Assembly: GCA_944392965.1 (NCBI GenBank) | Contig: CALXYM010000005.1 | Location: 62,001-126,000 of the forward strand | Reading direction: 5' to 3' | From: an uncultured Spirochaetaceae bacterium | GTDB taxonomy: Bacteria > Spirochaetota > Spirochaetia > Sphaerochaetales > Sphaerochaetaceae | Length of the DNA stretch: 64,000 nt | In this document: positions 1-64,000 of the stretch, in pieces | Layout of the letters: each line of letters opens with the position of its first letter | Position numbering within the stretch: position 1 is the stretch's first letter | The notes under the pieces: generated by a model | What the model saw: the letters and a program-made list of their open reading frames with translations, nothing else | Database searches by the model: none | Told to the model about the DNA's origin: nothing | Made by a program: the position numbers and the translations under genes

Positions 1-106
1 CCTTGTCATAGTAGGGAATATGAAGGTGCTCTGCAAGTCTCCTGCCTATAGCCCTTCCCCCTGAACCGAACTGACGCCCGATAGCGTAAATCGTCTTTTC
101 TCCCAT
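1..106 (-). CDS. Cytidylate kinase-like protein, N-terminal part
   Basis: Only the first 35 codons lie in the window and the gene runs off the left edge. The start is the ATG at 104-106, with an AAGGAGGA ribosome binding site at 111-120. The visible N-terminus contains a P-loop-like GRQFGSGGRAIG followed by RLAEHLHIPYYDK. This closely resembles the start of the gene at 28356-28973 (SREFGSGGRELG, then a CYDNE segment). The family (cytidylate kinase-like, AAA/P-loop fold) is common in anaerobes and its true substrate is usually unknown. The gene lies downstream of the flavodiiron protein on the same strand, separated by a terminator-like hairpin. Confidence 0.75.
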   Translation of the reverse strand, partial: MGEKTIYAIGRQFGSGGRAIGRRLAEHLHIPYYDK

Positions 107-185
107 GTATTATCCTCCTTTCCTATCTTTCATTATAAGGTTTTTCTTCCTGACTGAAAGAAAATTTTGAAAAATACACAAAAGT

Positions 186-208
186 GCCCCGCATACGGAA
201 CGCGGGGC
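186..208 (-). terminator. Rho-independent terminator of the flavodiiron gene
   Basis: A perfect 7-bp stem (GCCCCGC at 186-192, GCGGGGC at 202-208) with a 9-nt loop is followed on the minus strand by a T-rich stretch. It sits just after the stop codon of the flavodiiron gene. Confidence 0.75.
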
Positions 209-228
209 TAAAGAAAGGAGACAGGAAC

Positions 229-1425
229 TTATTTCAACAAGTTCTCTGCAAGATTATCAAGCTCCTTCTGAACGCTCTCCTTGGCATTGCTCAGGATGCT
301 TACAGCCTTTCCGTCAACAATTTCGATATCCTTCATGCTCTTCAGGATATCCGTCATCTTCTTGCCGCTCTGCAATGCCCATGTTCCACATTCAACGACA
401 CCTACCCTTCTCTTCTGATAAAGATGTGCCTTCAAATCAAGAAGAAGGCTTTCCATCTTCGGGAAGATCTCAAGATTGTACGTGACAGAAGCAAAGACAG
501 CCTTGGAATATCTGAAACATTCAGAAAGGAGGACGGACGCATCGGTCTTTGAAGCATCATACATATGAATATTCCTGACCCCGAGATCACCTAGCTTCAA
601 TGCAAGATACATCATCGCCTGCTCCGTGTTGCCATAGATGGAAGAGTATATGATGACGATGCCATCCTCCTCCGGTTCATACTGTGCCCATGTCTTATAT
701 TTATCTATGAACCATGCGATATCCTTTCTCCAGATCGGGCCATGGAGAGGGCATATCATACCGATCTCGAGACTGCTTGCCTTCTTTAAAAGGTTCATGA
801 CCTGGATACCATATTTTCCAACGATGTTCAGATAATACCTTCTTGCATCGTCAAGCCACTCCTTCTCAAAATCCAGCTCATCGGCAAAGAGGTTACCAGA
901 AAGAGATCCGAACGTACCGAACGCGTCAGCACTGAAAAGGACCTTCGTGAATGAATCATAGGTGACCATGACCTCAGGCCAGTGGACCATCGGTGCCAGG
1001 ACGAAAGAAAAAGAATGCTTTCCAGAGGAAAGGACATCCCCCTCTTTTACAGTCATGGAATGTGAAGAGACGTCAAAATCGTAGAACTGCGCAATGAACT
1101 GCAGTGTCTTTGCGTTTCCCACGATCTTACATTCTGGATATGCATTTATAACCGCCTCTATCGTGGCACAGTGATCCGGTTCTACATGGTTAACGATAAG
1201 ATAGTCGAGACAACGGCCGGAGAGCACTCCTTTCACATTCTCCATGAACTGTCTGGAAACACTGTGGTCAACCGTATCAAGGAGAACGGTTTTCTCATCA
1301 AGAACGAGATAGCTGTTATAGCTCACTCCCCTTTCTATCGGATAAATGTTCTCAAAGAGTTCAAGCCTTCTATCACTATATCCAACATAATAAGTATCTT
1401 CTGTTATTTTCTTTGCAAGTTGCAT
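229..1425 (-). CDS. Flavodiiron protein (A-type flavoprotein, FprA/Rd oxygen reductase family)
   Basis: The 398-residue protein has the two-domain layout of flavodiiron proteins. An N-terminal beta-lactamase-like diiron domain carries the ligand set HxExDH (H80, E82, D84, H85), H148, D167 and H228. It is followed by a flavodoxin domain with the FMN loop SSIYGNT near residues 261-267. Such proteins reduce O2 and/or NO to water or N2O in the cytoplasm of anaerobes, taking electrons from rubredoxin or a related donor. No rubredoxin gene is next to it. The start has an AGGAG site about 10 nt upstream, and a hairpin terminator follows the stop. Length and ligands are complete, so the gene should be functional. 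Whether O2 or NO is preferred cannot be read from the sequence. Confidence 0.93.
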   Translation of the reverse strand: MQLAKKITEDTYYVGYSDRRLELFENIYPIERGVSYNSYLVLDEKTVLLDTVDHSVSRQFMENVKGVLSGRCLDYLIVNHVEPDHCATIEAVINAYPECKIVGNAKTLQFIAQFYDFDVSSHSMTVKEGDVLSSGKHSFSFVLAPMVHWPEVMVTYDSFTKVLFSADAFGTFGSLSGNLFADELDFEKEWLDDARRYYLNIVGKYGIQVMNLLKKASSLEIGMICPLHGPIWRKDIAWFIDKYKTWAQYEPEEDGIVIIYSSIYGNTEQAMMYLALKLGDLGVRNIHMYDASKTDASVLLSECFRYSKAVFASVTYNLEIFPKMESLLLDLKAHLYQKRRVGVVECGTWALQSGKKMTDILKSMKDIEIVDGKAVSILSNAKESVQKELDNLAENLLK

Positions 1426-1756
1426 ATCTAATACTCCTAACGGAAGAATCCTATAATAAAAGAGAGAAAATTAAAAGGAGTAAGAGGGAAAAAGCTTTCC
1501 AGGAAGGCGATAAAAACATAAACATCTCTCAGTGAGGGGATTCACCATATGTCAAGAGAGGAAAAACTGATGAAAAACATCTCTCTTATAACACAAATAA
1601 TTGTATACATCCAAAAAAGATATTTTTTAATTTATTTTTATTGAAAAAAACTATAGCCATATCTGGAAAACGCTGTTATGATACATTCGGCCGAATTCAT
1701 TTCGGAAAGGCTTAATTTTTAAGGTAAATGATATTTATGGAGTAGAAAGAAAAAGA
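1426..1756. other. Divergent intergenic region between flavodiiron gene and dat
   Basis: This 331-base, AT-rich region separates two divergent genes and must hold both promoters. It contains a perfect 12-bp palindrome ATTCGGCCGAAT at 1685-1696, about 60 nt before the dat start, which could be an operator. I see no convincing -35/-10 pair, no ORF with a ribosome binding site and no recognisable RNA. Confidence 0.4.
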
Positions 1757-3124
1757 ATGAACAAAACATCTAAAATGTCTAACCAGTACTTCACTGACCG
1801 TCAGAATGATTTTGAATCATCTGCTAGAAGTTATCCTCGCAAGTTCCCATTTGCACTGAAAAAGGCAAAGGGATCGTACGTAGAGGATGTGGAAGGTAAC
1901 AGATACCTTGATTTTCTCTGTGGAGCAGGTACTCTTGCTCTTGGTCATAATGATGATGAGGTCAACAAGGCTATGATGGATCTGATCTCCTCAGATGCAC
2001 CACTTCACACGCTGGATCTGACAACACCTGTAAAGGATCGTTTTGTTCAGACTATTTTCTCCCTTTTACCGGAAGGATTGAGAGGGAATGCAAAAATCCA
2101 GTTCTGTTCTCCCAGTGGAACGGATGCCGTCGATGCTGCGATAAAACTCTGTAAGACGGCTACAGGAAGATCTACTGTGATCGCATTCTCAGGTGGCTAT
2201 CATGGCATGGGTCATGGAGCACTCGCTCTTACCGGAAACCATAATGCAAAAAACAAGGTTGCAAACCTCATGCCGGGTGTGCAGTTCATGCCCTACCCCT
2301 ACTCATACCGCTGTCCTTTCGGACTAGGAGGAGATGCGGGTGTAGATGCAGCATGTGCGTATTTTGAAAGGATGCTTAAAGATCCTGAGAGTGGGGTTAC
2401 GCTTCCAGCTGCTGTGATAATCGAACCTATTCAAGGAGAGGGAGGAGTGGTTCCTGCTCCTGAGAAATTCTTGAAAACCATCAGAAGAGTCACGAAAGAA
2501 CTTGATATCCCGATGATCGTCGATGAGATTCAGTGTGGAACAGGAAGAAGTGGCAGATTCTTCGCATTTGAGTATGCTGATATCGTACCAGATGTGATTC
2601 TCATGTCAAAAGCCATCGGAGGAAGCCAGCCGATGAGTGTCGTCGTATACAACAAAAGCCTCGATAAATGGACGGCTGGAGCACATGCGGGAACATTCAG
2701 AGGCAATCAGCTTGCTATGGCTGCAGGAACCGTCGTTCTGGAAAGAGTAAGCAGACCAGAGTTCCTTGCAGAAGTCATTCGCAAGGGAAATTACCTCAAG
2801 AATGAGATTGAGAAACTTCAGAAAGAGGTATCAATAATCGGAGATGTCAGGGGAAAGGGCCTGATGCTCGGAGTGGAATTCATAGATCCTAACGGAGAGA
2901 AGGATATCATGGGGCATCCGGAGCCGAGTGGAAACATCGCCGCAGAGATACAGAAAAGATGTTTTGAGAATCATCTCGTGATGGAAAAAGGTGGAAGAAA
3001 CGGATCTGTAATGAGATGTCTCTGCGCACTCACAGTCAGCGATGACGAGATCAATGAAATGCTGTCCATTTTTACAAAAGTGGTAAAAGAGGTGGATGCC
3101 CTTGTCAAAGTACACTCTATCTAA
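1757..3124 (+). CDS. dat: Diaminobutyrate--2-oxoglutarate aminotransferase
   Basis: A 455-residue class III PLP aminotransferase of full family length. The PLP contacts are visible: SGTDAVDAAIK after residue 119, the cofactor Asp in IVDEIQCGTGRSG (D256), and the Schiff-base lysine in ILMSKAIGG (K285). The product is predicted to interconvert aspartate semialdehyde plus glutamate with 2,4-diaminobutyrate plus 2-oxoglutarate. The functional call rests mainly on the neighbour: the next gene is a diaminobutyrate decarboxylase whose start overlaps this gene by 29 bp, the classic dat-ddc pair for 1,3-diaminopropane. A GGAG site lies about 15 nt before the ATG. EctB and other omega-aminotransferases belong to the same family, but no ectA or ectC is present. 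Confidence 0.87.
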   Translation: MNKTSKMSNQYFTDRQNDFESSARSYPRKFPFALKKAKGSYVEDVEGNRYLDFLCGAGTLALGHNDDEVNKAMMDLISSDAPLHTLDLTTPVKDRFVQTIFSLLPEGLRGNAKIQFCSPSGTDAVDAAIKLCKTATGRSTVIAFSGGYHGMGHGALALTGNHNAKNKVANLMPGVQFMPYPYSYRCPFGLGGDAGVDAACAYFERMLKDPESGVTLPAAVIIEPIQGEGGVVPAPEKFLKTIRRVTKELDIPMIVDEIQCGTGRSGRFFAFEYADIVPDVILMSKAIGGSQPMSVVVYNKSLDKWTAGAHAGTFRGNQLAMAAGTVVLERVSRPEFLAEVIRKGNYLKNEIEKLQKEVSIIGDVRGKGLMLGVEFIDPNGEKDIMGHPEPSGNIAAEIQKRCFENHLVMEKGGRNGSVMRCLCALTVSDDEINEMLSIFTKVVKEVDALVKVHSI

Positions 3125-4529
3125 TTCAAAAGAGGAAAGAGGTGCATATGGGAGAATCGTAGATGAGACTAAGAATGCGATTCTCTCATCCTTCTCTGAC
3201 GACTCGGCCTTCTCAGGTATTGATCCCCTGTCTCTGAGGAAAGATGTTCAATCGATATCCCTCTTGGATGATGAAGGACTTGGTTTTGACGGCACGCTCT
3301 CCCTTGTAAAGGAGAAGATAATGCCACATCTGCTCAGGACGTGGAGTAAGAGTTACATGCCTCACCTTCATTCCCCTGCCCTTCTTGAATCACTTTCTGC
3401 GGAGATGATAATCTCGGCATTTAACGACAGCCTTGATAGCTGGGATCAGGGACCAGCGGCAACGGAGATCGAAGTGATGGTCATAAAAGGGCTCTTAGAA
3501 CTCTTCGGCTTTGATAGCGAGAAAGGAGATGGCGCATTCACATCCGGAGGTAGCCAGTCGAACCTCACTGCGATAATCGCGGCAAGGGATAAATACATAA
3601 ACAAGAATAGTAACTGGGATGTAAAGAAGAGAGGATTGCCGGAAGGATATGATAGGCTCAGGCTCTATACTTCCGAGATATCTCACTTCTCAATGGATAA
3701 GAGCGCACATATCGCAGGTCTTGGATATGATGCGGTACGTCATATACCTGTAAATGAGAAATGTCAGGTGAACATTTCTGCATTTGAGAGAATGCTGAGG
3801 GAAGACACCGATAATGGATTGAAACCTTTTCTCGCAGTCGCAACCCTTGGAACCACGGATTTCGGATCAATCGACGACGTTGAGGGAATGAAAGTACTTT
3901 GTGAGAAATATGGCATGCAGCTGCACCTCGACGCGGCTTACGGCAGTGCCCTTATCCTCAGTGATAAGGAAAAGCACCGCCTTGGAAATGTCTCTCTTGC
4001 TGACTCCATCACGATAGATTTCCATAAGATGTTCCTCCTTCCGATAAGCTGTTCTGCAATCCTTTTTAAAAACGAAGAGGATCTTGATCCCTTCCTCCTT
4101 CATGCCGATTATCTCAACAGAGAAGAGGATGAGGAGGATGGATATATAAACCTCGTTGGAAAGGGAATACAGACAACAAGACGTTTTGATGCATTGAAAG
4201 TGCTATTTTCTTTCAAGGCAAGAGGAAAGAAGGAATATGGCAGGATAATCGAGAAATCCCTTAAAAATGCGGAGTACGTCTACAGAAGGCTCTCAGAGGA
4301 TCCTGATTTCATCGTGCCAGTCAAGCCAGAACTGAGTTCTGTGGTGTTTGCGCTAAGAGGAGGAGATGATTTAAACAGGAGAGTCAGACGATCCCTTTTG
4401 AACGAAGGAACCGTAATCGGACAGACCGTGAAAGACTCTCTTGTAATGCTCAAACTGACGCTTCTTAATCCAAACATAGAGCATGAGGATCTGGATTCTC
4501 TCATAAATCGGATAAAAGACTTGAAATAG
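3096..4529 (+). CDS. ddc: L-2,4-diaminobutyrate decarboxylase
   Basis: A 477-residue group II PLP decarboxylase. The fold markers are in order: the GGSQSNLTA loop (residues 151-159), HLDAAYG with the PLP-ring Asp (D279), and the cofactor lysine in DFHKMF (K311). With the upstream aminotransferase it would convert 2,4-diaminobutyrate to 1,3-diaminopropane, a polyamine precursor. The ATG lies inside the end of dat (29-bp overlap) right after GAGGTGG, so translation is probably coupled; no other in-frame ATG is available nearby. A hairpin terminator follows the stop codon. Glutamate, tyrosine and aromatic amino-acid decarboxylases share the fold, so substrate assignment depends on gene context. 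Confidence 0.87.
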   Translation: MPLSKYTLSNSKEERGAYGRIVDETKNAILSSFSDDSAFSGIDPLSLRKDVQSISLLDDEGLGFDGTLSLVKEKIMPHLLRTWSKSYMPHLHSPALLESLSAEMIISAFNDSLDSWDQGPAATEIEVMVIKGLLELFGFDSEKGDGAFTSGGSQSNLTAIIAARDKYINKNSNWDVKKRGLPEGYDRLRLYTSEISHFSMDKSAHIAGLGYDAVRHIPVNEKCQVNISAFERMLREDTDNGLKPFLAVATLGTTDFGSIDDVEGMKVLCEKYGMQLHLDAAYGSALILSDKEKHRLGNVSLADSITIDFHKMFLLPISCSAILFKNEEDLDPFLLHADYLNREEDEEDGYINLVGKGIQTTRRFDALKVLFSFKARGKKEYGRIIEKSLKNAEYVYRRLSEDPDFIVPVKPELSSVVFALRGGDDLNRRVRRSLLNEGTVIGQTVKDSLVMLKLTLLNPNIEHEDLDSLINRIKDLK

Positions 4530-4530
4530 G

Positions 4531-4551
4531 ATAAGGGGCTCAGCCCCTTAT
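4531..4551 (+). terminator. Terminator of the dat-ddc operon
   Basis: A 9-bp perfect stem (ATAAGGGGC at 4531-4539, GCCCCTTAT at 4543-4551) with a 3-nt loop begins within a few bases of the ddc stop. The T tract after it is short. Confidence 0.7.
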
Positions 4552-4687
4552 TTCATTACCCAGACATAATAAAAACCAATGTTTTTGAAATTATAAAAAC
4601 GACTCTTGCTTTTGTATTTTAAAATCTAATTTTCATGTAATTTCAAGACAAATTTAACACTTCAGAAGCTTTATACAGTTATCAGAT

Positions 4688-5065
4688 ATGAGAATTGAAG
4701 ATCTGAAAAAAGCCTTCTGGGGACGTCTGGAGATAAGAATTACAGAGTATGGATACTCTTCCCTGAGGAATTTCTGCCAGACTTATAATCTGAATTATCA
4801 GGTCATAGCAGCTGCAAGAAGAAAGATGGAATTCCCTTCAATGGAGGACGTAATACATTTCTCAGAATACCTCGATGTAGATATAAACGCACTCATCTAC
4901 GGTACTGGTTTTGAGGAGATCTTCGAAGAGAGAGAAGAACGCAGGGAAGTCACAGTTAACACGATGAGGAAATACAGGCGGATCATAGATGCACTGAAAG
5001 ATGCAGATCCGATAAGAATTGCAGCGGTCGAGATGATATTCGGACTATATAAGGAACATCGCTGA
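4688..5065 (+). CDS. Small XRE-like helix-turn-helix protein
   Basis: A 125-residue cytoplasmic protein. The first 75 residues look like a Cro/CI-type helix bundle: SLRNFCQTYNLNY and RKMEFPSMEDVIHFSEYLDVDINALIYG give the usual HTH and the helix that sets the fold. The remainder is charged and helical. Its targets are unknown. No SD sequence is seen before the ATG. A TATACA element at 4672-4677 lies only about 10 nt upstream, so the message may have almost no leader. The 3' end of the first group II intron begins 55 nt downstream. Confidence 0.65.
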   Translation: MRIEDLKKAFWGRLEIRITEYGYSSLRNFCQTYNLNYQVIAAARRKMEFPSMEDVIHFSEYLDVDINALIYGTGFEEIFEEREERREVTVNTMRKYRRIIDALKDADPIRIAAVEMIFGLYKEHR

Positions 5066-5135
5066 TTGAGGCATCCCAAAGTACAACAATTGCCGTCCTT
5101 GCATCCGATGGACAAATGATGTGATCGCGTAGACC

Positions 5136-5203
5136 CTCACGGGATTATTTCCCGTGAGTAGCCCCGCACAGAACCGTACGTGCGCAATTAACGCATACGG
5201 CTC
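5136..5203 (-). ncRNA. Group II intron domains V and VI, copy 1
   Basis: Domain V is the 33-nt segment 5171-5203 (minus strand), starting GAGCCGTATG and ending TACGGTTC. It has an 8-bp basal stem, a CG dinucleotide bulge and an upper TGCG/CGCA stem, as in bacterial group II introns. Domain VI follows as CTCACGGG/CCCGTGAG (5136-5143 with 5151-5158). Fifteen further bases lead to the 3' splice site. Confidence 0.85.
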
Positions 5204-5216
5204 TTCAAGTCAGCAT

Positions 5217-6505
5217 TCAGCTCCATATCTGAACCTTTATCGATGGAGGTGTGATGTAGTACATCCATATGCGCTTAAGTTTCTCCCATGAGAATCTGTC
5301 CTTTTGACTTCTGCGTCTCATGGTTACAAGAAATCTTCTCTTCACATATTCATAGAAACCGCTTATCGCTTTGAGATTACCGTTTACACCGTAGTAGTTA
5401 CAATGCCCTTGCAGTTTGAGATTCAGCAGTTTCATGGTGTCTGCGAGAGGCTTATGCCTCCTCTCATTTAGCCATTGCTTGACTGCTCCTCTCTTTGCTT
5501 TGAGTTTCTTCTTGCTCGTGGTGACCCTTACCATGTAATATCCTTTGCGCGCCTTTCCGTTGGAGAAGTGAATCCGAGGAAATCGAAGCTCTCTTTTGTA
5601 CCCTTGAACCGCCCGAACGGGAGAATCTTCGTCTTCTCCTCTGCTAATTCAAGAGAGAACCTTTCCATGCGAACCCTTAGTGCCTCCATGACACTCTCTG
5701 CCTCATCCTTGTTCTCGAAGAGTATGAGGAAGTCATCAGCATATCTTACGAAGCATGAATAGCCCCTGAGCCTTGGTTTTACCGCTTTCTCAAACCAGAG
5801 ATCCAGCACGTAATGCAGATAGACATTTGCGAGCACTGGAGAGATTAGTCCGCCTTGCGGAGTGCCTTTGTCGCTGTCCATTATTTCCGTGCCTTCCATT
5901 ACACCTGCAATCAGAAAACGCTTGACGTATCTTATGAAGTTCTTGTCTGCAATGTCATGCTCTAGGAACTTGATGAGCCATTCATGGTTGACGTTGTCAA
6001 AGAATCCTTTGATGTCCGCTTCAAGAACGTAATTCACCTTGTTTCTCATGACCGCATTATTTATCGTCTTCACTACGTCATGAGCGCTTCTTCCCGCTCT
6101 GAACCCGTGTGAGCAGTCTAGGAACCTTTCCTCATATACGGCATTGAGAATATCGGCCATCACTCCTTGTACGAGCCTGTCCTCGTACGAAGGTATGCCT
6201 AACGGCCTCATCTTCCCATTAGTCTTTGGAATATAGGTCCTTCTTACAGGTAGAGGCCTATACGAGAACTTCTTCATCCTCTCTAGGAGATTGCTGATGT
6301 TCTCTTCTAGGTTTTCGCCGTATTCAGCTTTGCTTACTCTATCCACACCCTTAGCCTTGTTTGCTGGCTGTTTCAAATGCATTGCTATAAGGCTTTCCCT
6401 GTTCACATTGCTCATAAGGTTCTCAACCCTCGCATAAGTGCGAGACTGTCGCCTTATTTCCTCGATTCCATTTGCCATGAATTTATTCACCTCCCGTGTG
6501 TTCAT
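5217..6505 (-). pseudogene. ltrA: Group II intron reverse transcriptase/maturase, frameshifted (copy 1)
   Basis: Two overlapping minus-strand frames together make one intron-encoded protein. The upstream part (6505-5528, 325 aa) carries RT motifs: RPLGIPSYEDR, GFRAGRSAHD, DIKGFFDNV, GTPQGGLISP and the catalytic YADD (residues 255-258). The downstream part (5534-5217, 105 aa) is the maturase domain X region with HCNYYGVNGN. The frame breaks at FLGFT near 5555-5570. The second frame reads upstream as HFSNGKARKGYYMVRVTTSKK (residue H onward), so a normal FLGFTHFSNG joint can be restored by adding four bases (a TCAC repeat unit). The identical break is present in copy 2. No endonuclease domain is visible after domain X, as is usual for class IIC. 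Confidence 0.85.
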
Positions 6506-6977
6506 GTTTTCCTCTCGGAATCACTAACTTGCCATCCCCTTCGCTCCATCTGCTTTCACACACTTCATCGCTACTATGAGATGGTCTGACTTCTGCCGGA
6601 TTTTCATACATCCTTTTCCGTTTATAGGCTTCGGTTGCATTTACTGCTCCCGCAGAATCCAGCAGACCTCCCAGGTACGCACATAGCACCTTGCACGCTC
6701 GCCGAGCTCTACGACCCCGGTGGAGCTCATCAGTCCCTCGCCTTTTCGGTTTCTGATGTTGTTGCCTGCTACTGTAGTTAGAGTATCGGCTTCCACTTAT
6801 TGATGTAACGAGGCTCAATCACTTCACTTCCGTTTCGGCTCTCGTGCTTTCCGTCCTACGCTTAATGCTGACCTCACGACCTCGCATCCAAGGACTAGAT
6901 ACCGACTGCTGGCTAGGCTTTATCGGGCAAGGAGTTTCACCTTGCTATGCTATGCACGCCGAACTGGCGCACAACCA

Positions 6978-7009
6978 CTCCATCCTTCGCTAATGCTTAG
7001 AGGATGGAG
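6978..7009 (-). repeat. Stem-loop at the 5' exon of intron copy 1 (insertion target)
   Basis: An 8-bp stem (CTCCATCC at 6978-6985, GGATGGAG at 7002-7009) with a 16-nt loop lies 5 nt upstream of the intron 5' splice site on the minus strand. Its layout (GAAAGC before the stem, TGGTT after it) resembles the right-end hairpin of IS200/IS605 elements; that origin is inferred. The flanking 26-codon open frame ending in the hairpin (KKAPSSKH) has no clear homology. Confidence 0.55.
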
Positions 7010-7113
7010 CTTTCTTGCCGATTTTATCGATAAAAACAAGTACCCAACCTTTTCCATGAGCACCTTGCCCTCTCTTTTACATTAGTGAGGCTACCCAGAT
7101 ATGAAAAAAACTT

Positions 7114-7260
7114 TTAGTTAACCAGGACAACCCTCTTTCCGGCATCGGCATCAAGACACGGTGCCTCGTTCATTGTAACGCGCAATGTCGCCAATTTCAT
7201 TTCCTCCCCTGTTCGAACAACCACTTCAGAAGAGTTCAACGCCCTTTTTCCGTAAGGGAA
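7114..7260 (-). other. Short open frame, possible gene remnant
   Basis: A minus-strand open frame of 48 codons between two stops. An internal ATG at 7198-7200 is preceded by GGGGAGGAA and would give a 28-residue peptide starting MKLATLRVTMNEAP. The composition is protein-like but I do not recognise it. It may be the tail of a gene lost when mobile DNA arrived. The rest of the 6973-7435 gap holds the target hairpin and a C10 tract. Confidence 0.3.
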
Positions 7261-7300
7261 TCAACAAAAATCAAAGTATTTAAAATTCACAAAAAACAGG

Positions 7301-7310
7301 CCCCCCCCCC
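7301..7310 (+). repeat. Poly-C tract (10 C) upstream of lipoprotein gene
   Basis: An uninterrupted run of ten C, 126 nt before the start of the lipoprotein gene at 7436. Homopolymer C/G tracts in promoter regions can vary in length and change expression in other spirochaetes. Here that role is inferred. Confidence 0.6.
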
Positions 7311-7435
7311 TAAGCAATTATGCTATACGTTAAAAGTAGATAGTTTCATGATGGGTGGAGAGTAATCGAAGAAACGTCCGCGCGTTCCGTTTAGTCCGAC
7401 TCCAATGAAGATTAAATTCAAAGGAGAAAGACAAT

Positions 7436-7912
7436 ATGAAAAAGACATTGATGGCTTTGCTTTGCGTATTCACACTTGTAGCGTTCGCTTCCTGCTCTGG
7501 AGAGACCCCTGTCCCGGAGAATCCCGGCAATGGTAAGTTTGAAATCAACATAGACGAGAACCTCTGGGGAACATGGGAGATTCTGGATGAGGACGGCAAT
7601 CCGTCAGGAAGCGCCATCTATCTCTCCCAGACTGAGTTCAATGTCGGAACGATGCTTGACGGCGAGTTCAAGCCTGGAACATCCATCAACGAGCTCTACG
7701 ACGATGCGGGAGAGTACGGCTATCCGGACAAGGCTTACTTCGCTGATAATACCAATGAAGAAGCTTATGGATTCCGGATCAACCTGGGCTCCAAAACGGC
7801 ATACAGGATATCGGTTAATAGGACCTTCCCAGGCGAAGGCACCTACGAGTACTATACGATCTCCAGTGACGGATGGGTGTCTTCCTCCATCAGCAAGGTT
7901 GCTGAGAATTGA
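7436..7912 (+). CDS. Small lipoprotein of unknown function
   Basis: A 158-residue protein with a clear lipoprotein signal: MKKT, a hydrophobic stretch, and a lipobox ending FASC with the lipidated Cys at residue 20. It should be anchored in a membrane, probably facing the periplasm or surface. The mature part is acidic and beta-rich (LWGTWEILDEDGN, SQTEFNVG, AYGFRINLGS), as in small lipocalin-like lipid-anchored domains, but I cannot assign a family. A strong AAAGGAG site precedes the ATG. The C10 tract at 7301-7310 lies in the upstream region. A hairpin shared with the convergent ATPase gene follows. Confidence 0.75.
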   Translation: MKKTLMALLCVFTLVAFASCSGETPVPENPGNGKFEINIDENLWGTWEILDEDGNPSGSAIYLSQTEFNVGTMLDGEFKPGTSINELYDDAGEYGYPDKAYFADNTNEEAYGFRINLGSKTAYRISVNRTFPGEGTYEYYTISSDGWVSSSISKVAEN

Positions 7913-7935
7913 ACGATAATCTCAATAAAAAGCGG

Positions 7936-7954
7936 GGCTGCCAAAAGGTCAGCC
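7936..7954 (-). terminator. Shared terminator between convergent genes
   Basis: GGCTGCC, an AAAA loop, then GGTCAGCC form a short stem with one bulged T. On the minus strand it is followed by CCGCTTTTTATTG, so it best serves the ATPase gene, and it may also stop the lipoprotein transcript. Confidence 0.5.
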
Positions 7955-7959
7955 TTATA

Positions 7960-9249
7960 TTATGGGATAAGCGATTTATCGAGTAGGAAGTCGATGATTC
8001 CTATATTCAGGACACCCTTGTCATCATACCAGCGCTTTGAGATGTCCCCTCGTATGATGATTTTCTCGAAAGAATCACCGGTAAGGGAGAGAGGATAGGA
8101 CTCAGAATCCATCTTCGTCTCATCTGGTATTGCGAATGCAGACTGGATGTATGTTCTCCGTCCTTTTGTATTCACGACGAAATCTATCTCCCTCGTGATA
8201 GTCGTCCGTCTCCCGTTGCGGCTTTCCCTCATGGTTATCGATCCGACATCAACGGTCTTCCCCCTGATGCGCAGTTCATTGAAAATGATATTCTCCATGA
8301 TATGCGTCGGTTCCTGCTGTCGGAAACCGAGGCGGGCGTTCCTCAGCCCTAGGTCTTCCGCATAATATTTCGAAGGAGTGTCGATATAGTCTTTCCCCTT
8401 TATGTCATATCGCAGGCTTTTTGTAAAAAGAAATGAAGCCTCAAGCACCCTGATGTATTTCGCGACAGTCGCCCTTGATATTCTCGAACCCATCCTGCTG
8501 TGGATTGCATTCATTATGTTCTGCGGGTTTGTGAGGCTGCCAATGGAGGAACACAGCATGTTGATGACAGCCTCGAATGCCTCCTGGTCCTCTATCTTCT
8601 CTCGCTCGATCAGGTCTTTGATGTAGATTTCTGAGAAGAGAGATTCCAAATATTCACGTTTTGATTCGTCGTTCGGTCTCGAAAGTATAAGTGGCATACC
8701 TCCGAACCATGAATAACTGTCATAAGCCTCCCTCTTATCTCCGCCTATGGCTTCGTAGTATTCAGAAAAGGAGAGAGGATGCATGTGTATCTGATCGCCT
8801 CTTCCACGGAAATTTGTAAGGATGTCTGAGGAGAGCATCTCAGAATTGCTCCCGGTCACATAGATGTCAAGATTCGGAATCGCCATCAGCTCGAGGAGTA
8901 CATCGTAGAACGTCAGCTTCCGTCCTTCCTTGTCATAGGGATTCGTGACTTTCAGGGACATCTGTATCTCGTCAATAAAAAGATAATACACATCAGTCCC
9001 ATCACCGATGATCTTCCTCACTGCCGATACAAGGGCAAACGGATTGCGGTATCTGGCATCCCTCAGCTGGTCAAGCTCGAATATGATGATGTTTTCATCC
9101 TTGACTCCGTCCTCAACGAGTTTTCTTCTGAAAAGGGTCTTCAGCAGATAGGACTTTCCGCATCTTCTTATGCCGGTTATCACCTTTATCAATCCGTTTT
9201 GCCTTTTTGACAGTAGATTTTCGAGATAATTGTCACGTTTTATTTCCAT
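7960..9249 (-). CDS. AAA-type ATPase with DUF4143-like C-terminal domain (copy 1)
   Basis: Length is 429 aa from the chosen ATG. The N-terminal half is a P-loop domain with Walker A TGIRRCGKS (residues 25-33) and Walker B YYLFIDEIQ (D93, E94). A VTGSNSEML sensor segment and RGRGDQIHMHPLSF follow, typical of this family. The C-terminal half has a winged-helix-like stretch and a nuclease-like ITREIDFVV segment. Such ATPases are abundant accessory genes whose role is not settled. I start at the second ATG (9249) because GGAGAG lies just before it; a start at 9267 would add six residues. It lies downstream of the antitoxin-toxin pair on the same strand, 130 nt after the toxin stop. Confidence 0.85.
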   Translation of the reverse strand: MEIKRDNYLENLLSKRQNGLIKVITGIRRCGKSYLLKTLFRRKLVEDGVKDENIIIFELDQLRDARYRNPFALVSAVRKIIGDGTDVYYLFIDEIQMSLKVTNPYDKEGRKLTFYDVLLELMAIPNLDIYVTGSNSEMLSSDILTNFRGRGDQIHMHPLSFSEYYEAIGGDKREAYDSYSWFGGMPLILSRPNDESKREYLESLFSEIYIKDLIEREKIEDQEAFEAVINMLCSSIGSLTNPQNIMNAIHSRMGSRISRATVAKYIRVLEASFLFTKSLRYDIKGKDYIDTPSKYYAEDLGLRNARLGFRQQEPTHIMENIIFNELRIRGKTVDVGSITMRESRNGRRTTITREIDFVVNTKGRRTYIQSAFAIPDETKMDSESYPLSLTGDSFEKIIIRGDISKRWYDDKGVLNIGIIDFLLDKSLIP

Positions 9250-9379
9250 ACACTCTCCATTATCCATATAATAATATAAGTTTTATCGCAAAACAAGATT
9301 TATTGTTACTTTTTACTGCCAAGGATGATATCGCAATGATTTTTGCCTTGACAAGAAAATATTGATGATTTGATTCGAA

Positions 9380-9772
9380 TTATCCAAGAAAACTGGCATG
9401 GAAATCAGACACACTCATGATTGACGGATCTTCGGGAAAATGTTTCAGATTGCCTGTCACAAGAACAGCTTTTGCACTCTTCGCCACCTCAAGGAACTTC
9501 CTGTCGGTCTCATCATTGAACTTGCTGTCTCTTAGTGGATGAGCAAGTATTTGCAATCCGTATTCCCTTATTGGGGAGAGCACGTCAGCTATGTCATCCT
9601 CATTGAATCCGAACTTCTTATAGCGCAGAACCTTTTCATATTCATCCATGATCCTGGCATCGAACACTATCTGGAAATCTCCAAAGAACACAGACTGGAG
9701 TATGTTGTATGCCTTGCGTCCAGGAGAAAGCATGGCAGAAACCAGGACATTGGTATCTAAAACAACGTTCAC
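9380..9772 (-). CDS. PIN-domain toxin (putative RNase), COG1569-like
   Basis: A 130-residue PIN protein. The acidic site is visible as D6 in VVLDTNVLVSA, E44/E46 in DEYEKVL and D87/D90 in NDETDR. The C-terminal VTGNLKHF matches the PIN subfamily with a TGN/D-x-K-H-F ending. PIN toxins cut RNA in a metal-dependent way and are neutralised by their partner antitoxin. The start is GTG, overlapping the antitoxin stop as GTGA, so translation is coupled. A truncated second copy of this gene lies at 12689-12789. Confidence 0.85.
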   Translation of the reverse strand: MNVVLDTNVLVSAMLSPGRKAYNILQSVFFGDFQIVFDARIMDEYEKVLRYKKFGFNEDDIADVLSPIREYGLQILAHPLRDSKFNDETDRKFLEVAKSAKAVLVTGNLKHFPEDPSIMSVSDFHASFLG

Positions 9773-10041
9773 GCTTTCCTCGCGGCACTTACAGCTTCAT
9801 CAATTTCCTCATCAGACATGAAGCCGTTCTTACTTGCACTGTTCCTCATCCTGTCCATCGCCGCTATCGCCTTGGCCTGTCTGAGTGCGCGGACGGTCTC
9901 TTCAAACCTTCCTTCAGGAATGCCCACCATCAGGGCATAAGGCTTGCCGTTATTCGTTATGACAACATCATTGTCTTTTGAAAGGTTTTCCCAAATCGAT
10001 TTCGTGTTTGTCCTCAATTCCCTTGCAGTGTAGAATTCCAT
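9769..10041 (-). CDS. Phd/YefM-type antitoxin
   Basis: A 90-residue protein with the Phd/YefM DNA-binding fold: FYTARELRTNTKSIWENL, then DVVITNNGKPYALMVGI. The charged C-terminal tail (MSDEEIDEAVSAARKA) would wrap the toxin. It should bind the PIN toxin encoded next to it and repress its own promoter. The start is at 10041, with GGAGGATAAT immediately upstream; a longer frame back to 10086 has no such signal. The stop overlaps the toxin GTG by 4 bp. It is about 85% identical by eye to the antitoxin copy at 12786-13058. Confidence 0.87.
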   Translation of the reverse strand: MEFYTARELRTNTKSIWENLSKDNDVVITNNGKPYALMVGIPEGRFEETVRALRQAKAIAAMDRMRNSASKNGFMSDEEIDEAVSAARKA

Positions 10042-10067
10042 ATTATCCTCCATCAATAATATACACG

Positions 10068-10095
10068 ATTGTGATACAATTAGCAATACAATTGT
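10068..10095 (-). promoter_or_regulatory. Candidate operator of the toxin-antitoxin genes
   Basis: An ATTGT-GAT-ACAAT palindrome (10068-10080) and an ACAATTGT palindrome (10088-10095) lie upstream of the antitoxin. ATACAAT is repeated with a 12-bp period (10074 and 10086). Phd-type antitoxins usually bind such sites. Confidence 0.45.
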
Positions 10096-10244
10096 GACTC
10101 TTCAGGGGAAATTGACATTAAAGGCATGAGGACGTTTTCCACATCCCTTGCAATCTTGGATTCACTGTTGGATAGGAAAAGCGAAACATGAGAACCCCCA
10201 GATGCCCTGAATGGTGAAATTTTTTTTGAATATAATCCTATCAA

Positions 10245-10385
10245 ATGAGGAAGATCATTCAAAAAGAATATGCTGTCCCTGAGGAACTCCGTACTTTGTT
10301 ACTGTTGACTCGTGAAAGCGAGCAACAGGAAGCAATGGAACAAAAACAACATAAAACAGGAAAAGCCAGGGGGATGGAAAGATGA
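10245..10385 (+). CDS. Small hypothetical protein (46 aa)
   Basis: A short frame starting MRKIIQKEYAVPEEL and ending with a basic, Gln-rich tail (EQKQHKTGKARGMER). Its TGA stop overlaps the ATG of the next gene as ATGA, so the two may be translated together. No good ribosome binding site is seen; the sequence before it is T-rich with a TATAAT-like element at 10231-10236. I recognise no family. The ATGA junction and same-strand neighbour are the only arguments that it is real. Confidence 0.4.
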   Translation: MRKIIQKEYAVPEELRTLLLLTRESEQQEAMEQKQHKTGKARGMER

Positions 10386-11068
10386 GATCGGCTTATGATG
10401 ACGAAATGAAACCAGAAGGCATTACTTGTCCTGCAAAGATTGAAGATGAGGAGAAGAGGGCGACAAAAGCCTTTCCTTATGGAAGTCCGAAAAGACCTGT
10501 ATTCAATGAAAATGCTTTGGCTTTATCAACAAATTGCCCTTTTGCAAAACTAGGACCTGTCGAAGAAGTCTTGGATAAAGTACTGGAGACTTATGACTCC
10601 AGGTACTTATATCATATATCAAAAATCCTGGAAGATTTTTGTTCATTTGCAACCTCTGGATTATCTGAAGTAGACGGAAGCCTTGAGCTGATCAAAACAG
10701 CAGAGAATGAATATGAACTCGAAGCAAAAGGGCCTTGTTTCTCCTGCCTCTCATTGTGTTATGAATTGAAAGACTTGGAAAAAACATTGAAAGAAAGATT
10801 TGATAGCGATTTCCAAGTCAATCTCAAAACAGATCCTGTTACAAAGAAAAAATTCAAAAAAGAGATCGACAGCCATGCCATAGCGTTGAAAACAATGCAG
10901 CTTGGAGTCAACAAGATGCCGGTATTCTCTGACCTGGTCATTCCGGATGGACCGTTTTTCTTCGCGGGAATAGATGAGGATGAAAACATCCATATCATCA
11001 TAAGAAAAGGTTTCAGAAGAAAAAAGACAGGGCAGTCCTGGAAGAGGTTTTCGAATCGCTTTTCTTGA
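10382..11068 (+). CDS. Hypothetical protein (228 aa)
   Basis: I do not recognise this protein. It has no signal peptide and no membrane segment. The central part has a cysteine group (GPCFSCLSLCYEL, about residues 117-129) and a long charged helical segment. A Lys-rich region (TKKKFKKEID) precedes a beta-like end (FFFAGIDEDENIHIII). The start has GGGGATGGAAAG upstream and overlaps the 46-codon gene before it. It lies alone on the plus strand between two minus-strand toxin-antitoxin/ATPase blocks. It could be an accessory or phage-derived gene. Confidence 0.55.
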   Translation: MRSAYDDEMKPEGITCPAKIEDEEKRATKAFPYGSPKRPVFNENALALSTNCPFAKLGPVEEVLDKVLETYDSRYLYHISKILEDFCSFATSGLSEVDGSLELIKTAENEYELEAKGPCFSCLSLCYELKDLEKTLKERFDSDFQVNLKTDPVTKKKFKKEIDSHAIALKTMQLGVNKMPVFSDLVIPDGPFFFAGIDEDENIHIIIRKGFRRKKTGQSWKRFSNRFS

Positions 11069-11248
11069 AATTGACAGGAACATATAGGAATGTTGTTCTT
11101 GAAAGAAAGCATTTTCTTGATGGACGATATTAGCCCCTGATAAAAAACAAGATTAATCCGTAAATATCCTTCCCACAGGTTCCGCATGTCATGTTGCCAT
11201 GGCAAGGACATCCTATGCGCTCATCAGGAAGAATGTTGCATGACAGCT

Positions 11249-12559
11249 TCAGGCCATGATGAAAAGGCAGGGGTCAAGGGAGAACCTCCAGCCGCGTACA
11301 ATGTCTATGCTTCCTTCCTCGCATTCCTCCCTCCCTTCCTCATCCATAGTGATGATCAAGCCTCTTCTCAAGCCGGAAGCGGACATCGCACTTCTCAGTC
11401 CTCTGATTTCACGCTCCCTGTTCCCATCAAGCCTGCATGACACCTGGATCAAGGCTTTGGGAGTCATAGAGATGTCTGATACGATGAAATCCGTCTCGTA
11501 TCCATCCTCATCGCGGTAATAGTTGATCCTCATGCCAGTCCTGAGGAGTGCGGAGAACACGGCATGTTCGAGGACAACACCCTCCGACCAGCCAAATTCG
11601 CGGAAAAGGACGGCCATCTGATGATCAACGGCATACAGCTTCCTCGGATTCCTTTTCTTCTCTGTTTCCGTGCCATATATCTCCACCTCTTCCATGAACT
11701 TGGTGTCCTTGATCATCTCTATATATGAGGAAATCAGCTCTGCTGATGTCGGGAAGCCTTCGCTTTTCAGCATATGGACGAGGCGTGCGATGGTATATGG
11801 GCTTCCACTGTTCTTCACCAATCGGAAAAGGAGACGTCTTAGTAGCGTCCCCTTCGTCACCTCGAACCTGTCTATGATGTCCCTCGAATATACAAGGTCG
11901 AAATAGTCACCCAGCACCATTTGTCTGAGGCTCACGTCGTCGACTGTGGCAAGTGCAGGATATGAGCCCCTTTCCAGATACGAGACATACAGTTTAGAAA
12001 GGCTATTCTGCATGGATGCGGAGTAGACGCCTCCTTCAGGGACCTCCGTACCGTTGAAACAGCAGAATTCCCGGAACGAGAGCGGATAGAACGGATGGTT
12101 GAGCCCTCTGCCCCTCATCTCGTCAGCTATGTCCACGGACAGGTATTTCGCAGAAGAGCCCGTGAGTACCACATGGCAGGGATGACGGTCCATCAGCACG
12201 GAGACACCCTGTCCCCATCCTTCTATGTTCTGCACCTCATCAAATAGGAAACGTACATCCGCATCGTTCTGAAATTCAGGGTACAACTCGAAATACGCCT
12301 TCTCAACAAGAGGTATCGTCAGGCCCTCCGTGCTTTCGAAGAAGTTCATGTAGCATATCTTCTCTTCTGGCAACCCATTGTCGACAAGCATCCTCGCATG
12401 GCTTCTGAGAAAGGAAGTCTTGCCAGAGCGCCTCGCTCCCACGATTATCACAGCCATGCCTGGAAGCTCCTTGAAACTGAAATCCCTCCGGACATATTTT
12501 TTTGTAAATACATACTCCCTGTTTGAAAGAATCTTCTCCTGAATCGACCTGATGTCCAT
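11249..12559 (-). CDS. AAA-type ATPase with DUF4143-like C-terminal domain (copy 2)
   Basis: Length is 436 aa. The P-loop is VGARRSGKT (about residues 39-47) and Walker B is VRFLFDEVQN. VLTGSSAKYL and RGRGLNHPFYPLSF follow. The C-terminal region ends in a nuclease-like segment with YETDFIVSD. It belongs to the same broad family as the ATPases at 7960 and 44274 but is a distant relative of both, not a duplicate. The frame is open far upstream to 12805, but the ATG at 12557-12559 has GGAGGC 5 nt before it and is the natural start. A striking palindrome (12581-12614) lies just upstream. The gene follows an antitoxin gene and a truncated toxin. Confidence 0.83.
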   Translation of the reverse strand: MDIRSIQEKILSNREYVFTKKYVRRDFSFKELPGMAVIIVGARRSGKTSFLRSHARMLVDNGLPEEKICYMNFFESTEGLTIPLVEKAYFELYPEFQNDADVRFLFDEVQNIEGWGQGVSVLMDRHPCHVVLTGSSAKYLSVDIADEMRGRGLNHPFYPLSFREFCCFNGTEVPEGGVYSASMQNSLSKLYVSYLERGSYPALATVDDVSLRQMVLGDYFDLVYSRDIIDRFEVTKGTLLRRLLFRLVKNSGSPYTIARLVHMLKSEGFPTSAELISSYIEMIKDTKFMEEVEIYGTETEKKRNPRKLYAVDHQMAVLFREFGWSEGVVLEHAVFSALLRTGMRINYYRDEDGYETDFIVSDISMTPKALIQVSCRLDGNREREIRGLRSAMSASGLRRGLIITMDEEGREECEEGSIDIVRGWRFSLDPCLFIMA

Positions 12560-12580
12560 AATGCCTCCATTCTTCAACAA

Positions 12581-12614
12581 AATTTTAACGAATATTCCAA
12601 TATTCGTCAAAATT
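12581..12614 (-). promoter_or_regulatory. Long palindrome at the ATPase promoter
   Basis: ACGAATATT-CC-AATATTCGT (12588-12607) is a perfect 9-bp inverted repeat, extended by AATTTT/AAAATT across a single mismatch on each side. A related TGATGAATAT half-site follows near 12620. The position, 20-55 nt before the ATG, suits an operator. Confidence 0.6.
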
Positions 12615-12688
12615 ATTTTGATGAATATGCTATGAAAGGTGCAAAGCCTGGTTGGAATTCCGTATGCAGTAGCATTATGACTGTCAAA

Positions 12689-12789
12689 CTGGAATCTCCG
12701 AAGGATACAGACTGAAGTATGTTGTATGCCTTGCGTCCAGGAGAAAGCATGGCAGAAAACAGGACATTGGTATCTAAAACAACGTTCAC
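12689..12789 (-). pseudogene. Truncated PIN toxin (remnant of a second toxin-antitoxin pair)
   Basis: From the GTG at 12787-12789 the first ~98 nt match the toxin gene at 9772 almost base for base (VVLDTNVLFSAMLSPGRKAYN). A one-base deletion and then complete loss of similarity follow near 12689. About three quarters of the toxin, including the later acidic residues, are missing. The ATPase gene and its promoter now occupy that place. Confidence 0.85.
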
Positions 12790-13058
12790 GCTTTCCTCGC
12801 GGCATTTATAGCTTCATCAATTTCCTCATTAGACATGGAGACGTTCTTACTTGCACTGTTCCTCATCCTCTCCATCGCGGCTATCGTCTTGGCTGGTCTG
12901 AGTGCGCGGACGGTCTCTACAAACATTCCTTCAGGAATGCCCACCATCAGGGCATACGGCTTGCCGTTATTCGTTATGACAACATCATTGTTCTTTGAAA
13001 GATTTTCCCAAATCGATTTCGTGTTTGTCCTCAATTCCCTTGCAGTATAGAATTGCAA
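12786..13058 (-). CDS. Phd/YefM-type antitoxin, orphan second copy
   Basis: A 90-residue near-copy of the antitoxin at 9769-10041 (FYTARELRTNTKSIWENL, then DVVITNNGKPYALMVGI). The frame is intact but its start is damaged. Where copy 1 has GGAGGATAATATGG, copy 2 reads GTGGATAATTGC, so only a TTG start and a weaker ribosome binding site remain. Its toxin partner is truncated. It could still act as an anti-toxin against the other copy or as a repressor, or it may be decaying. The GTGA junction to the toxin remnant is preserved. Confidence 0.7.
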   Translation of the reverse strand: MQFYTARELRTNTKSIWENLSKNNDVVITNNGKPYALMVGIPEGMFVETVRALRPAKTIAAMERMRNSASKNVSMSNEEIDEAINAARKA

Positions 13059-13119
13059 TTATCCACATTGACGATACAACCAATTTATAATACTTCACAC
13101 AAAATACATAATTCATCTA

Positions 13120-13150
13120 TTGAGCTGGAGTGAACTTTAAGGAGTATTTT
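13120..13150 (+). promoter_or_regulatory. MerR-type promoter with 19-bp spacer
   Basis: TTGAGC (13120-13125) and TATTTT (13145-13150) are separated by 19 bp, the overlong spacer typical of MerR-controlled promoters. The spacer carries GGAGTGAACTTTAAGG, close to the inverted repeat bound by NmlR/AdhR-like MerR proteins. It points at the MerR gene at 13239, suggesting autoregulation. Confidence 0.7.
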
Positions 13151-13182
13151 CCTTTCTAGCAGGGGAAAGGAGAAAACCATCC

Positions 13183-13242
13183 ATGGCCTCATACACACTA
13201 CCCCTCCTTTCTTCCTGCGCTCTTCAAAGGAGTATGGGATGA
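13183..13242 (+). CDS. Possible leader peptide (19 aa) before the MerR gene
   Basis: An ATG at 13183 follows AAAGGAG with 8-nt spacing and opens a 19-codon frame, MASYTLPLLSSCALQRSMG. Its TGA overlaps the ATG of the MerR gene (ATGA). It lies just downstream of the MerR-type promoter. It may be a coupled leader peptide or the stub of a deleted target gene. There is no homology evidence. Confidence 0.35.
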   Translation: MASYTLPLLSSCALQRSMG

Positions 13243-13589
13243 CAATAAAGGATGTATCAGAGAAATACAATGTAAGCCAGGCTACGCTCAGGTATTATGA
13301 GAAAGCCGGCATAATCCCCCCTGTAACACGAAAGAACGGAATAAGGGACTATCAGGAAAAGGATGAGCATGCGGTGGAACTGGTACTCTGCATGAGGAAA
13401 GCAGGCCTCCCGATAGAAAGCATCTCACGTTATGTCGCCCTTAAGCAGGAGGGGGAAGTGACCATAAAAGAACGGCTTTCCATATTACAGGGAGAGAGAG
13501 AAGCTCTTATCGCAAAAAAAGAGGAGATCGAAGGTTTTATAAACCGACTTAATCATAAGATAAGTCTTTTCAAGGAGAAAATTGATTAA
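13239..13589 (+). CDS. MerR family transcriptional regulator
   Basis: A 116-residue cytoplasmic regulator. The N-terminal winged helix is clear: TIKDVSEKYNVSQATLRYYEKAGIIPP, with MRKAGLPIESISRYV continuing the MerR fold. A C-terminal dimer coiled coil (about residues 75-115) follows. No extra effector domain is present and no cysteine metal site is obvious in the coiled coil, so it is probably of the small AdhR/NmlR-like class. The start has GGAGTATGGG before the ATG. A promoter with a 19-bp spacer lies 89 nt upstream and a strong terminator follows. The likely target is its own promoter; any further target is unknown. Confidence 0.87.
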   Translation: MTIKDVSEKYNVSQATLRYYEKAGIIPPVTRKNGIRDYQEKDEHAVELVLCMRKAGLPIESISRYVALKQEGEVTIKERLSILQGEREALIAKKEEIEGFINRLNHKISLFKEKID

Positions 13590-13634
13590 AAATAGGCATA
13601 CTGCTCTTTTCGAGCTTTGTAGTTTTTCCTTTTT

Positions 13635-13667
13635 GCATAGCCTGTCTTCTCAGGCTATGCTTTTTTT
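13635..13667 (+). terminator. Strong terminator after the MerR gene
   Basis: A perfect 10-bp stem (GCATAGCCTG at 13635-13644, CAGGCTATGC at 13651-13660) is followed by seven T. It separates the MerR gene from the ABC exporter. Confidence 0.9.
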
Positions 13668-13732
13668 CACTCAACTGGAAGAGTAAATTTCATAACTATG
13701 TGTAATAAGGAGAAAACTCCACATTTAAAATG

Positions 13733-13795
13733 TTGACAAAGAAGGGATTTCCTCTTAAATACAATACGGAATCTAAGTGTTTTTACTTAGGATTC
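13733..13795 (+). promoter_or_regulatory. Promoter and operator of the ABC exporter operon
   Basis: A consensus TTGACA (13733-13738) is followed by TAAATA at a 17-bp spacing or TACAAT (13760-13765) at 21 bp. Just downstream, GAATCTAAGT (13769-13778) and ACTTAGGATTC (13785-13795) form an inverted repeat with one unpaired base, near the expected transcript start. This fits a repressor site, for example for a MarR-type protein. Confidence 0.55.
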
Positions 13796-13814
13796 TAAAT
13801 TAGGTGGTAAAAAA

Positions 13815-15542
13815 ATGATAAAAAAATTAGCAAGATCAATACGGGAATATAAGCAATCATCTATCGCAACCCCGATCGTCGTTGCATGCGAAGTTGTGAT
13901 GGAAGTACTCATCCCCTACTTCATGGCACAGATAATAGACATAGGTCTGAGCCAAAGTGACATGAGCTATACGGTGAGACTCAGCATCATACTGATAATC
14001 GCCGCAATCACTTCCCTGATTTTCGGGGCTCTCAGCGGTAAACTCGCCGCTCAGGCCTCCGCAGGTTTTGCAAAGAACCTGAGGGGAGATATATTTCATC
14101 ACATCCAGACGTTCTCATTCTCGAACATCGACAAGTTCAAGGTATCGAGTCTCGTTACGAGGATGACGACCGATGTGACGAACGTACAGAACGCATACCA
14201 GATGATAATAAGAATTCTCGTAAGAGGCCCTCTGATGCTTATTGCAGCCCTTGTCATGGCATCCAGGATAAACCGACGCCTCTCACTCATATTCCTCATC
14301 GCTATACCCATCCTCGGATTTGCGCTCTTCTTCATTGCACTAAAAGCGCACCCCTATTTTGAGAAGGTGTTCAGGACATACGATAAGCTTAATAACACCG
14401 TTCAGGAGAACGTGAGGGCGATAAGGGTCGTCAAGTCATTCGTAAGGGCCGATTATGAGGAGAAGAAGTTCATGGAGACGAGCAACGAGGTCTATGACAG
14501 GTTCAAGAAAGCGGAGAAGATAGTCATCTTCAACAGTCCCGTCATGCAGAGCGTCATCTACATATCGATTCTACTCATCTCCTATAACTCGGGTAAGATG
14601 ATAGTCTCAGGTTCCATGACCACGGGAGAGCTAATGAGCATGATAATCTATGCCACTCAGATACTCTCCTCTCTTATGATGCTGTCAATGGTATTTGTAA
14701 TGATCATCATGGCCCGTAGCAGCGCTGAACGTATCATAGAGGTCCTAGAAAAGGAAAGCGACATACAGAGCCCTGTAGATGGAAGGGACTATGTCGAAGA
14801 TGGATCAATAGATTTTAAGAATGTGACGTTCAGTTACGTCAAGGATCCTGAGAAAGCGGCTTTGAAGGATATAAACCTTCATATAGAAAGTGGAGAGACC
14901 GTTGGAATAATCGGTGCCACGGGAAGTGCCAAGACGACTCTCGTGCAGCTTATTGCAAGGCTCTATGATGCGACAGAGGGATGCGTTAAGGTCGGTGGAC
15001 ATGATGTGAAGGAATACGATCTTGATGCACTGAGGAGGGATGTGGCGATGGTACTACAGAAGAACGTCCTCTTCTCAGGTACGATAAAAGAGAATCTCAA
15101 ATGGGGAGATGAGAAGGCAAGTGACGCGGAGATAGAGTATTACTCGAAGCTCAGTCAGGCCGATTCCTTCATCTCAACATTCAAGGACAAGTACGACAGC
15201 TATATTGAACAGGGAGGAACTAACGTCTCAGGAGGCCAGAAGCAGAGGATATGCATAGCACGGGCACTGCTGAGGAAACCTAAGATCCTCATTCTTGATG
15301 ATTCGACAAGTGCGGTGGATACGAAGACCGATGCTCTCATACGCAAGGCTTTCAAGGAAGAAATTCCCCAGACGACCAAGATAATAATTGCACAGAGGAT
15401 CTTAAGCATAGAAGATGCGGACAGGATCATCGTAATGGATAAGGGCAAGGTGGTAGCATTCGATACCCCAGAAAATCTCCTTACAAGTTGCGATATTTAC
15501 CGTGAGCTTTATGATACTCAGAAGAAGGGAGCACTAGCATGA
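13815..15542 (+). CDS. ABC exporter half-transporter, subunit with degenerate ATP site
   Basis: A 575-residue fusion of six transmembrane helices (about residues 15-310) and an ATPase domain (about 335-575). Walker A is GATGSAKTT, the signature is NVSGGQKQR, and Walker B is ILILDDSTSAVD, with Asp where the catalytic Glu normally sits. The switch His is replaced by Gln (IIIAQRI). These changes mark the non-hydrolysing half of a heterodimeric exporter of the TM287/288 or BmrCD type. Its partner is the next gene, overlapping by ATGA. The complex should export drugs, lipids or peptides across the inner membrane; the substrate is unknown. The start has AGGTGG upstream. Confidence 0.92.
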   Translation: MIKKLARSIREYKQSSIATPIVVACEVVMEVLIPYFMAQIIDIGLSQSDMSYTVRLSIILIIAAITSLIFGALSGKLAAQASAGFAKNLRGDIFHHIQTFSFSNIDKFKVSSLVTRMTTDVTNVQNAYQMIIRILVRGPLMLIAALVMASRINRRLSLIFLIAIPILGFALFFIALKAHPYFEKVFRTYDKLNNTVQENVRAIRVVKSFVRADYEEKKFMETSNEVYDRFKKAEKIVIFNSPVMQSVIYISILLISYNSGKMIVSGSMTTGELMSMIIYATQILSSLMMLSMVFVMIIMARSSAERIIEVLEKESDIQSPVDGRDYVEDGSIDFKNVTFSYVKDPEKAALKDINLHIESGETVGIIGATGSAKTTLVQLIARLYDATEGCVKVGGHDVKEYDLDALRRDVAMVLQKNVLFSGTIKENLKWGDEKASDAEIEYYSKLSQADSFISTFKDKYDSYIEQGGTNVSGGQKQRICIARALLRKPKILILDDSTSAVDTKTDALIRKAFKEEIPQTTKIIIAQRILSIEDADRIIVMDKGKVVAFDTPENLLTSCDIYRELYDTQKKGALA

Positions 15543-17419
15543 AGAGAGGAAAGAAAGTCGATTATCTAGGAACATCACTGCGCCTGATGAGATATGTGGC
15601 ATCTACATATAAACTACAGTTCTTCTTCGTCGTGATTGCAATCATCATCAGCTCCGTAGGTGGAATGGCAGGGCCGCTGTTCCTGCTCTTTCTCATCGAT
15701 GATTTCATCACACCGCTGATCGGAAGTGCTAATCCCGATTTCACGGCTCTTTTTCATGCAGTCCTCCTCTTCGGAGGAATATACGTGATAGCCGTCATTG
15801 CAACATACGTCTATAACCGCCTCATGGTCAACATCGGACAGGGAGTATTGAAAAGAATCCGAGATGAGATGTTCACGCACATGCAGAGCCTCCCGATCTC
15901 ATATTTCGACACTCACAGCCATGGTGAGGTCATGAGCCTCTATACGAATGATACGGACACTCTACGTCAGATGATAAACCAGTCGATACCCATGACGTTC
16001 TCAGCTCTCATCTCGGTGATCGTGACCTTCACTGTCATGGTATTCCTCTCCCCTCACCTGACGGTACTTACCCTTATCATGATCGCCATCATGCTTGCGG
16101 TGACGAAATTCATCGCATCAAAGAGCGGCAAATACTTCATTGCACAGCAGAGTGACATAGGAAAGGTGAACGGATACATCGAAGAGATGATGAGCGGAGA
16201 GAAGGTCATAAAGGTGTTTACCCATGAAAAGAAGGTGATCGAGGAGTTCGATGCACTTAATGGAAAGCTTGGAAAGAGCGCCTATAAGGCAAACAAGTAT
16301 GCGAACATACTAATGCCGATAATGGGAAACATCGGGAACCTGCATTACGTACTCACCGTATTCGTTGGCACAATCCTCACCCTCACTGGCCTTGCCCCTA
16401 CCCTCACCCTTGGTGCACTTGCGACATTTCTGCAGATGACGAGAAGCTTCAATCAACCATTCAGCCAGATTGCGCAGCAGTCGAATGCCATCATCATGGC
16501 CCTTGCGGGAGCAGAGAGGATATTCCGCCTCATAGAAGAGAAGAGCGAGATGGATGAAGGGTATGTGACGCTTGTGAACGTGAAGGATGACGGGAGAGGA
16601 AACATTAGTGAATGCAATGAAAGAACGGACAGATGGGCTTGGAAGAATCCCCACCATATTGGAGAGGCGGACGCCTACAGACCACTTGAAGGGGATGTCA
16701 GATTCGTTAATATGAGTTTCGCATATGACGGCCTGCATACAGTTCTCAGTGATATAAGCCTCTATGCCAAACCCGGACAGAAGATAGCGTTCGTCGGCTC
16801 AACAGGTGCGGGAAAGACCACGATAACCAATCTTCTGACACGCTTTTACGATGTGCAGGATGGAAAGATACGTTATGACGGAATCAACATCAACAAGATA
16901 AAAAAGGATGATTTAAGGAGAAGTCTGGGAATGGTACTTCAAGATACTCATCTCTTCTCCGGTTCGATAATGGAGAACATACGTTACGGCAGGCTTGATG
17001 CGAGCGATGAGGATGTCATAAAGGCAAGTAAGCTGGCATACGCACACGATTTCATAATGAATCTTCCAAACGGATATGACACTGTGATCTCAGCAGATGG
17101 AAGCGAGCTCAGTCAAGGGCAGTGTCAGCTCATAAGCATTGCACGGGCTGCGGTTGCGGATCCTCCCGTACTCATTCTCGATGAGGCTACAAGCAGCATC
17201 GACACGAGAACAGAGCAGATAGTACAGAAAGGAATGGATGCTCTGATGAAGGGCAGGACGACCTTCGTAATAGCCCACCGCCTGAGCACGATAGTCAACA
17301 GTGATGCGATCATGGTTCTAGAAAAAGGAAGAATCATCGAACGCGGAACACATGATGAACTTTTAAAACGGAAGGGAACCTATTACCAGCTCTACACGGG
17401 AGCACTTGAACTGGATTGA
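15539..17419 (+). CDS. ABC exporter half-transporter, catalytic subunit
   Basis: A 626-residue half-transporter with six transmembrane helices (about residues 20-330) and a C-terminal ATPase domain (about 385-626). It has a canonical Walker A GSTGAGKTT, Walker B LILDEATSSID with the catalytic Glu, and the switch His in FVIAHRLST. The signature is the altered LSQGQ, which faces the degenerate site of the partner. A 40-60 residue insert between the two domains (DDGRGNISECNERTDRWAW region) is common in the longer subunit of such pairs. Its start overlaps the first subunit by 4 bp. A hairpin follows. Confidence 0.92.
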   Translation: MKRGKKVDYLGTSLRLMRYVASTYKLQFFFVVIAIIISSVGGMAGPLFLLFLIDDFITPLIGSANPDFTALFHAVLLFGGIYVIAVIATYVYNRLMVNIGQGVLKRIRDEMFTHMQSLPISYFDTHSHGEVMSLYTNDTDTLRQMINQSIPMTFSALISVIVTFTVMVFLSPHLTVLTLIMIAIMLAVTKFIASKSGKYFIAQQSDIGKVNGYIEEMMSGEKVIKVFTHEKKVIEEFDALNGKLGKSAYKANKYANILMPIMGNIGNLHYVLTVFVGTILTLTGLAPTLTLGALATFLQMTRSFNQPFSQIAQQSNAIIMALAGAERIFRLIEEKSEMDEGYVTLVNVKDDGRGNISECNERTDRWAWKNPHHIGEADAYRPLEGDVRFVNMSFAYDGLHTVLSDISLYAKPGQKIAFVGSTGAGKTTITNLLTRFYDVQDGKIRYDGININKIKKDDLRRSLGMVLQDTHLFSGSIMENIRYGRLDASDEDVIKASKLAYAHDFIMNLPNGYDTVISADGSELSQGQCQLISIARAAVADPPVLILDEATSSIDTRTEQIVQKGMDALMKGRTTFVIAHRLSTIVNSDAIMVLEKGRIIERGTHDELLKRKGTYYQLYTGALELD

Positions 17420-17437
17420 CAGCCTATGAAAAAAGAA

Positions 17438-17468
17438 GGGAGCGTCTAAGGATTATTCCGGCGCTCCC
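17438..17468 (-). terminator. Terminator between convergent ABC and PII-like genes
   Basis: GGGAGCG (17438-17444) pairs with CGCTCCC (17462-17468) across a 17-nt loop. On the minus strand it runs into TTCTTTTTTC, a good T tract for the PII-like operon. It may also end the ABC transcript. Confidence 0.65.
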
Positions 17469-17490
17469 CTCACTTTCTCAGCTGATTTAA

Positions 17491-18084
17491 TCAGCCAAGA
17501 GAAACGAAATTTTTCACAGGAATGGTAAAAAGTATTCCCATTCCCTTCTTCTTAAGACACTCGAGGTTTCTTACTACCTCGCAGACTTTTGCAGAAACAT
17601 CACTTTTAGCTACGATGAGCAGGATCTCCTTCTCAGGAACTATGGAAATACCGAAGAACTTCGCATCCTCCTCACTAGCGGTTCCATGGGCGTTTATGAC
17701 GGTTCCACCGCTGGCTCCGGCCTTTCGCGCTGCAGCCATAACATCCTCGCTGTAACCCTTTTCCACTATTACTTCTATCATTTCCCATTCTCTGTCCATC
17801 TCTTTGTCCTCTCCTCTATTCGCATCCATTATGAAAGCTACACCATTCTTGCTCTTAGCCTTTACAGCACTAGAAACGACGGCATCCACGACATCTTCTC
17901 CAAGAAGGCTCATTATGACCTCCTTTCTCGTATCACCGAGACCAAGGACGGAAAGAATGCTGCTTGAAGCTGTTCCACGGGCATAGCAGATAGTACCACC
18001 TCCGGCACCCTCATCCCTCATGGCCTTCATTATCCTCTGTCCCTCTCCTTTCTGGACGATGGCAAGCAAAAGATAATTCCTCAT
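17491..18084 (-). CDS. Tandem PII-like regulatory protein
   Basis: 197 residues made of two PII/GlnB-like halves. Half 1 (about 1-95) has YLLLAIVQKGEGQRIMKAM and GGGTICYARGTASSS. Half 2 (about 100-197) has EVIVEKGYSEDVMAAARKAG and SGGTVINAHGTASEED, then FGISIVPEKEILLIV. PII proteins bind nucleotides and small effectors and gate membrane transporters or enzymes. The conserved uridylylation Tyr loop of true GlnB/GlnK is not seen. The gene overlaps the DUF1538 membrane gene upstream by ATGA, and PII-like proteins are known neighbours of DUF1538. It is therefore likely to control that membrane protein. It is the last gene of a four-gene minus-strand operon. Confidence 0.82.
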   Translation of the reverse strand: MRNYLLLAIVQKGEGQRIMKAMRDEGAGGGTICYARGTASSSILSVLGLGDTRKEVIMSLLGEDVVDAVVSSAVKAKSKNGVAFIMDANRGEDKEMDREWEMIEVIVEKGYSEDVMAAARKAGASGGTVINAHGTASEEDAKFFGISIVPEKEILLIVAKSDVSAKVCEVVRNLECLKKKGMGILFTIPVKNFVSLG

Positions 18085-19529
18085 TTTCTCTCCTCCTTCT
18101 TCTTCAAAGCCCTCTGATATATTATACCAAGAATCTCGATACAGAGTATCGGCATCATCGCGATAAGACCAATCATACCAAAACTCGCAGTCGCGATATT
18201 TCCACCCATGCTCGTAGCCGCTCCAATTGCGAAAGGAAGGAGGAAGGTCGAGCTCATCGGACCTGTGGCAACTCCTCCGCTATCGAATGCAATACCGACG
18301 AAGAGGGATGGAGTATTCTTCAGAAGAAGGAGAATCAGGATATATCCGGGAAGAAGGAAATACCAGATCGAGAGCGAATACAGAATCCTCACCATTGCAA
18401 AAAAGACTGCCAATGCAACTCCCAGGCACATTGCGATGAACATCACTCTTCGCTGTATATGCCCCTGTGTAACTTCTTCAACCTGTCTGGTGAGAACCCA
18501 TATCGCAGGTTCGGCAAGTACGACCGACGCTCCGAGAAGAAAACCGACGAAACAAAGCCCAACCTTAGAAAAAGACGCAAGCGCCATTCCTATGTTCGTA
18601 GCCGTCGGCATGAAGAAGCAGTTGACCGCAAAGAGGAAGATTATAAGACCGATATAGGTATAGAAGATACCGATGAACATCCTCACAGTCTGCATTTTAG
18701 GCATCTTCATCACAAAAACCTGCATGAACACACAGATGAGGACAAGTGGAAGAAGGGATGAAGAGACCTCCTTGATAACGGAGAGGAGCTTAGCGATATT
18801 ACCTAGATTCTCCTCAGATGAAGTTATTTCCGTATTCAGGTTTCCACTGTATATTAAACCAAGGATCAGTACGAACAGAACAGGTCCTATAGATGCAAGC
18901 CCCGCATAACCGAACGAGGAGTCATCCCCATCACTCTTACTCTCGCTTATACCAAGTCCTAGGGCCATGATGAACGGTACTGCCATCGGTCCGGTAGTAG
19001 CTCCTCCCGCATCGAACGCCACAGAGACGAAGAACTCATCAACAAATGCGGCAATGGCAAAAAGAAGTACGACAGCGATTGCAAGTGTGATTTTAAGCGA
19101 CCAGTTCAAGATGCTTCTCAAAAATGAGATTGCAACAAACACCCCCACTCCAATACTGATTGTGAGAGTGAGCATCATGACCGTGATCAGTGGATTGATC
19201 TGATGTACCTGATTTGCAAGAACCTGAACGTCCGGTTCCGCGATTGTTATGATTGATCCAAGAAAGAATCCCGTTAAAAGCAGAAGAGAGACACTCTTCT
19301 TCTGAGTTACCTTCGCACCGATCTGATTACCAACGGGAATAAGACCTACATCCACACCGACGAGGAATATCGTGAGACCAAGGATTACGAGGACTACAGA
19401 AAAAATAAACTCAACGAATGAGACCCCATCCGTTGAGAAAACGTTCAAACTTAATCCTGCGACAGCGGCTATAAGCGCTATCGGCAGGACAGAAACTGCT
19501 GTTTCTTTCAGCTGTTTAACAAACCCCAT
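18081..19529 (-). CDS. DUF1538 integral membrane protein (duplicated domain)
   Basis: 482 residues, very hydrophobic, about 12 predicted membrane segments in two homologous halves. The halves repeat the same motifs in order: GLTIFLVGVDVGLIPVGNQIG and GLIIFLFAVNCFFMPTATNIG; then TIAEPDVQVLANQV and VLAEPAIWVLTRQV; then AFDAGGATTGPM and AFDSGGVATGPM. The internal repeat and the Gly-rich TGPM motifs look like a transporter with two-fold pseudo-symmetry, but no DUF1538 protein has a firmly known substrate. The PII-like gene overlaps its end. Upstream are a one-span protein and a Na+-pump beta subunit, so a sodium-linked transport role is plausible but inferred. Confidence 0.85.
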   Translation of the reverse strand: MGFVKQLKETAVSVLPIALIAAVAGLSLNVFSTDGVSFVEFIFSVVLVILGLTIFLVGVDVGLIPVGNQIGAKVTQKKSVSLLLLTGFFLGSIITIAEPDVQVLANQVHQINPLITVMMLTLTISIGVGVFVAISFLRSILNWSLKITLAIAVVLLFAIAAFVDEFFVSVAFDAGGATTGPMAVPFIMALGLGISESKSDGDDSSFGYAGLASIGPVLFVLILGLIYSGNLNTEITSSEENLGNIAKLLSVIKEVSSSLLPLVLICVFMQVFVMKMPKMQTVRMFIGIFYTYIGLIIFLFAVNCFFMPTATNIGMALASFSKVGLCFVGFLLGASVVLAEPAIWVLTRQVEEVTQGHIQRRVMFIAMCLGVALAVFFAMVRILYSLSIWYFLLPGYILILLLLKNTPSLFVGIAFDSGGVATGPMSSTFLLPFAIGAATSMGGNIATASFGMIGLIAMMPILCIEILGIIYQRALKKKEERK

Positions 19530-19813
19530 TATTTCTCACTCTTATCCTTCTTTTTTCCAGTCAGAGCATTAAGAACAATAAGAACGATAAACAGGATTCC
19601 CATTGCGGCTGCAAGCAATCCCCAACGAGAGAATGCAATCCCTGCAACCTGAGAGGAATGATAATTTTCAGCCATGATCGCGGAAACCATCTCTGACGTG
19701 CTTGCTCCTGATTCAAGCATTGTCCCGATTTCATTAATCTGTTCGACGGTCAGCTCTCCCTGGGATTCTGCAATCAACTGATCTATAGTAGCCTGGTCAA
19801 GTGTATTATTCAT
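19529..19813 (-). CDS. One-span membrane protein between oadB-like and DUF1538 genes
   Basis: 94 residues from the chosen ATG. The N-terminal ~60 residues are soluble, acidic and helical (NNTLDQATIDQLIAESQGEL, then EQINEIGTMLESG). A single transmembrane helix (about residues 64-84) and a short Lys-rich tail (GKKKDKSEK) follow. The ATG at 19811-19813 is preceded by GGAGG at good spacing; an upstream ATG at 19825 is inside that site. Size and place next to a beta subunit recall OadG/GcdD-type small subunits of Na+-pumping decarboxylases. However, those have the helix at the N-terminus, so the likeness is positional only. Its stop and the DUF1538 start share one base. Confidence 0.65.
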   Translation of the reverse strand: MNNTLDQATIDQLIAESQGELTVEQINEIGTMLESGASTSEMVSAIMAENYHSSQVAGIAFSRWGLLAAAMGILFIVLIVLNALTGKKKDKSEK

Positions 19814-19824
19814 TGCAACCTCCA

Positions 19825-20955
19825 TTAACCGTTGAATGCTGATACGACATTCATGACATTATTCACATGTGGTAACAGATAGGAAAGGAGAAGTCCTCCT
19901 GCGAGAACACTTCCAATCTGACCGGACACGTTCGCACCAAGTGCGAATGGAAGGAGGTGATTCTGCTTATCAGCCTCGATTCCAACCTTCTGGACAACAC
20001 GGGAAGACATTGGGAATGCGGAAATTCCAGCACCACCGATAAGAGGATTGATCTTCTTGTCCTTCTTGAGGAAGATGTTTGCAATCTTGATGAATACAAC
20101 ACCACAAGCCGTGTCAAAAGCAAATGCTACAAGTCCGAAAACCATGATCATTATAGTCTCTGGTCTCAGGAGTGACGGGCCGGACATCATCGGGGAAATC
20201 GCAAGTCCAAGAAGCAATGTGATGAGCGGGCTGAGCATGTTCTGAGCCGCAAGTGAGAGGCTGTCAAGTACACCGCACTCCCTTAAGAGGTTACCGAACA
20301 TGAGCATACCGACGAGTGCCGCTGAGTCTGGTGCAAGCCAGCTGCAGACGATCGTGGTAAGAATCGGGAAGAGAATCCTTGTGGTCTTACTCACAGCCTT
20401 TGCACTGTAGTGCATCCTGATACATCTCTCCTTCTTTGTCGTACATGCCTTAAGGACTATAGGCTGTATCATAGGAACAAGAGCCATGTAACAGTAGGCT
20501 ACCACGAGGATCGCCGCCACATAATTGGACTGCAGACGCTGGGATACGAGAATGGCCGTAGGTCCATCGGCAGCACCGATGATACCGATTGATGCAGCAT
20601 CGTTGAGTGGGAATCCGAGAAGGGATGCGATAAGCATCGAAATGAAGATTCCACCCTGCCCTGCAGCTCCAATGAAGATGAGCCAAGGCTTCGAAATCAG
20701 CGGTCCGAAATCGATCATCGCACCAATTCCGATAAACAGAAGAAGTGGGAATGCCTCTGCACTCTCAATACCGACATTGTAAAGCCACTGCAGGATAGCA
20801 TTGTCCTGTAACATGACAGAACCCGGTATGTTGACGAGAATCGCGCCAAATCCCATAGGAAGTAGTAGGGTTGGCTCCATCTCCTTTTTAATTGCGAGGT
20901 AGATGAGCAACAGTCCTACACAAATCATAATTATTTGACTGGTTAATTCGTTCAT
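19825..20955 (-). CDS. Na+-translocating decarboxylase beta subunit-like membrane protein
   Basis: 376 residues with about ten membrane helices. It matches the OadB/GcdB/MmdB family: GIGAMIDFGPLI, the conserved GIIGAADGPTAI with the channel-region Asp, MMSGPSLL, GGAGISAFPMSSRV and a final FALGANVSGQIGSV. Beta subunits carry Na+ across the membrane while biotin-CO2 is decarboxylated on the alpha subunit. No alpha (carboxyltransferase) or biotin-carrier gene is in this operon or elsewhere in the window. Either the subunit works with a distant decarboxylase or the operon is a different Na+ device. No SD is visible before the ATG. First gene of the operon. Confidence 0.88.
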   Translation of the reverse strand: MNELTSQIIMICVGLLLIYLAIKKEMEPTLLLPMGFGAILVNIPGSVMLQDNAILQWLYNVGIESAEAFPLLLFIGIGAMIDFGPLISKPWLIFIGAAGQGGIFISMLIASLLGFPLNDAASIGIIGAADGPTAILVSQRLQSNYVAAILVVAYCYMALVPMIQPIVLKACTTKKERCIRMHYSAKAVSKTTRILFPILTTIVCSWLAPDSAALVGMLMFGNLLRECGVLDSLSLAAQNMLSPLITLLLGLAISPMMSGPSLLRPETIMIMVFGLVAFAFDTACGVVFIKIANIFLKKDKKINPLIGGAGISAFPMSSRVVQKVGIEADKQNHLLPFALGANVSGQIGSVLAGGLLLSYLLPHVNNVMNVVSAFNG

Positions 20956-21212
20956 AGTGACAAATATAAACGAAATACAAAATCAAATAAAGCATGAAAA
21001 CAGTCAAGTTACCAATTTTCTTGAATCTCGTATGCAGTAAAACAGTCAAGATTCTGAAGGAAACCAAGAATCATCGCTATCAGCTATAACTAAATCAATG
21101 AAATTCTCCCCCTTTATTGCTCATCTACTGCTTCTATGGTAATGTAGCCCTTTGGGGATTGACCGCAGAGAGAACGGTAATCCACATTTATCTCTGGAGG
21201 TATGAAACTAAA

Positions 21213-22160
21213 ATGGAAAAGAAAAGAGACTGGATTACAACACTGCCTGCCGTATTTCTACTGGCAATGCTCTGCTGTTTTTTATGGGGAAGCGCTACCC
21301 CTTCAATAAAAATTGGATATGAGCTGTTCGGAATAGAATCATCCGACACTCTCGACATAATCCTTTTCGCTGGAATAAGATTCTTCCTTGCAGGCATACT
21401 TGTAATATTATTCCAATCTATTGCAAGTAAACAGCTTATAAAACCTGAAAAAGGCTCTATTCCATCAATTATAAAGCTCGCGTTCGCACAGACGATTATC
21501 CAGTATTTCTGTTTTTATATCGGGCTTGCACACACAAGCGGGGTAACGGGAACCATCATATCAGGAGCCAGCGGCTTCTTCTCAATCCTCCTGGCTGCAC
21601 TGATATTCAAGTATGAGAAGATGACCGGAGCGAAGATCCTCGGCTGTATACTCGGACTTGGAGGCATCATAATAATGAATGTCACACCAGGGGAAGCCAC
21701 AACATTCTCTTTCTCCTTCCTTGGAGAGGGGCTTGTACTCCTTTCAACGATAAGCCTTGCCGTCTCAGGCATAATAGTCAAGAAGTATTCAAAGAAATTC
21801 AATGTCGTAATGCTTTCCGGATACCAGTTCATATTCGGTGGCTTCATCATGATAATAGTCTCTCTTATCCTCGGAGGAAGAATCACTCTGGTATCAAATC
21901 CCCTTGCGTATGTTCTCATGCTCTACATGGCACTGATTTCAGCGGTCGCCTATTCAGTATGGGGTACGCTTTTAAAGTACAACGATGTGAGCAAGGTCAC
22001 GATATTCAACTTCATGACTCCCCTTTTCGGAGTACTCCTTTCTGCTATCTTCCTCGGAGAGAAGGAAGAAGCGTTGCAGCTTAACAAGCTTATATCCCTC
22101 ATTCTCGTATGTCTCGGAATATACATAGTAAACAGGAAGCACAGAGAAAGAACAGCCTGA
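21213..22160 (+). CDS. DMT superfamily (EamA) transporter
   Basis: 315 residues with ten predicted membrane helices in two EamA repeats (about residues 10-145 and 160-305). Markers are CCFLWGSATPSIKIGYE in helix 1 and SGVTGTIISGASGFFSILLA around helix 4. The second repeat ends with FNFMTPLFGVLLSAIFLGE. Members of this family export amino acids, nucleotides or other small metabolites; the substrate cannot be told. I start at the ATG at 21213 (MEKKRDW), since upstream residues in the open frame are not membrane-protein-like; a GGAGG lies 12 nt before it. A strong terminator follows. It is read away from the OadB-like operon. Confidence 0.88.
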   Translation: MEKKRDWITTLPAVFLLAMLCCFLWGSATPSIKIGYELFGIESSDTLDIILFAGIRFFLAGILVILFQSIASKQLIKPEKGSIPSIIKLAFAQTIIQYFCFYIGLAHTSGVTGTIISGASGFFSILLAALIFKYEKMTGAKILGCILGLGGIIIMNVTPGEATTFSFSFLGEGLVLLSTISLAVSGIIVKKYSKKFNVVMLSGYQFIFGGFIMIIVSLILGGRITLVSNPLAYVLMLYMALISAVAYSVWGTLLKYNDVSKVTIFNFMTPLFGVLLSAIFLGEKEEALQLNKLISLILVCLGIYIVNRKHRERTA

Positions 22161-22222
22161 CAAAGATCACTCTCAGCTTTCAGGAATGGGAATCCTCTTT
22201 CAGAGGGCTGACCATCAGACCA

Positions 22223-22257
22223 AGACCCTGTCTTTTCCAACGACAGGGTCTATCTTT
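22223..22257 (+). terminator. Terminator of the EamA transporter gene
   Basis: A perfect 10-bp stem (AGACCCTGTC at 22223-22232, GACAGGGTCT at 22242-22251) is followed by ATCTTTTTTC. Intron copy 2 ends 30 nt further on. Confidence 0.88.
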
Positions 22258-22302
22258 TTTCTTCATTGCAATGGATAACGGTTCTTGGTGATCGCGTAGA
22301 CC

Positions 22303-22370
22303 CTCACGGGATTATTTCCCGTGAGTAGCCCCGCACAGAACCGTACGTGCGCAATTAACGCATACGGCTC
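22303..22370 (-). ncRNA. Group II intron domains V and VI, copy 2
   Basis: The same 33-nt domain V (22338-22370) and CTCACGGG/CCCGTGAG domain VI hairpin (22303-22325) as copy 1, at an offset of 17167 bp. Confidence 0.85.
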
Positions 22371-22383
22371 TTCAAGTCAGCAT

Positions 22384-23672
22384 TCAGCTCCATATCTGAA
22401 CCTTTATCGATGGAGGTGTGATGTAGTACATCCATATGCGCTTAAGTTTCTCCCATGAGAATCTGTCCTTTTGACTTCTGCGTCTCATGGTTACAAGAAA
22501 TCTTCTCTTCACATATTCATAGAAACCGCTTATCGCTTTGAGATTACCGTTTACACCGTAGTAGTTACAATGCCCTTGCAGTTTGAGATTCAGCAGTTTC
22601 ATGGTGTCTGCGAGAGGCTTATGCCTCCTCTCATTTAGCCATTGCTTGACTGCTCCTCTCTTTGCTTTGAGTTTCTTCTTGCTCGTGGTGACCCTTACCA
22701 TGTAATATCCTTTGCGCGCCTTTCCGTTGGAGAAGTGAATCCGAGGAAATCGAAGCTCTCTTTTGTACCCTTGAACCGCCCGAACGGGAGAATCTTCGTC
22801 TTCTCCTCTGCTAATTCAAGAGAGAACCTTTCCATGCGAACCCTTAGTGCCTCCATGACACTCTCTGCCTCATCCTTGTTCTCGAAGAGTATGAGGAAGT
22901 CATCAGCATATCTTACGAAGCATGAATAGCCCCTGAGCCTTGGTTTTACCGCTTTCTCAAACCAGAGATCCAGCACGTAATGCAGATAGACATTTGCGAG
23001 CACTGGAGAGATTAGTCCGCCTTGCGGAGTGCCTTTGTCGCTGTCCATTATTTCCGTGCCTTCCATTACACCTGCAATCAGAAAACGCTTGACGTATCTT
23101 ATGAAGTTCTTGTCTGCAATGTCATGCTCTAGGAACTTGATGAGCCATTCATGGTTGACGTTGTCAAAGAATCCTTTGATGTCCGCTTCAAGAACGTAAT
23201 TCACCTTGTTTCTCATGACCGCATTATTTATCGTCTTCACTACGTCATGAGCGCTTCTTCCCGCTCTGAACCCGTGTGAGCAGTCTAGGAACCTTTCCTC
23301 ATATACGGCATTGAGAATATCGGCCATCACTCCTTGTACGAGCCTGTCCTCGTACGAAGGTATGCCTAACGGCCTCATCTTCCCATTAGTCTTTGGAATA
23401 TAGGTCCTTCTTACAGGTAGAGGCCTATACGAGAACTTCTTCATCCTCTCTAGGAGATTGCTGATGTTCTCTTCTAGGTTTTCGCCGTATTCAGCTTTGC
23501 TTACTCTATCCACACCCTTAGCCTTGTTTGCTGGCTGTTTCAAATGCATTGCTATAAGGCTTTCCCTGTTCACATTGCTCATAAGGTTCTCAACCCTCGC
23601 ATAAGTGCGAGACTGTCGCCTTATTTCCTCGATTCCATTTGCCATGAATTTATTCACCTCCCGTGTGTTCAT
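22384..23672 (-). pseudogene. ltrA: Group II intron reverse transcriptase/maturase, frameshifted (copy 2)
   Basis: Same two-frame structure as copy 1: the RT part at 23672-22695 (YADD at residues 255-258) and the domain X part at 22701-22384. The frameshift after FLGFT is at the same base as in copy 1, so it predates the last duplication. Either the intron still moves (by ribosomal frameshifting or by a maturase made elsewhere), or both copies came from a shared already-broken source that was mobilised in trans. Confidence 0.85.
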
Positions 23673-24144
23673 GTTTTCCTCTCGGAATCACTAACTTGCC
23701 ATCCCCTTCGCTCCATCTGCTTTCACACACTTCATCGCTACTATGAGATGGTCTGACTTCTGCCGGATTTTCATACATCCTTTTCCGTTTATAGGCTTCG
23801 GTTGCATTTACTGCTCCCGCAGAATCCAGCAGACCTCCCAGGTACGCACATAGCACCTTGCACGCTCGCCGAGCTCTACGACCCCGGTGGAGCTCATCAG
23901 TCCCTCGCCTTTTCGGTTTCTGATGTTGTTGCCTGCTACTGTAGTTAGAGTATCGGCTTCCACTTATTGATGTAACGAGGCTCAATCACTTCACTTCCGT
24001 TTCGGCTCTCGTGCTTTCCGTCCTACGCTTAATGCTGACCTCACGACCTCGCATCCAAGGACTAGATACCGACTGCTGGCTAGGCTTTATCGGGCAAGGA
24101 GTTTCACCTTGCTATGCTATGCACGCCGAACTGGCGCACAACTA

Positions 24145-24165
24145 CCCACACTTAAGAAGAGCGGG
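24145..24165 (-). repeat. Stem-loop at the 5' exon of intron copy 2 (IS200/IS605-like right end)
   Basis: CCCGC (24165-24161) pairs with GTGGG (24149-24145) around an 11-nt loop on the minus strand, in the context GGAAGC-stem-TAGTT. Right ends of IS200/IS605-type elements share this layout, with the tnpB stop codon in or near the hairpin loop, as here. Confidence 0.6.
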
Positions 24166-24298
24166 CTTCCGGCTTCAGCGCCAGCTGCTTGCTCAGGAAA
24201 ACCTGCTCAAGTCTTACGTTAGCTCCACCGGAGTACATATGCGTCCCACATACGTGCAGAGATTTTCCTGCCCTGCAAGCAGCTAATTGAAGTATTCC
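24152..24298 (-). pseudogene. tnpB: C-terminal remnant of a tnpB-like gene
   Basis: A 48-codon open frame ends inside the right-end hairpin. Its last part (CGTHMYSGGANVRLEQVFL, then LALKPEARSS) follows the pattern of TnpB/OrfB tails, which end GGxxLKxE...KQEA within the element's right-end hairpin. The catalytic RuvC and zinc-ribbon parts are absent; upstream the frame stops at 24299-24301. A dead fragment of an IS200/IS605-family element, later hit by the intron. Confidence 0.55.
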
Positions 24299-24384
24299 TT
24301 ACGATTCATCTCCATTCTATAGAGATATGGTGTCTTCTCGATATTTTTTGATAAATGCATAAAAACATGGAATACCTTCCAGCA

Positions 24385-25341
24385 TCACTCCAAATCGCTG
24401 TCAAATTCCATATTCGGATATATCTTTTCCATCCTCTCATCGGGGAAACGTGTATCTAAGAAACCCTCCACGGTGTTGGCAGCCGTCTTACCTTTTCCCC
24501 GCTCTGACCACCGGAATACAGCAAAGGCAGAGACCACACAATCAAAGATGAGGAATACGAGAAGGATCCATACAAGCACTTTTCCAATCCTGTTAGGTAT
24601 CTTGAGAACCCAGACAGAAAATCGAGGATAGACCGATTTAATCCAAAAAACGCCTAAAAAGCCCCAGAATATCGAGTAAAGAAGACATATGCGGCCATTC
24701 AGGTTCAGCGGTATGTTCGAATAATCCCAGCTTGTAGATCCAAAAAGCATTTCCTGAAAAAAAGAACACGCATATTCGACGACACTTCCTGTGACAAAAC
24801 CACCGATGAAGGAATAGAACGCCGATCTGTTCCTGTATTTATAAAGGACCGCGGTCAGACAGAAAGCTCCTATTCCATAGACGGGATTGAACGGACCATA
24901 AACAAGACCTGTGCGGCTCTCAAAATAGCCATGACGGACAAAACACCAGAGAAGCTCAATGATGACGCCGGCAAAAGAACCGACAAAGAATATTATAAAG
25001 AGCTTATATCCGTTCAGGCCCCGGGCAAAATGATGGGCTTTCTCCTCCCTGTAATCGATGGTTCCATTGGCAGGAGCCCTCGGAATTATGAATCCCTTCT
25101 TATTGCTGTTGATGGTGTCCTTCATACGGGACCTAAGCTCATCCGTGGATTCAGAGAGAAAACGCTCCCATTCCTCCGCCTTCTCTTTTTCCGTCTCCAG
25201 CTTCTCAATCGTACTGGCTATCTCCTTATAGAGCTTCTGCTGCTCCTTCTCACTGAGAGTATCAACATTGGCTAGGGAGAAATAGTAGGCGTCCAGCTTG
25301 TCTGCAAGTTTTTTCTGCCGTGTTGAAGGTTCCAGAATCAT
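24385..25341 (-). CDS. CmpB-type putative ABC transporter membrane protein (PF06541)
   Basis: 318 residues. The first ~85 are soluble, charged and helical (EKEQQKLYKEIASTIEKLE, a likely coiled coil). From residue 115 on there are about five membrane helices, with motifs typical of the type IV CmpB family: GSFAGVIIELLWCFVRHG, GLVYGPFNPVYGIGA and GSVVEYACSFFQE, then SWDYSNIPLNLNGRICL. The annotation as an ABC permease is by family name only; no ATPase gene is adjacent and the function is unknown. It lies divergent from the next gene with 94 bp between. Confidence 0.82.
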   Translation of the reverse strand: MILEPSTRQKKLADKLDAYYFSLANVDTLSEKEQQKLYKEIASTIEKLETEKEKAEEWERFLSESTDELRSRMKDTINSNKKGFIIPRAPANGTIDYREEKAHHFARGLNGYKLFIIFFVGSFAGVIIELLWCFVRHGYFESRTGLVYGPFNPVYGIGAFCLTAVLYKYRNRSAFYSFIGGFVTGSVVEYACSFFQEMLFGSTSWDYSNIPLNLNGRICLLYSIFWGFLGVFWIKSVYPRFSVWVLKIPNRIGKVLVWILLVFLIFDCVVSAFAVFRWSERGKGKTAANTVEGFLDTRFPDERMEKIYPNMEFDSDLE

Positions 25342-25435
25342 AAGCCCATATTATCATCGAAACATGCTTTTGCATAGAATCAACAAAATGGCACAATCTA
25401 CCATTTCCGCATTATATTTAATTTGAGGTGATAAA

Positions 25436-25837
25436 ATGAAGACAATTAATGACGTCGTTTGTTTTTTGAAGAAAGCAGGGACATATTACCTTGCAACCGA
25501 TGATGAGGGGCAGCCGAGAGTCAGACCGTTTGGAACTGCCCATATATTCGAGGGAAAGCTGTATATACAGACAGGCAAGAAAAAAGACGTATCAAAGCAG
25601 CTGCACAAAAATCCCAGATTCGAGATATGTGCTTTCCTCGACGGGAAATGGCTGCGGTTGTCGGGAGAAGCGGTTGAGGACGATAGGAGAATTGCGAGAG
25701 AAAGCATGCTCAATGCCTATCCGGACCTGAGAAGAATGTATGATGAGGATGATGGGAACACTGAAGTTTTCTATGTCAGAAACGGAAAGGCGTCATTCTC
25801 TTCATTCACAGCCCCAACAGAATCTATCAATCTATAA
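25436..25837 (+). CDS. Pyridoxamine 5'-phosphate oxidase-like flavin-binding protein
   Basis: 133 residues, the single split-barrel domain of the PNPOx-like/NimA family. Evidence is YYLATDDEGQPRVRPFGTA at the N-terminus, KLYIQTGKKKDVSKQL for the flavin phosphate site, and FLDGKWLRLSGEAVEDD. Such proteins bind FMN or F420-like flavins and reduce nitro compounds or other small substrates; the exact role is open. A strong GAGGTGATAA ribosome binding site precedes the ATG. A 9-bp hairpin follows the stop. Confidence 0.87.
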   Translation: MKTINDVVCFLKKAGTYYLATDDEGQPRVRPFGTAHIFEGKLYIQTGKKKDVSKQLHKNPRFEICAFLDGKWLRLSGEAVEDDRRIARESMLNAYPDLRRMYDEDDGNTEVFYVRNGKASFSSFTAPTESINL

Positions 25838-25844
25838 TAGACCA

Positions 25845-25875
25845 GGCCAGATCTTCTGCAAGACGGGATCTGGCC
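25845..25875 (+). terminator. Hairpin after the PNPOx-like gene
   Basis: GGCCAGATC (25845-25853) pairs with GATCTGGCC (25867-25875). It lacks a clear T tract, so termination strength is uncertain. Confidence 0.5.
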
Positions 25876-25996
25876 AGCAATTTCTGAAACCTGATCCAAG
25901 AGGAATTATTAAAGATCTAAATCAGGTGGAATTCATTAAGCCCTTTCCTTCTTTCGTTATTCATCAAAAACAGAAAAAGAAGAAAGAGAATAAAAA

Positions 25997-26021
25997 ACCT
26001 CCTAACTTAAAGTCAGAAGGT
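25997..26021 (-). terminator. Terminator of the tRNA-Val gene
   Basis: On the minus strand ACCTTCTGACTT and AAGTTAGGAGGT form a long hairpin, followed by TTTTTT. It starts 6 nt after the tRNA 3' end. Confidence 0.85.
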
Positions 26022-26027
26022 TTTAAA

Positions 26028-26099
26028 TGGGCGGTACAGGGTTTGAACCTGTGACTTCCACCACGTCAAGGTGGCACTCTCCCGCTGAGTTAACCGCCC
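26028..26099 (-). tRNA. tRNA-Val (anticodon GAC)
   Basis: A 72-nt cloverleaf on the minus strand. The acceptor stem is GGGCGGT/ACCGCCC with discriminator A. The D arm is ACTC/GAGT and the anticodon stem is CCACC/GGTGG with loop TTGACGT. The T arm is ACAGG/CCTGT with TTCAAAC. The CCA end is not encoded. It has its own promoter and terminator. Confidence 0.96.
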
Positions 26100-26111
26100 A
26101 AGCAAAGACAA

Positions 26112-26140
26112 AGTTAACACCCTTTGAATAATAATGTCAA
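26112..26140 (-). promoter_or_regulatory. Promoter of tRNA-Val
   Basis: On the minus strand TTGACA (26140-26135), a 17-bp spacer and TTAACT (26117-26112) lie about 12 nt before the tRNA 5' end. Confidence 0.75.
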
Positions 26141-26372
26141 GATAATCTGAATAAATAATAAAAGTATATTTCATTTCCGGATAGTTTATAACTTTTAGAT
26201 ATATCTATTCAAATATTATATTCCTAATTCAGAATTATAATTTACTTATAAAATCTTATATTCAAGTATTTCAATGACAACTTTTATAACCCATCTGAAA
26301 CAGAATAGAAACATTAGAGAAAAAATATTGAAGCATATAGCTGTTAGTTTAGCAGCGTTAAGGAGAAAAAAA

Positions 26373-26891
26373 ATGAATAAGAAGTTTTTAGTATTTGCTG
26401 CGGTTCTTTTCATTGCAGCATCCGTTTTCGCCGTATCATTCACAGGAATTTCCAGTGTCGGAGGCAACTACACATTCCGTGATGGAGAGCACCTTGGAGG
26501 CCTCTCTTCCCAGAATTTCGGATATATCAATGACTGTCCCGTTGGTTACTTTGTCGGAGTGAATGCGGACTTCAATCTACAGGATGACATGAACTGGGCT
26601 TTGAACATGATTGTAGGCCCCTCATACAGTTATATGTTCTCAAATGTTCCAATGAGTGTTGATGTGGCACTTGGACTCTCACTCTCTGGAGAATGGATTG
26701 AAACATCAGAGTTCGGACTCGGTATCGGAGGATATCTTGGTACGACATGGCACATGAACGAGATGGTTGCCTTACTTTTAGGATGTTCTCTCGGATACGA
26801 CATGCTTGGCGTATCATTAGATACGGGGGATACCTATTTCTCTGGTGACTTCTTCGTCTCACCCTCACTTGCTATCGGATTCACATACTAA
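26373..26891 (+). CDS. Small outer-membrane beta-barrel protein
   Basis: 172 residues. A cleavable signal peptide (MNKKFLVFAAVLFIAASVFA) leads to a glycine- and aromatic-rich beta-strand protein with alternating residues. Examples are GYFVGVNADFNLQDDM, VDVALGLSLSGEWIE and FGLGIGGYLGTTWHM. The chain ends SLAIGFTY with a terminal aromatic residue, as in barrel proteins inserted by BamA. The start is at 26373, with AAGGAG before it; the open frame further upstream has no such signal. It is a single gene with its own terminator. The specific function is unknown. Confidence 0.8.
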   Translation: MNKKFLVFAAVLFIAASVFAVSFTGISSVGGNYTFRDGEHLGGLSSQNFGYINDCPVGYFVGVNADFNLQDDMNWALNMIVGPSYSYMFSNVPMSVDVALGLSLSGEWIETSEFGLGIGGYLGTTWHMNEMVALLLGCSLGYDMLGVSLDTGDTYFSGDFFVSPSLAIGFTY

Positions 26892-26930
26892 AAAAACTAT
26901 CAGAATAACGACTACCAGATAAAAATGGAG

Positions 26931-26967
26931 AACTCCCCTTCCTCTGGGCTACAGAGAAAGGGGAGTT
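26931..26967 (+). terminator. Terminator between barrel protein and MATE genes
   Basis: AACTCCCC (26931-26938) pairs with GGGGAGTT (26960-26967), extended inside by CTCTG/CAGAG. It is placed between convergent genes and may serve both. Confidence 0.65.
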
Positions 26968-27000
26968 TCCATGTGAAAGCAAATGCCAAACAAAGGTGTT

Positions 27001-28359
27001 TTATTCTATTGATGAGGGTTCATCGGCTTTGAATATCTCCCTTCTTTCCCTGAGGAATATGAATATGGCAAGAACCGCTGCAAGAACGTTTGTCCCTGCA
27101 AAGTTGAACCAGATTCCATCAAGTCCGAAATCCTCGAGAGCAAACAGAAGCGCTATTGGAAATACGAATGCAGTGGCGACACTTATAACTGCAGCATATA
27201 AAGGCTTCTCAATCGCTAACATGAAACTCTGGACGACGAAGGCTATCCACCTGAATATATACGCATAAGAGAAAATGATCATCGCGTGTACAGTATCATC
27301 CAGCAAAGTCGTAAGACTCGTATCCAAGAAGAGAGAAGCGATCTCCCTTGGAATGGCCCTCAGTAGGATGAAGGAAAGGGCAGAGATGACGATTCCCGCC
27401 AGTACGCAGTATTTCTCAATCGCCCTTACCCTACTCCTTTTTCCTGCTCCCCAGTTATAACCAAGCGAGGGCTGCAGGGAATCGCAGGTTCCATAGAGAA
27501 TTGGCTGGATGATTCCATCCGCATACATCAGCACTCCATATATGGATACAGCGTTCTCTCCTCCAGAGCGCACGAGCATCATGTTCATCACGATGGATGT
27601 GATACGTCCTGCTATATTATTGAGAAAGTTCGGAATACCGGATGCAAGGATCCTCTTAATCACCTTCTTCTCGAACCTCGGCCTCGTGAATTTCAAGCTC
27701 CTCTTTCCCATGGCGAACGGGACGATTGCAATGATGGCAGAGATGAGCATGCTCAAACAGGTAGCGAGGGCGGCAGACCATATCCCCCATTTGAATACGA
27801 ATATAAAGAGTATCTCAAGTATGGCAGCTCCAACACTCATTATTATATTTAGAATCATGCTCGTATTCATCTTTCCAGATATTTTGAGATAGTTATCCAT
27901 AGCAAAGACTATCGTGGTGACAGGAGAGAAGATGGCATATGTCCTCAGATATGTTACTGCTAGATCTCTGAACTCACCATCGGCTCCCATCATACCCATC
28001 AGAGCAGGGGCTGCCATGAACATCAGTGCACCGAGGACCATTGAGGAGATGACTATCATGAGAATGGAGGAGGAGAATATCTCATTCGCCTCCTTCTCCT
28101 TTCCCTGACCGAGGTTTATCGAAATCGGGACAGAAGAGCCGACACCGATGAGGTCTGCGACGGAGAAATTGATGATTACAAACGGCATCGCAAGATTTAT
28201 CGCGGCAAACGCAGTCGATCCAAGCCCCTGTCCGACGAGTACCCCGTCCAGTGTCTGATAGAGGCTTGATGCGAGCATGCTTATCGCACCCGGAATCGCC
28301 GCAAGAAAGAACAGCTTGATAGGTTTCGTCTGGGAAAACAGTCTCTCTGAATTCGTCAT
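27001..28359 (-). CDS. MATE family efflux transporter
   Basis: 452 residues with twelve membrane helices in two MATE repeats. Evidence includes FFLAAIPGAISMLASSLYQ with DGVLVGQGLGSTAFAAINLA in the N half, and GGENAVSIYGVLMYADGII with YGTCDSLQPSLGYNWGAGK in the C half. It should export organic cations or metabolites in exchange for Na+ or H+. It overlaps the upstream cytidylate-kinase-like gene by ATGA, with its GGAGG site inside that gene. Transcription most likely comes from the MerR-type promoter at 29018-29048, so expression should respond to the divergent MerR protein. Confidence 0.92.
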   Translation of the reverse strand: MTNSERLFSQTKPIKLFFLAAIPGAISMLASSLYQTLDGVLVGQGLGSTAFAAINLAMPFVIINFSVADLIGVGSSVPISINLGQGKEKEANEIFSSSILMIVISSMVLGALMFMAAPALMGMMGADGEFRDLAVTYLRTYAIFSPVTTIVFAMDNYLKISGKMNTSMILNIIMSVGAAILEILFIFVFKWGIWSAALATCLSMLISAIIAIVPFAMGKRSLKFTRPRFEKKVIKRILASGIPNFLNNIAGRITSIVMNMMLVRSGGENAVSIYGVLMYADGIIQPILYGTCDSLQPSLGYNWGAGKRSRVRAIEKYCVLAGIVISALSFILLRAIPREIASLFLDTSLTTLLDDTVHAMIIFSYAYIFRWIAFVVQSFMLAIEKPLYAAVISVATAFVFPIALLFALEDFGLDGIWFNFAGTNVLAAVLAIFIFLRERREIFKADEPSSIE

Positions 28360-28973
28360 ACTTTTCCTCCGAAATAAGTCCTGATATAATCTGAAAGCGG
28401 TTTTATGATCGATTTTATCTCGATACCGGTCGTATTTATGCAGAGATTATAATTCGCCTTATCTCCCCATGCGCTATCCGTCAGGGCCGCACGGTGCCCT
28501 GCCCTGGCCCGGTCTATCTCCTTCATCCTCTTCTCACGATCGGAAGCACTAAGAGACTCCTCCGCTCTTGCACGTTTGATGCACCTCTCAATTTTCGCAC
28601 TTTTGGAAGCATATACGAAGATTGAGAACGGATTCCTGTTTTTCAGTATGACATCTGCAGAACGACCGATTATCACACAGCTACCGGAAGATGCGAAATT
28701 CTCGATTATCCTGCATTCCGCGGAGGCTATCTCCAGCTTCTGCAGCGACGCATAATTAATCGGAGAGGTTATTCGATGTTCAATCGTACTTATGTAAAAT
28801 GGAGAAATGCTCTTTTCTGACATATGGCTGACGAAATTCTCATCAAACCCTTTCTCTCTTGCTATGTATTTTATGATCTCATTGTCATAACATGGGATTG
28901 CAAAAGCATCCGAAAGCCTTTTTCCGAGCTCTCTTCCTCCGCTTCCGAACTCCCTACTGATTGTGATTATCAT
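28356..28973 (-). CDS. Cytidylate kinase-like protein
   Basis: 205 residues. A P-loop at the N-terminus (TISREFGSGGRELGKRL) and conserved CVIIGRSADVIL and FVYASKSAKIERCI segments fit the cytidylate kinase-like family. A lid/Arg region (RDREK-type: ASDREKRMKEIDRARAGH) and a final YNLCINTTG follow. It is too diverged from Cmk to call a true CMP kinase. The start has GAGGAGATAATC upstream. It is first in an operon with a MATE transporter and lies opposite a MerR regulator, a grouping more like a resistance or stress unit than nucleotide metabolism. Confidence 0.83.
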   Translation of the reverse strand: MIITISREFGSGGRELGKRLSDAFAIPCYDNEIIKYIAREKGFDENFVSHMSEKSISPFYISTIEHRITSPINYASLQKLEIASAECRIIENFASSGSCVIIGRSADVILKNRNPFSIFVYASKSAKIERCIKRARAEESLSASDREKRMKEIDRARAGHRAALTDSAWGDKANYNLCINTTGIEIKSIIKPLSDYIRTYFGGKV

Positions 28974-29017
28974 GATTATCTCCTCTTTCAGGCAGAAAAG
29001 CCCGATGACAAAGAGAT

Positions 29018-29048
29018 ACTATAGAATGTATAGTTTCTATACAGTCAA
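29018..29048 (-). promoter_or_regulatory. MerR-type promoter with operator palindrome
   Basis: On the minus strand TTGACT (29048-29043) and TATAGT (29023-29018) are 19 bp apart. The spacer contains most of the perfect palindrome TGTATAG-TTT-CTATACA (29027-29043). Overlong spacer plus dyad between -35 and -10 is the hallmark of MerR-activated promoters. It drives the kinase-MATE operon. Confidence 0.85.
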
Positions 29049-29071
29049 GAGGATAAGAGGAAGAAAAAAAA

Positions 29072-29878
29072 ATGAAAAATAAGAAAGACTCAGGATACCT
29101 TTCAATCAGTGATTTCTCAAAGATATCTGGGCTTAGCAGGAAAGCTCTGATATTCTATGATAATTCGGGACTCTTCTCTCCTGTGATTACGAAAGAAAAC
29201 GGATACAGGTACTATTCTCATGAACAGATATACACGATATCCGTCATATCCCTTCTTAGGGAATTAGGGATGTCACATAAGGAAATAAAAAGCTATATGA
29301 CGAGCATCTCTCCGGAGAAGTCGGAAAGGCTTCTGGAAGAACAGGAGGAGATAATCGGGGAAAAAATGAAGGAGCTTGAAGAGATAAAACACATGATAAA
29401 AGAGAGGAGGAAAAGTCTTGCAGAGGGGATGAATGCCAACTCAGAAGTTGAAATTATCAGCATAAAGGAAATCCCCATCTTCATAAGCGATGATATCAAG
29501 AAAAGGAAGGATGACATCTCAGACTCTGATTGGACAGGATTCTATATAAAGCAAGTTGGGAAGGCAAACGCATTTGGCTATCCAGAAGGATACGCAGTCT
29601 GTACGGATGATGGGACTACGGTAATAAACATCATATCCTATGTCGGAGCGAAAAAAAACGCGAATGCAGTAATAAGAGAAGGAGAATACCTTACTGTCAC
29701 AGGACAAGGGAATCTCGAGGACTCTTCAGCCCTGTACAAGAAACTGAGAACATATGCGAAAAAGAATGGCCTACACCTTCTCTCCCCTTCTTATGAGAAG
29801 CTGCTCATAGATACGGGAAGCACAAAAGAAATAGAAAAACAGGTGGTAAGAATACTCTCTCCCTTCTGCCGAGAATGA
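29072..29878 (+). CDS. MerR family regulator with effector-binding domain
   Basis: 268 residues. The N-terminal MerR winged helix is SISDFSKISGLSRKALIFYDNSGLFSP with ENGYRYYSHEQIYTISVI. A coiled coil (about residues 80-125) follows. A C-terminal GyrI/BmrR-like ligand domain (about 145-268) has GYAVCTDDGTTVINIISY and EGEYLTVTGQG. This architecture binds drugs or small hydrophobic molecules and activates efflux genes. It is divergent from the kinase-MATE operon, with the 19-bp-spacer promoter between them, so that operon is the natural target. Confidence 0.9.
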   Translation: MKNKKDSGYLSISDFSKISGLSRKALIFYDNSGLFSPVITKENGYRYYSHEQIYTISVISLLRELGMSHKEIKSYMTSISPEKSERLLEEQEEIIGEKMKELEEIKHMIKERRKSLAEGMNANSEVEIISIKEIPIFISDDIKKRKDDISDSDWTGFYIKQVGKANAFGYPEGYAVCTDDGTTVINIISYVGAKKNANAVIREGEYLTVTGQGNLEDSSALYKKLRTYAKKNGLHLLSPSYEKLLIDTGSTKEIEKQVVRILSPFCRE

Positions 29879-29902
29879 GAACACCATCGTTATCAAAAAA
29901 GA

Positions 29903-29921
29903 GGAGAGCTCCTGGCTCTCC
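29903..29921 (-). terminator. Terminator between MerR and glycerate kinase genes
   Basis: GGAGAGC (29903-29909), loop TCCTG, GCTCTCC (29915-29921). On the minus strand it is followed by TCTTTTTTG. Confidence 0.8.
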
Positions 29922-29929
29922 CCTTCCAT

Positions 29930-31066
29930 CTATCCCAAGATCGCCTTCTGATAGCGCAGAAGATTATCAATGGTGAGCCTAAGATCATCCTTTGCCCTTG
30001 TCCTGGCTTCCTTATAAGGGACTGCGACCCTATTTATGGAGAATATTCCTGTAACACCTTCCTCATACGCACCATCGACTCCGTCTCCGATATCTCCTAC
30101 AATCGCAATCACTTTCACGCCCTTACTCTTCGCTTTTCTGGCAACACCGATCACGACCTTTCCTCTCAGGCTCTGACCATCTATCTTCCCCTCTCCCGTA
30201 TATACGAAATCAGCACCATCTAGAAGCTGCTCGAAATGAACGGTATCAAGAACGGTCTCTATACCCATCTGGAGTCTGGAGTTAAAAAATGCCACCATGC
30301 CTCCTCCCATTCCACCGGCTGCACCGGAACCGGGAATCGACTGGACATCCACACCAAAATCCTTCTTCATGACCTGGGCAAGTACCCTCATCTTACCATC
30401 CAGCATCTTCACCATCTCTGGATCCGCACCTTTTTGTGGGCCATAGATCGCAGGAGCTCCCTCGGGACCATAGAACGGGTTATCGATATCACACATCGTA
30501 ACTATCTCAATTCCTTTCAGTTCATCAGCGATGGTTGATGTATCTATTCTCACAACCTCATCAAGGCTTTCACCCAGAGGCATGAATTTCTCCCCTTTCG
30601 CATTGTAAAAGCTCACTCCACAGGCTGTAGCAAGTCCGCACGCAGCATCATTCGTCGCAGAGCCTCCAAGACCGAGGATGATCTTGCATACCCCCTTTCT
30701 TGCCGCATCAAGCATGAGCTCTCCAACCCCATACGTCGTGGTCTTGGAGGGGTCCTTCCTCTCTCCGACCATCGGCAGCGCTGCTGCAGCAGCCATCTCG
30801 ATCACCGCTATGTTTCCCGGGATTATCCCGTAGTATCCTCTCACCTTCTCCCCAAAGTATGGTCCGTTGACCTCCGTATATATCTTCTCTCCTCCTACGG
30901 CTTCAAGAAACGCGTCTACACTGCCCTCTCCGCCATCCGCGACAGGGATACTCACCACCTCGCACTCTGGATAGTGTCTGAGAACCTCACCTTTCATGAT
31001 CTGGCAGATCTCAGTAGAAGACATCGTGCCTTTGAATGAATCAGGAATAAGAATTACTTTCCTCAT
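29930..31066 (-). CDS. glxK: Glycerate kinase
   Basis: 378 residues, full length for the type I glycerate kinase family. Typical segments are VILIPDSFKGTMSSTEI at the N-terminus, ADGGEGSVDAFL, GLGGSATNDAACG and VYTGEGKIDGQSLRGKV. It phosphorylates D-glycerate to 2-phosphoglycerate (or the 3-phosphate), feeding glycolysis. The start at 31066 has GGAGG at proper spacing; the frame is open further but without support. It follows the tartronate semialdehyde reductase gene, whose product is its substrate, though a hairpin lies between the two. The last gene of the sugar-acid cluster. Confidence 0.9.
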   Translation of the reverse strand: MRKVILIPDSFKGTMSSTEICQIMKGEVLRHYPECEVVSIPVADGGEGSVDAFLEAVGGEKIYTEVNGPYFGEKVRGYYGIIPGNIAVIEMAAAAALPMVGERKDPSKTTTYGVGELMLDAARKGVCKIILGLGGSATNDAACGLATACGVSFYNAKGEKFMPLGESLDEVVRIDTSTIADELKGIEIVTMCDIDNPFYGPEGAPAIYGPQKGADPEMVKMLDGKMRVLAQVMKKDFGVDVQSIPGSGAAGGMGGGMVAFFNSRLQMGIETVLDTVHFEQLLDGADFVYTGEGKIDGQSLRGKVVIGVARKAKSKGVKVIAIVGDIGDGVDGAYEEGVTGIFSINRVAVPYKEARTRAKDDLRLTIDNLLRYQKAILG

Positions 31067-31132
31067 CGTCATCCTCCTTTGTACAATAATAAATGTACGG
31101 CAGTGTTTTTTAAACATTTTTCTGCAAAAAAA

Positions 31133-31154
31133 CAGGGAGAAAACCTTCTCCCTG
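31133..31154 (-). terminator. Hairpin with T tract between garR and glxK
   Basis: CAGGGAGAA (31133-31141) pairs with TTCTCCCTG (31146-31154); on the minus strand seven T follow. It would end or attenuate the garR transcript. glxK may also have its own promoter in the 80 nt beyond; a TGTAC/GTACA repeat lies there (31080-31098). Confidence 0.75.
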
Positions 31155-31176
31155 ATATCAAAACCATATATTCCGA

Positions 31177-32061
31177 TTATTTTACTATTGTTGTATCGCT
31201 GAGCTTCTCATAATAGCGTGCGAGCGCACTGTGATCATCTTTCTCAAATCCGTACGCCTTAAGAGACTGGAACATCTCCATCACCTCTCCTGTAAGGGGA
31301 ACTGGTGCATTGACGGCATGAGCGGCGTTGAGTGCATTCATAAGATCCTTTATATGCAATTCAATACGGAATCCAGGCTTGTAGTTCCCCTCAATCATCA
31401 TCGGAGCTTTCGCATCCATCACGGTAGAACCGGCAAGACCTCCACGAATCGCCTGATACACAAGATTGGGATCTGCACCCATTTTCACACTGAATGTAAG
31501 AGCTTCCGCAAGAGAGGCGATGTTGCATGCGACAATGATCTGATTAGCAAGCTTTGCTATGTTTCCTGCCCCCAAGGAACCGACATAGGTTACAGAACTC
31601 GCCATGGCCTTGAGCACGGGAAGGAACTCATCGAAATCGGCCTTATCACCACCAACCATAACGGAAAGAGTCCCATCAATGGCCTTTGGCTCACCTCCCG
31701 AAACCGGAGCATCAAGCATCCTGCACCCTTTTTTCGCCAGCTCCTCTCCGATCTTCCTGCTCTCCACGGGATCGATTGAAGACATGTCGATCAACATGAG
31801 CCCTTCCTTTGCTGTCTCTAAGACACCCCCTTCCGAGAGGACTGCAGCCCTGACCTGAGGACTGTTCTGTACCATCGTGATGATTGCATCACACTCTTTT
31901 GCCATCGCTGCCCCGTTCTCAACACTCCTAGCACCAAGGGATACTAAATCATCTACGACATCCTTATGATGATCGCAGACGGTCAGCTCATATCCAGCTT
32001 TGATAAGATTCTTCGCCATCGGGCGCCCCATTATTCCTAGTCCTATAAAACCGATCCTCAT
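31177..32061 (-). CDS. garR: 2-hydroxy-3-oxopropionate (tartronate semialdehyde) reductase
   Basis: 294 residues of the beta-hydroxyacid dehydrogenase family. It has a Rossmann loop IGFIGLGIMGRPMAKNL at the N-terminus, the substrate signature DAPVSGGEPKA (about residues 117-127), and the catalytic lysine region GNIAKLANQIIVACN (about 169-183). It reduces tartronate semialdehyde to D-glycerate with NAD(P)H in the cytosol. The downstream glycerate kinase supports this substrate over 3-hydroxyisobutyrate. It starts one base after the aldolase stop, so the two genes are co-translated. Confidence 0.88.
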   Translation of the reverse strand: MRIGFIGLGIMGRPMAKNLIKAGYELTVCDHHKDVVDDLVSLGARSVENGAAMAKECDAIITMVQNSPQVRAAVLSEGGVLETAKEGLMLIDMSSIDPVESRKIGEELAKKGCRMLDAPVSGGEPKAIDGTLSVMVGGDKADFDEFLPVLKAMASSVTYVGSLGAGNIAKLANQIIVACNIASLAEALTFSVKMGADPNLVYQAIRGGLAGSTVMDAKAPMMIEGNYKPGFRIELHIKDLMNALNAAHAVNAPVPLTGEVMEMFQSLKAYGFEKDDHSALARYYEKLSDTTIVK

Positions 32062-32973
32062 CTATTTTTCCTCCTTAATCTCATATCCATTATCAATCAA
32101 CGCTTTTTTAAGTCCCTCAATCTGTTCCTCCGTTGACGGCTTACTTGGAAGGAAAGGCCTGCCAAGTCTTCTCCCTAACAGGTTTCCATAATCCTTCATT
32201 GCCACGGGAAATGAGGATTTATCCATCTGCAGACGTATGGGATTAAGACGGAACTGTGCATCCAGGGCTCCTTTCAGATCTCCGGATATGAACATGTCAT
32301 AAATGGAACAGACGAGATCCGGGACAAAGTTCGCAGTACAGCATACGGCCCCGACAGCACCAACGGCAAGGGATGGGTAGATCATAGTATCCTTTCCACA
32401 CATCACACGGAAGGAGACATCTCTATTTCTTCTTATGAATTCCTCAAGCTGAGTGATATCTCCTGAGCTGTCCTTCATTCCGATTACGTTCTCCCTCTCA
32501 TGAGAAAGGCGGTACACAAGATCCTGTGTCATGGCATACCCCGTCCTTCCTGGGTTGTTATAAAGGAGCATCGGGGTATCCCCAAGGGCCTCCGCTATGC
32601 TTTTTAAATGGGTATAAAGCTCATCAAAGCTGGGTTTCAGAAACATTGGCTGAAGGACGGAGACCGCATCTACACCCATCTTCTTACCCATCAGTGCAAG
32701 CTCAATACATTTCCTGGTTCTGATAGCTCCGACTCCCATATATACGGGGACTCTGCCTTTTACATGGTCGATTATTATTTTAAGAATACCCTCCTGCTCA
32801 TCCTTATCCATCATATAGAACTCACTGTTTGAGCCAAAGGCAAGGATACCACTTATACCATGATCTATCATGTAATCGATATGGGAACGCAGCCTTTCCT
32901 CATCCACCCTCTCATCTTCGTCTATCGGGGTGGCAATCGGCGGCACAATTCCCTTAAAAAAAGAAGAATCCAT
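32062..32973 (-). CDS. Dihydrodipicolinate synthase family aldolase (2-keto sugar acid type)
   Basis: 303 residues forming a TIM barrel of the DapA/NanA family. Visible are GIVPPIATPIDEDERVDEE, GSNSEFYMM, the catalytic Tyr in MLLYNNPGRTGY and the Schiff-base Lys in VIGMKDSSGD. The operon partners (tartronate semialdehyde reductase, glycerate kinase) suggest that it splits or dehydrates a keto-deoxy sugar acid rather than making dihydrodipicolinate; the exact substrate is inferred. The start is 32973, with AGGAGGAAT before it. A near-consensus promoter lies at 33001-33027. Confidence 0.83.
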   Translation of the reverse strand: MDSSFFKGIVPPIATPIDEDERVDEERLRSHIDYMIDHGISGILAFGSNSEFYMMDKDEQEGILKIIIDHVKGRVPVYMGVGAIRTRKCIELALMGKKMGVDAVSVLQPMFLKPSFDELYTHLKSIAEALGDTPMLLYNNPGRTGYAMTQDLVYRLSHERENVIGMKDSSGDITQLEEFIRRNRDVSFRVMCGKDTMIYPSLAVGAVGAVCCTANFVPDLVCSIYDMFISGDLKGALDAQFRLNPIRLQMDKSSFPVAMKDYGNLLGRRLGRPFLPSKPSTEEQIEGLKKALIDNGYEIKEEK

Positions 32974-33000
32974 TCTTATTCCTCCTATTCTCAGCAAAAG

Positions 33001-33027
33001 ATTATAGCACACATGTATTTTTGTCAA
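33001..33027 (-). promoter_or_regulatory. Promoter of the sugar-acid operon with ATAGCACA box
   Basis: On the minus strand TTGACA (33027-33022) and a perfect TATAAT (33006-33001) are 15 bp apart. An ATAGCACA box (33004-33011) overlaps the -10. The same box occurs at 33085-33092 and 33186-33193, suggesting an operator set. Confidence 0.65.
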
Positions 33028-33245
33028 ACATAATTTAGATTTTGTTAAATAAATTCATAAATTTTATAATACTTTTATATTTTTATAGCACAAAAGAAGA
33101 GAATACCATTACTAACTACTTTCAGAACAATTATTGATGAGTAAAGAGACAATAATCATACCTGGCATTATCGGTATTTATTGACATAGCACAATTTCTA
33201 ATGTGCACATGGGATAGAGGTATTAGACAAAAATAAGAATAAACC

Positions 33246-33274
33246 TTGATTAACCATCTGACTTTCTATACAAT
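33246..33274 (+). promoter_or_regulatory. Candidate promoter of the lipoprotein operon
   Basis: TTGATT (33246-33251), a 17-bp spacer and TACAAT (33269-33274), about 60 nt before the first lipoprotein start. Confidence 0.5.
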
Positions 33275-33333
33275 CTGGCATGTTTTCCAACAAAAACGCA
33301 AAAAATGATGGATTGTTCTGACTTGGAAGGTTT

Positions 33334-36300
33334 ATGTTTTTAAAAATAACACTGGTACTGCTACTATTTCTGTTCACATCTTGTCCTACCTCTCCGCCTT
33401 TGGATCCTTCCGATCAGTATGAGGCATATATGATACCAAGCTCACCCCAACAGGTGAGTGCCACGAACGGATATGATGAATCTATAACACTCACATGGCA
33501 AGCCGTCGAGGAAGCCACGAGCTATCAGGTATGGGGAATAGAGAGTGAGAACTATGGTGCCTCAAGAGGGGAAACATCCTCAAAAGGTAATGAAAGCTAC
33601 AACACCCTTTTAGAGAGGGGATTCAGATTTATCGAGGATACGGATACGACCAGTTTCTCCCTTGATGCAATGAGGGGAGACAGTTATGTGTTTTCAATCA
33701 TCGCAATGCGCAACATAGGAGAAAGCGCGTCCTCAAGCACAAAGCAGATGCTCTATTCCAATCCAAGCGAGTATGTAGAAGGGTCAATTGCAGGAGATGT
33801 GAGGCTTTCAGGTATCGCCAATTCAAATTCCACAGTCCTATATTATTCTGTCGACGGGATAGAAAGCATCCTCACCGGGGAAAATCTCTACATTCCAGTA
33901 TTCTCAGTTGAATACAAGGCATCGAGTGAAAACGAATGGAGAAAAGCCGTCATAGCCGACAGTAATGATGGCTTCACCCGTGATTTCATCTGTACACTCA
34001 TGTCATCAGATAACCAGCTCACGCCAAACACCTATTATGATTTCAGGGTCAACATGAGCGTGGAGAGTGAGGATGGCGTCATACTGGCATCAAGGACGAG
34101 TGACGCGTTTACCCTCCTGACAGATGTAAATCTTCTGCCGGAGGCTATTGAGAAGATATCCGTCACTAGGGACAGGAGTGAATGCATAGAGATATCATTC
34201 AGTGTTCCAGATATCCCACAGAGCGATGAGCAGGCATATTCCAGTTATTTCAGAATAGAAAGAAGTGAAAACGGTAACGTTTTCGACGTGGTATTTGAGG
34301 GAAAAGCGGACTCAGAGGATCTGACATGTTCTGATGGCATATATACATATGCAGATTATACGGCAGAGGAGAATACATCTTACCGTTATCGGGTAGTGAA
34401 CGGATTCATAAATGAGGAGGGTATCATACTCTGGCAAAGCAACAGTGCCGATGGCAGCCTAAGCGAGGAGGCATGGAGGACCTGGAGAGCCCGTAATGCC
34501 AACGTGGAGATTGAAAAAACGGTTGAGAATGAGCAAGGAATCGCAATGACAAGAAACCTTGTATTCTCATTCCTCTATGAGAAGGATATCCCTGAGGGAA
34601 TGGAATTCAGGCTCGTCACAAACAGATGGACAGAAGATGCGAACAAGACGACGAAAGAAGAGGAGTCAATCAGCCCTGAATCAGGAGAGGAAGGAACTTA
34701 CTTATTCAGAAAGAGCATCCACACCCTTGATGAGAACACATATCAGACATACAGCTTCTCTCTCAACAGCTATCAGAATGATAATCTCATCGCAAGCATA
34801 CCATTTGACTCAGAAGAACTCATAGATCTTGGAAAGAGCCTTTCTCCAAGCATCATCAAGACCTTCTCTGCCTCTACGAACCATGTCGGAAAGGTCTGCC
34901 TCTCATGGCAGGTGGAGAGTAACGTCTGGAATGAGACGTACACCTTCTATGTCGATGAGGTGGAATACGAGAAAAATGTGGAGATAGAGAAGTACGGGAA
35001 TCAGAGATACACATACCTTGAGACAGAGGATGATCAGGAACACGAGTACAGAATCGAGGTGGAAGGGAATATCGGGAACGTACATGCCTTTCAGATATAT
35101 CCGCATGCAGTGAGAGGAAGAACACTCCTTACCCCGACAGGACTTATCGCCTCTGATGGAGAGAGGACTGACGGCATTACTGTCACATTCGACAATCTGG
35201 AGGATGATGAGATCATCTATGAGCTTGAATACTCCGAGGATGATGGAGATAGCTGGAATGGCCTTGATGCGAAGGCTGATGGTACATTCTTCCTTTCTGC
35301 AAAGAACAGCGAAGAGGACGGCAGAACCATACTCTTCCGCCTCAGAGCTTCAAACAAAAATGATGTGGATAACCACACACAGTGGAGCGACATGGAAGAG
35401 GGAAGTGTATTCGGTCCGGGAAAGATGGAACTTGAGGCAAGCTACGAAAGTTCTCCCACCTCAATAGAACTGACATGGAATGCTGTCACAGGAGCCGACT
35501 TCTACTACATCGAGCGCGATGGGATAAGACTTCCGGGAAAAGTCAGAGGCACATCATACAGCGATGATGGCGTTACAGAGCTTACCCCGACGGAAACAGA
35601 GAGAGAACCTCTTTCAAAAGAATTCAGCTATACTGTAATCCCTGTGAAGGACGGAGATGAGGAAGTCCTTGCCATAGGGGCTGAAAGCGTTGGCAAGCTC
35701 TTCTCCCCTCCTATAAACATCAGGTCAAGCAAAGGAGAGCTTGCAAACTACGTGCATATCACATGGGATGACGGGAACAGCAGTAACAGCAATACCAGTT
35801 ACATCGTAAAGAGATACACTCTTGATGAGGATGGAAACGAGGTTGATGTTAAGACCTTCCAGAGGACCAGGAACCCCTTCTTTGACGACACACACCCGGA
35901 TGGAAAATCTTATTATACGGTTCAGGCAGTTGAGATGGAAAAAGATATCACATCCCTGTTCCAAAACGGATTTAATGTGGAAAAGAACATATTCAAGGAA
36001 GAGGAGGATGCGAACCTAGGCTATCCATTGGCCTCCATCGGAGCCCCCGTTATAAGAACTGAAATCGATGAGAATGGATATCTGAAGCCATACGTTCAGA
36101 TCACATGGGAACGTGTAGATGGAGCGGACAAATACAGGATAGAACCTGTGATAAACAATAAGGATAGTGGTACGGCAAGGGAAGATGAGCCTCTCGTACT
36201 CGACATCACGGGACTTGAGTACAATCCGGAAAGCACAGAGCTGATAACCAACGGATACAGCCCGGACCAGGCGGGATATCTCGCATACGACCCAGTAATG

Positions 36301-36936
36301 AAGGAATACACGTATAATGACAATAGCGGCACAATGAGGACTACTGTGAATATCAGCGGGTACAACATGACGGCCGTACATGGAGGAGAGGAATCTGAGA
36401 GTGCACTCACAAGATCCACAGTATACAGGATGCCAAGATTAGATGAGATGATCTCCCTGGCAAATGAGATGATTTACAAAGCCCTCCATGATGCCGATGA
36501 ATCAAGTGTCATAAACGGAGACTGGCTCCACTACGGCACCTCTGACGTGCATTATAACTATCCATCTGATGAAAACCCGAAGTTGGCGATACGTGTTCCT
36601 GCCTCGCTCATAACCTTCAAAGAAACGGGAGATATCACATTCACCTCATACGATGAAGGCCCTGGTCAGATATCAGGAAGTTTCATCAGTACCACAGCAG
36701 AGGGTAATGTCGCAGACAGTGTCAATCCACTCTACGAGCTTCAAGAAGGAAGCATTACCATAAGCATTCCATCAATAACCACGGCAACTGGAGAGATTGG
36801 TAATTTCAAAGCAGCTGACATCACCTACCCTGCGATCGCAGTCAATTCAATAAATGAGACGGATACTTACTCTGTCCTGAGAGATGGAGAGACGAAGAGT
36901 GTTAATGACTCATCTCATATATCGAGGCCTTTCTAG
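33334..36936 (+). CDS. Large FN3-repeat lipoprotein
   Basis: 1200 residues. A lipoprotein signal ends at FTSC (Cys 17). The mature chain is built of about eight fibronectin type III-like domains. Recurrent cores are ESITLTWQAVEEATSYQVW (near residue 50), KVCLSWQVES (near 515), SIELTWNAVTGADFYYIER (near 715) and VQITWERVDGADKYRIEP (near 920). The last ~160 residues form a different module (MPRLDEMISLANEMI, then a beta-rich end) that has a counterpart in the next gene. It is expected to be surface or periplasmic and to bind host or cell-wall partners; this is inference. The SD is GGAAGG. First gene of a six-gene operon. Confidence 0.82.
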   Translation: MFLKITLVLLLFLFTSCPTSPPLDPSDQYEAYMIPSSPQQVSATNGYDESITLTWQAVEEATSYQVWGIESENYGASRGETSSKGNESYNTLLERGFRFIEDTDTTSFSLDAMRGDSYVFSIIAMRNIGESASSSTKQMLYSNPSEYVEGSIAGDVRLSGIANSNSTVLYYSVDGIESILTGENLYIPVFSVEYKASSENEWRKAVIADSNDGFTRDFICTLMSSDNQLTPNTYYDFRVNMSVESEDGVILASRTSDAFTLLTDVNLLPEAIEKISVTRDRSECIEISFSVPDIPQSDEQAYSSYFRIERSENGNVFDVVFEGKADSEDLTCSDGIYTYADYTAEENTSYRYRVVNGFINEEGIILWQSNSADGSLSEEAWRTWRARNANVEIEKTVENEQGIAMTRNLVFSFLYEKDIPEGMEFRLVTNRWTEDANKTTKEEESISPESGEEGTYLFRKSIHTLDENTYQTYSFSLNSYQNDNLIASIPFDSEELIDLGKSLSPSIIKTFSASTNHVGKVCLSWQVESNVWNETYTFYVDEVEYEKNVEIEKYGNQRYTYLETEDDQEHEYRIEVEGNIGNVHAFQIYPHAVRGRTLLTPTGLIASDGERTDGITVTFDNLEDDEIIYELEYSEDDGDSWNGLDAKADGTFFLSAKNSEEDGRTILFRLRASNKNDVDNHTQWSDMEEGSVFGPGKMELEASYESSPTSIELTWNAVTGADFYYIERDGIRLPGKVRGTSYSDDGVTELTPTETEREPLSKEFSYTVIPVKDGDEEVLAIGAESVGKLFSPPINIRSSKGELANYVHITWDDGNSSNSNTSYIVKRYTLDEDGNEVDVKTFQRTRNPFFDDTHPDGKSYYTVQAVEMEKDITSLFQNGFNVEKNIFKEEEDANLGYPLASIGAPVIRTEIDENGYLKPYVQITWERVDGADKYRIEPVINNKDSGTAREDEPLVLDITGLEYNPESTELITNGYSPDQAGYLAYDPVMKEYTYNDNSGTMRTTVNISGYNMTAVHGGEESESALTRSTVYRMPRLDEMISLANEMIYKALHDADESSVINGDWLHYGTSDVHYNYPSDENPKLAIRVPASLITFKETGDITFTSYDEGPGQISGSFISTTAEGNVADSVNPLYELQEGSITISIPSITTATGEIGNFKAADITYPAIAVNSINETDTYSVLRDGETKSVNDSSHISRPF

Positions 36937-36945
36937 GAGAGAAGG

Positions 36946-39144
36946 ATGAAGAAGATACTGTATTTACTGACGTTTACTCTCCTCTTACTCTCTTTTACAT
37001 CCTGTAACTGGGATGTCTGGGGAGGAGAATTCATAGACTACGGAGAAGGAAGTGCGAATGCAAATGCTTCAATGTTCTTCACAGGAACAAAACCTGAGCA
37101 CATTAAAGTGACGGCATCACGCTTTTCTGATGAGATTAGAATATCATGGGACCGCGTACTCGGAGCCGATTACTATGAGATATTCCGCAGTGAATACTCA
37201 GAAAGCAATGATATTGAAAATCTTTCCTGGACAAGGCTCACGGATACAAGCGTCAACTCCACATCATATACGGATACGAACGTAGAGGACGGTGTAGTAT
37301 ACGCATACAGGGTAAGGGCACGCTCATTCCTTTACAGGGATGTTCTCGGCAATTATTCGGATACAGGATACGGTTGGACTCTCTCTCCCCCACAGCAGGT
37401 TGAAGCCTCCCAGGGGGAGAGTACGACGTCAATCACTGTGACATGGAGCTCCGTTAAATCGGTGAACGGTTATATGATCTACTGGAGTGACACGGGCTAT
37501 GACGGAACATGGAATCCAGTCACGACAGTCCTGCCTAATACGGCTACGAAATATCAGTTCCGACCTGCTTCGGCCTACTACGGCAAGACGCTCTATTTCT
37601 ATGTTACGGCAGTCTCCAGTGGGAACAATGAAAGTGATAGCAGCATAAGACGACAGGGATATACCCATGTTGAAGGAGCACCTGAAGCACCATCTAATCT
37701 CACGGCAACAAAAGGTGAGAGCACCGACTCCATAACACTCTCATGGACTGCGATGTCCCCCTCTGACGGTTCTTATGACTGGGAGATATACAGAAGATCT
37801 GGAAACGAGAGTGAAACGCTCATCTATTCCACGGTAAGAGGAGATGATCCTCCTGAGGAGGAGAACGGCATGATGAGCTATGTGGATGAGAGCAACCTCT
37901 CCGCAGGTGTCGTATACACCTATACGATTATGGCAATCGGTGTAATCGAGAACAGTGATGGCTCCTCACAGACTGTAAACGGATCCCCCTCCTCTGCTGA
38001 AGGATACCTGCTCTCCCCTCCCACAACCATCACGGAAAAGAGGATAAATGACACAAATAACGGTTTCGTATTCACCTTCCTCTCTCCTTTAGGAGATGAT
38101 GGACTGACTGATTTGAAGTACAACGTCTATGCGAAGGTAAGTGCCTCAGACAGCTTCTCCTCTTTGCCGATCATCACAGAAGATCTGGACGGAAGAGAGA
38201 GTTACACGATAGAAATTCCATATGAAAGCGGAGGATACGAGTACTTCGACATTAGAGTCCAGAGAGGGGGCTTGGAAAGCATAGGATACTCATCTATCGG
38301 AGGAGATCTTGCTGTAGCCCGTCCTGTGAAAGCAAAAGGATACTCGGCAAGTGATAACCTGTATCTTGATTCTATGACAGTACAGGATGGCCAGTATCCT
38401 GTGCTTCTTCAGATGGACAAGGATGATAACGCTACATCATACACGCTACGGGTATGGAAGAATCAGCCATCAGGAGTAGATACAACCGCGGCATTTGAAT
38501 ATGAAGTTACTCCAGAAGTAGATGAGGAAGGAGGAACGTATCGGATTGAAATTGAAAAAGAGGCAACTCCTGAGGTCGGATCCACATACTATTATGCGGT
38601 AAGAGGAAAGGACAGGCTCGGGAGAGAGGGAGAATGGAGCGATATCGATTCAGGCTATCCTGCAATCACGGGAGCTGAGCTTATCAAGCACATGCAGGTG
38701 TTCTGTCTTAAGCCGTGGGAATACCTGAACACGACGTTGCTTGGAAGTGAGCTGACAGAGAAATGGAGAGGCAGTACAATCTACTCCCTCGTCTCCCAGG
38801 CTGGAATGGGAAGCCTTGGAAGTGCTGAGGAAAGCGGGAATGCATCGGGAAGGATGACATACAATGCCTCCTACTCTCCTCCAGCTTCAGGCAGCGTTTC
38901 TTTCTCTTATACGAATTTCGGAGAGAAGTCATATATGCAGACGAATGGAAACTACAACATGAACGTGAGCCTCTCTGGTTCCGGCAGCTGTTCAGGGGGT
39001 ATCACGATAAGCGGGATGTATCCTGCGACGATCGGATTCACGAACATCTCCGTATCAAACCAGAAATTCGTTGGAACATATACGGTCACCCAGAGGAACG
39101 GACACACAAGTGAGGAAGTCTCACCAGATCAGGAGGTGAGATAA
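36946..39144 (+). CDS. FN3-repeat lipoprotein
   Basis: 732 residues with a lipobox SFTSC (Cys 20). Roughly five FN3-like domains follow; the cores are IRISWDRVLGADYYEIFRS (near 70), SITVTWSSVKSVNGYMIYW (near 165) and SITLSWTAMSPSDGSYDWE (near 260). The C-terminal ~140 residues (LIKHMQVFCLKPWEYL, then Gly/Ser-rich beta strands SVSFSYTNFGE and GGITISGMYP) form a separate module comparable in place to that of the preceding protein. It starts 9 nt after the first gene with a GGAGAGAAGG site. The two look like diverged paralogues. Confidence 0.82.
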   Translation: MKKILYLLTFTLLLLSFTSCNWDVWGGEFIDYGEGSANANASMFFTGTKPEHIKVTASRFSDEIRISWDRVLGADYYEIFRSEYSESNDIENLSWTRLTDTSVNSTSYTDTNVEDGVVYAYRVRARSFLYRDVLGNYSDTGYGWTLSPPQQVEASQGESTTSITVTWSSVKSVNGYMIYWSDTGYDGTWNPVTTVLPNTATKYQFRPASAYYGKTLYFYVTAVSSGNNESDSSIRRQGYTHVEGAPEAPSNLTATKGESTDSITLSWTAMSPSDGSYDWEIYRRSGNESETLIYSTVRGDDPPEEENGMMSYVDESNLSAGVVYTYTIMAIGVIENSDGSSQTVNGSPSSAEGYLLSPPTTITEKRINDTNNGFVFTFLSPLGDDGLTDLKYNVYAKVSASDSFSSLPIITEDLDGRESYTIEIPYESGGYEYFDIRVQRGGLESIGYSSIGGDLAVARPVKAKGYSASDNLYLDSMTVQDGQYPVLLQMDKDDNATSYTLRVWKNQPSGVDTTAAFEYEVTPEVDEEGGTYRIEIEKEATPEVGSTYYYAVRGKDRLGREGEWSDIDSGYPAITGAELIKHMQVFCLKPWEYLNTTLLGSELTEKWRGSTIYSLVSQAGMGSLGSAEESGNASGRMTYNASYSPPASGSVSFSYTNFGEKSYMQTNGNYNMNVSLSGSGSCSGGITISGMYPATIGFTNISVSNQKFVGTYTVTQRNGHTSEEVSPDQEVR

Positions 39145-39145
39145 G

Positions 39146-39634
39146 ATGAAGAAGATATCCATGGTATTACTGGTCATCCTCACATTGGCCCTCACTTCAT
39201 GTGATCTAGGAACGATTCCAAATCCGATTACGGGGACATACATGCTCCGCGAAGAAGGAACTACGAACTTCTTCAGAGCAGCATTCTCCTTAAACGAGGA
39301 CGGAAGTTTCGATTACATCGAAATAGTTGAGAACAGCAAGAGAATCAAAATGAGCGGTACTTACACTTATAGTCTCACATTCTTTGATTTCGAGAGAGCG
39401 AATGGGAGCATATCCTTTACCCTGTTCTATCCCGATGAGATACTTAAGAGCGGGATTCAGAACCTGATAATCAAGCATGGAAACACCTCCTTCCTTTTTG
39501 ACTGGGAAGCGGACAAGAACACGGGGCCCAGATCCCTTACTCTCGTCGTGAACCCCTCAGACAGGAGTCAGAATTATGAACTGGTGTATTCAGGAAGGCC
39601 AGGCAAGCTTCCTTCCCCCGAGGAGGAAGTATGA
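39146..39634 (+). CDS. Small lipoprotein
   Basis: 162 residues with a lipobox ALTSC (Cys 19). The mature part looks like one small beta-barrel or lipocalin-like domain: ITGTYMLREEGTTNFFRAAF, EDGSFDYIEI and MSGTYTYSLTFFDFERANG. No family is recognised. It is separated by one base from the gene before, whose end carries its AGGAGGTGAG site, and it overlaps the next gene by ATGA. It is tightly coupled within the surface operon. Confidence 0.78.
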   Translation: MKKISMVLLVILTLALTSCDLGTIPNPITGTYMLREEGTTNFFRAAFSLNEDGSFDYIEIVENSKRIKMSGTYTYSLTFFDFERANGSISFTLFYPDEILKSGIQNLIIKHGNTSFLFDWEADKNTGPRSLTLVVNPSDRSQNYELVYSGRPGKLPSPEEEV

Positions 39635-40281
39635 AGAGACTGGCAATATTACTTACCTCTCTGTTCATTCTCTTTCCACTCTCTGCATATGAGACTGATG
39701 GAAATGTGAATGTGAGACTCAGCGATAACATGATACGGCTCATCAATGAGAGCATTGAAAAACAGGATACGCAGGAAGAAGAGATAAGCTGGTGGCAGAG
39801 GGAGATCGAGAAGGCCGATATCAGCTACGATCTCTATCTCAGGATGCCTGTTACATATAATACCACTACGATAGGAATCGGAGGAGGATTCAACATCGGG
39901 GTAAAGACAGCCTCATTCAAGTTCGAACTCTATACTCTAGGTGATTATTTCCTCTCTCCCCATGGCAGTAACGGGGGCGTTCAATCGCTGGATTTCATGA
40001 TAGAACCGGGGATGATGTTTGCATGGAAGATACTCGAGGTGTGGAGGACGAGAACGTATATCGCACTCGATATAGGATACTTCATGCAGTTTGCCTCCCT
40101 TCCATGGTATCCAGAAGAGATATTCCTCGCGGAAAACGGCGTGATGCTCCGGCCTAAGGTCATGACGGAGATCGTCATAGGAAAACACTATGATATGTCG
40201 ATCGGAATCTTCTATCAGTTCCCTATCTATCCCGACTATTCAGGATACAGGGGATTTGGAGTCATGTTCGCAGTTCTTTAA
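39631..40281 (+). CDS. Predicted outer-membrane beta-barrel protein
   Basis: 216 residues with a cleavable signal (MKRLAILLTSLFILFPLSAY). The first ~60 mature residues are charged and helical (NMIRLINESIEKQDTQEEE). The rest alternates in barrel style: TTTIGIGGGFNIGVKTASF, FKFELYTLGDYFL, RTYIALDIGYFMQF and HYDMSIGIFYQFPIY. The end is GYRGFGVMFAVL. It could be the outer-membrane partner or secretion pore for the lipoproteins of this operon. That role is inferred only from position. Confidence 0.72.
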   Translation: MKRLAILLTSLFILFPLSAYETDGNVNVRLSDNMIRLINESIEKQDTQEEEISWWQREIEKADISYDLYLRMPVTYNTTTIGIGGGFNIGVKTASFKFELYTLGDYFLSPHGSNGGVQSLDFMIEPGMMFAWKILEVWRTRTYIALDIGYFMQFASLPWYPEEIFLAENGVMLRPKVMTEIVIGKHYDMSIGIFYQFPIYPDYSGYRGFGVMFAVL

Positions 40282-40290
40282 GGAGGGAGA

Positions 40291-41127
40291 ATGAGAAAAA
40301 TATTATTCGCATTACTCTTATCGTGCCTTCTCATCTCCTGTTCAAATGAAGGAGTAAAGCCTGAGGAGAGGGAGACGACATTCTCTTTCTCTCTTAGCGG
40401 AGAGACATCCGTTGATGAGGTAATCATAGACGACATAAGGCAAAATGCACCCGATAACCTTACATTCACCATGAGAACTGACGGCTTTCCCATCATGTTC
40501 ACCTTTCTCAAAGATGGCATCCTCATAGCACAGAACGAGGTAGAAGGATACAAGGATGGAGGGATGAACAGCTATACCGTCGATCCTGATGACTTCAAGA
40601 TTCATGATCTTCTCGCATATGAGATTGGAGGGATCGTATACGCATCATGGAAGAGCGTGGAGGCAGCCACATCATATGCCGTCAATCATGGAAGCAAGGA
40701 GGAAGTAATAACTGAATACAATGCCATCGAGATTGAAGGAAGAGAGGGAGATGAGATTACAGTAGTTCCTCTTTTCTCTTCTTTTAGAGGTGAAGAATGT
40801 TCGACCATTGTCAAAGATGGAAGGAACGACATCCATATAACAGTGAATCCACCGAGTATTGATGGGAATATCCCAATCGAGATATCAGAAGAGGATATCA
40901 CCCTCGAATACGGGGGTTCGATAAGTTTCTACCTGTCTTTAGAGGACGAGGCCTACGACGACATCTGGTGGACTCTTAATAGAAAGGAAATAGGACACGG
41001 GATGTCCATAACAATAGACTGGGACAATTCGGCTCTTCGGCTTGGAGGAAAGGAGGAGTCTCTCACTCTTCATCTGGAAAAGATGGGGAAGGAATATTCA
41101 AAAACAATAACGTTCGTTTGTAAATAG
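40291..41127 (+). CDS. Lipoprotein with FN3/Ig-like domains
   Basis: 278 residues with a lipobox LLISC (Cys 17). The mature protein has a beta-rich N-terminal part (FSFSLSGETSVDEVII). A short FN3-like core follows (GIVYASWKSVEAATSYAVN, near residue 115), then a C-terminal Ig-like part (EISEEDITLEYGGSISFYLS) ending with a KTITFVCK strand. It starts 10 nt after the barrel protein with AAGGAGGGAG upstream. It shares the style and probably the location of its neighbours. Confidence 0.77.
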   Translation: MRKILFALLLSCLLISCSNEGVKPEERETTFSFSLSGETSVDEVIIDDIRQNAPDNLTFTMRTDGFPIMFTFLKDGILIAQNEVEGYKDGGMNSYTVDPDDFKIHDLLAYEIGGIVYASWKSVEAATSYAVNHGSKEEVITEYNAIEIEGREGDEITVVPLFSSFRGEECSTIVKDGRNDIHITVNPPSIDGNIPIEISEEDITLEYGGSISFYLSLEDEAYDDIWWTLNRKEIGHGMSITIDWDNSALRLGGKEESLTLHLEKMGKEYSKTITFVCK

Positions 41128-41138
41128 GGGTAAGAAAG

Positions 41139-43985
41139 ATGAGGAAAAAACTATTCATCGCATACGTGATCGCAGCAGTATTGCTTGCATCATGTGCTCA
41201 AGAAGATCCCATAGGTACGGGAAGAACCGATATGACGATACGCACGGCAAAAGCCACGTCAAGGACGATCATTCCCGTAGGCCCTGAGATCGTAAGTTAT
41301 ACGGTCTCTCTTGACGGGGAAAGCGAGGATTATGAAGGCTCTTTCACGCTGGAAGAGAATATAACATTCTCCAATATTCTCGTAGGCCCATACACCGTCA
41401 CCGTCGAGGCCTTTGACAATCAGAAGATTAAAGTCGCAGAAGGAAGCGAGATCACGAGAGTGACTGCTGACGGAGAGAATAGCGTCACGATTAATCTTGA
41501 CTGGCTTGAAGAGGGAACGGGAAAGATGAGCGTTGACATCTCATGGGAAGGGAGAAGCATGAATGGATCAGGGCCATTTGAGGAGGCACTTGAGAATAAG
41601 AGTCTCGGGTTCAGGGCCATGAGGAGTGATGGAGGCGCATATGTAGAGGATATCAAATGGGCAGAGGAAGAGGACTTTACAAACAAGAAGTTCACCTTCC
41701 AGGCCGATAACCTTGAAAAGACCGATGGAACAAGTATCTATTTTGAGATCTACACGATGATCGACGGTGAGCCTCAGGTGATCGCAGAGACGTTCTATAC
41801 GGTGATACAGGTTCTACCGAACCTCACATCGAAACCGGATCAGAACGAGAATAACAATTTCAAGATCACAGATGAAAGCATCATAGAGTATATCAAGAAC
41901 GTGAGAAAGACATCCGTAACAGCCTCAATAAATGAAAAAGACCCCAAAGGTGCCATAGACATCGCATGGGAATATCCTAAGCTCTCAAACGGGGAATACA
42001 GCGGAACACTGACAGTCACACTTCTTGACAGTGAAGGTGCCGTAATTTCCACTGTTTACAAAGAATATACCCAGAATGATAAGACAGGAACTGAAACATT
42101 CACAGGCCTTACGCCAAAAAAGTCGTACAAGATCACTTTCCAGAATAAGAGCAGTATGGGCTATTCCACTACCCTCCTTGCACTTGAGAACATAAGGACA
42201 AAAGTCGTCGTGACGGAAATAGCCATCATAAGTAGTATAAAGGATACCTACACGATGGGAGACTCCATCACCATAGAAGCGGAGGTCAAGCCGGAAGAAG
42301 CGACACAGAAGGATTATACGATAGAGGTATCTCCTTCTGACGGTGTGGAGATAAATAATGAGGATAAGAGTGTGAGATTCACGAAATCAGGGGATTTTAC
42401 AATCAAAGTAAAACCTGTTGATGCAAGTTCCACAGCGACAGCGAAAAAGAAAGTGAGAATACTCTTAAGTACTCCCTCTTCATTTGAATCATCCCTCAGT
42501 GAAGATGGAATACTCCTCACATGGGCAAAGGTTGAAAGCGCCTCAGGTTACCTGATAACAAAGACAATCAAGGAAATAAGCAAAACAGAGACAATTGAGA
42601 TAGACTCTAATGAGACTCTTAAATATCTGGATAAGGGTACTTATGCAGGAATGACACACTCTTATACCATCCAAGCAGTAAGTGAGGATGGCAATCACAA
42701 TTCCGCAATCAGTGGAACCACGGAAGAGACTATCAAAGCAAGTGACATAACAATCAAACCACCTAAAGACATCGAAAACATCACCCTACCCCCTATTGAT
42801 TTTGGTGGAAAATATCTTGTTGAGTACACGGAAAAAGAAAAACATCAGAGCATATCCATCTCCCTTTCAGGAGCCATAGAGAATGCGAAAAAATACGAAT
42901 GGCTTCTGAATGGAGAAGAGATAGCATCTTCTGAAAGTTTCACCTCAGACGTCCAGAACATCACCATTGACAACACCAATGAGAATCTCAAGATATCGAG
43001 TTTTGAGAATGAGAACACCCTTACCCTCGTCGTTACTGTAAATGGAAATAGATATAACATATCAGGTTCCTTCTATGTAATCTCCGAGGAGCTCGAGAGT
43101 ATTTCCATCCTCTCAGAGGGTACGGTACCAACTGAGGTACGCTACGGCAGCCCGATAACACTTACTGCCTCATTCACCCCATCACCTGTGGACATCGGCT
43201 ATTCTGATAATCCTCAGGTAAAATGGGAGATCGTAAGCCAGAGTGATGAGAATGTTGCAGAACTGAGCCAGGAAAATGACATAACCACACTAACAGCAAA
43301 ACGAGATGGAACTGTCACGATAAGAGCCACGGCAGTCGCAACAGGTCTTACTGATGAGGTAACGGTGAAGTCGTATATACCGGCGACGGATATAGAGCTA
43401 TCAACTCCAGATCATAATGTTATCGTAAAACAGAAAGACGGAGTAACTGTTACAAATCTGTATTCAGATGAAACATATCCACTAAGTGCTTCCGCTGTTG
43501 CCGCCAATGGAGAGAAGGCTTCATCCTCCCTCCTTTGGTCAACCAATAACAGTGATGTGTTGGAAGTAGATTCATCAACTGGTAGTCTTACCGCAAAAAA
43601 TGCAGGGAAAGCAACTATCTCTGTAGAAATAGATGGAATAAAGAAAGAATGGGCAATCACTGTTCTTGATATTGATGTTAAATCAGGAGAAACTCCACTT
43701 ACTGATAGCTCTATCAGCGTTCCTGGATGGGCATGGTCAGATCCTGTAAATGTTCAGCTTGTTTTTACAAATAATAATACAGATGGATACAGCTGTGTCT
43801 GGGGCTTGGAAGGAGATGAGAATAAGAAAAAAGATGACTCTTTCGGGCACAATTTTGTCATATCAGAAAATAACTTTACTGCCAGTTTGAATAGAGGAAG
43901 CGATGGCTATAGCTATGCAGTAGGAGCATATTTAAAATTGAACGGGACAACAATAGCAGTAGCAAGTTTCACAGCTACCCCATAA
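41139..43985 (+). CDS. Large lipoprotein with FN3 and bacterial Ig-like (Big2) domains
   Basis: 948 residues with a lipobox LLASC (Cys 19). The N-terminal part has carbohydrate-binding-like beta repeats (YEGSFTLEENITFSNILVG). The middle includes an FN3 core (GILLTWAKVESASGYLITK, near 460). Later parts carry Big2-type signatures such as LSTPDHNVIVKQKDG, LLWSTNNSDVLEVDSSTG and SLTAKNAGKATISVEIDG (near 790-840). Such domains are frequent in adhesins. It is the last gene of the operon and a terminator hairpin follows. Confidence 0.8.
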   Translation: MRKKLFIAYVIAAVLLASCAQEDPIGTGRTDMTIRTAKATSRTIIPVGPEIVSYTVSLDGESEDYEGSFTLEENITFSNILVGPYTVTVEAFDNQKIKVAEGSEITRVTADGENSVTINLDWLEEGTGKMSVDISWEGRSMNGSGPFEEALENKSLGFRAMRSDGGAYVEDIKWAEEEDFTNKKFTFQADNLEKTDGTSIYFEIYTMIDGEPQVIAETFYTVIQVLPNLTSKPDQNENNNFKITDESIIEYIKNVRKTSVTASINEKDPKGAIDIAWEYPKLSNGEYSGTLTVTLLDSEGAVISTVYKEYTQNDKTGTETFTGLTPKKSYKITFQNKSSMGYSTTLLALENIRTKVVVTEIAIISSIKDTYTMGDSITIEAEVKPEEATQKDYTIEVSPSDGVEINNEDKSVRFTKSGDFTIKVKPVDASSTATAKKKVRILLSTPSSFESSLSEDGILLTWAKVESASGYLITKTIKEISKTETIEIDSNETLKYLDKGTYAGMTHSYTIQAVSEDGNHNSAISGTTEETIKASDITIKPPKDIENITLPPIDFGGKYLVEYTEKEKHQSISISLSGAIENAKKYEWLLNGEEIASSESFTSDVQNITIDNTNENLKISSFENENTLTLVVTVNGNRYNISGSFYVISEELESISILSEGTVPTEVRYGSPITLTASFTPSPVDIGYSDNPQVKWEIVSQSDENVAELSQENDITTLTAKRDGTVTIRATAVATGLTDEVTVKSYIPATDIELSTPDHNVIVKQKDGVTVTNLYSDETYPLSASAVAANGEKASSSLLWSTNNSDVLEVDSSTGSLTAKNAGKATISVEIDGIKKEWAITVLDIDVKSGETPLTDSSISVPGWAWSDPVNVQLVFTNNNTDGYSCVWGLEGDENKKKDDSFGHNFVISENNFTASLNRGSDGYSYAVGAYLKLNGTTIAVASFTATP

Positions 43986-44009
43986 AAAAGAACCTATATT
44001 AATATTATT

Positions 44010-44048
44010 GGGACAGTGGATATAGAGTCTGCTGTCCCCTTTTATTTT
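44010..44048 (+). terminator. Terminator of the lipoprotein operon
   Basis: GGGACAG (44010-44016) pairs with CTGTCCC (44032-44038), followed by CTTTTATTTT. Confidence 0.75.
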
Positions 44049-44064
44049 ATGAACATATTATATG

Positions 44065-44198
44065 GCTAATACTCAAGCATACTCGATATCCTGTTTGCCA
44101 TCTCTTTCAGCTTTGGTACGGGGAAGTGATTTACCGTCAATCCTATCCACTATGAGGATATCCGTACTGTTACGGACTCTCATGTTGATATTCGTCTT
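44065..44198 (-). pseudogene. Deleted fragment of an IclR-family gene
   Basis: About 134 bp matches two separated parts of the intact IclR gene at 45493-46275. Bases near 44065-44114 match its 3' end (45502-45551), and 44115-44198 match an internal segment (45884-45968). The ~335 bp between them are missing; the joint is at CTTTGG/GTACGGGG. Identity is roughly 85-90% by eye, so the copy is not fresh. It lies on the same strand as the intact gene, with the ATPase gene between them. Confidence 0.8.
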
Positions 44199-44230
44199 AA
44201 TATCGGATATTTCCTAAAAAAATCCTAGTT

Positions 44231-44259
44231 TAATTCGGAAAATTTTGATATAATTCCGA
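44231..44259 (+). promoter_or_regulatory. Inverted and direct repeat upstream of the third ATPase gene
   Basis: TCGGAA (44235-44240) and TTCCGA (44254-44259) form an inverted repeat, and TAATTC is directly repeated at a 20-bp distance (44231, 44251). It lies 15-43 nt before the ATG. This may be an operator analogous to the palindrome at 12581-12614. Confidence 0.4.
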
Positions 44260-44273
44260 GTATAGGTTATAAT

Positions 44274-45431
44274 ATGGAATACATCAAGAGAGTACTGAGA
44301 ATTGAAGATTTACTGGAAGAAAGCTCTCTGTTCCTGTTTGGCCCGAGGATGACAGGAAAGACATCATATATTGAGAACGAAATACAGAGGAAAGCTATTC
44401 TCTCTATTACTTTCCTTGATGGAGATACCCTTGATGCATTCTACCATAATCCTGTCCTCCTAAGATCAATGCTGGCCGGAAAGACAGAAGGTTTTGTGAT
44501 AGTCGATGAAGTCCAGCTCTTTCCCCCTATCCTGCTTGACATCCAGCACATCATGACGCATAACAATATCCAGTTCCTGCTTACGGGTTCCAGTGCAAGG
44601 AAGCTTAAGAAGAGCGGTAACAATCTACTAGGAGGAAGGGCAGGAATCGTATCAATGCACCCTCTTGTATGGAAGGAAATAAGGGACAGGAATCCTGATC
44701 TTGATTCCATTTTCACAACAGGAATGCTTCCTAAGGTGATCCAGTCGAAATCATACCAGATACAGCTTAGGAATTATGTCAGGGGTTATCTCGATAATGA
44801 GATCGCTGCCGGGGGAGAAAGACGGAATATCGGGGTTTTCAGCAGTTTTCTCACTTTTGCAGCTTCTGAGAATACGGAGCTGATGAATTTCTCAAATGTA
44901 TCTAGGGATATCGGTATGTCATCTGATACGATCAAGGAATGATATCAGATACTTGTGGATACTTTTATCGGATACTATCTCAGGCCCTACAGAAAAGGGT
45001 CTAAAAGAATCCCTGTGAACACATCAAAATTCTATTTCTTCGATGTCGGAGTTGCAAGAACCGCAGCTAGAATGCCTGTCCCATCTGAGACCATGACGGA
45101 ATACGGTAAGATGTTTGAGAACTACATCTTCATGGAGCTTAAGGCATACATAGATTACAACATGACGGACGACGAGCTCTATTTCTGGCGCACCCGCGAA
45201 GGATATGAGGTTGATTTCATCATTGAGAATAAGGTGGCTATTGAGGTGAAAACCTCTAAGAACATCACAAAAAAAGATATGAAAGGAATAAGAGCGTTCA
45301 TGGAAGAAAATGCAGTGCGGGAATATATCATCGTATGTAGAGAACTCTTTGAACGTACTACTGAGGATGGGATTAGGATAGTCCCATGGAAGCTTTTTCT
45401 GGATGAGCTCTGGGATGATAAGATAATATAA
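44274..45431 (+). pseudogene. DUF4143-type ATPase interrupted by one stop codon (copy 3)
   Basis: A 385-codon frame with Walker A GPRMTGKTS (about residues 24-32), Walker B FVIVDEVQL, LLTGSSARKL and a C-terminal nuclease-like YEVDFIIENKVAIEVKTSK. A single in-frame TGA (44940-44942) interrupts it at IKE-stop-YQILVD. Relatives of this family have a Trp at this place (a KEWYQIL-type motif), so TGG to TGA is the simplest explanation. Both halves are otherwise intact. The gene may be freshly inactivated, or the base may be a sequencing error. No ribosome binding site is clear. A terminator follows the true stop. Confidence 0.8.
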
Positions 45432-45444
45432 CATGGAATGTTCG

Positions 45445-45483
45445 AAGAGGACGCCCAATATAAGAACCCGTCCTCTTCTTTTT
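45445..45483 (+). terminator. Terminator after the third ATPase gene
   Basis: AAGAGGACG (45445-45453) pairs with CGTCCTCTT (45469-45477), followed by CTTTTTT. Confidence 0.85.
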
Positions 45484-45492
45484 TAGTTGTGG

Positions 45493-46275
45493 TTATACGG
45501 CGTAATACCCAAGCATACTCGATATCCTACTTGCCATCTCTTTCAGCTTTGGGATAGTGTTCTCTATCTCCTCTGCACTCATATTGGGTTCAAGGGCGCT
45601 TGCGGAAATGGCTGCCACGATAACTCCATCGGCATTGAATATCGGAACAGCAGAACAATTGTCTCCGCTTATATATTCATTCCTGTCCCTCCCTACTCCT
45701 TCCTTTCTGACCTTCTCAAGCTCTTTTAAGAGTAAATCAGGATCTGTGATCGTATCGGGAGTGAATGCTTTGAGCCCACCTGCGGCTTCTATCATGGAAG
45801 AGACCTCTTCTGCATTCATCTGAGAGCAGAGAACCTTTCCCAAACCTGTACAGTGAAATGGTATGATGCGCCCGGGAGTGAAATATGTACGGGGCAGGGA
45901 TTTCCCGTCAATTCTATCTACTATAAGGATATCCGTACCATTACGGACTCCCATGTTGATATTCGCCTTCTGGAAATTCGTCCATAGCAATTCCAGATAA
46001 GGCATTGTAAGCTTCCTTATCTCAAGGGATTGCAAGGCGACTCTGGAAAGGCTCAAGCATTTCAGGGAGAGAGAGAAGAGTCCCGTCTTTGGATTCTTAT
46101 CCAGATACCCCGCACTCTGAATACTCGACAAGAGACGGAAGGCCATATTGCTGTTCACATCAAGCTCATCGCATACATCCTGAATGGAAAGAGGCCCTTG
46201 ATGCCTGGCAGCCAGATCAAGAATGCGAAAACATCTCTCAACGACCTTTATATTGTATTTCTCCGTATCATTCAT
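45493..46275 (-). CDS. IclR family transcriptional regulator
   Basis: 260 residues. The N-terminal winged helix is KVVERCFRILDLAARHQGPLS with IQDVCDELDVNSNMAFRLLSS. The C-terminal effector domain has IPFHCTGLGKVLCSQM, then SGDNCSAVPIFNADGVIVAAISA, as in IclR/KdgR proteins. These regulators sense small organic acids or sugar derivatives. The regulated genes are not evident; nrdA lies divergent 176 bp away but is an unlikely target. A truncated relative lies at 44065-44198. Confidence 0.9.
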   Translation of the reverse strand: MNDTEKYNIKVVERCFRILDLAARHQGPLSIQDVCDELDVNSNMAFRLLSSIQSAGYLDKNPKTGLFSLSLKCLSLSRVALQSLEIRKLTMPYLELLWTNFQKANINMGVRNGTDILIVDRIDGKSLPRTYFTPGRIIPFHCTGLGKVLCSQMNAEEVSSMIEAAGGLKAFTPDTITDPDLLLKELEKVRKEGVGRDRNEYISGDNCSAVPIFNADGVIVAAISASALEPNMSAEEIENTIPKLKEMASRISSMLGYYAV

Positions 46276-46451
46276 AAAAGCACTCCCGAAAATATATTAG
46301 CATTATAAATCATATGAAAAAGAAAATCATTTATCAAAAAGATATTAATCTCCGTCTAGATGGTAAATCAAAAATTTACTTACATCCTCTTTTTTAATTT
46401 ACAGCTTTCCTATAATATCCTTTTGATAATCATTTCTATTAAGGATACCAG

Positions 46452-48968
46452 ATGACAATAACAAAAAGAGACGGAAGCAAGGAAGATTACAACAGCGAAA
46501 AAATCGTGAATGCCATAAGAAAGGCGTTTGATGCTTCAAATGAGAAATATGATGAAAAGACACTTCTTGATCTGCTTGAAAAGGTGGAGGAGAAAATAGG
46601 AACTCCTGATTCCATAGAAGTGGAAGGTATTCAGGACAGGGTTGAAGAGGCCCTGATGGAGTCAGGATTTTTCCAGGTTGCGAAACGCTATATCCTTTTT
46701 AGGGAGCAGAGGAGCAGGCTCAGGGAGGAGAGGAAAAGTCTTGAATCTGTATTGAAGGAGGAAGGAATAGATCCAATCCTCACAAAGATACAGGGTGAAT
46801 TCCCTTTCCCTGATTATTCTCTCAAGATATTGGAGACTAAGTTCCTCTCCTTTTATAAGGAAGGAATGGATGAGAAGGAGAAGCTTGATGCTTTGGTAAA
46901 GGCCGCAGTAGAGCTGACGAAACCCGAGGTTCCAAGGTGGGAGATAATCGCAGCCCGCTTTTTAAACTACAAATTCAAGAAGGAGCTTAAAAAGAGTCTT
47001 GAGAAGAGAAATATAAACTCATTCTCAGAAAAGATCGCATATCTTACAGAGGAGGGACTCTACGGGGAATACATCAGCAGAGGATATACGAAGAAGGAAC
47101 TTGATGAGGCTTCATCCTACATAAAAGAGGAGAGGGAGGATCTTTTCACATATGCGGGCCTTGAGCTTCTTCTGAAACGCTATGTAATAAAAAGCCATCA
47201 GGGAGAGCTTCTTGAAACTCCAGAGGAGATGTTCCTTGGAATCGCACTGCATCTGGCACTGAATGAGAAATCAGACAGGATGGGATATGTGAGGAAGTTC
47301 TATGACATGCTCTCCCTTCTCCAGGTGACGATGGCGACCCCTACCCTCTCAAATGCAAGAAAACCTTACCACCAGCTCTCATCGTGCTTCATAGATGTCG
47401 TACCGGACAGTCTGAACGGTATATACCGCAGTCTCGATAACTTCGCAAAGGTCTCAAAATTCGGAGGCGGCATGGGCCTTTATTTCGGAAAAGTAAGGGC
47501 AAACGGATCATCGATCCGTGGCTTTGAGGGAGCTGCAGGAGGAATAATACGATGGATCCGTCTTGTAAACGATACTGCAGTAGCTGTTGATCAGCTAGGT
47601 GTCAGAAGTGGAGCTGTCGCCGTCTACCTCGATGTGTGGCACAGGGATCTTCCCGAATTTCTGAACCTCAGGACAAACAATGGGGATGACAGGATGAAAG
47701 CCCATGACGTATTCCCCGCCGTCTGCTATCCCGATTATTTCTGGCGCCTTGCAAAAGAGGATCTGAACGCCCCATGGTATATGATGTGTCCTCATGAAAT
47801 ACTCACTATCAAAGGCTATGCCCTTGAAGATTACTGGGGAGAGGAATGGGAGAAGAGGTACATAGAGTGCGTGAATGATGCAAGAATCAAGAAGAGGGTC
47901 ATGAGCATCAAGGACATAGTACGCCTCATACTCAAAAGCGCCGTTGAAACGGGAACGCCCTTCGCATTCAACAGGGATACCGTCAACAGGGCTAATCCTA
48001 ACAAGCACTGTGGCATTATATACTCCTCAAACCTCTGTACCGAGATCGCACAGAACATGTCCCCCATCGAGGAGATATCGATTAGGATGGAAAGCGAGGA
48101 CGGTGACCCGATCGTCGTGACAAAGGCAAGGCCTGGGGATTTCGTAGTCTGCAATCTTGCATCCATCTCTCTTGGTAACATAGATGTGAAGAATGAGGAT
48201 GAGGTAAGGCGGATAGTCCGGACCGCCGTCAGGGCACTTGATAACGTAATAGACTTGAACTTCTACCCTCTTGAGTATGCTAAATACACAAACAGGCGGT
48301 ATCGGGCAATCGGACTTGGTGTCTCAGGCTATCATCATATGCTTGCAAAGAACGGGATCAAATGGGAAAGCCAGGAACACCTTGAATTCGTGGATTCCCT
48401 CTTTGAGACGATTAACCATGCTGCTATCGAGGAATCATGCGAGATTGCAAAGGAAAAAGGTACCTATGAATTCTTCCACGGTTCAGAGTGGGAAAGCGGA
48501 GAGTATTTCCATCGTCGCGGGTATGAGGGTGAGAGATGGGAACGCCTTGAGAAAAAGGTCCGGGAAAACGGCATGAGGAACGCGTATCTTCTTGCAATCG
48601 CGCCAACAAGCAGCACGAGTATCATCGCAGGAACAAGTGCGGGAGTGGATCCCGTGATGAAGAGGTTCTTCTACGAGGAGAAGAAAGGGGAAATGCTTGC
48701 ACGCCTTGCACCTGAGCTTAGTCCTGCGACTTGGTGGTACTATAAGAACGCACATGAGATCGACCAGAGCTGGTCTGTAAAGGCCTCGGGAATAAGACAG
48801 CGCCACATAGACCAGGCACAGTCAATGAACCTTTATATAACAAACGACTATACCATGAAGCAAGTACTCTCCCTTTATATCCTGGCATGGGAAGTAGGAG
48901 TAAAGTCCATCTACTACATCAGAAGTAAATCGCTTGAAGTAGAAGAATGTGAATCATGTTCATCATAG
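46452..48968 (+). CDS. nrdA: Ribonucleoside-diphosphate reductase, alpha subunit (class I)
   Basis: 838 residues. An N-terminal ATP-cone (TITKRDGSKEDYNSEKIVNAI, about residues 2-95) gives allosteric control. The barrel carries the substrate-site cysteines (HQLSSCFID and SSNLCTEIAQN), the GGGMGLYFGKVR loop, and the radical-path region near the end. The C-terminus ends ECESCSS, the redox pair that re-reduces the active site. It converts ribonucleotides to deoxyribonucleotides together with NrdB, encoded 13 nt downstream. The enzyme needs oxygen for radical formation in most class I types, so its presence in an apparently anaerobic organism suggests some oxygen exposure. Confidence 0.95.
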   Translation: MTITKRDGSKEDYNSEKIVNAIRKAFDASNEKYDEKTLLDLLEKVEEKIGTPDSIEVEGIQDRVEEALMESGFFQVAKRYILFREQRSRLREERKSLESVLKEEGIDPILTKIQGEFPFPDYSLKILETKFLSFYKEGMDEKEKLDALVKAAVELTKPEVPRWEIIAARFLNYKFKKELKKSLEKRNINSFSEKIAYLTEEGLYGEYISRGYTKKELDEASSYIKEEREDLFTYAGLELLLKRYVIKSHQGELLETPEEMFLGIALHLALNEKSDRMGYVRKFYDMLSLLQVTMATPTLSNARKPYHQLSSCFIDVVPDSLNGIYRSLDNFAKVSKFGGGMGLYFGKVRANGSSIRGFEGAAGGIIRWIRLVNDTAVAVDQLGVRSGAVAVYLDVWHRDLPEFLNLRTNNGDDRMKAHDVFPAVCYPDYFWRLAKEDLNAPWYMMCPHEILTIKGYALEDYWGEEWEKRYIECVNDARIKKRVMSIKDIVRLILKSAVETGTPFAFNRDTVNRANPNKHCGIIYSSNLCTEIAQNMSPIEEISIRMESEDGDPIVVTKARPGDFVVCNLASISLGNIDVKNEDEVRRIVRTAVRALDNVIDLNFYPLEYAKYTNRRYRAIGLGVSGYHHMLAKNGIKWESQEHLEFVDSLFETINHAAIEESCEIAKEKGTYEFFHGSEWESGEYFHRRGYEGERWERLEKKVRENGMRNAYLLAIAPTSSTSIIAGTSAGVDPVMKRFFYEEKKGEMLARLAPELSPATWWYYKNAHEIDQSWSVKASGIRQRHIDQAQSMNLYITNDYTMKQVLSLYILAWEVGVKSIYYIRSKSLEVEECESCSS

Positions 48969-48981
48969 GAGGAGAAAGACG

Positions 48982-50025
48982 ATGGAAGAATTGAAAAAGA
49001 AACCATTATTCAACCCTGAAGGGGATACGGATGTACGCCTAAGGCGTATGATAGGTGGAAATACTACGAATCTGAATGATTTCAACAACCTGAAATACAC
49101 GTGGACAAGCGACTGGTACCGTCAGGCAATGAACAACTTCTGGATTCCTGAGGAGATAAACCTCAATCAGGATCTCAAGGACTACCATAAGCTCCTTCCT
49201 GCAGAGAGGACGGCATACGACAAGATTCTCTCTTTCCTCGTATTCCTCGATTCTCTTCAGACGGCGAATCTTCCGAATGTCGGGGAGTACATCACGGCAA
49301 ACGAGGTAAACCTCTGCCTGCACATCCAGACATTCCAGGAATGTATCCATTCCCAGAGTTATTCATATATGCTCGATACGATCTGTTCTCCTAACGAAAG
49401 GGACAGCATACTCTTCCAGTGGAAGGATGACGAGCACCTTTTGAGGAGAAACACGTTCATAGGAAACTGCTATAATGATTTTCTTGAACATAAGGATCTA
49501 TTCCATCTGATGAAAGTACTTTTCGCGAACTACATCCTCGAAGGTATCTATTTCTACTCGGGATTTATGTTCTTCTACAACCTCTCCAGAAATGGGAAAA
49601 TGCCAGGTTCTGCTCAGGAAATCAGATACATAAACCGTGATGAGAACACCCATCTCTGGCTTTTCAGAAACATAATACTTGAACTGAAAAAAGAAGAAGG
49701 AGAGATGTTCACTCCAGATAAGATCGAAGTATATAAAGGAATGCTTGAAGAAGGTGTCAGACAGGAGATCGCATGGGGACACTATGTCATCGGGGACGCA
49801 ATTCCAGGCTTAAACAAGAAAATGCTCACCGACTACATAACATACCTTGGCAACCTCAGATGGACGAGTCTCGGATTCGACACACTCTATCCAGGATACG
49901 AGGAAGAACCGGAGGATATGGCATGGGTAAGCCAGTACTCGAATGCGAACATGGTCAAGACGGACTTCTTTGAGGCCAGAAGCACCGCATATGCGAAAGC
50001 CACTGCCCTCGTGGATGATCTATAA
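48982..50025 (+). CDS. nrdB: Ribonucleoside-diphosphate reductase, beta subunit (class I)
   Basis: 347 residues from the ATG at 48982, which has AGGAGGAGAAAG upstream; the frame is open back to 48949 without a start signal. The dimetal site is intact: LDSLQ (Asp), QECIHSQSY (Glu, His and the radical Tyr), ILEGIYFYS (Glu) and RYINRDENTHLW (Glu, His). The Tyr argues for a tyrosyl radical rather than the Phe-containing Chlamydia-type R2c. It acts with NrdA in the cytosol. Its stop overlaps the convergent guanine deaminase gene by 6 bp and no terminator lies between. Confidence 0.94.
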   Translation: MEELKKKPLFNPEGDTDVRLRRMIGGNTTNLNDFNNLKYTWTSDWYRQAMNNFWIPEEINLNQDLKDYHKLLPAERTAYDKILSFLVFLDSLQTANLPNVGEYITANEVNLCLHIQTFQECIHSQSYSYMLDTICSPNERDSILFQWKDDEHLLRRNTFIGNCYNDFLEHKDLFHLMKVLFANYILEGIYFYSGFMFFYNLSRNGKMPGSAQEIRYINRDENTHLWLFRNIILELKKEEGEMFTPDKIEVYKGMLEEGVRQEIAWGHYVIGDAIPGLNKKMLTDYITYLGNLRWTSLGFDTLYPGYEEEPEDMAWVSQYSNANMVKTDFFEARSTAYAKATALVDDL

Positions 50026-51282
50026 TACCTTCCTACCTTTCACGAATTTCGCTTTAACAGGACGTCCTGAGGCTCTATAGGAATATAGCTCAAGGCGTTC
50101 TGAGAGCGAAAGCTCATCATAAAGCGTAGTATGGATCGAGGATGTGTCGAGGACTATCACATCGGCATCGAAATCCTCATCAAACGCACCGACCTTGCCG
50201 AAGAACGTGCCTGCCATCCTCGTTGCGATATAGAAAGCCTCTCTGAAGGTAAGGGGCTGCGCGCTCTCATCCTTAAGGCGGTAATAGAGCTTACTCACCT
50301 CGATGGCATGGGTAAGCATCTTCAGCATCGACATGCTGGATCCCCCTGCAAGATCGGTAGCAAGCCCTATGTTTATCCCAGCCTCCAGCATCTTTCTTAC
50401 AGGAGCTATCCCGCTGGATAGATTGCTGTTACTCGATGGGCTATGCGCAACAAAAACATTCTTATTCTTCAATAGTGGATACTCATCCTCTCCCGGCCAG
50501 ACGACATGGGCCATTATGGTTTTCTCCTCTCCCAGGAGGTGGAAATGTGCATAGGCATCTGCATAGTTCCTGCTTTCCGGCACAAGCTCCCTCACCCACT
50601 CTATCTCACTTAAATTCTCATCCAGATGGGACTGTACAGGGATATGCATCTCTCGAGAGATATTAGACAGGGCCTCAAGCAGCCTGTTGCTGCAGGAAGG
50701 AATGAAACGGGGGGTTATTATAGGCATTACATTCTTGAAATCCTTCATTTCCTCTATGAAGGACAATGTTCTTCTTATTGACTCGCTCGTATCCTCTTTA
50801 AGATAGTCAGGACTGTTCCTGTCCATGTTTACCTTTCCAATGTAACCTGCAAGTCCGCTATCTTCAAGCATCCGGGCAAGAAGCAGTGATGCATCCTCAT
50901 GTATTGTAGCAAAGAGAGAAAAGCGCGTCGTCTCACTCTTTACAATATCTTCGGTAAAGATCCCATATGCCCTCTCTGCATATTCAATATCCGCATATTT
51001 CCCCTCTTCCGGGAACGTATGATGGTTAAGCCAATCCAAAAGCTCCTCATCCATGAAAAGCCCCGCATACTGATACTGTGGCGCATGAAGATGCATATCT
51101 ATGAGACCGGGGATTATGAGCATGCCTCTGTAATCATGAACCTCTACCCCCTCCGGCCTCTCTTTGGTTATCTTCTCTACTCTTCCATTCCTGATCATTA
51201 GATAGGAATCCCTGAATTCCTTAAAAGTCCTGTCCCTTTCAGAATGGATTATATCACCGAATAAAGCGAATCTTTCTTCCAT
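50020..51282 (-). CDS. guaD: Guanine deaminase (amidohydrolase)
   Basis: 420 residues from the ATG at 51282, preceded by AAGGAGGTC; the frame runs further upstream without a start signal and into the divergent recQ gene. The zinc amidohydrolase markers are IDMHLHAPQYQYAG (HxH), VQSHLDENLSEIEWV, MAHVVWPGE and IGLATDLAGGSS. HAPQ and the SSNSNLSSG motif are typical of guanine deaminase, which turns guanine into xanthine and ammonia. Other cytosine or chlorohydrolase relatives are less likely. No purine genes are adjacent, apart from nucleotide reductase across the overlap. Confidence 0.87.
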   Translation of the reverse strand: MEERFALFGDIIHSERDRTFKEFRDSYLMIRNGRVEKITKERPEGVEVHDYRGMLIIPGLIDMHLHAPQYQYAGLFMDEELLDWLNHHTFPEEGKYADIEYAERAYGIFTEDIVKSETTRFSLFATIHEDASLLLARMLEDSGLAGYIGKVNMDRNSPDYLKEDTSESIRRTLSFIEEMKDFKNVMPIITPRFIPSCSNRLLEALSNISREMHIPVQSHLDENLSEIEWVRELVPESRNYADAYAHFHLLGEEKTIMAHVVWPGEDEYPLLKNKNVFVAHSPSSNSNLSSGIAPVRKMLEAGINIGLATDLAGGSSMSMLKMLTHAIEVSKLYYRLKDESAQPLTFREAFYIATRMAGTFFGKVGAFDEDFDADVIVLDTSSIHTTLYDELSLSERLELYSYRASGRPVKAKFVKGRKVL

Positions 51283-51395
51283 CAAAGACCTCCTTAGAAC
51301 AAAGGATTCATGTTTTTCCAATAAATATTTTAACATTCTTTTACGTTTTTCCAAAAAGAAATGAACAGAACTGAGGTTTTCATCCTTATAAAGAT

Positions 51396-52757
51396 ATGAA
51401 TGAAGTGGAAAAAGTACTGAAAGAGGTATTTCACCTACACTATCTGAAACCAAGCCAGGAAACCATTATAACAAGGATACTTGAAAACAGCAGAAGGAAG
51501 GAGGAAAAGGATAGTATAACTGTACTTCCGACAGGTGCGGGGAAAAGTTTATGCTTCATGGTTCCTGCAGTTCTTTTCAAAAAAAGGTACACGATAATAA
51601 TCTATCCTCTTCTTGCTCTGATGAATGATCAGGGGAGAAAACTCTCATCGCTCGGTATTCCTTATTCCATGATAAAAGGGGGCATGACACCTTCTGAGAA
51701 ATGGAGGGAACTTGAGAAATTAAGGACTCTTTCATCCCAGATACTCATAACAAACATAGAGAGTCTGACGATACTGACAGAGAGACACCAAGTAGATTTC
51801 ATGAGGGGAATGACCGAGCTCTTTGTAATCGATGAGGCGCATACTGCAGTAACATGGGCTGAGGACTTTCGTCCCGCATTAAAAAACATCAATCCCGTTA
51901 CTCAGATGATAAGACCTCATCAGAGGCTCTGCTTCACGGCAACTGCCGATGAGAATATCATGAGGGGACTGCTGAGAGAAGTATTGAAAAATGAGGATGC
52001 GGACATACTACGCCTATCCTCCGACAGGGGGAATATATGCTATACGGGAATAAGAACGCTTTGCCGACGTGCTGATATAAAAAGAATACTCAAAGAACAG
52101 CAATCGCGCCCTGCTGTTGTTTTCTGCAGCTACCGTAATGAGACAATCGAATACTACGAACTGTTTAAGGATACATTCCCTTCTTTCTATTACCATGCGG
52201 GACTTGAGAGGGATGTGAAAGTTAGGACGGAAAACAATTTCCTGAAATCCGAGGATGGTGTCATCTTTGCGACAAATGCCTATGGAATGGGCGTCGATAA
52301 AAAGAATATAAGAACCGTGATACATCTCCACGCACCTGAGGATGCTGCCTCGTTTCTGCAGGAGGCAGGAAGAGGGGGCAGAGATGGAAAAGCGGCAGGA
52401 AGTTTCGTCCTATATACAAGAAAAGACAGGGGAAAGCTCAGATATGTGTTCGATGGAAAGGATTGCATAAGAGCTACCCTTCTGCATCTGATGGGAGAAG
52501 AAGGAGAAAATGGGTGCCTATCCTGTTCTAAATGCCTAAAAGCTGATGAGAGTGCCGCAGGAGAGAGGGATGTAATGGAAACCGTAAGAAGATTCCCCCT
52601 CTTTTTTACAAAGAATACGTTGTCCTGGATATTGAAACATACAAAGCTGAGAGAATGGAGGAAGAAAGAGATAGAAAGAGCTCTTCAGATACTGATTGAT
52701 GAGGGTGCAATCAAGCTGCTTCTCAAGATGCTGTATGTTCCCAGACATATGAAATAA
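51396..52757 (+). CDS. recQ: RecQ-like ATP-dependent DNA helicase (short form)
   Basis: 453 residues. The helicase core is complete: PTGAGKSLCFMVPA (motif I), VIDEAHTAVTWAEDFRP (motif II and aromatic loop), CFTATADENI (III), IFATNAYGMGVDKKNI (V) and QEAGRGGRDG (VI). A short zinc-like CLSCSKCLKA part and a winged-helix-like end follow. It lacks an HRDC domain and is about 150 residues shorter than typical RecQ. It unwinds DNA 3' to 5' in repair. No SD is seen before the ATG; it is divergent from guaD with 113 bp between. Confidence 0.83.
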   Translation: MNEVEKVLKEVFHLHYLKPSQETIITRILENSRRKEEKDSITVLPTGAGKSLCFMVPAVLFKKRYTIIIYPLLALMNDQGRKLSSLGIPYSMIKGGMTPSEKWRELEKLRTLSSQILITNIESLTILTERHQVDFMRGMTELFVIDEAHTAVTWAEDFRPALKNINPVTQMIRPHQRLCFTATADENIMRGLLREVLKNEDADILRLSSDRGNICYTGIRTLCRRADIKRILKEQQSRPAVVFCSYRNETIEYYELFKDTFPSFYYHAGLERDVKVRTENNFLKSEDGVIFATNAYGMGVDKKNIRTVIHLHAPEDAASFLQEAGRGGRDGKAAGSFVLYTRKDRGKLRYVFDGKDCIRATLLHLMGEEGENGCLSCSKCLKADESAAGERDVMETVRRFPLFFTKNTLSWILKHTKLREWRKKEIERALQILIDEGAIKLLLKMLYVPRHMK

Positions 52758-52806
52758 CTTTCCTTTTCACATCCTTCTTGCTATCATTGAGACAAAGGAG
52801 AAGAGA

Positions 52807-54057
52807 ATGCTAGAAAAGCTACATGAGGAATACCCCCTCTTATATGGAAGAAACTATGACCAGGCGGACATGGATGATCGCTTCACCTCTCTGGTGAGAA
52901 AACATAAGGAACTGTTTGACCGTGATGACATAATGCTCTTTTCTGCCGCAGGAAGGAGCGAGATCGCGGGAAACCATACGGATCACAATCTCGGAATGGT
53001 AATCGGTGCGACGATCAACCTCGATACAATCGCATGTGTATCAAAGCGGGATGATAAGAGGGTCATAATCGCTAGCGAGGGCTTTCCCGTAGTGGATGTG
53101 GACATCTCAGATCTTGAGATAAAAGAGGATGAGAAGAACACGACACATGCACTGATAAGAGGAATAGCAAAGGCCTTCAATGATAAGGGGTTCAAGGTAG
53201 GTGGATACCAGGCGAACACGACGACAAGGGTACTAAAGGGTTCAGGACTCTCAAGTTCTGCTGCGATAGAGGTCCTTGCTGCGGAGATATTCAACAATCT
53301 CTACGCCTCCGACAACCTTGACTCAGTAGAGATAGCAAAGATAGGACAGTATGCGGAGAACGTCTATTTCGGTAAGCCTAGTGGATTACTAGATCAGATG
53401 AGCTGTGCGCACGGTGGTATCGTAGGCATTGACTTCAAAGATCCTGCAAATCCCGTGATAACCCCGCTCGAGATAGATTTTGAGGAACATGGATATGCCA
53501 TGATAATCACCGATACGAAAGGCAACCATGCAGACCTTACAGGTGAGTATGCCTCAATCCCCCCGGAGATGAGGATGGTCGCATCTTACTTTGGAAAGAA
53601 GAACCTGAGGGAAGTCAGCTACGATGATTTCATCCGCAACATCGCTGATATCAGGAAAAAAATCAATAATGACAGAGCCATTCTGAGGGCATATCACTTC
53701 TTTAAGGAGAACGAGAGAGTCTCATTGATGCTCAAGGAGCTCCAGGATGAATCCATCGACGCTTTTCTCATGCTCGTGGATGAATCAGGAAACTCCTCAT
53801 ATAAATACCTCCAGAATGTATACCCCGCCAGCAGTCCGTCGGAACAGGGATTATCCCTTGCATTAGCAGTCAGCGAGGATGTCCTAGAAGGAGAGGGTGC
53901 AAGCCGCGTGCATGGAGGGGGCTTTGCAGGAACGATCCAGGCATATGTTCCGCAGTACCTTTTAGATAAGTATATCGAAAGGATGGAAAGCATCTTTGGA
54001 AAGGGATGTACCACAAGAATCGAGATCAGGAAGAAACCCGTCTCAAGAATTTATTAA
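52807..54057 (+). CDS. galK: Galactokinase
   Basis: 416 residues of the GHMP kinase family. The three motifs are in place: GRSEIAGNHTDHN (sugar site), VLKGSGLSSSAAIEVL (ATP loop) and RVHGGGFAGTIQAYV (motif 3). GKPSGLLDQMSCAHGG carries the catalytic-base Asp. It phosphorylates galactose at C1, the first step of the Leloir pathway. It is slightly longer than usual, with a 30-residue N-terminal extension. An AAAGGAG site lies before the ATG and a strong terminator follows. No galT or galE is present next to it. Confidence 0.93.
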   Translation: MLEKLHEEYPLLYGRNYDQADMDDRFTSLVRKHKELFDRDDIMLFSAAGRSEIAGNHTDHNLGMVIGATINLDTIACVSKRDDKRVIIASEGFPVVDVDISDLEIKEDEKNTTHALIRGIAKAFNDKGFKVGGYQANTTTRVLKGSGLSSSAAIEVLAAEIFNNLYASDNLDSVEIAKIGQYAENVYFGKPSGLLDQMSCAHGGIVGIDFKDPANPVITPLEIDFEEHGYAMIITDTKGNHADLTGEYASIPPEMRMVASYFGKKNLREVSYDDFIRNIADIRKKINNDRAILRAYHFFKENERVSLMLKELQDESIDAFLMLVDESGNSSYKYLQNVYPASSPSEQGLSLALAVSEDVLEGEGASRVHGGGFAGTIQAYVPQYLLDKYIERMESIFGKGCTTRIEIRKKPVSRIY

Positions 54058-54074
54058 CCAACAGAGAAAAAGGC

Positions 54075-54113
54075 ATCCCACTCTACACCATGTGGCAGAG
54101 TGGGATTTTATTT
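54075..54113 (+). terminator. Terminator of galK
   Basis: A perfect 10-bp stem (ATCCCACTCT at 54075-54084, AGAGTGGGAT at 54097-54106) followed by TTTATTTC. Confidence 0.88.
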
Positions 54114-54882
54114 CTTAATGTATCTTGCATTCTCAACATTTCATACAATGTAGGCCTTTCTTCATTTTTGGTAATAATATTATTATAATAGAAATTTTAA
54201 TTCCAATTTAGGAATATTTCACTCATGTTATAACTGAAAAACTCAGGGATACTCCTTTTCTCTGGGCTATCCTCATCAAGGACACAATAAAGATCGGATG
54301 TATGTAGTCCTCATCCCTCAACATAGGGGTACGAAAGATTTCATATAGCTCGCATTGCCCGCTATTGCAGCGAACAGACAGCTAACCCGCAAAATTAAAA
54401 ACAGCACTTTTATATTCGCCTAAGCAACTATAGGATCATATCCATATATGGCAAGCAGATTCTTTATGAAACGTAACCACACTTGAATAAATGCTGGAGG
54501 GCGGTTCTGTCCTTTATGCAAGAAGCATCGAAGACTTGGATCTACTCGAGGACATAAAAAGGTGCCCTTTCCTCAGACACAGGGCTGGTCCAATTCCAGC
54601 CGGGTCAGTCAGAGAGCAACCACATTCATAAACTATACTAAGACGAAATGGCTGTCAAGAATTCGCATGCTCCTTCAAAAATACTTACAAAGAAATCTTT
54701 GATTGTCTCGCATATGTCCCATGAGAAAAAAACGTGTTCATTTATGGAGTGTCCCTCAAAGGATCTAATTCAAAAAACGAATACAAAATTGCTGAAATAA
54801 TCCTCAAAAAAGCGTAGGTACCGTACAATGATTTACAACATGAAAATCAAGAGAACTCAGGCTTCTAAGGCATAAAGAAAAA
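54114..54882. other. Long gap without intact genes
   Basis: About 770 bases without a credible intact gene. A frame of 46 codons (54491-54631, plus, MLEGGSVLYARSIEDLDLLED at its start) has no ribosome binding site. Several short frames look protein-like but are broken. No RNA gene, repeat array or recognisable mobile-element end was seen. It is most likely decayed DNA. Confidence 0.4.
54213..54375 (-). pseudogene. Decayed coding fragment, unknown family
   Basis: On the minus strand the reading VRCNSGQCELYEIFRTPML, then RDEDYIH, moves by a frameshift into SDLYCVLDEDSPEKRSIPEF and FSYNMSEIF. The two parts together read like one continuous protein. There is no start and no recognised family. 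Confidence 0.3.
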
Positions 54883-54916
54883 GCCGTCCTGAGAGGAGAA
54901 GTTCAGACAGGACGGC
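54883..54916 (-). terminator. Terminator of the sigma factor gene
   Basis: GCCGTCCTG (54883-54891) pairs with CAGGACGGC (54908-54916). On the minus strand it continues TTTTTCTTT. Confidence 0.88.
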
Positions 54917-54924
54917 GAAAGCTC

Positions 54925-55611
54925 TTATAAGGCTTTCCTTAAAGTGGTTATTGAATTGTTATAAGAAGATGTAATTGCCGAATAGCTGAGTGAGAGTTCC
55001 TTTGAAAGTGCCCGTCGGCTCTTCTTTTCACAGCCGAAAGTACCGGATATACTTTTCAGAATATATCCATCTTTTCCATCAAGTCCTCTTATCTTTTCCG
55101 AGAGGAGGCGAATCATCTCATCCCTTTCATAAACAGGTGAGAAGTCATCACATTTCACGAATTCGATATATGAGGAGTCGTCTATCTGCTCATCAAGAGA
55201 ACATGTGCATGATACATTCCTCAGACCTCTCAGCTTTGTTATAGTAGCACGATTCAGTCCAGTTTTTTCTGAAAGCATCTGATCATCAAGCTCTCCCTCC
55301 TTCTCAGCCTTATCTAAAAGGCTCATCTGTTCAATCCTATACTTGGGAAATCTTATAAGGCGGGATTTCTCACTCAAAAGTTTTCTGAGTGAAATCCTTA
55401 TCCCATTCTCAACATAGGAAGAGAATGCACATCCCTTCTGCTCATCATATGCTCTTACAGCATTTATGAATCCGATTCGGCCTTCCTGCAGGAAATCATC
55501 GATATCTAGGGATGGAGATGCGGATGAGGAATAATACTCACGAGAAAGTTTCCGTATAAGAGGTTCGTAGGAGTGCATCATCGCCGTAAGTCTCTTTTCA
55601 TCACAGTCCAT
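54925..55611 (-). CDS. RNA polymerase sigma-70 family factor
   Basis: 228 residues. Region 2 is clear: SPSLDIDDFLQEGRIGFINAV, then YDEQKGCAFSSYVENGIRISL, about residues 33-77. A region-3-like helix follows, with FPKYRIEQMSLLDKA and SEKTGLNRATITKLRGL. The C-terminal helix-turn-helix (ALSKELSLSYSAITSSYNNSI) stands for region 4.2. It resembles small alternative sigma factors of the SigB/SigF/FliA size class rather than the housekeeping one. No anti-sigma gene is adjacent. A TGGAC/GTCCA palindrome lies upstream and suggests control of its expression. The targets are unknown. Confidence 0.85.
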   Translation of the reverse strand: MDCDEKRLTAMMHSYEPLIRKLSREYYSSSASPSLDIDDFLQEGRIGFINAVRAYDEQKGCAFSSYVENGIRISLRKLLSEKSRLIRFPKYRIEQMSLLDKAEKEGELDDQMLSEKTGLNRATITKLRGLRNVSCTCSLDEQIDDSSYIEFVKCDDFSPVYERDEMIRLLSEKIRGLDGKDGYILKSISGTFGCEKKSRRALSKELSLSYSAITSSYNNSITTLRKAL

Positions 55612-55650
55612 ATCTTATCTCCTTGTTGGCACCATTATGGATTACCTATA

Positions 55651-55667
55651 TGGACATATATAGTCCA
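55651..55667 (-). promoter_or_regulatory. Palindrome upstream of the sigma factor gene
   Basis: TGGAC-ATATATA-GTCCA, 40 nt before the sigma factor start. It lies between divergent genes and could be an operator for either. Confidence 0.45.
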
Positions 55668-55733
55668 AGTAAAAATTTTTTCTGTTATTGAAAGGTTTTC
55701 TCCTTGATGTTATAAGGGGAGAAGGTGGGAAAA

Positions 55734-57083
55734 ATGAAAGCTGGTGTGGATCTTCTCAATGGAAACATAAAGACTAACCTTATTCGTTTCGCTCTACCCC
55801 TCTTTCTGGGCAATCTCTTCCAGCAGCTTTACAATGCCGCGGACAGCCTGATAGTCGGGAATTTTCTTGGATCTGCGGCCCTTGCCGCCGTCTCATCCTC
55901 CAGTCCTCTAATATTCATGATGATCGGATTCTTCAACGGAGTCGCGATTGGAGCTGGCGTCGTCATATCCCGCGCGTTTGGAGCGAGAGACGATGATGCC
56001 CTTGAAAAGGCCGTACATACGGATATCGCGTTCGGACTCCTATCGGGGATCTTTCTCACCATATTCGCAACGGTCTTTACTCCTTCCATTCTTCGCCTGA
56101 TGAGAACTCCTGAGGATATAATGCCAAACAGCATCTCCTATTTCAGGGTATACAGTATGGGTATACTCTTTTCCCTCATGTACAACTTTCTTATGGGAAT
56201 AATGAATGCCGTAGGAGACAGCAGGCATCCTCTTTTCTACCTCATAATTTCATCAATGACGAATGTCATCCTTGACATTCTTTTCGTAGGAGGGATGGGA
56301 TACGGGGTTGGAGCAGCGGCTTTCGCAACGATAATAAGCCAGGCTTTAAGTTGCATCCTATGCTTCATCCGGTTAATGCGCATAGATGAGAAATACAGGA
56401 TTAAGCCCTCAAGAATCAGGATAACAGGAGCGACGCTGAAAGAGATAATACGATTCGGGCTACCATCGGGGATACAGAATTCTGTGATAGGTTTTGCAAA
56501 CACGATCGTACAGACAAACATAAACACGTTCTCATCCTATGCGGTGGCTGGCAGCGGAGCCTATTCCAGGATAGAAGGCTTTGCTTTTCTTCCCATAACA
56601 TCCTTCTCGCTCTCTCTGACGACTTTCATAGGTCAAAACCTTGGAGCACTAAAGTATGAGAGAGCAAAGAAAGGAGCACTTTTCGGGATACTGTGCTCCA
56701 TCGGAATGGCAGAGGCAATCGGAATCGTGTTCTTCATATTCGCTCCCCATTTCATCGCCCTCTTTAATAATACTCCTGAGGTCGTCGCATACGGGACAAG
56801 ACAAGCAAGAATTGAAAGCCTATTCTATCTCTTTCTCGCCCTCAGTCATGCGATCAGCGGGATATTAAGGGGAAGTGGTAAGGCCAGCGTCCCCATGGTC
56901 ATAATGTTCTCCGTCTGGTGCTTCCTGCGCGTGGCGTACATCACGATCGCACTTTCAATCAGCCATTCAATAGAACTCGTATATTCAGCATATCCTGTAA
57001 CATGGTCCATTTCATCCATTCTTTTCATAATATACATGATGAAGGCAGACTGGATTCATGGGCTTGAAAGGAGAAGAACATGA
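55734..57083 (+). CDS. MATE family efflux transporter
   Basis: 449 residues with twelve membrane helices. Typical MATE segments are FALPLFLGNLFQQLYNAADS with VGNFLGSAALAAVSSSSPL, and YAVAGSGAYSRIEGFAFLPI with GQNLGALKYERAKKGA. It is only distantly related to the MATE protein at 27001. The ATG at 55734 follows AAGGTGGG; a GTG at 55725 is less likely. It overlaps the next gene (isoaspartyl dipeptidase) by ATGA, so the two are probably co-expressed, with a LysR-like regulator third in line. The substrate is unknown. Confidence 0.91.
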   Translation: MKAGVDLLNGNIKTNLIRFALPLFLGNLFQQLYNAADSLIVGNFLGSAALAAVSSSSPLIFMMIGFFNGVAIGAGVVISRAFGARDDDALEKAVHTDIAFGLLSGIFLTIFATVFTPSILRLMRTPEDIMPNSISYFRVYSMGILFSLMYNFLMGIMNAVGDSRHPLFYLIISSMTNVILDILFVGGMGYGVGAAAFATIISQALSCILCFIRLMRIDEKYRIKPSRIRITGATLKEIIRFGLPSGIQNSVIGFANTIVQTNINTFSSYAVAGSGAYSRIEGFAFLPITSFSLSLTTFIGQNLGALKYERAKKGALFGILCSIGMAEAIGIVFFIFAPHFIALFNNTPEVVAYGTRQARIESLFYLFLALSHAISGILRGSGKASVPMVIMFSVWCFLRVAYITIALSISHSIELVYSAYPVTWSISSILFIIYMMKADWIHGLERRRT

Positions 57084-58187
57084 GAGCGTACGTGATTAAA
57101 AACGGAGATATCTATGCACCTGAACACCTTGGGAAAAAGGATATTCTGCTAGCAGGAGGAAAGATCATCGCAATCGAGGATGAGATTACGCTGAAAGGAG
57201 CCACCGTCATAGATGCGGAAAAAGAGGCCGTCCTTCCCGGATTCATAGACGCCCATGTACATATCATAGGAGGCGGCGGTGAGGACGGATGCCTCTCCCG
57301 TGTTCCTCCAATAAGGGAGAGCAGAGTCGCAGCATCAGGAATCACTACGGTCGTAGGGCTTTTGGGTACAGACGGGTACACCAGGACGATAAGGGATTTA
57401 GTTGCAAAAGTTAAAGCTATGAAAGAATATGGACTCTCATGTTACGCTCTTACCGGTTCCTATCAGATCCCATCCCCTACACTCACAGGTTCTGTCGGGG
57501 ATGATATCATGTTCATAGACGAAATCATCGGAGTCAAGGTCGCAATAGCTGACCATAGATGCTCATTGCCTTCCTACCAGGAGCTTATACGGCTTCTTTC
57601 AGAGGCTCGTCTCGCATCCCTGATGTCGAAAAAAGCAGGGATTGTCCATATCCATGTAGGATCTGATAAGAGGGGGATTGAAGACCTGTTTAAGATTGCA
57701 AGAGACACTCCTATTCCTATAAGACATCTCTATCCAACACACATGGCAGGACACATGGAACAGGCGAAAGAATGGCTTAAGCTCGGTGGGCATGTTGATA
57801 TAACATGTAACAAAGGGGTTATTGAGGCAGTGAAAGAACTTTATGAGTACGGAAAGGGTACGATAACTCTTTCCTCTGATTCAAACGGTTCCTTCCCCAT
57901 TTGGAATGAGAAAAAGGAGATCATCGGAATGAAGGCCGGCGACATATCGAATCTCAAAAGGACGTTTGATGCCCTCATAAGCGCAGGTCTTGAGGTGGAA
58001 GAGGCATTACCCCCTCTTTACAAGTAACGTGGCCTTTGCCAATGGTTTTAATACAAAAGGACGCATATGCGAGGGCTATGATGCTGACATTGCTGTATAT
58101 GACGGGAAAGATCTCAGGTTCCTGTTCGCGAACGGCCAGGCTATGGTCTGGGAAAGAAAAGAGAAGAAAGGAATATATGAACAGTGA
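57080..58187 (+). pseudogene. iadA: Isoaspartyl dipeptidase (beta-aspartyl-peptidase), frameshifted in a C run
   Basis: The first frame (57080-58027, 315 codons) holds most of an IadA-type metal hydrolase: FIDAHVHIIGGGGEDG, IVHIHVGSDKRGIEDLF, IRHLYPTHMAG and LSSDSNGSFP. It ends prematurely as EALPPLYK. The missing C-terminus continues one frame over at about 58012-58187 (PLFTSNVAFANGF, GRICEGYDADIAVYDGKDL). The joint is a run of five C at 58010-58014; four C would read EALPLFTSNVA without a break, giving about 368 aa. IadA removes isoaspartyl dipeptides. The gene may be inactive or slippage-variable, or this may be a sequencing error. Confidence 0.87.
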
Positions 58188-59068
58188 TGTACGATAAGGA
58201 TATTGAGGTACTGGCAGCGCTTTATGAAAAGAAAGATTTCAAAGGGGCAAGCCGTGCACTAGGGTTGAAAGAGGCAACACTAAAAGGAAAGATCGCATCG
58301 CTTGAGGAGCGTTTCGGAATCAGGATCCTCGCCGAGGATAAGGGGGAACCGATATTCACGAGAGCAGGAAAGAGTATCGCAGAAGATGCGATATTCATAA
58401 TAAAGTATTCAAATACAGCAATCGGGAAGGCTCAGCACCTTGAAGTCGAGGATGGATTCTTCATCAAGGTGGGTTCTTCCATGCTATCTCCGGAAAAGGA
58501 ACTGCTCTCCCTTTTGGAGGAGAGAAAGACACAGATCGAGCCTCTTGCCTGGCAGAGTGTACATTTCTTCTCGATAGAGGAGACGCTTAAACATCTTGAA
58601 AGCCATGTGGACATACTCTCCACATTCTTTGATGAGAGGCTTTTAAAAAAGTACTCCCTCTCTGCCATAGAATTAAGAAAAGAGAGACTCATGGTGGCAT
58701 TAAGAAAGGACGCTGAGCTTGCTTCTGTTCCGATGCTTGATGTGGAGGACATGTACGGGAAGAAGCTCTACATCTACAGAAAAGGCTATCTAAGGGCTTT
58801 CGACCAGCTCCGTGCAGATATCATGGAATATCACAAGGATATAGAAATAGTCTCATTTGATGCCTATGACGAGAAGCTTGAGAGAAGAATTGAAGAGGAG
58901 GATTCATTTCTCGTGACATTCAAACCTCTGGAAGAAGGCATGAGCATGCTTACCCTCAGACCTGTCTTATGGAATTACTCATCCCCATTCGGCATACTCT
59001 GCAAAAAGGAAGCAAGTGCAAAGGTAAGGAAAATAATTGAAGTCCTGAAGAAAGAGGAATTACGTTAA
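58187..59068 (+). CDS. LysR-like transcriptional regulator
   Basis: 293 residues from the ATG at 58187; a GTG one codon earlier overlaps the iadA stop. The N-terminal winged helix follows the LysR pattern: EVLAALYEKKDFKGASRALG, then KGKIASLEERFGIRILAED. The C-terminal ~200 residues would be the ligand domain (HVDILSTFFDERLLKKYS, ERLMVALRKDAELA), but they are poorly conserved. It may control the MATE-iadA operon of which it is the third gene. A peptide- or aspartate-derived effector is a guess from context. Confidence 0.72.
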   Translation: MYDKDIEVLAALYEKKDFKGASRALGLKEATLKGKIASLEERFGIRILAEDKGEPIFTRAGKSIAEDAIFIIKYSNTAIGKAQHLEVEDGFFIKVGSSMLSPEKELLSLLEERKTQIEPLAWQSVHFFSIEETLKHLESHVDILSTFFDERLLKKYSLSAIELRKERLMVALRKDAELASVPMLDVEDMYGKKLYIYRKGYLRAFDQLRADIMEYHKDIEIVSFDAYDEKLERRIEEEDSFLVTFKPLEEGMSMLTLRPVLWNYSSPFGILCKKEASAKVRKIIEVLKKEELR

Positions 59069-59105
59069 TCTGGAAAAAAAGATGAATTAGCTTTATTCTC
59101 TTAGT

Positions 59106-59486
59106 ATGAACATAGAAGATGTAATCGATAAGCTCCTGGAAGAGGAGGAATACAGGAATCTTTTTGATAAACTCAAATCATACGGTCTCTTTGATAAGAC
59201 TGATGCGCTCACGATTCTTCTTGCAATAAGTTTCATGAACGAGGGAAAGGGAGAGGATTCAGAGAGATTGCTTGTCCCTCTTTATGAGAAGAATAAAGAA
59301 AGCGCAGAGCTCTCATATTGGTATGCCTCTGCCCTCCTGTTAAAGGCTGTGACGCTTGAAGAGTTCATAGAAGCAAAGGGAATCATGCTTGATGCGCTTG
59401 AACTTGGAATAAAAGGAAAGATGAGGGATGATGCAGTTCAAAAGCTCTCCTATGCGGAAGAAAAAATCGAGGAACTCACCCTTTAG
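59106..59486 (+). CDS. Helical (TPR-like) protein of unknown function
   Basis: 126 residues, acidic and all-helical. The spacing of small and aromatic residues (ALTILLAISFMNEGKGEDSE, then AELSYWYASALLLKA) is like one to two TPR hairpins, a protein-protein interaction fold. No signal or membrane segment is present. No clear ribosome binding site precedes the ATG. It lies between the LysR-like gene and trigger factor, 96 bp before the latter. A real gene is likely, but its function is unknown. Confidence 0.6.
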   Translation: MNIEDVIDKLLEEEEYRNLFDKLKSYGLFDKTDALTILLAISFMNEGKGEDSERLLVPLYEKNKESAELSYWYASALLLKAVTLEEFIEAKGIMLDALELGIKGKMRDDAVQKLSYAEEKIEELTL

Positions 59487-59582
59487 AAAAACAAGCTGAT
59501 GACAAAGTGAAATAAAACTATTATATTATGGTGGTTTAAAGTAATAAAAATAGAGAATATCGAAGATGAAGGAAGGACAGAT

Positions 59583-60917
59583 ATGATTGTCAAACAGAGT
59601 ACGAAGGCATTAGAAAACTCTCAGCTTGCTCTCACGATCACGGTATCAAGCGCAAGCATCGAGGAAGCATATCAGAACAGGCTGAAAAAATACCAAGCAG
59701 AGCTTCAGATTCCTGGATTCAGAAAGGGAAAGACTCCTGTAAGCGTTATCGAGAACAAATATGGTGATTCCATCAGGGAAGAGAGCACGTTCGCCAGCTT
59801 GGAAGATGCCCTTGAAGAAGCCTACAAGACGATGGATGATAAGGATAAGCCACTTCCATACTCCACTCCCGCATTACAGGATGAGGAAGCTCTCCTGCCA
59901 TTCAAGAAGGGAGAGGACGTCACATTCACGGTCCATTATGATGTAAGACCACAGGTAGAGGTGGAGAATTACAAGGGAAGAGAGATCGAGGTCGATGCCG
60001 TCGAGGTATCTGAGCAGGATGTCGATGATGAGATCCAGAAACTGAGAGAGCAGAATGCGATCGTTAAGACAAAGGACGGAGCACTCGAGAAAGGTGATAT
60101 CGCAACGATTGATTATGTCGAGATAGATGAGAACGGTGAAGAGATTAAGTCTACAGAGAGGAAAGGTTTCACCTTCACCCTTGGCTCAGGCTATAACTAC
60201 TACATGATCGATGATGACATCCTCGGCATGAAGAAGGGAGATGAGAAGATCATCGAGAAAACATACAAGGAAGATGAGACATCACCTCTTGCGGGAAAGA
60301 ACGTGAAGCTCAAGGTAAAAATCAATGAGGTAAAACTCAGAGAGCTGCCTGAGGTCGATGATGAGTTCGCACAGGATGTAAAAGAGGAATACAAGAGCGT
60401 TGCCGACCTGAGAAAAGCAACAAGAGAGAAGCTCGAGAAGGAAGTCGATGACGCATTGAAAAACATCAAGGTCAACAGTCTTATGGACAAGCTCGTAGAG
60501 GAGACGAAGTTCTCTGTTCCAGAGTCCATGATAAAGACACAGCTTGAGCAGGCATGGAGGAACTTCATCCAGCAGTCAGGCCTTGATGAGAAGACTTTCA
60601 ACAAGTTCATGGAGATGCAGAGCCAGAGTAAGGATCAGATCCTCACAGAGTGGAGACCAAGTGCTGAAAAGGAGCTCAGAGAGCAGCTTATCCTTGATGC
60701 TATAAAGAATAAGGAAAATTTTGAACTTGATGAGGAAGAGTTCAAGAAAGCCTGCGATGAGCAGCTGAAGAACATCCCTGAAGAGAACAAGGAATTCTAT
60801 AAGGAGATGATCAAGGACGACATGCAGTTCGCAAAGGTTGTCCCGTTCCTTCTCGAGAACAACACGTTCAAGGAAGGAAAGGAGAAGAAGAGCTACAAGG
60901 AGTTCTTCAACAAATAA
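59583..60917 (+). CDS. tig: Trigger factor (ribosome-associated chaperone, PPIase)
   Basis: 444 residues, full length. The ribosome-binding region has the signature FRKGKTPVSVIENKYGD (about residues 46-62). A FKBP-like middle domain (about 150-245) has KGDIATIDYVEIDENGEEI and GFTFTLGSGYNYYMIDDDILG, with the KGDEKIIEKTY strand. A long helical C-terminal arm domain follows. It binds nascent chains at the ribosome exit and speeds proline isomerisation. It precedes clpP and clpX, the standard order in bacteria. AAGGACAG lies before the ATG and a hairpin follows the stop. Confidence 0.95.
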   Translation: MIVKQSTKALENSQLALTITVSSASIEEAYQNRLKKYQAELQIPGFRKGKTPVSVIENKYGDSIREESTFASLEDALEEAYKTMDDKDKPLPYSTPALQDEEALLPFKKGEDVTFTVHYDVRPQVEVENYKGREIEVDAVEVSEQDVDDEIQKLREQNAIVKTKDGALEKGDIATIDYVEIDENGEEIKSTERKGFTFTLGSGYNYYMIDDDILGMKKGDEKIIEKTYKEDETSPLAGKNVKLKVKINEVKLRELPEVDDEFAQDVKEEYKSVADLRKATREKLEKEVDDALKNIKVNSLMDKLVEETKFSVPESMIKTQLEQAWRNFIQQSGLDEKTFNKFMEMQSQSKDQILTEWRPSAEKELREQLILDAIKNKENFELDEEEFKKACDEQLKNIPEENKEFYKEMIKDDMQFAKVVPFLLENNTFKEGKEKKSYKEFFNK

Positions 60918-60944
60918 CATTGTTTCAGTTATGTAAGACCATTC

Positions 60945-60967
60945 AATCGGAGGTTTTTCCTCCGATT
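60945..60967 (+). terminator. Hairpin between tig and clpP
   Basis: AATCGGAGG (60945-60953) and CCTCCGATT (60959-60967) form a 9-bp stem with a TTTTT loop. No T tract follows, so it may act as an attenuator or RNA-processing site rather than a full stop. Confidence 0.55.
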
Positions 60968-60996
60968 TGTAATTGTTGAACCTTTCAGGAGTATTG

Positions 60997-61596
60997 ATGA
61001 AGGAAAAAATGCACAATCTCGTCCCCTACGTCGTCGAACAGTCGGGTGCGGGAGAAAGACAATATGACATATTCTCTCGCCTTTTGAAGGACAGGATAAT
61101 CTTTGTTGACGGGGAGATAAACGATTCTACCGCAGACCTCGTAGTCGCACAGTTACTATTTCTAGAAGGTGAGAATCCTGAAAAGGAGATAAACATGTAC
61201 ATCAACAGCCCGGGTGGAAGCGTGACTGCAGGGCTTGCGATTTACGATACGATGCAGTATGTCTCCTGCCCTATCAGGACGCTCTGCATGGGACAGGCAT
61301 GCTCAATGGCAAGCATCATCCTCGCTGCGGGAAGCAAAGGAAAAAGAAGCATCCTTCCAAATGCAAGGGTGATGATCCATCAGCCATATGGAGGAGCTGA
61401 GGGACAGGCAAGTGATATCATAGTCGCAAACAGGGAGTTGCAGAGGATAAAAGATGTTACTACGAAGATCCTCAGTAAGCACACGGGAAAAAATATTGAT
61501 GATATTCTGAAAGATATCGAGAGGGATTATTACATGGATGCGAATGAGGCCCTTGAATACGGTATCGTTGATTTTGTAGTGGAAGAAAGAAAATAA
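60997..61596 (+). CDS. clpP: ATP-dependent Clp protease proteolytic subunit
   Basis: 199 residues from the ATG at 60997, preceded by CAGGAG; an upstream in-frame start at 60973 has no signal. The catalytic triad is complete: S103 in [10 protein letters not shown]128 in MIHQPYGG and D177 in IERDYY. The [18 protein letters not shown] handle region is conserved. Fourteen subunits form the barrel that degrades unfolded proteins fed by ClpX. The stop TAA shares its last base with the clpX ATG, so translation is coupled. Confidence 0.97.
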
Positions 61597-62849
61597 TGGC
61601 TAGAGTTAGATATTGTTCCTTCTGTGGAAGGAGTGCGGAGGAAGCAGGACAGCTTATCACAGCCAGCGGGGTTGCGATCTGTCATGATTGTGCCGCTACA
61701 TGCATGGACATGTTCAATAACCAGCAGACAAGAAGCGAAGGCTCGTCCGATCTGAGAGAAATCCCTACTCCGAAAGAAATCAAGGAGTATCTTGATGATT
61801 ATGTAATCGGACAGGATCAGGCGAAACGTGTTCTCTCGGTTGCAGTATATAACCATTATAAACGTGTCCTAAACAAGGACAAGATAGAAAAAGAAGGAGT
61901 TGAGCTCGACAAGTCGAACATCCTCCTCATCGGTCCTACGGGAACGGGTAAGACGCTCCTTGCAAGGACGCTTGCGAAGAAGCTGAGCGTACCTTTTGCA
62001 ATCGCGGATGCCACTACCCTCACAGAGGCCGGATATGTCGGTGAGGATGTCGAGAATATCCTTCTCAAGCTCATCGATGCCGCAGATTACAACATAGAGA
62101 AGGCTCAGAAGGGAATCATCTTCATCGATGAGATAGATAAGATTGCAAAGAAAGGGGAAAACGTATCTATCACCCGTGATGTCTCTGGAGAAGGTGTCCA
62201 GCAGGCACTTTTAAAGATCATAGAGGGGACAGTAGCCTCAGTTCCTCCTCAGGGGGGAAGAAAGCACCCTAATCAGGAGATGATAAAGATCAACACACGG
62301 GATATCCTCTTTATCTGCGGAGGAGCGTTCGTCGGCCTTGACAAGGTCATCGAGAGGAGAACAGCGACCTCGACATTTGGTTTTGGAACGACGGTGGCAA
62401 AGAAGAGCTCTGCAGAACTGAAGGAGATATATGCGGAACTACACCCCGATGATCTTGTAAAATTCGGACTAATACCGGAATTCATCGGTAGACTGCCGAT
62501 ACACGTCACCTTGGATGATCTGGGGGTCGAAGATCTCAAAAGGATCATTACAGAGCCGAAAAATTCAATCATCAAGCAGTATCAAGCATCATTCAAACTA
62601 GATGGTATCGATCTGGAGTTCACCGATGACGCAGTCTCTGCGATTGCGGAAAAAGCATATAGCCAGAAGACAGGAGCAAGAGGATTAAGAAGCATAGTTG
62701 AGAATCTGATGCTTGACATCTCGTATGACCTGCCTTCGATTGAAAACGTGGATAAAGTGATCGTCTCAAGAGAGAATGTTGAGAAGAACACCCGCCCCAC
62801 AGTTCTGATAAACGGACATGAAGAGAAACTTATTCCATCCAGTCTCTGA
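61596..62849 (+). CDS. clpX: ATP-dependent Clp protease ATP-binding subunit ClpX
   Basis: 417 residues. The N-terminal zinc domain has C7, C10, C29 and C32. Walker A is GPTGTGKT (113-120), Walker B is [11 protein letters not shown], and the sensor region [14 protein letters not shown] is typical of the C-terminal domain. It unfolds tagged proteins and passes them into ClpP. It overlaps nrnA downstream by 32 bp. It is full length, with all motifs present. Confidence 0.97.
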
Positions 62850-63801
62850 TGCCATCCTAAATGCGATAAGAGAAAGCAGTGAGATAGCGGTAATCTCTCA
62901 TGTGAATCCGGACGGGGATGCAATCTTCTCCTCCCTTGCGATGGAAAGCATCCTCTCTCAGCTTGGCAAGAAGGTCCATCTTTTGAATGATGGGCCTTTT
63001 AAGCGCAGGGAGATAATGGACTATGAAAGCCGCTTTACCAGCATCGTAAGCGATAAGCTGAAAAATTCCTCTCCCCTTGTAATGATTCTTGACTGTTCCA
63101 CAGAGGACAGACCTGGAGAAGTCTATCAGAGTCTCAAGGGGAATAAGACCATCGTGATCGATCATCATGCATCAGGCAGGCCTTTCTATGAGGAGAAGCT
63201 CTCTTACATATCCCCACTCTCCCCTTCTACAACACTTCTCGTCGATGAGGTGAGGAAAGCACTCTCTGTGCCCTTGGACAGGAATACTGCTGAATACCTG
63301 ATGCTAGGGTTCTTAACCGACACGGGATTCTTCCATTTCATTTCAGACATTCAGGCACCTGAGAGCTTTGAAAAGGTATCATCGTTTGTCGAGACGGGAG
63401 TAAATCCATATGAGCTTTATGACAGGCTCCATGACGGAAGGAAATTTAATGACGTGAAGCTTTCTGGCAGGATAATCGGAGAAGCTGAGTCATGTCTCGA
63501 GGGTAAGGTCATAATAGCCTATGAAAAGAAAGAATATGAGTCCAGTGAGAGGCCTGGGGATACGGTCTATCCAGCACTCCTTGAATGTGAAGGCGTCAAG
63601 GTTGTTGTCCTGATAAAGGAAAGAGAGGATGGAATCGAATTTGGTTTCAGAGCAAAAAGAGATAAGGGAGTCGATGTCGGCAGACTCGCATCAGATCTTT
63701 CAGGAGGAGGGCACTCGCTTGCTGCAGGAGCAACGGTGAAGGGGCTCAAAATAGAGGAAGCGAAACCGTTCATCCTAGATAGACTCATTCCTCTTGTTTA
63801 A
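62818..63801 (+). CDS. nrnA: DHH/DHHA1 phosphoesterase (NrnA-type oligoribonuclease/pAp phosphatase)
   Basis: 327 residues. The metal site is built by [10 protein letters not shown] (H28, D32, D34), LDCSTED (D92) and [11 protein letters not shown] (D115, H116, H117). The DHHA1 substrate-binding part near the end has [13 protein letters not shown]. Such enzymes degrade nano-RNA or 3'-phosphoadenosine 5'-phosphate. It starts inside the end of clpX (32-bp overlap) and is therefore probably translated together with it. The related cyclic-di-AMP phosphodiesterases have extra domains that are absent here. Confidence 0.88.
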
Positions 63802-63865
63802 CTAATTTCATAATTCATATTTATTTATTTTTACATCTTATACTTTTTTACATTCTTTCCACCTT

Positions 63866-63887
63866 CCTTGCTGAAAAAAAAGCAAGG
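63866..63887 (+). promoter_or_regulatory. Hairpin covering the ribosome binding site of the next gene
   Basis: CCTTGCT (63866-63872) and AGCAAGG (63881-63887) close an A-rich loop; outer CCAC/GTGG extends the stem across an internal loop. The SD AAGGAG of the gene at 63897 lies in the 3' arm, so translation would depend on opening this hairpin. Confidence 0.6.
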
Positions 63888-63896
63888 AGCGTGGAA

Positions 63897-64000
63897 ATGG
63901 AAGATATCTTTTCACAGAATACGGATTCAACACTTACTAATACCGTACTCTTATATAACTCAATGCAGGATGGGGAAGAAAAACGGAGAATTGAAAAGGA
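63897..64000 (+). CDS. Unknown protein, N-terminal part
   Basis: The ATG at 63897 is preceded by AAGGAG. The frame stays open to the right edge (34 codons), starting MEDIFSQNTDSTLTNTVLL and continuing with a charged helical stretch (DGEEKRRIEK). There is too little to assign a family. The leader region holds a hairpin that includes the ribosome binding site. Confidence 0.6.
   Translation, partial: MEDIFSQNTDSTLTNTVLLYNSMQDGEEKRRIEK

Follow-up and report, generated by a model that had tools for sequence, protein, structure and literature searches.

Do six contiguous genes in an uncultured, gut-type spirochete, predicted to encode five lipoproteins and one outer-membrane barrel, form a single surface system, and if not, which of them belong together and what might their products build? 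We approached this question in the window, meaning the whole 64,000-nucleotide stretch of DNA that was analyzed, and by comparison with other genomes of the same class.

Layout of the gene block

All six open reading frames (A to F; Table 1) were confirmed with their ends, on the forward strand between positions 33334 and 43985. The spacing is 9 nt between A and B, 1 nt between B and C, -4 nt between C and D, 9 nt between D and E, and 11 nt between E and F, in agreement with the contiguous six genes and gaps of -4 to +11 nt of the original prediction. Its five lipoproteins were also recovered, with a lipobox-type cysteine closing the signal peptide of A (FTSC), B (FTSC), C (LTSC), E (LISC), and F (LASC). 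The lipobox cysteine is unchanged throughout the 21 aligned homologs of B and the 18 of C. D has a cleavable-type signal peptide that lacks a lipobox cysteine. As for the FN3 and Big2 domains first proposed, Big_2 in F scored above the Pfam cutoff (29.4 versus 22.8 bits), while FN3 was identified in B by AlphaFold with Foldseek and VIA and in A by profile.

Table 1. Features of the gene block (positions in the window)
Feature	Position	Strand	Description
Promoter-like sites upstream of A	33042-33070, 33246-33274	+	Consensus scan
Gene A	33334..36936	+	1200-aa lipoprotein, at least 6 FN3-like modules, fast-evolving C-terminal module
C-terminal module of A	36406..36933	+	Residues ~1025-1200; homolog alignment
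Gene B	36946..39144	+	732-aa lipoprotein, five FN3 domains and C-terminal module; AlphaFold
C-terminal module of B	38671..39141	+	Residues 576-732; AlphaFold, 44-sequence alignment
Gene C	39146..39634	+	162-aa lipoprotein, lipocalin-like sequence pattern
Gene D	39631..40281	+	Predicted eight-stranded outer-membrane beta-barrel of 216 aa; signal peptide lacks a lipobox
Gene E	40291..41127	+	278-aa lipoprotein, accessory
Gene F	41139..43985	+	948-aa Big_2/FN3 lipoprotein, accessory
Intrinsic terminator just 3' of F	44010-44038	+	12-bp stem, 6 G-C pairs, CTTTTATTTT tail (T tract)

To judge from sequence signals, A to F are likely carried on a single transcript, since we found no forward-strand terminator inside the block and there is one immediately after F. 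Promoter-like matches in the region were not above those in shuffled sequence (consensus scan). The flanks are unrelated to the block: DHDPS and other metabolic genes lie on the opposite strand on the 5' side, and the 3' side has an IclR regulator together with a disrupted AAA_14/DUF4143 gene. The AAA_14/DUF4143 ATPase gene (44274-45431, forward strand) is interrupted by an in-frame stop, which leaves two pieces (44274-44942 and 44955-45431), and is probably a decayed copy or the product of a sequencing error; full-length homologs adjoin the cassette described below in two relatives (L051 and L052).

Conservation of the A-B-C-D cassette

Judged by gene order, the coherent unit in evolution is A-B-C-D rather than the whole block. 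Counting the window's own, 56 genomes carry these four genes side by side, all on one strand and in this order; 40 of them (the window's among them) belong to the window's own family, f1, and 16 to a treponeme-like family, f24. The former is probably Sphaerochaetaceae, given the missing flagellin match in the window's own genome, and the latter probably Treponemataceae. A homolog of A stands first in every A-B-C-D cassette, and the internal spacing is mostly a few nucleotides, with an insertion, a gap, or an extra gene between members in 3 of the 56 (L062, L096, and L125). At L096, a transposase-like insertion (12548-14309) interrupts gene A and detaches its 3' end. Homologs of B and D co-occur in genomes of the window's genus, where their surroundings are A-B-C-D side by side, and every one of the 17 loci retrieved for the family's other four genera shows the order. 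The D profile matched 40 of 395 genomes of the class, every one of them in the window's family and from five genera. The profile of the B C-terminal module reached further (73 of 395 genomes, 17 genera), including f24, where the order is identical but the fourth gene, D', is invisible to the D profile. Treponeme-like B proteins are matched by the B profiles at up to 2.8e-77.

Some variation was found around this arrangement. In family f42, one genome carries the genes permuted as C-D-A-B, and two genomes of family f26 have A-B-C, with no D' detected anywhere in either. Two genomes of the window's genus (L058 and L059) read A-B-D, with a C-like gene relocated upstream. The cassette is missing from many otherwise complete relatives. 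The B profile had no match in two complete genomes of 2.8 Mb from another genus, nor, at an E value of 0.001 or better, in a 1.1-Mb single-contig treponeme-like genome (G122, presumably Treponema pallidum or close kin), so that the cassette seems to be absent from these lineages. A flagellar link was discarded, as the window's own genome gave no flagellin match (controls worked), although treponeme-like genomes also carry the cassette.

E and F appear from this comparison as optional neighbors of A-B-C-D. Homologs of E were found only beside the cassettes of the three closest relatives (L041/L044, L042/L045, and L043). Big_2/FN3 lipoproteins of the F type adjoin cassettes more widely (L049, L054, L058, L059, L091, L092, L097, and L100-L104), placed before or after them, divergently or convergently. 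The six-gene system of the original prediction thus did not hold, given the restriction of E to the nearest relatives and the shifting place and strand of F. What did hold is its lipoprotein set with a dedicated barrel: the neighborhood comparison found A-B-C-D not scattered among related genomes but kept together and in order.

Another pair of genes, U and V, recurs beside the cassette in about 12 genomes (among them L041:3117-6199, L054:14159-17475, and L100:9885-12950). U, a lipoprotein of ~600 aa with FN3 domains, has a conserved C-terminal module of its own, and V, of ~420 aa and with a weak FadL match (E value, 0.015), is probably a barrel. V was matched in 42 of the 395 class genomes, and the window's own genome has an incomplete V at the edge of another contig (G000:C19:3-692).

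At equal distances, identity to the window's proteins was 25 to 76% for D, 32 to 89% for the B module, 23 to 76% for C, and 11 to 54% for the C-terminal module of A.

The proteins of the cassette

The FN3 assignment of B is firm. AlphaFold (21 sequences; pLDDT, 86) gave five FN3 domains at residues ~46-571 followed by a separate module, and VIA aligned them to fibronectin 1fnf (Z 14.5 over 344 residues) and to 5z06 (Z 13.2, rmsd 1.6, 92 residues). In A, the Pfam fn3 match (E value, 2e-4) fell below the cutoff, and its FN3-like modules were found with a profile built from the FN3 domains of B, which is profile evidence alone. The C-terminal module of A is far more variable than that of B, with one invariant column in the alignment of its homologs. 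A and B had been suggested to be paralogs with a special C-terminal module; the FN3 array is common to both, whereas their C-terminal modules gave a weak alignment (hhalign 39%, 30 columns) and are doubtfully related, and we dropped the idea of one common module.

Structure prediction and domain search had been proposed for each C-terminal module, and we ran them for that of B. Modeled alone (44 sequences; pLDDT, 92; pTM, 0.86), it is a compact α/β unit with helices followed by a long antiparallel beta-sheet, and its alignment carries the motif KPWE ... GxIxYNA ... GMYPA ... FxGxY. Comparison with the PDB by sequence gave no match, and the fold searches gave no convincing one (best Foldseek E value, 0.24; no VIA hit reaching the significance guide of Z 8). 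The best VIA hit was 2q03 (DUF3224-type; Z 6.0, rmsd 4.2, 105 residues). A known fold was set aside for want of a significant Foldseek or VIA match, which does not make the fold new. The weak structural neighbors of the module, namely DUF3224, nitrobindin, and ORP domains, are beta-barrel binders.

The B module also occurs alone, as a secreted protein of ~165-190 aa in several treponeme-like genomes (L127:7343-7855, L135:1859-2356, L136:4920-5426, L138:4938-5444, and L141:4679-5176). These stand-alone copies make it an autonomous domain, and since they carry a signal peptide without a lipobox, some of them should be periplasmic or secreted. A barrel does not always accompany them, as a barrel-like neighbor was present only at L127 and L138 among the loci examined. 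At L055, a second, truncated B (10584-11507), made up of the last FN3 domain and the C-terminal module, lies immediately downstream of D, which suggests a tandem duplication of the end of B.

C has a sequence pattern, G-x-W/Y ... G-x-Y, that suggests a lipocalin-like barrel, and no Pfam family matched it. Profile comparison showed the C proteins of f1 to be homologous to those of f24 (hhalign 98%; E value, 1.6e-13). A kinship of C with the B module found no support (hhalign 6%).

D shows eight strongly amphipathic segments, with an alternation above that of 2000/2000 shuffles. In a membrane barrel the polar inside should be conserved and the hydrophobic outside variable, and a soluble barrel or sandwich should show the reverse. 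The polar face of D was the more conserved in 8 of 8 hand-set strands. With automatic segments, this was the case in 5 of 7 for D and 9 of 13 for D', in none of 16 for the B module, C, and C' together, and in 6 of 19 for V; because the presumed barrel V shows the pattern in so few segments, the test is supportive and not proof. D is predicted to be an outer-membrane barrel, as originally proposed, with eight strands, and it does not resemble a soluble protein, in contrast to the soluble partners in this test.

Searches of PDB, Pfam, and NCBIfam with D returned matches at chance level only, which led us to reject its membership in a known family. D and 42 relatives matched no OMP_TP0733/OmpW-type model in Pfam or NCBIfam; one D' member had a weak NCBIfam OMP_TP0733 match (E value, 0.002). 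D and D' align poorly (hhalign 62.6%), and we equate them by position, size, and character, sequence homology being unproven. Both have periplasm-side tails that vary in length; the tail is N-terminal among members of the window's family and C-terminal among the treponeme-like ones. The tails can be long, with acidic repeats (VSEDVATVDDFT...) before the barrel or a Lys/Glu-rich stretch after it; long-tailed loci are L107:8620-9780, L103:8737-9807, and L110:5748-7343 in the window's family and L121:7867-9138 among the treponeme-like genomes. The extracellular half of D was not significantly more conserved than the periplasmic half (P = 0.11), and its use as a docking face was not retained.

Possible roles and comparison with known systems

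The retention of the four-gene order across two spirochete families makes it very probable that the products of A-B-C-D form a single machine, so far without a name, that is located in or on the outer membrane. As to what it does, we lean, tentatively and with a confidence that falls just short of even, toward an outer-membrane complex with FN3 stalks that face outward and serve attachment or contact. The three lipoproteins A, B, and C would have the small barrel D as their fixed partner, the conserved core consisting of the B C-terminal module and D, with C as a small third component. The FN3 arrays of these long, rod-like proteins A and B would be the stalks, and the fast-changing C-terminal module of A the variable, exposed working end. 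Possible targets would be host matrix, mucus, glycans, or other cells. E and F would be additional surface proteins that this lineage has joined to the transcript. We infer the physical complex, its outward orientation, and its adhesive role. The gradient of identity, from D and the B module through C to the C-terminal module of A, fits a conserved core with an exposed variable end. The gene order shared by two families, the match of C and B between them, the modeled domains of B, the conserved polar face of D, the variable tails of D and D', and the recurrent FN3/Big_2 lipoprotein neighbors also speak for this reading. Against it stand the A-B-C loci of f26 without a detected D, the stand-alone B modules without lipobox, the unproven homology of D and D', the conservation of the extracellular half of D (P = 0.11), and the 6 of 19 of the V control. 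An eight-stranded barrel is also too narrow for the passage of folded lipoproteins, and FN3 repeats are spacers in many secreted enzymes and hence no proof of adhesion.

The main rival, and a serious one although we consider it rather unlikely, is a scaffold facing the periplasm, with D as membrane anchor and the periplasmic tails as linkers. Many treponemal lipoproteins are periplasmic (PMC7521688), and this counts for the scaffold and against surface exposure. The long, charged or repetitive periplasm-side tails of the D family would suit linkers, the secreted stand-alone B modules agree with a periplasmic site, and the cassette, being present in treponeme-like genomes as well as in one that gave no flagellin match, fits a general envelope role. 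However, the rapid divergence of the A C-terminal module and the frequent company of F-type proteins fit exposure better, Pfam found no peptidoglycan-binding domain, and an essential scaffold should not be lacking, as the cassette is, in many relatives that are otherwise complete.

Improbable, in our estimate, is a receptor for a ligand or nutrient, in which a calycin-like C and the B module would pass a hydrophobic molecule to or through D, the FN3 arrays would be spacers, and U/V would be a second receptor of the same kind. The lipocalin-like pattern of C, the beta-barrel binders among the weak neighbors of the B module, and the position of U/V, with its faint FadL resemblance, beside the cassette in many genomes would all suit such a receptor. 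Every fold match is nevertheless under the significance guide, the channel of an eight-stranded barrel would be narrow at most, and two giant FN3 arrays would be unusual in a transporter.

Still less probable is a device for lipoprotein export analogous to Slam, with D or D' helping A and B across the outer membrane and the B module acting as the signal. Slam substrates have a recognized C-terminal barrel, to which the single compact, conserved C-terminal domain of B would correspond, and one barrel is a near-obligate neighbor of the lipoproteins. But D is much smaller than Slam, has no TPR part, and gave no match to a Slam family; A has no B module, and f26 has no detected D. A chance cluster of unrelated surface genes, suggested by the coming and going of E and F among relatives, is possible for those two genes but refuted for A-B-C-D by an order that two families share across 56 genomes and that a third keeps contiguous in permuted form, and we give it next to no weight as an account of the locus.

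Returning to the shared machine, a broader claim seems possible, if somewhat unlikely: that this is an undescribed spirochetal outer-membrane machine, present in at least two families, in which a small barrel and a new domain, the B module, organize giant FN3 lipoproteins across or on the membrane. It would then represent a spirochete-specific way to position, and perhaps display, lipoproteins. The arrangement of lipoproteins in and on the spirochete outer membrane is poorly understood, and a four-gene lipoprotein-barrel operon of two families, with three parts that lack a family model, is a compact and testable object. If its lipoproteins were surface located in a D-dependent manner, it would bear directly on lipoprotein display. 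The operon also supplies candidate surface antigens of gut-type spirochetes and a new protein domain, which occurs both by itself and in fusion.

How does the cassette compare with known systems? Eight-stranded barrels have been modeled in T. pallidum (TP0126, TP0479, TP0698, and TP0733; PMC8407342). D resembles these single-domain barrels and the OmpW/OprG type in size, signal peptide, and eight amphipathic strands, and differs in being fixed in an operon with three lipoproteins and in having no Pfam, NCBIfam, or PDB match. TP0483, which is annotated with FN3 and counted among the predicted surface-exposed outer-membrane proteins of T. pallidum (PMC10600179), is like A and B an FN3-annotated envelope protein of a spirochete, and its locus number is near that of the barrel TP0479. 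TP0479-TP0483 was rejected as a reduced cassette, genome G122 having no B match.

Big_2 and intimin-type adhesins share with this locus the repeats usual in bacterial surface proteins, Big_2 in F and FN3 in A and B, and differ in that here there are a lipid anchor and a barrel on a separate polypeptide. F does not have the inverse autotransporter layout of intimin and invasin, being a Big_2 lipoprotein without a barrel model match in Pfam. SusC/SusD likewise pairs a lipoprotein with an adjoining barrel, but D is far too small, and Pfam found no TonB-dependent receptor or SusD domain in A to F. Slam exceeds D in barrel size and carries TPR repeats, whereas D has 216 aa and eight strands. The likeness to Slam and its surface lipoproteins (PMC5449769) lies in lipoproteins with a conserved C-terminal module beside an outer-membrane barrel. 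SlipAM (PF04575) had no Pfam match in D at an E value of 0.1 or better, and a Slam search elsewhere in the window's genome gave no match, the control genomes being silent too.

Slam, intimin, and SusC/D thus each fail to match A-B-C-D in their defining features. The original prediction knew of no named system with this order, and our searches agree with this: neither Pfam nor NCBIfam nor the PDB offered a family for C, D, or the B module, and we found no description of an FN3 lipoprotein operon of spirochetes in the open-access library searched. The B module is a domain with no described family in the libraries searched, and A-B-C-D is an unnamed lipoprotein-barrel operon that spans spirochete families and whose function we infer.
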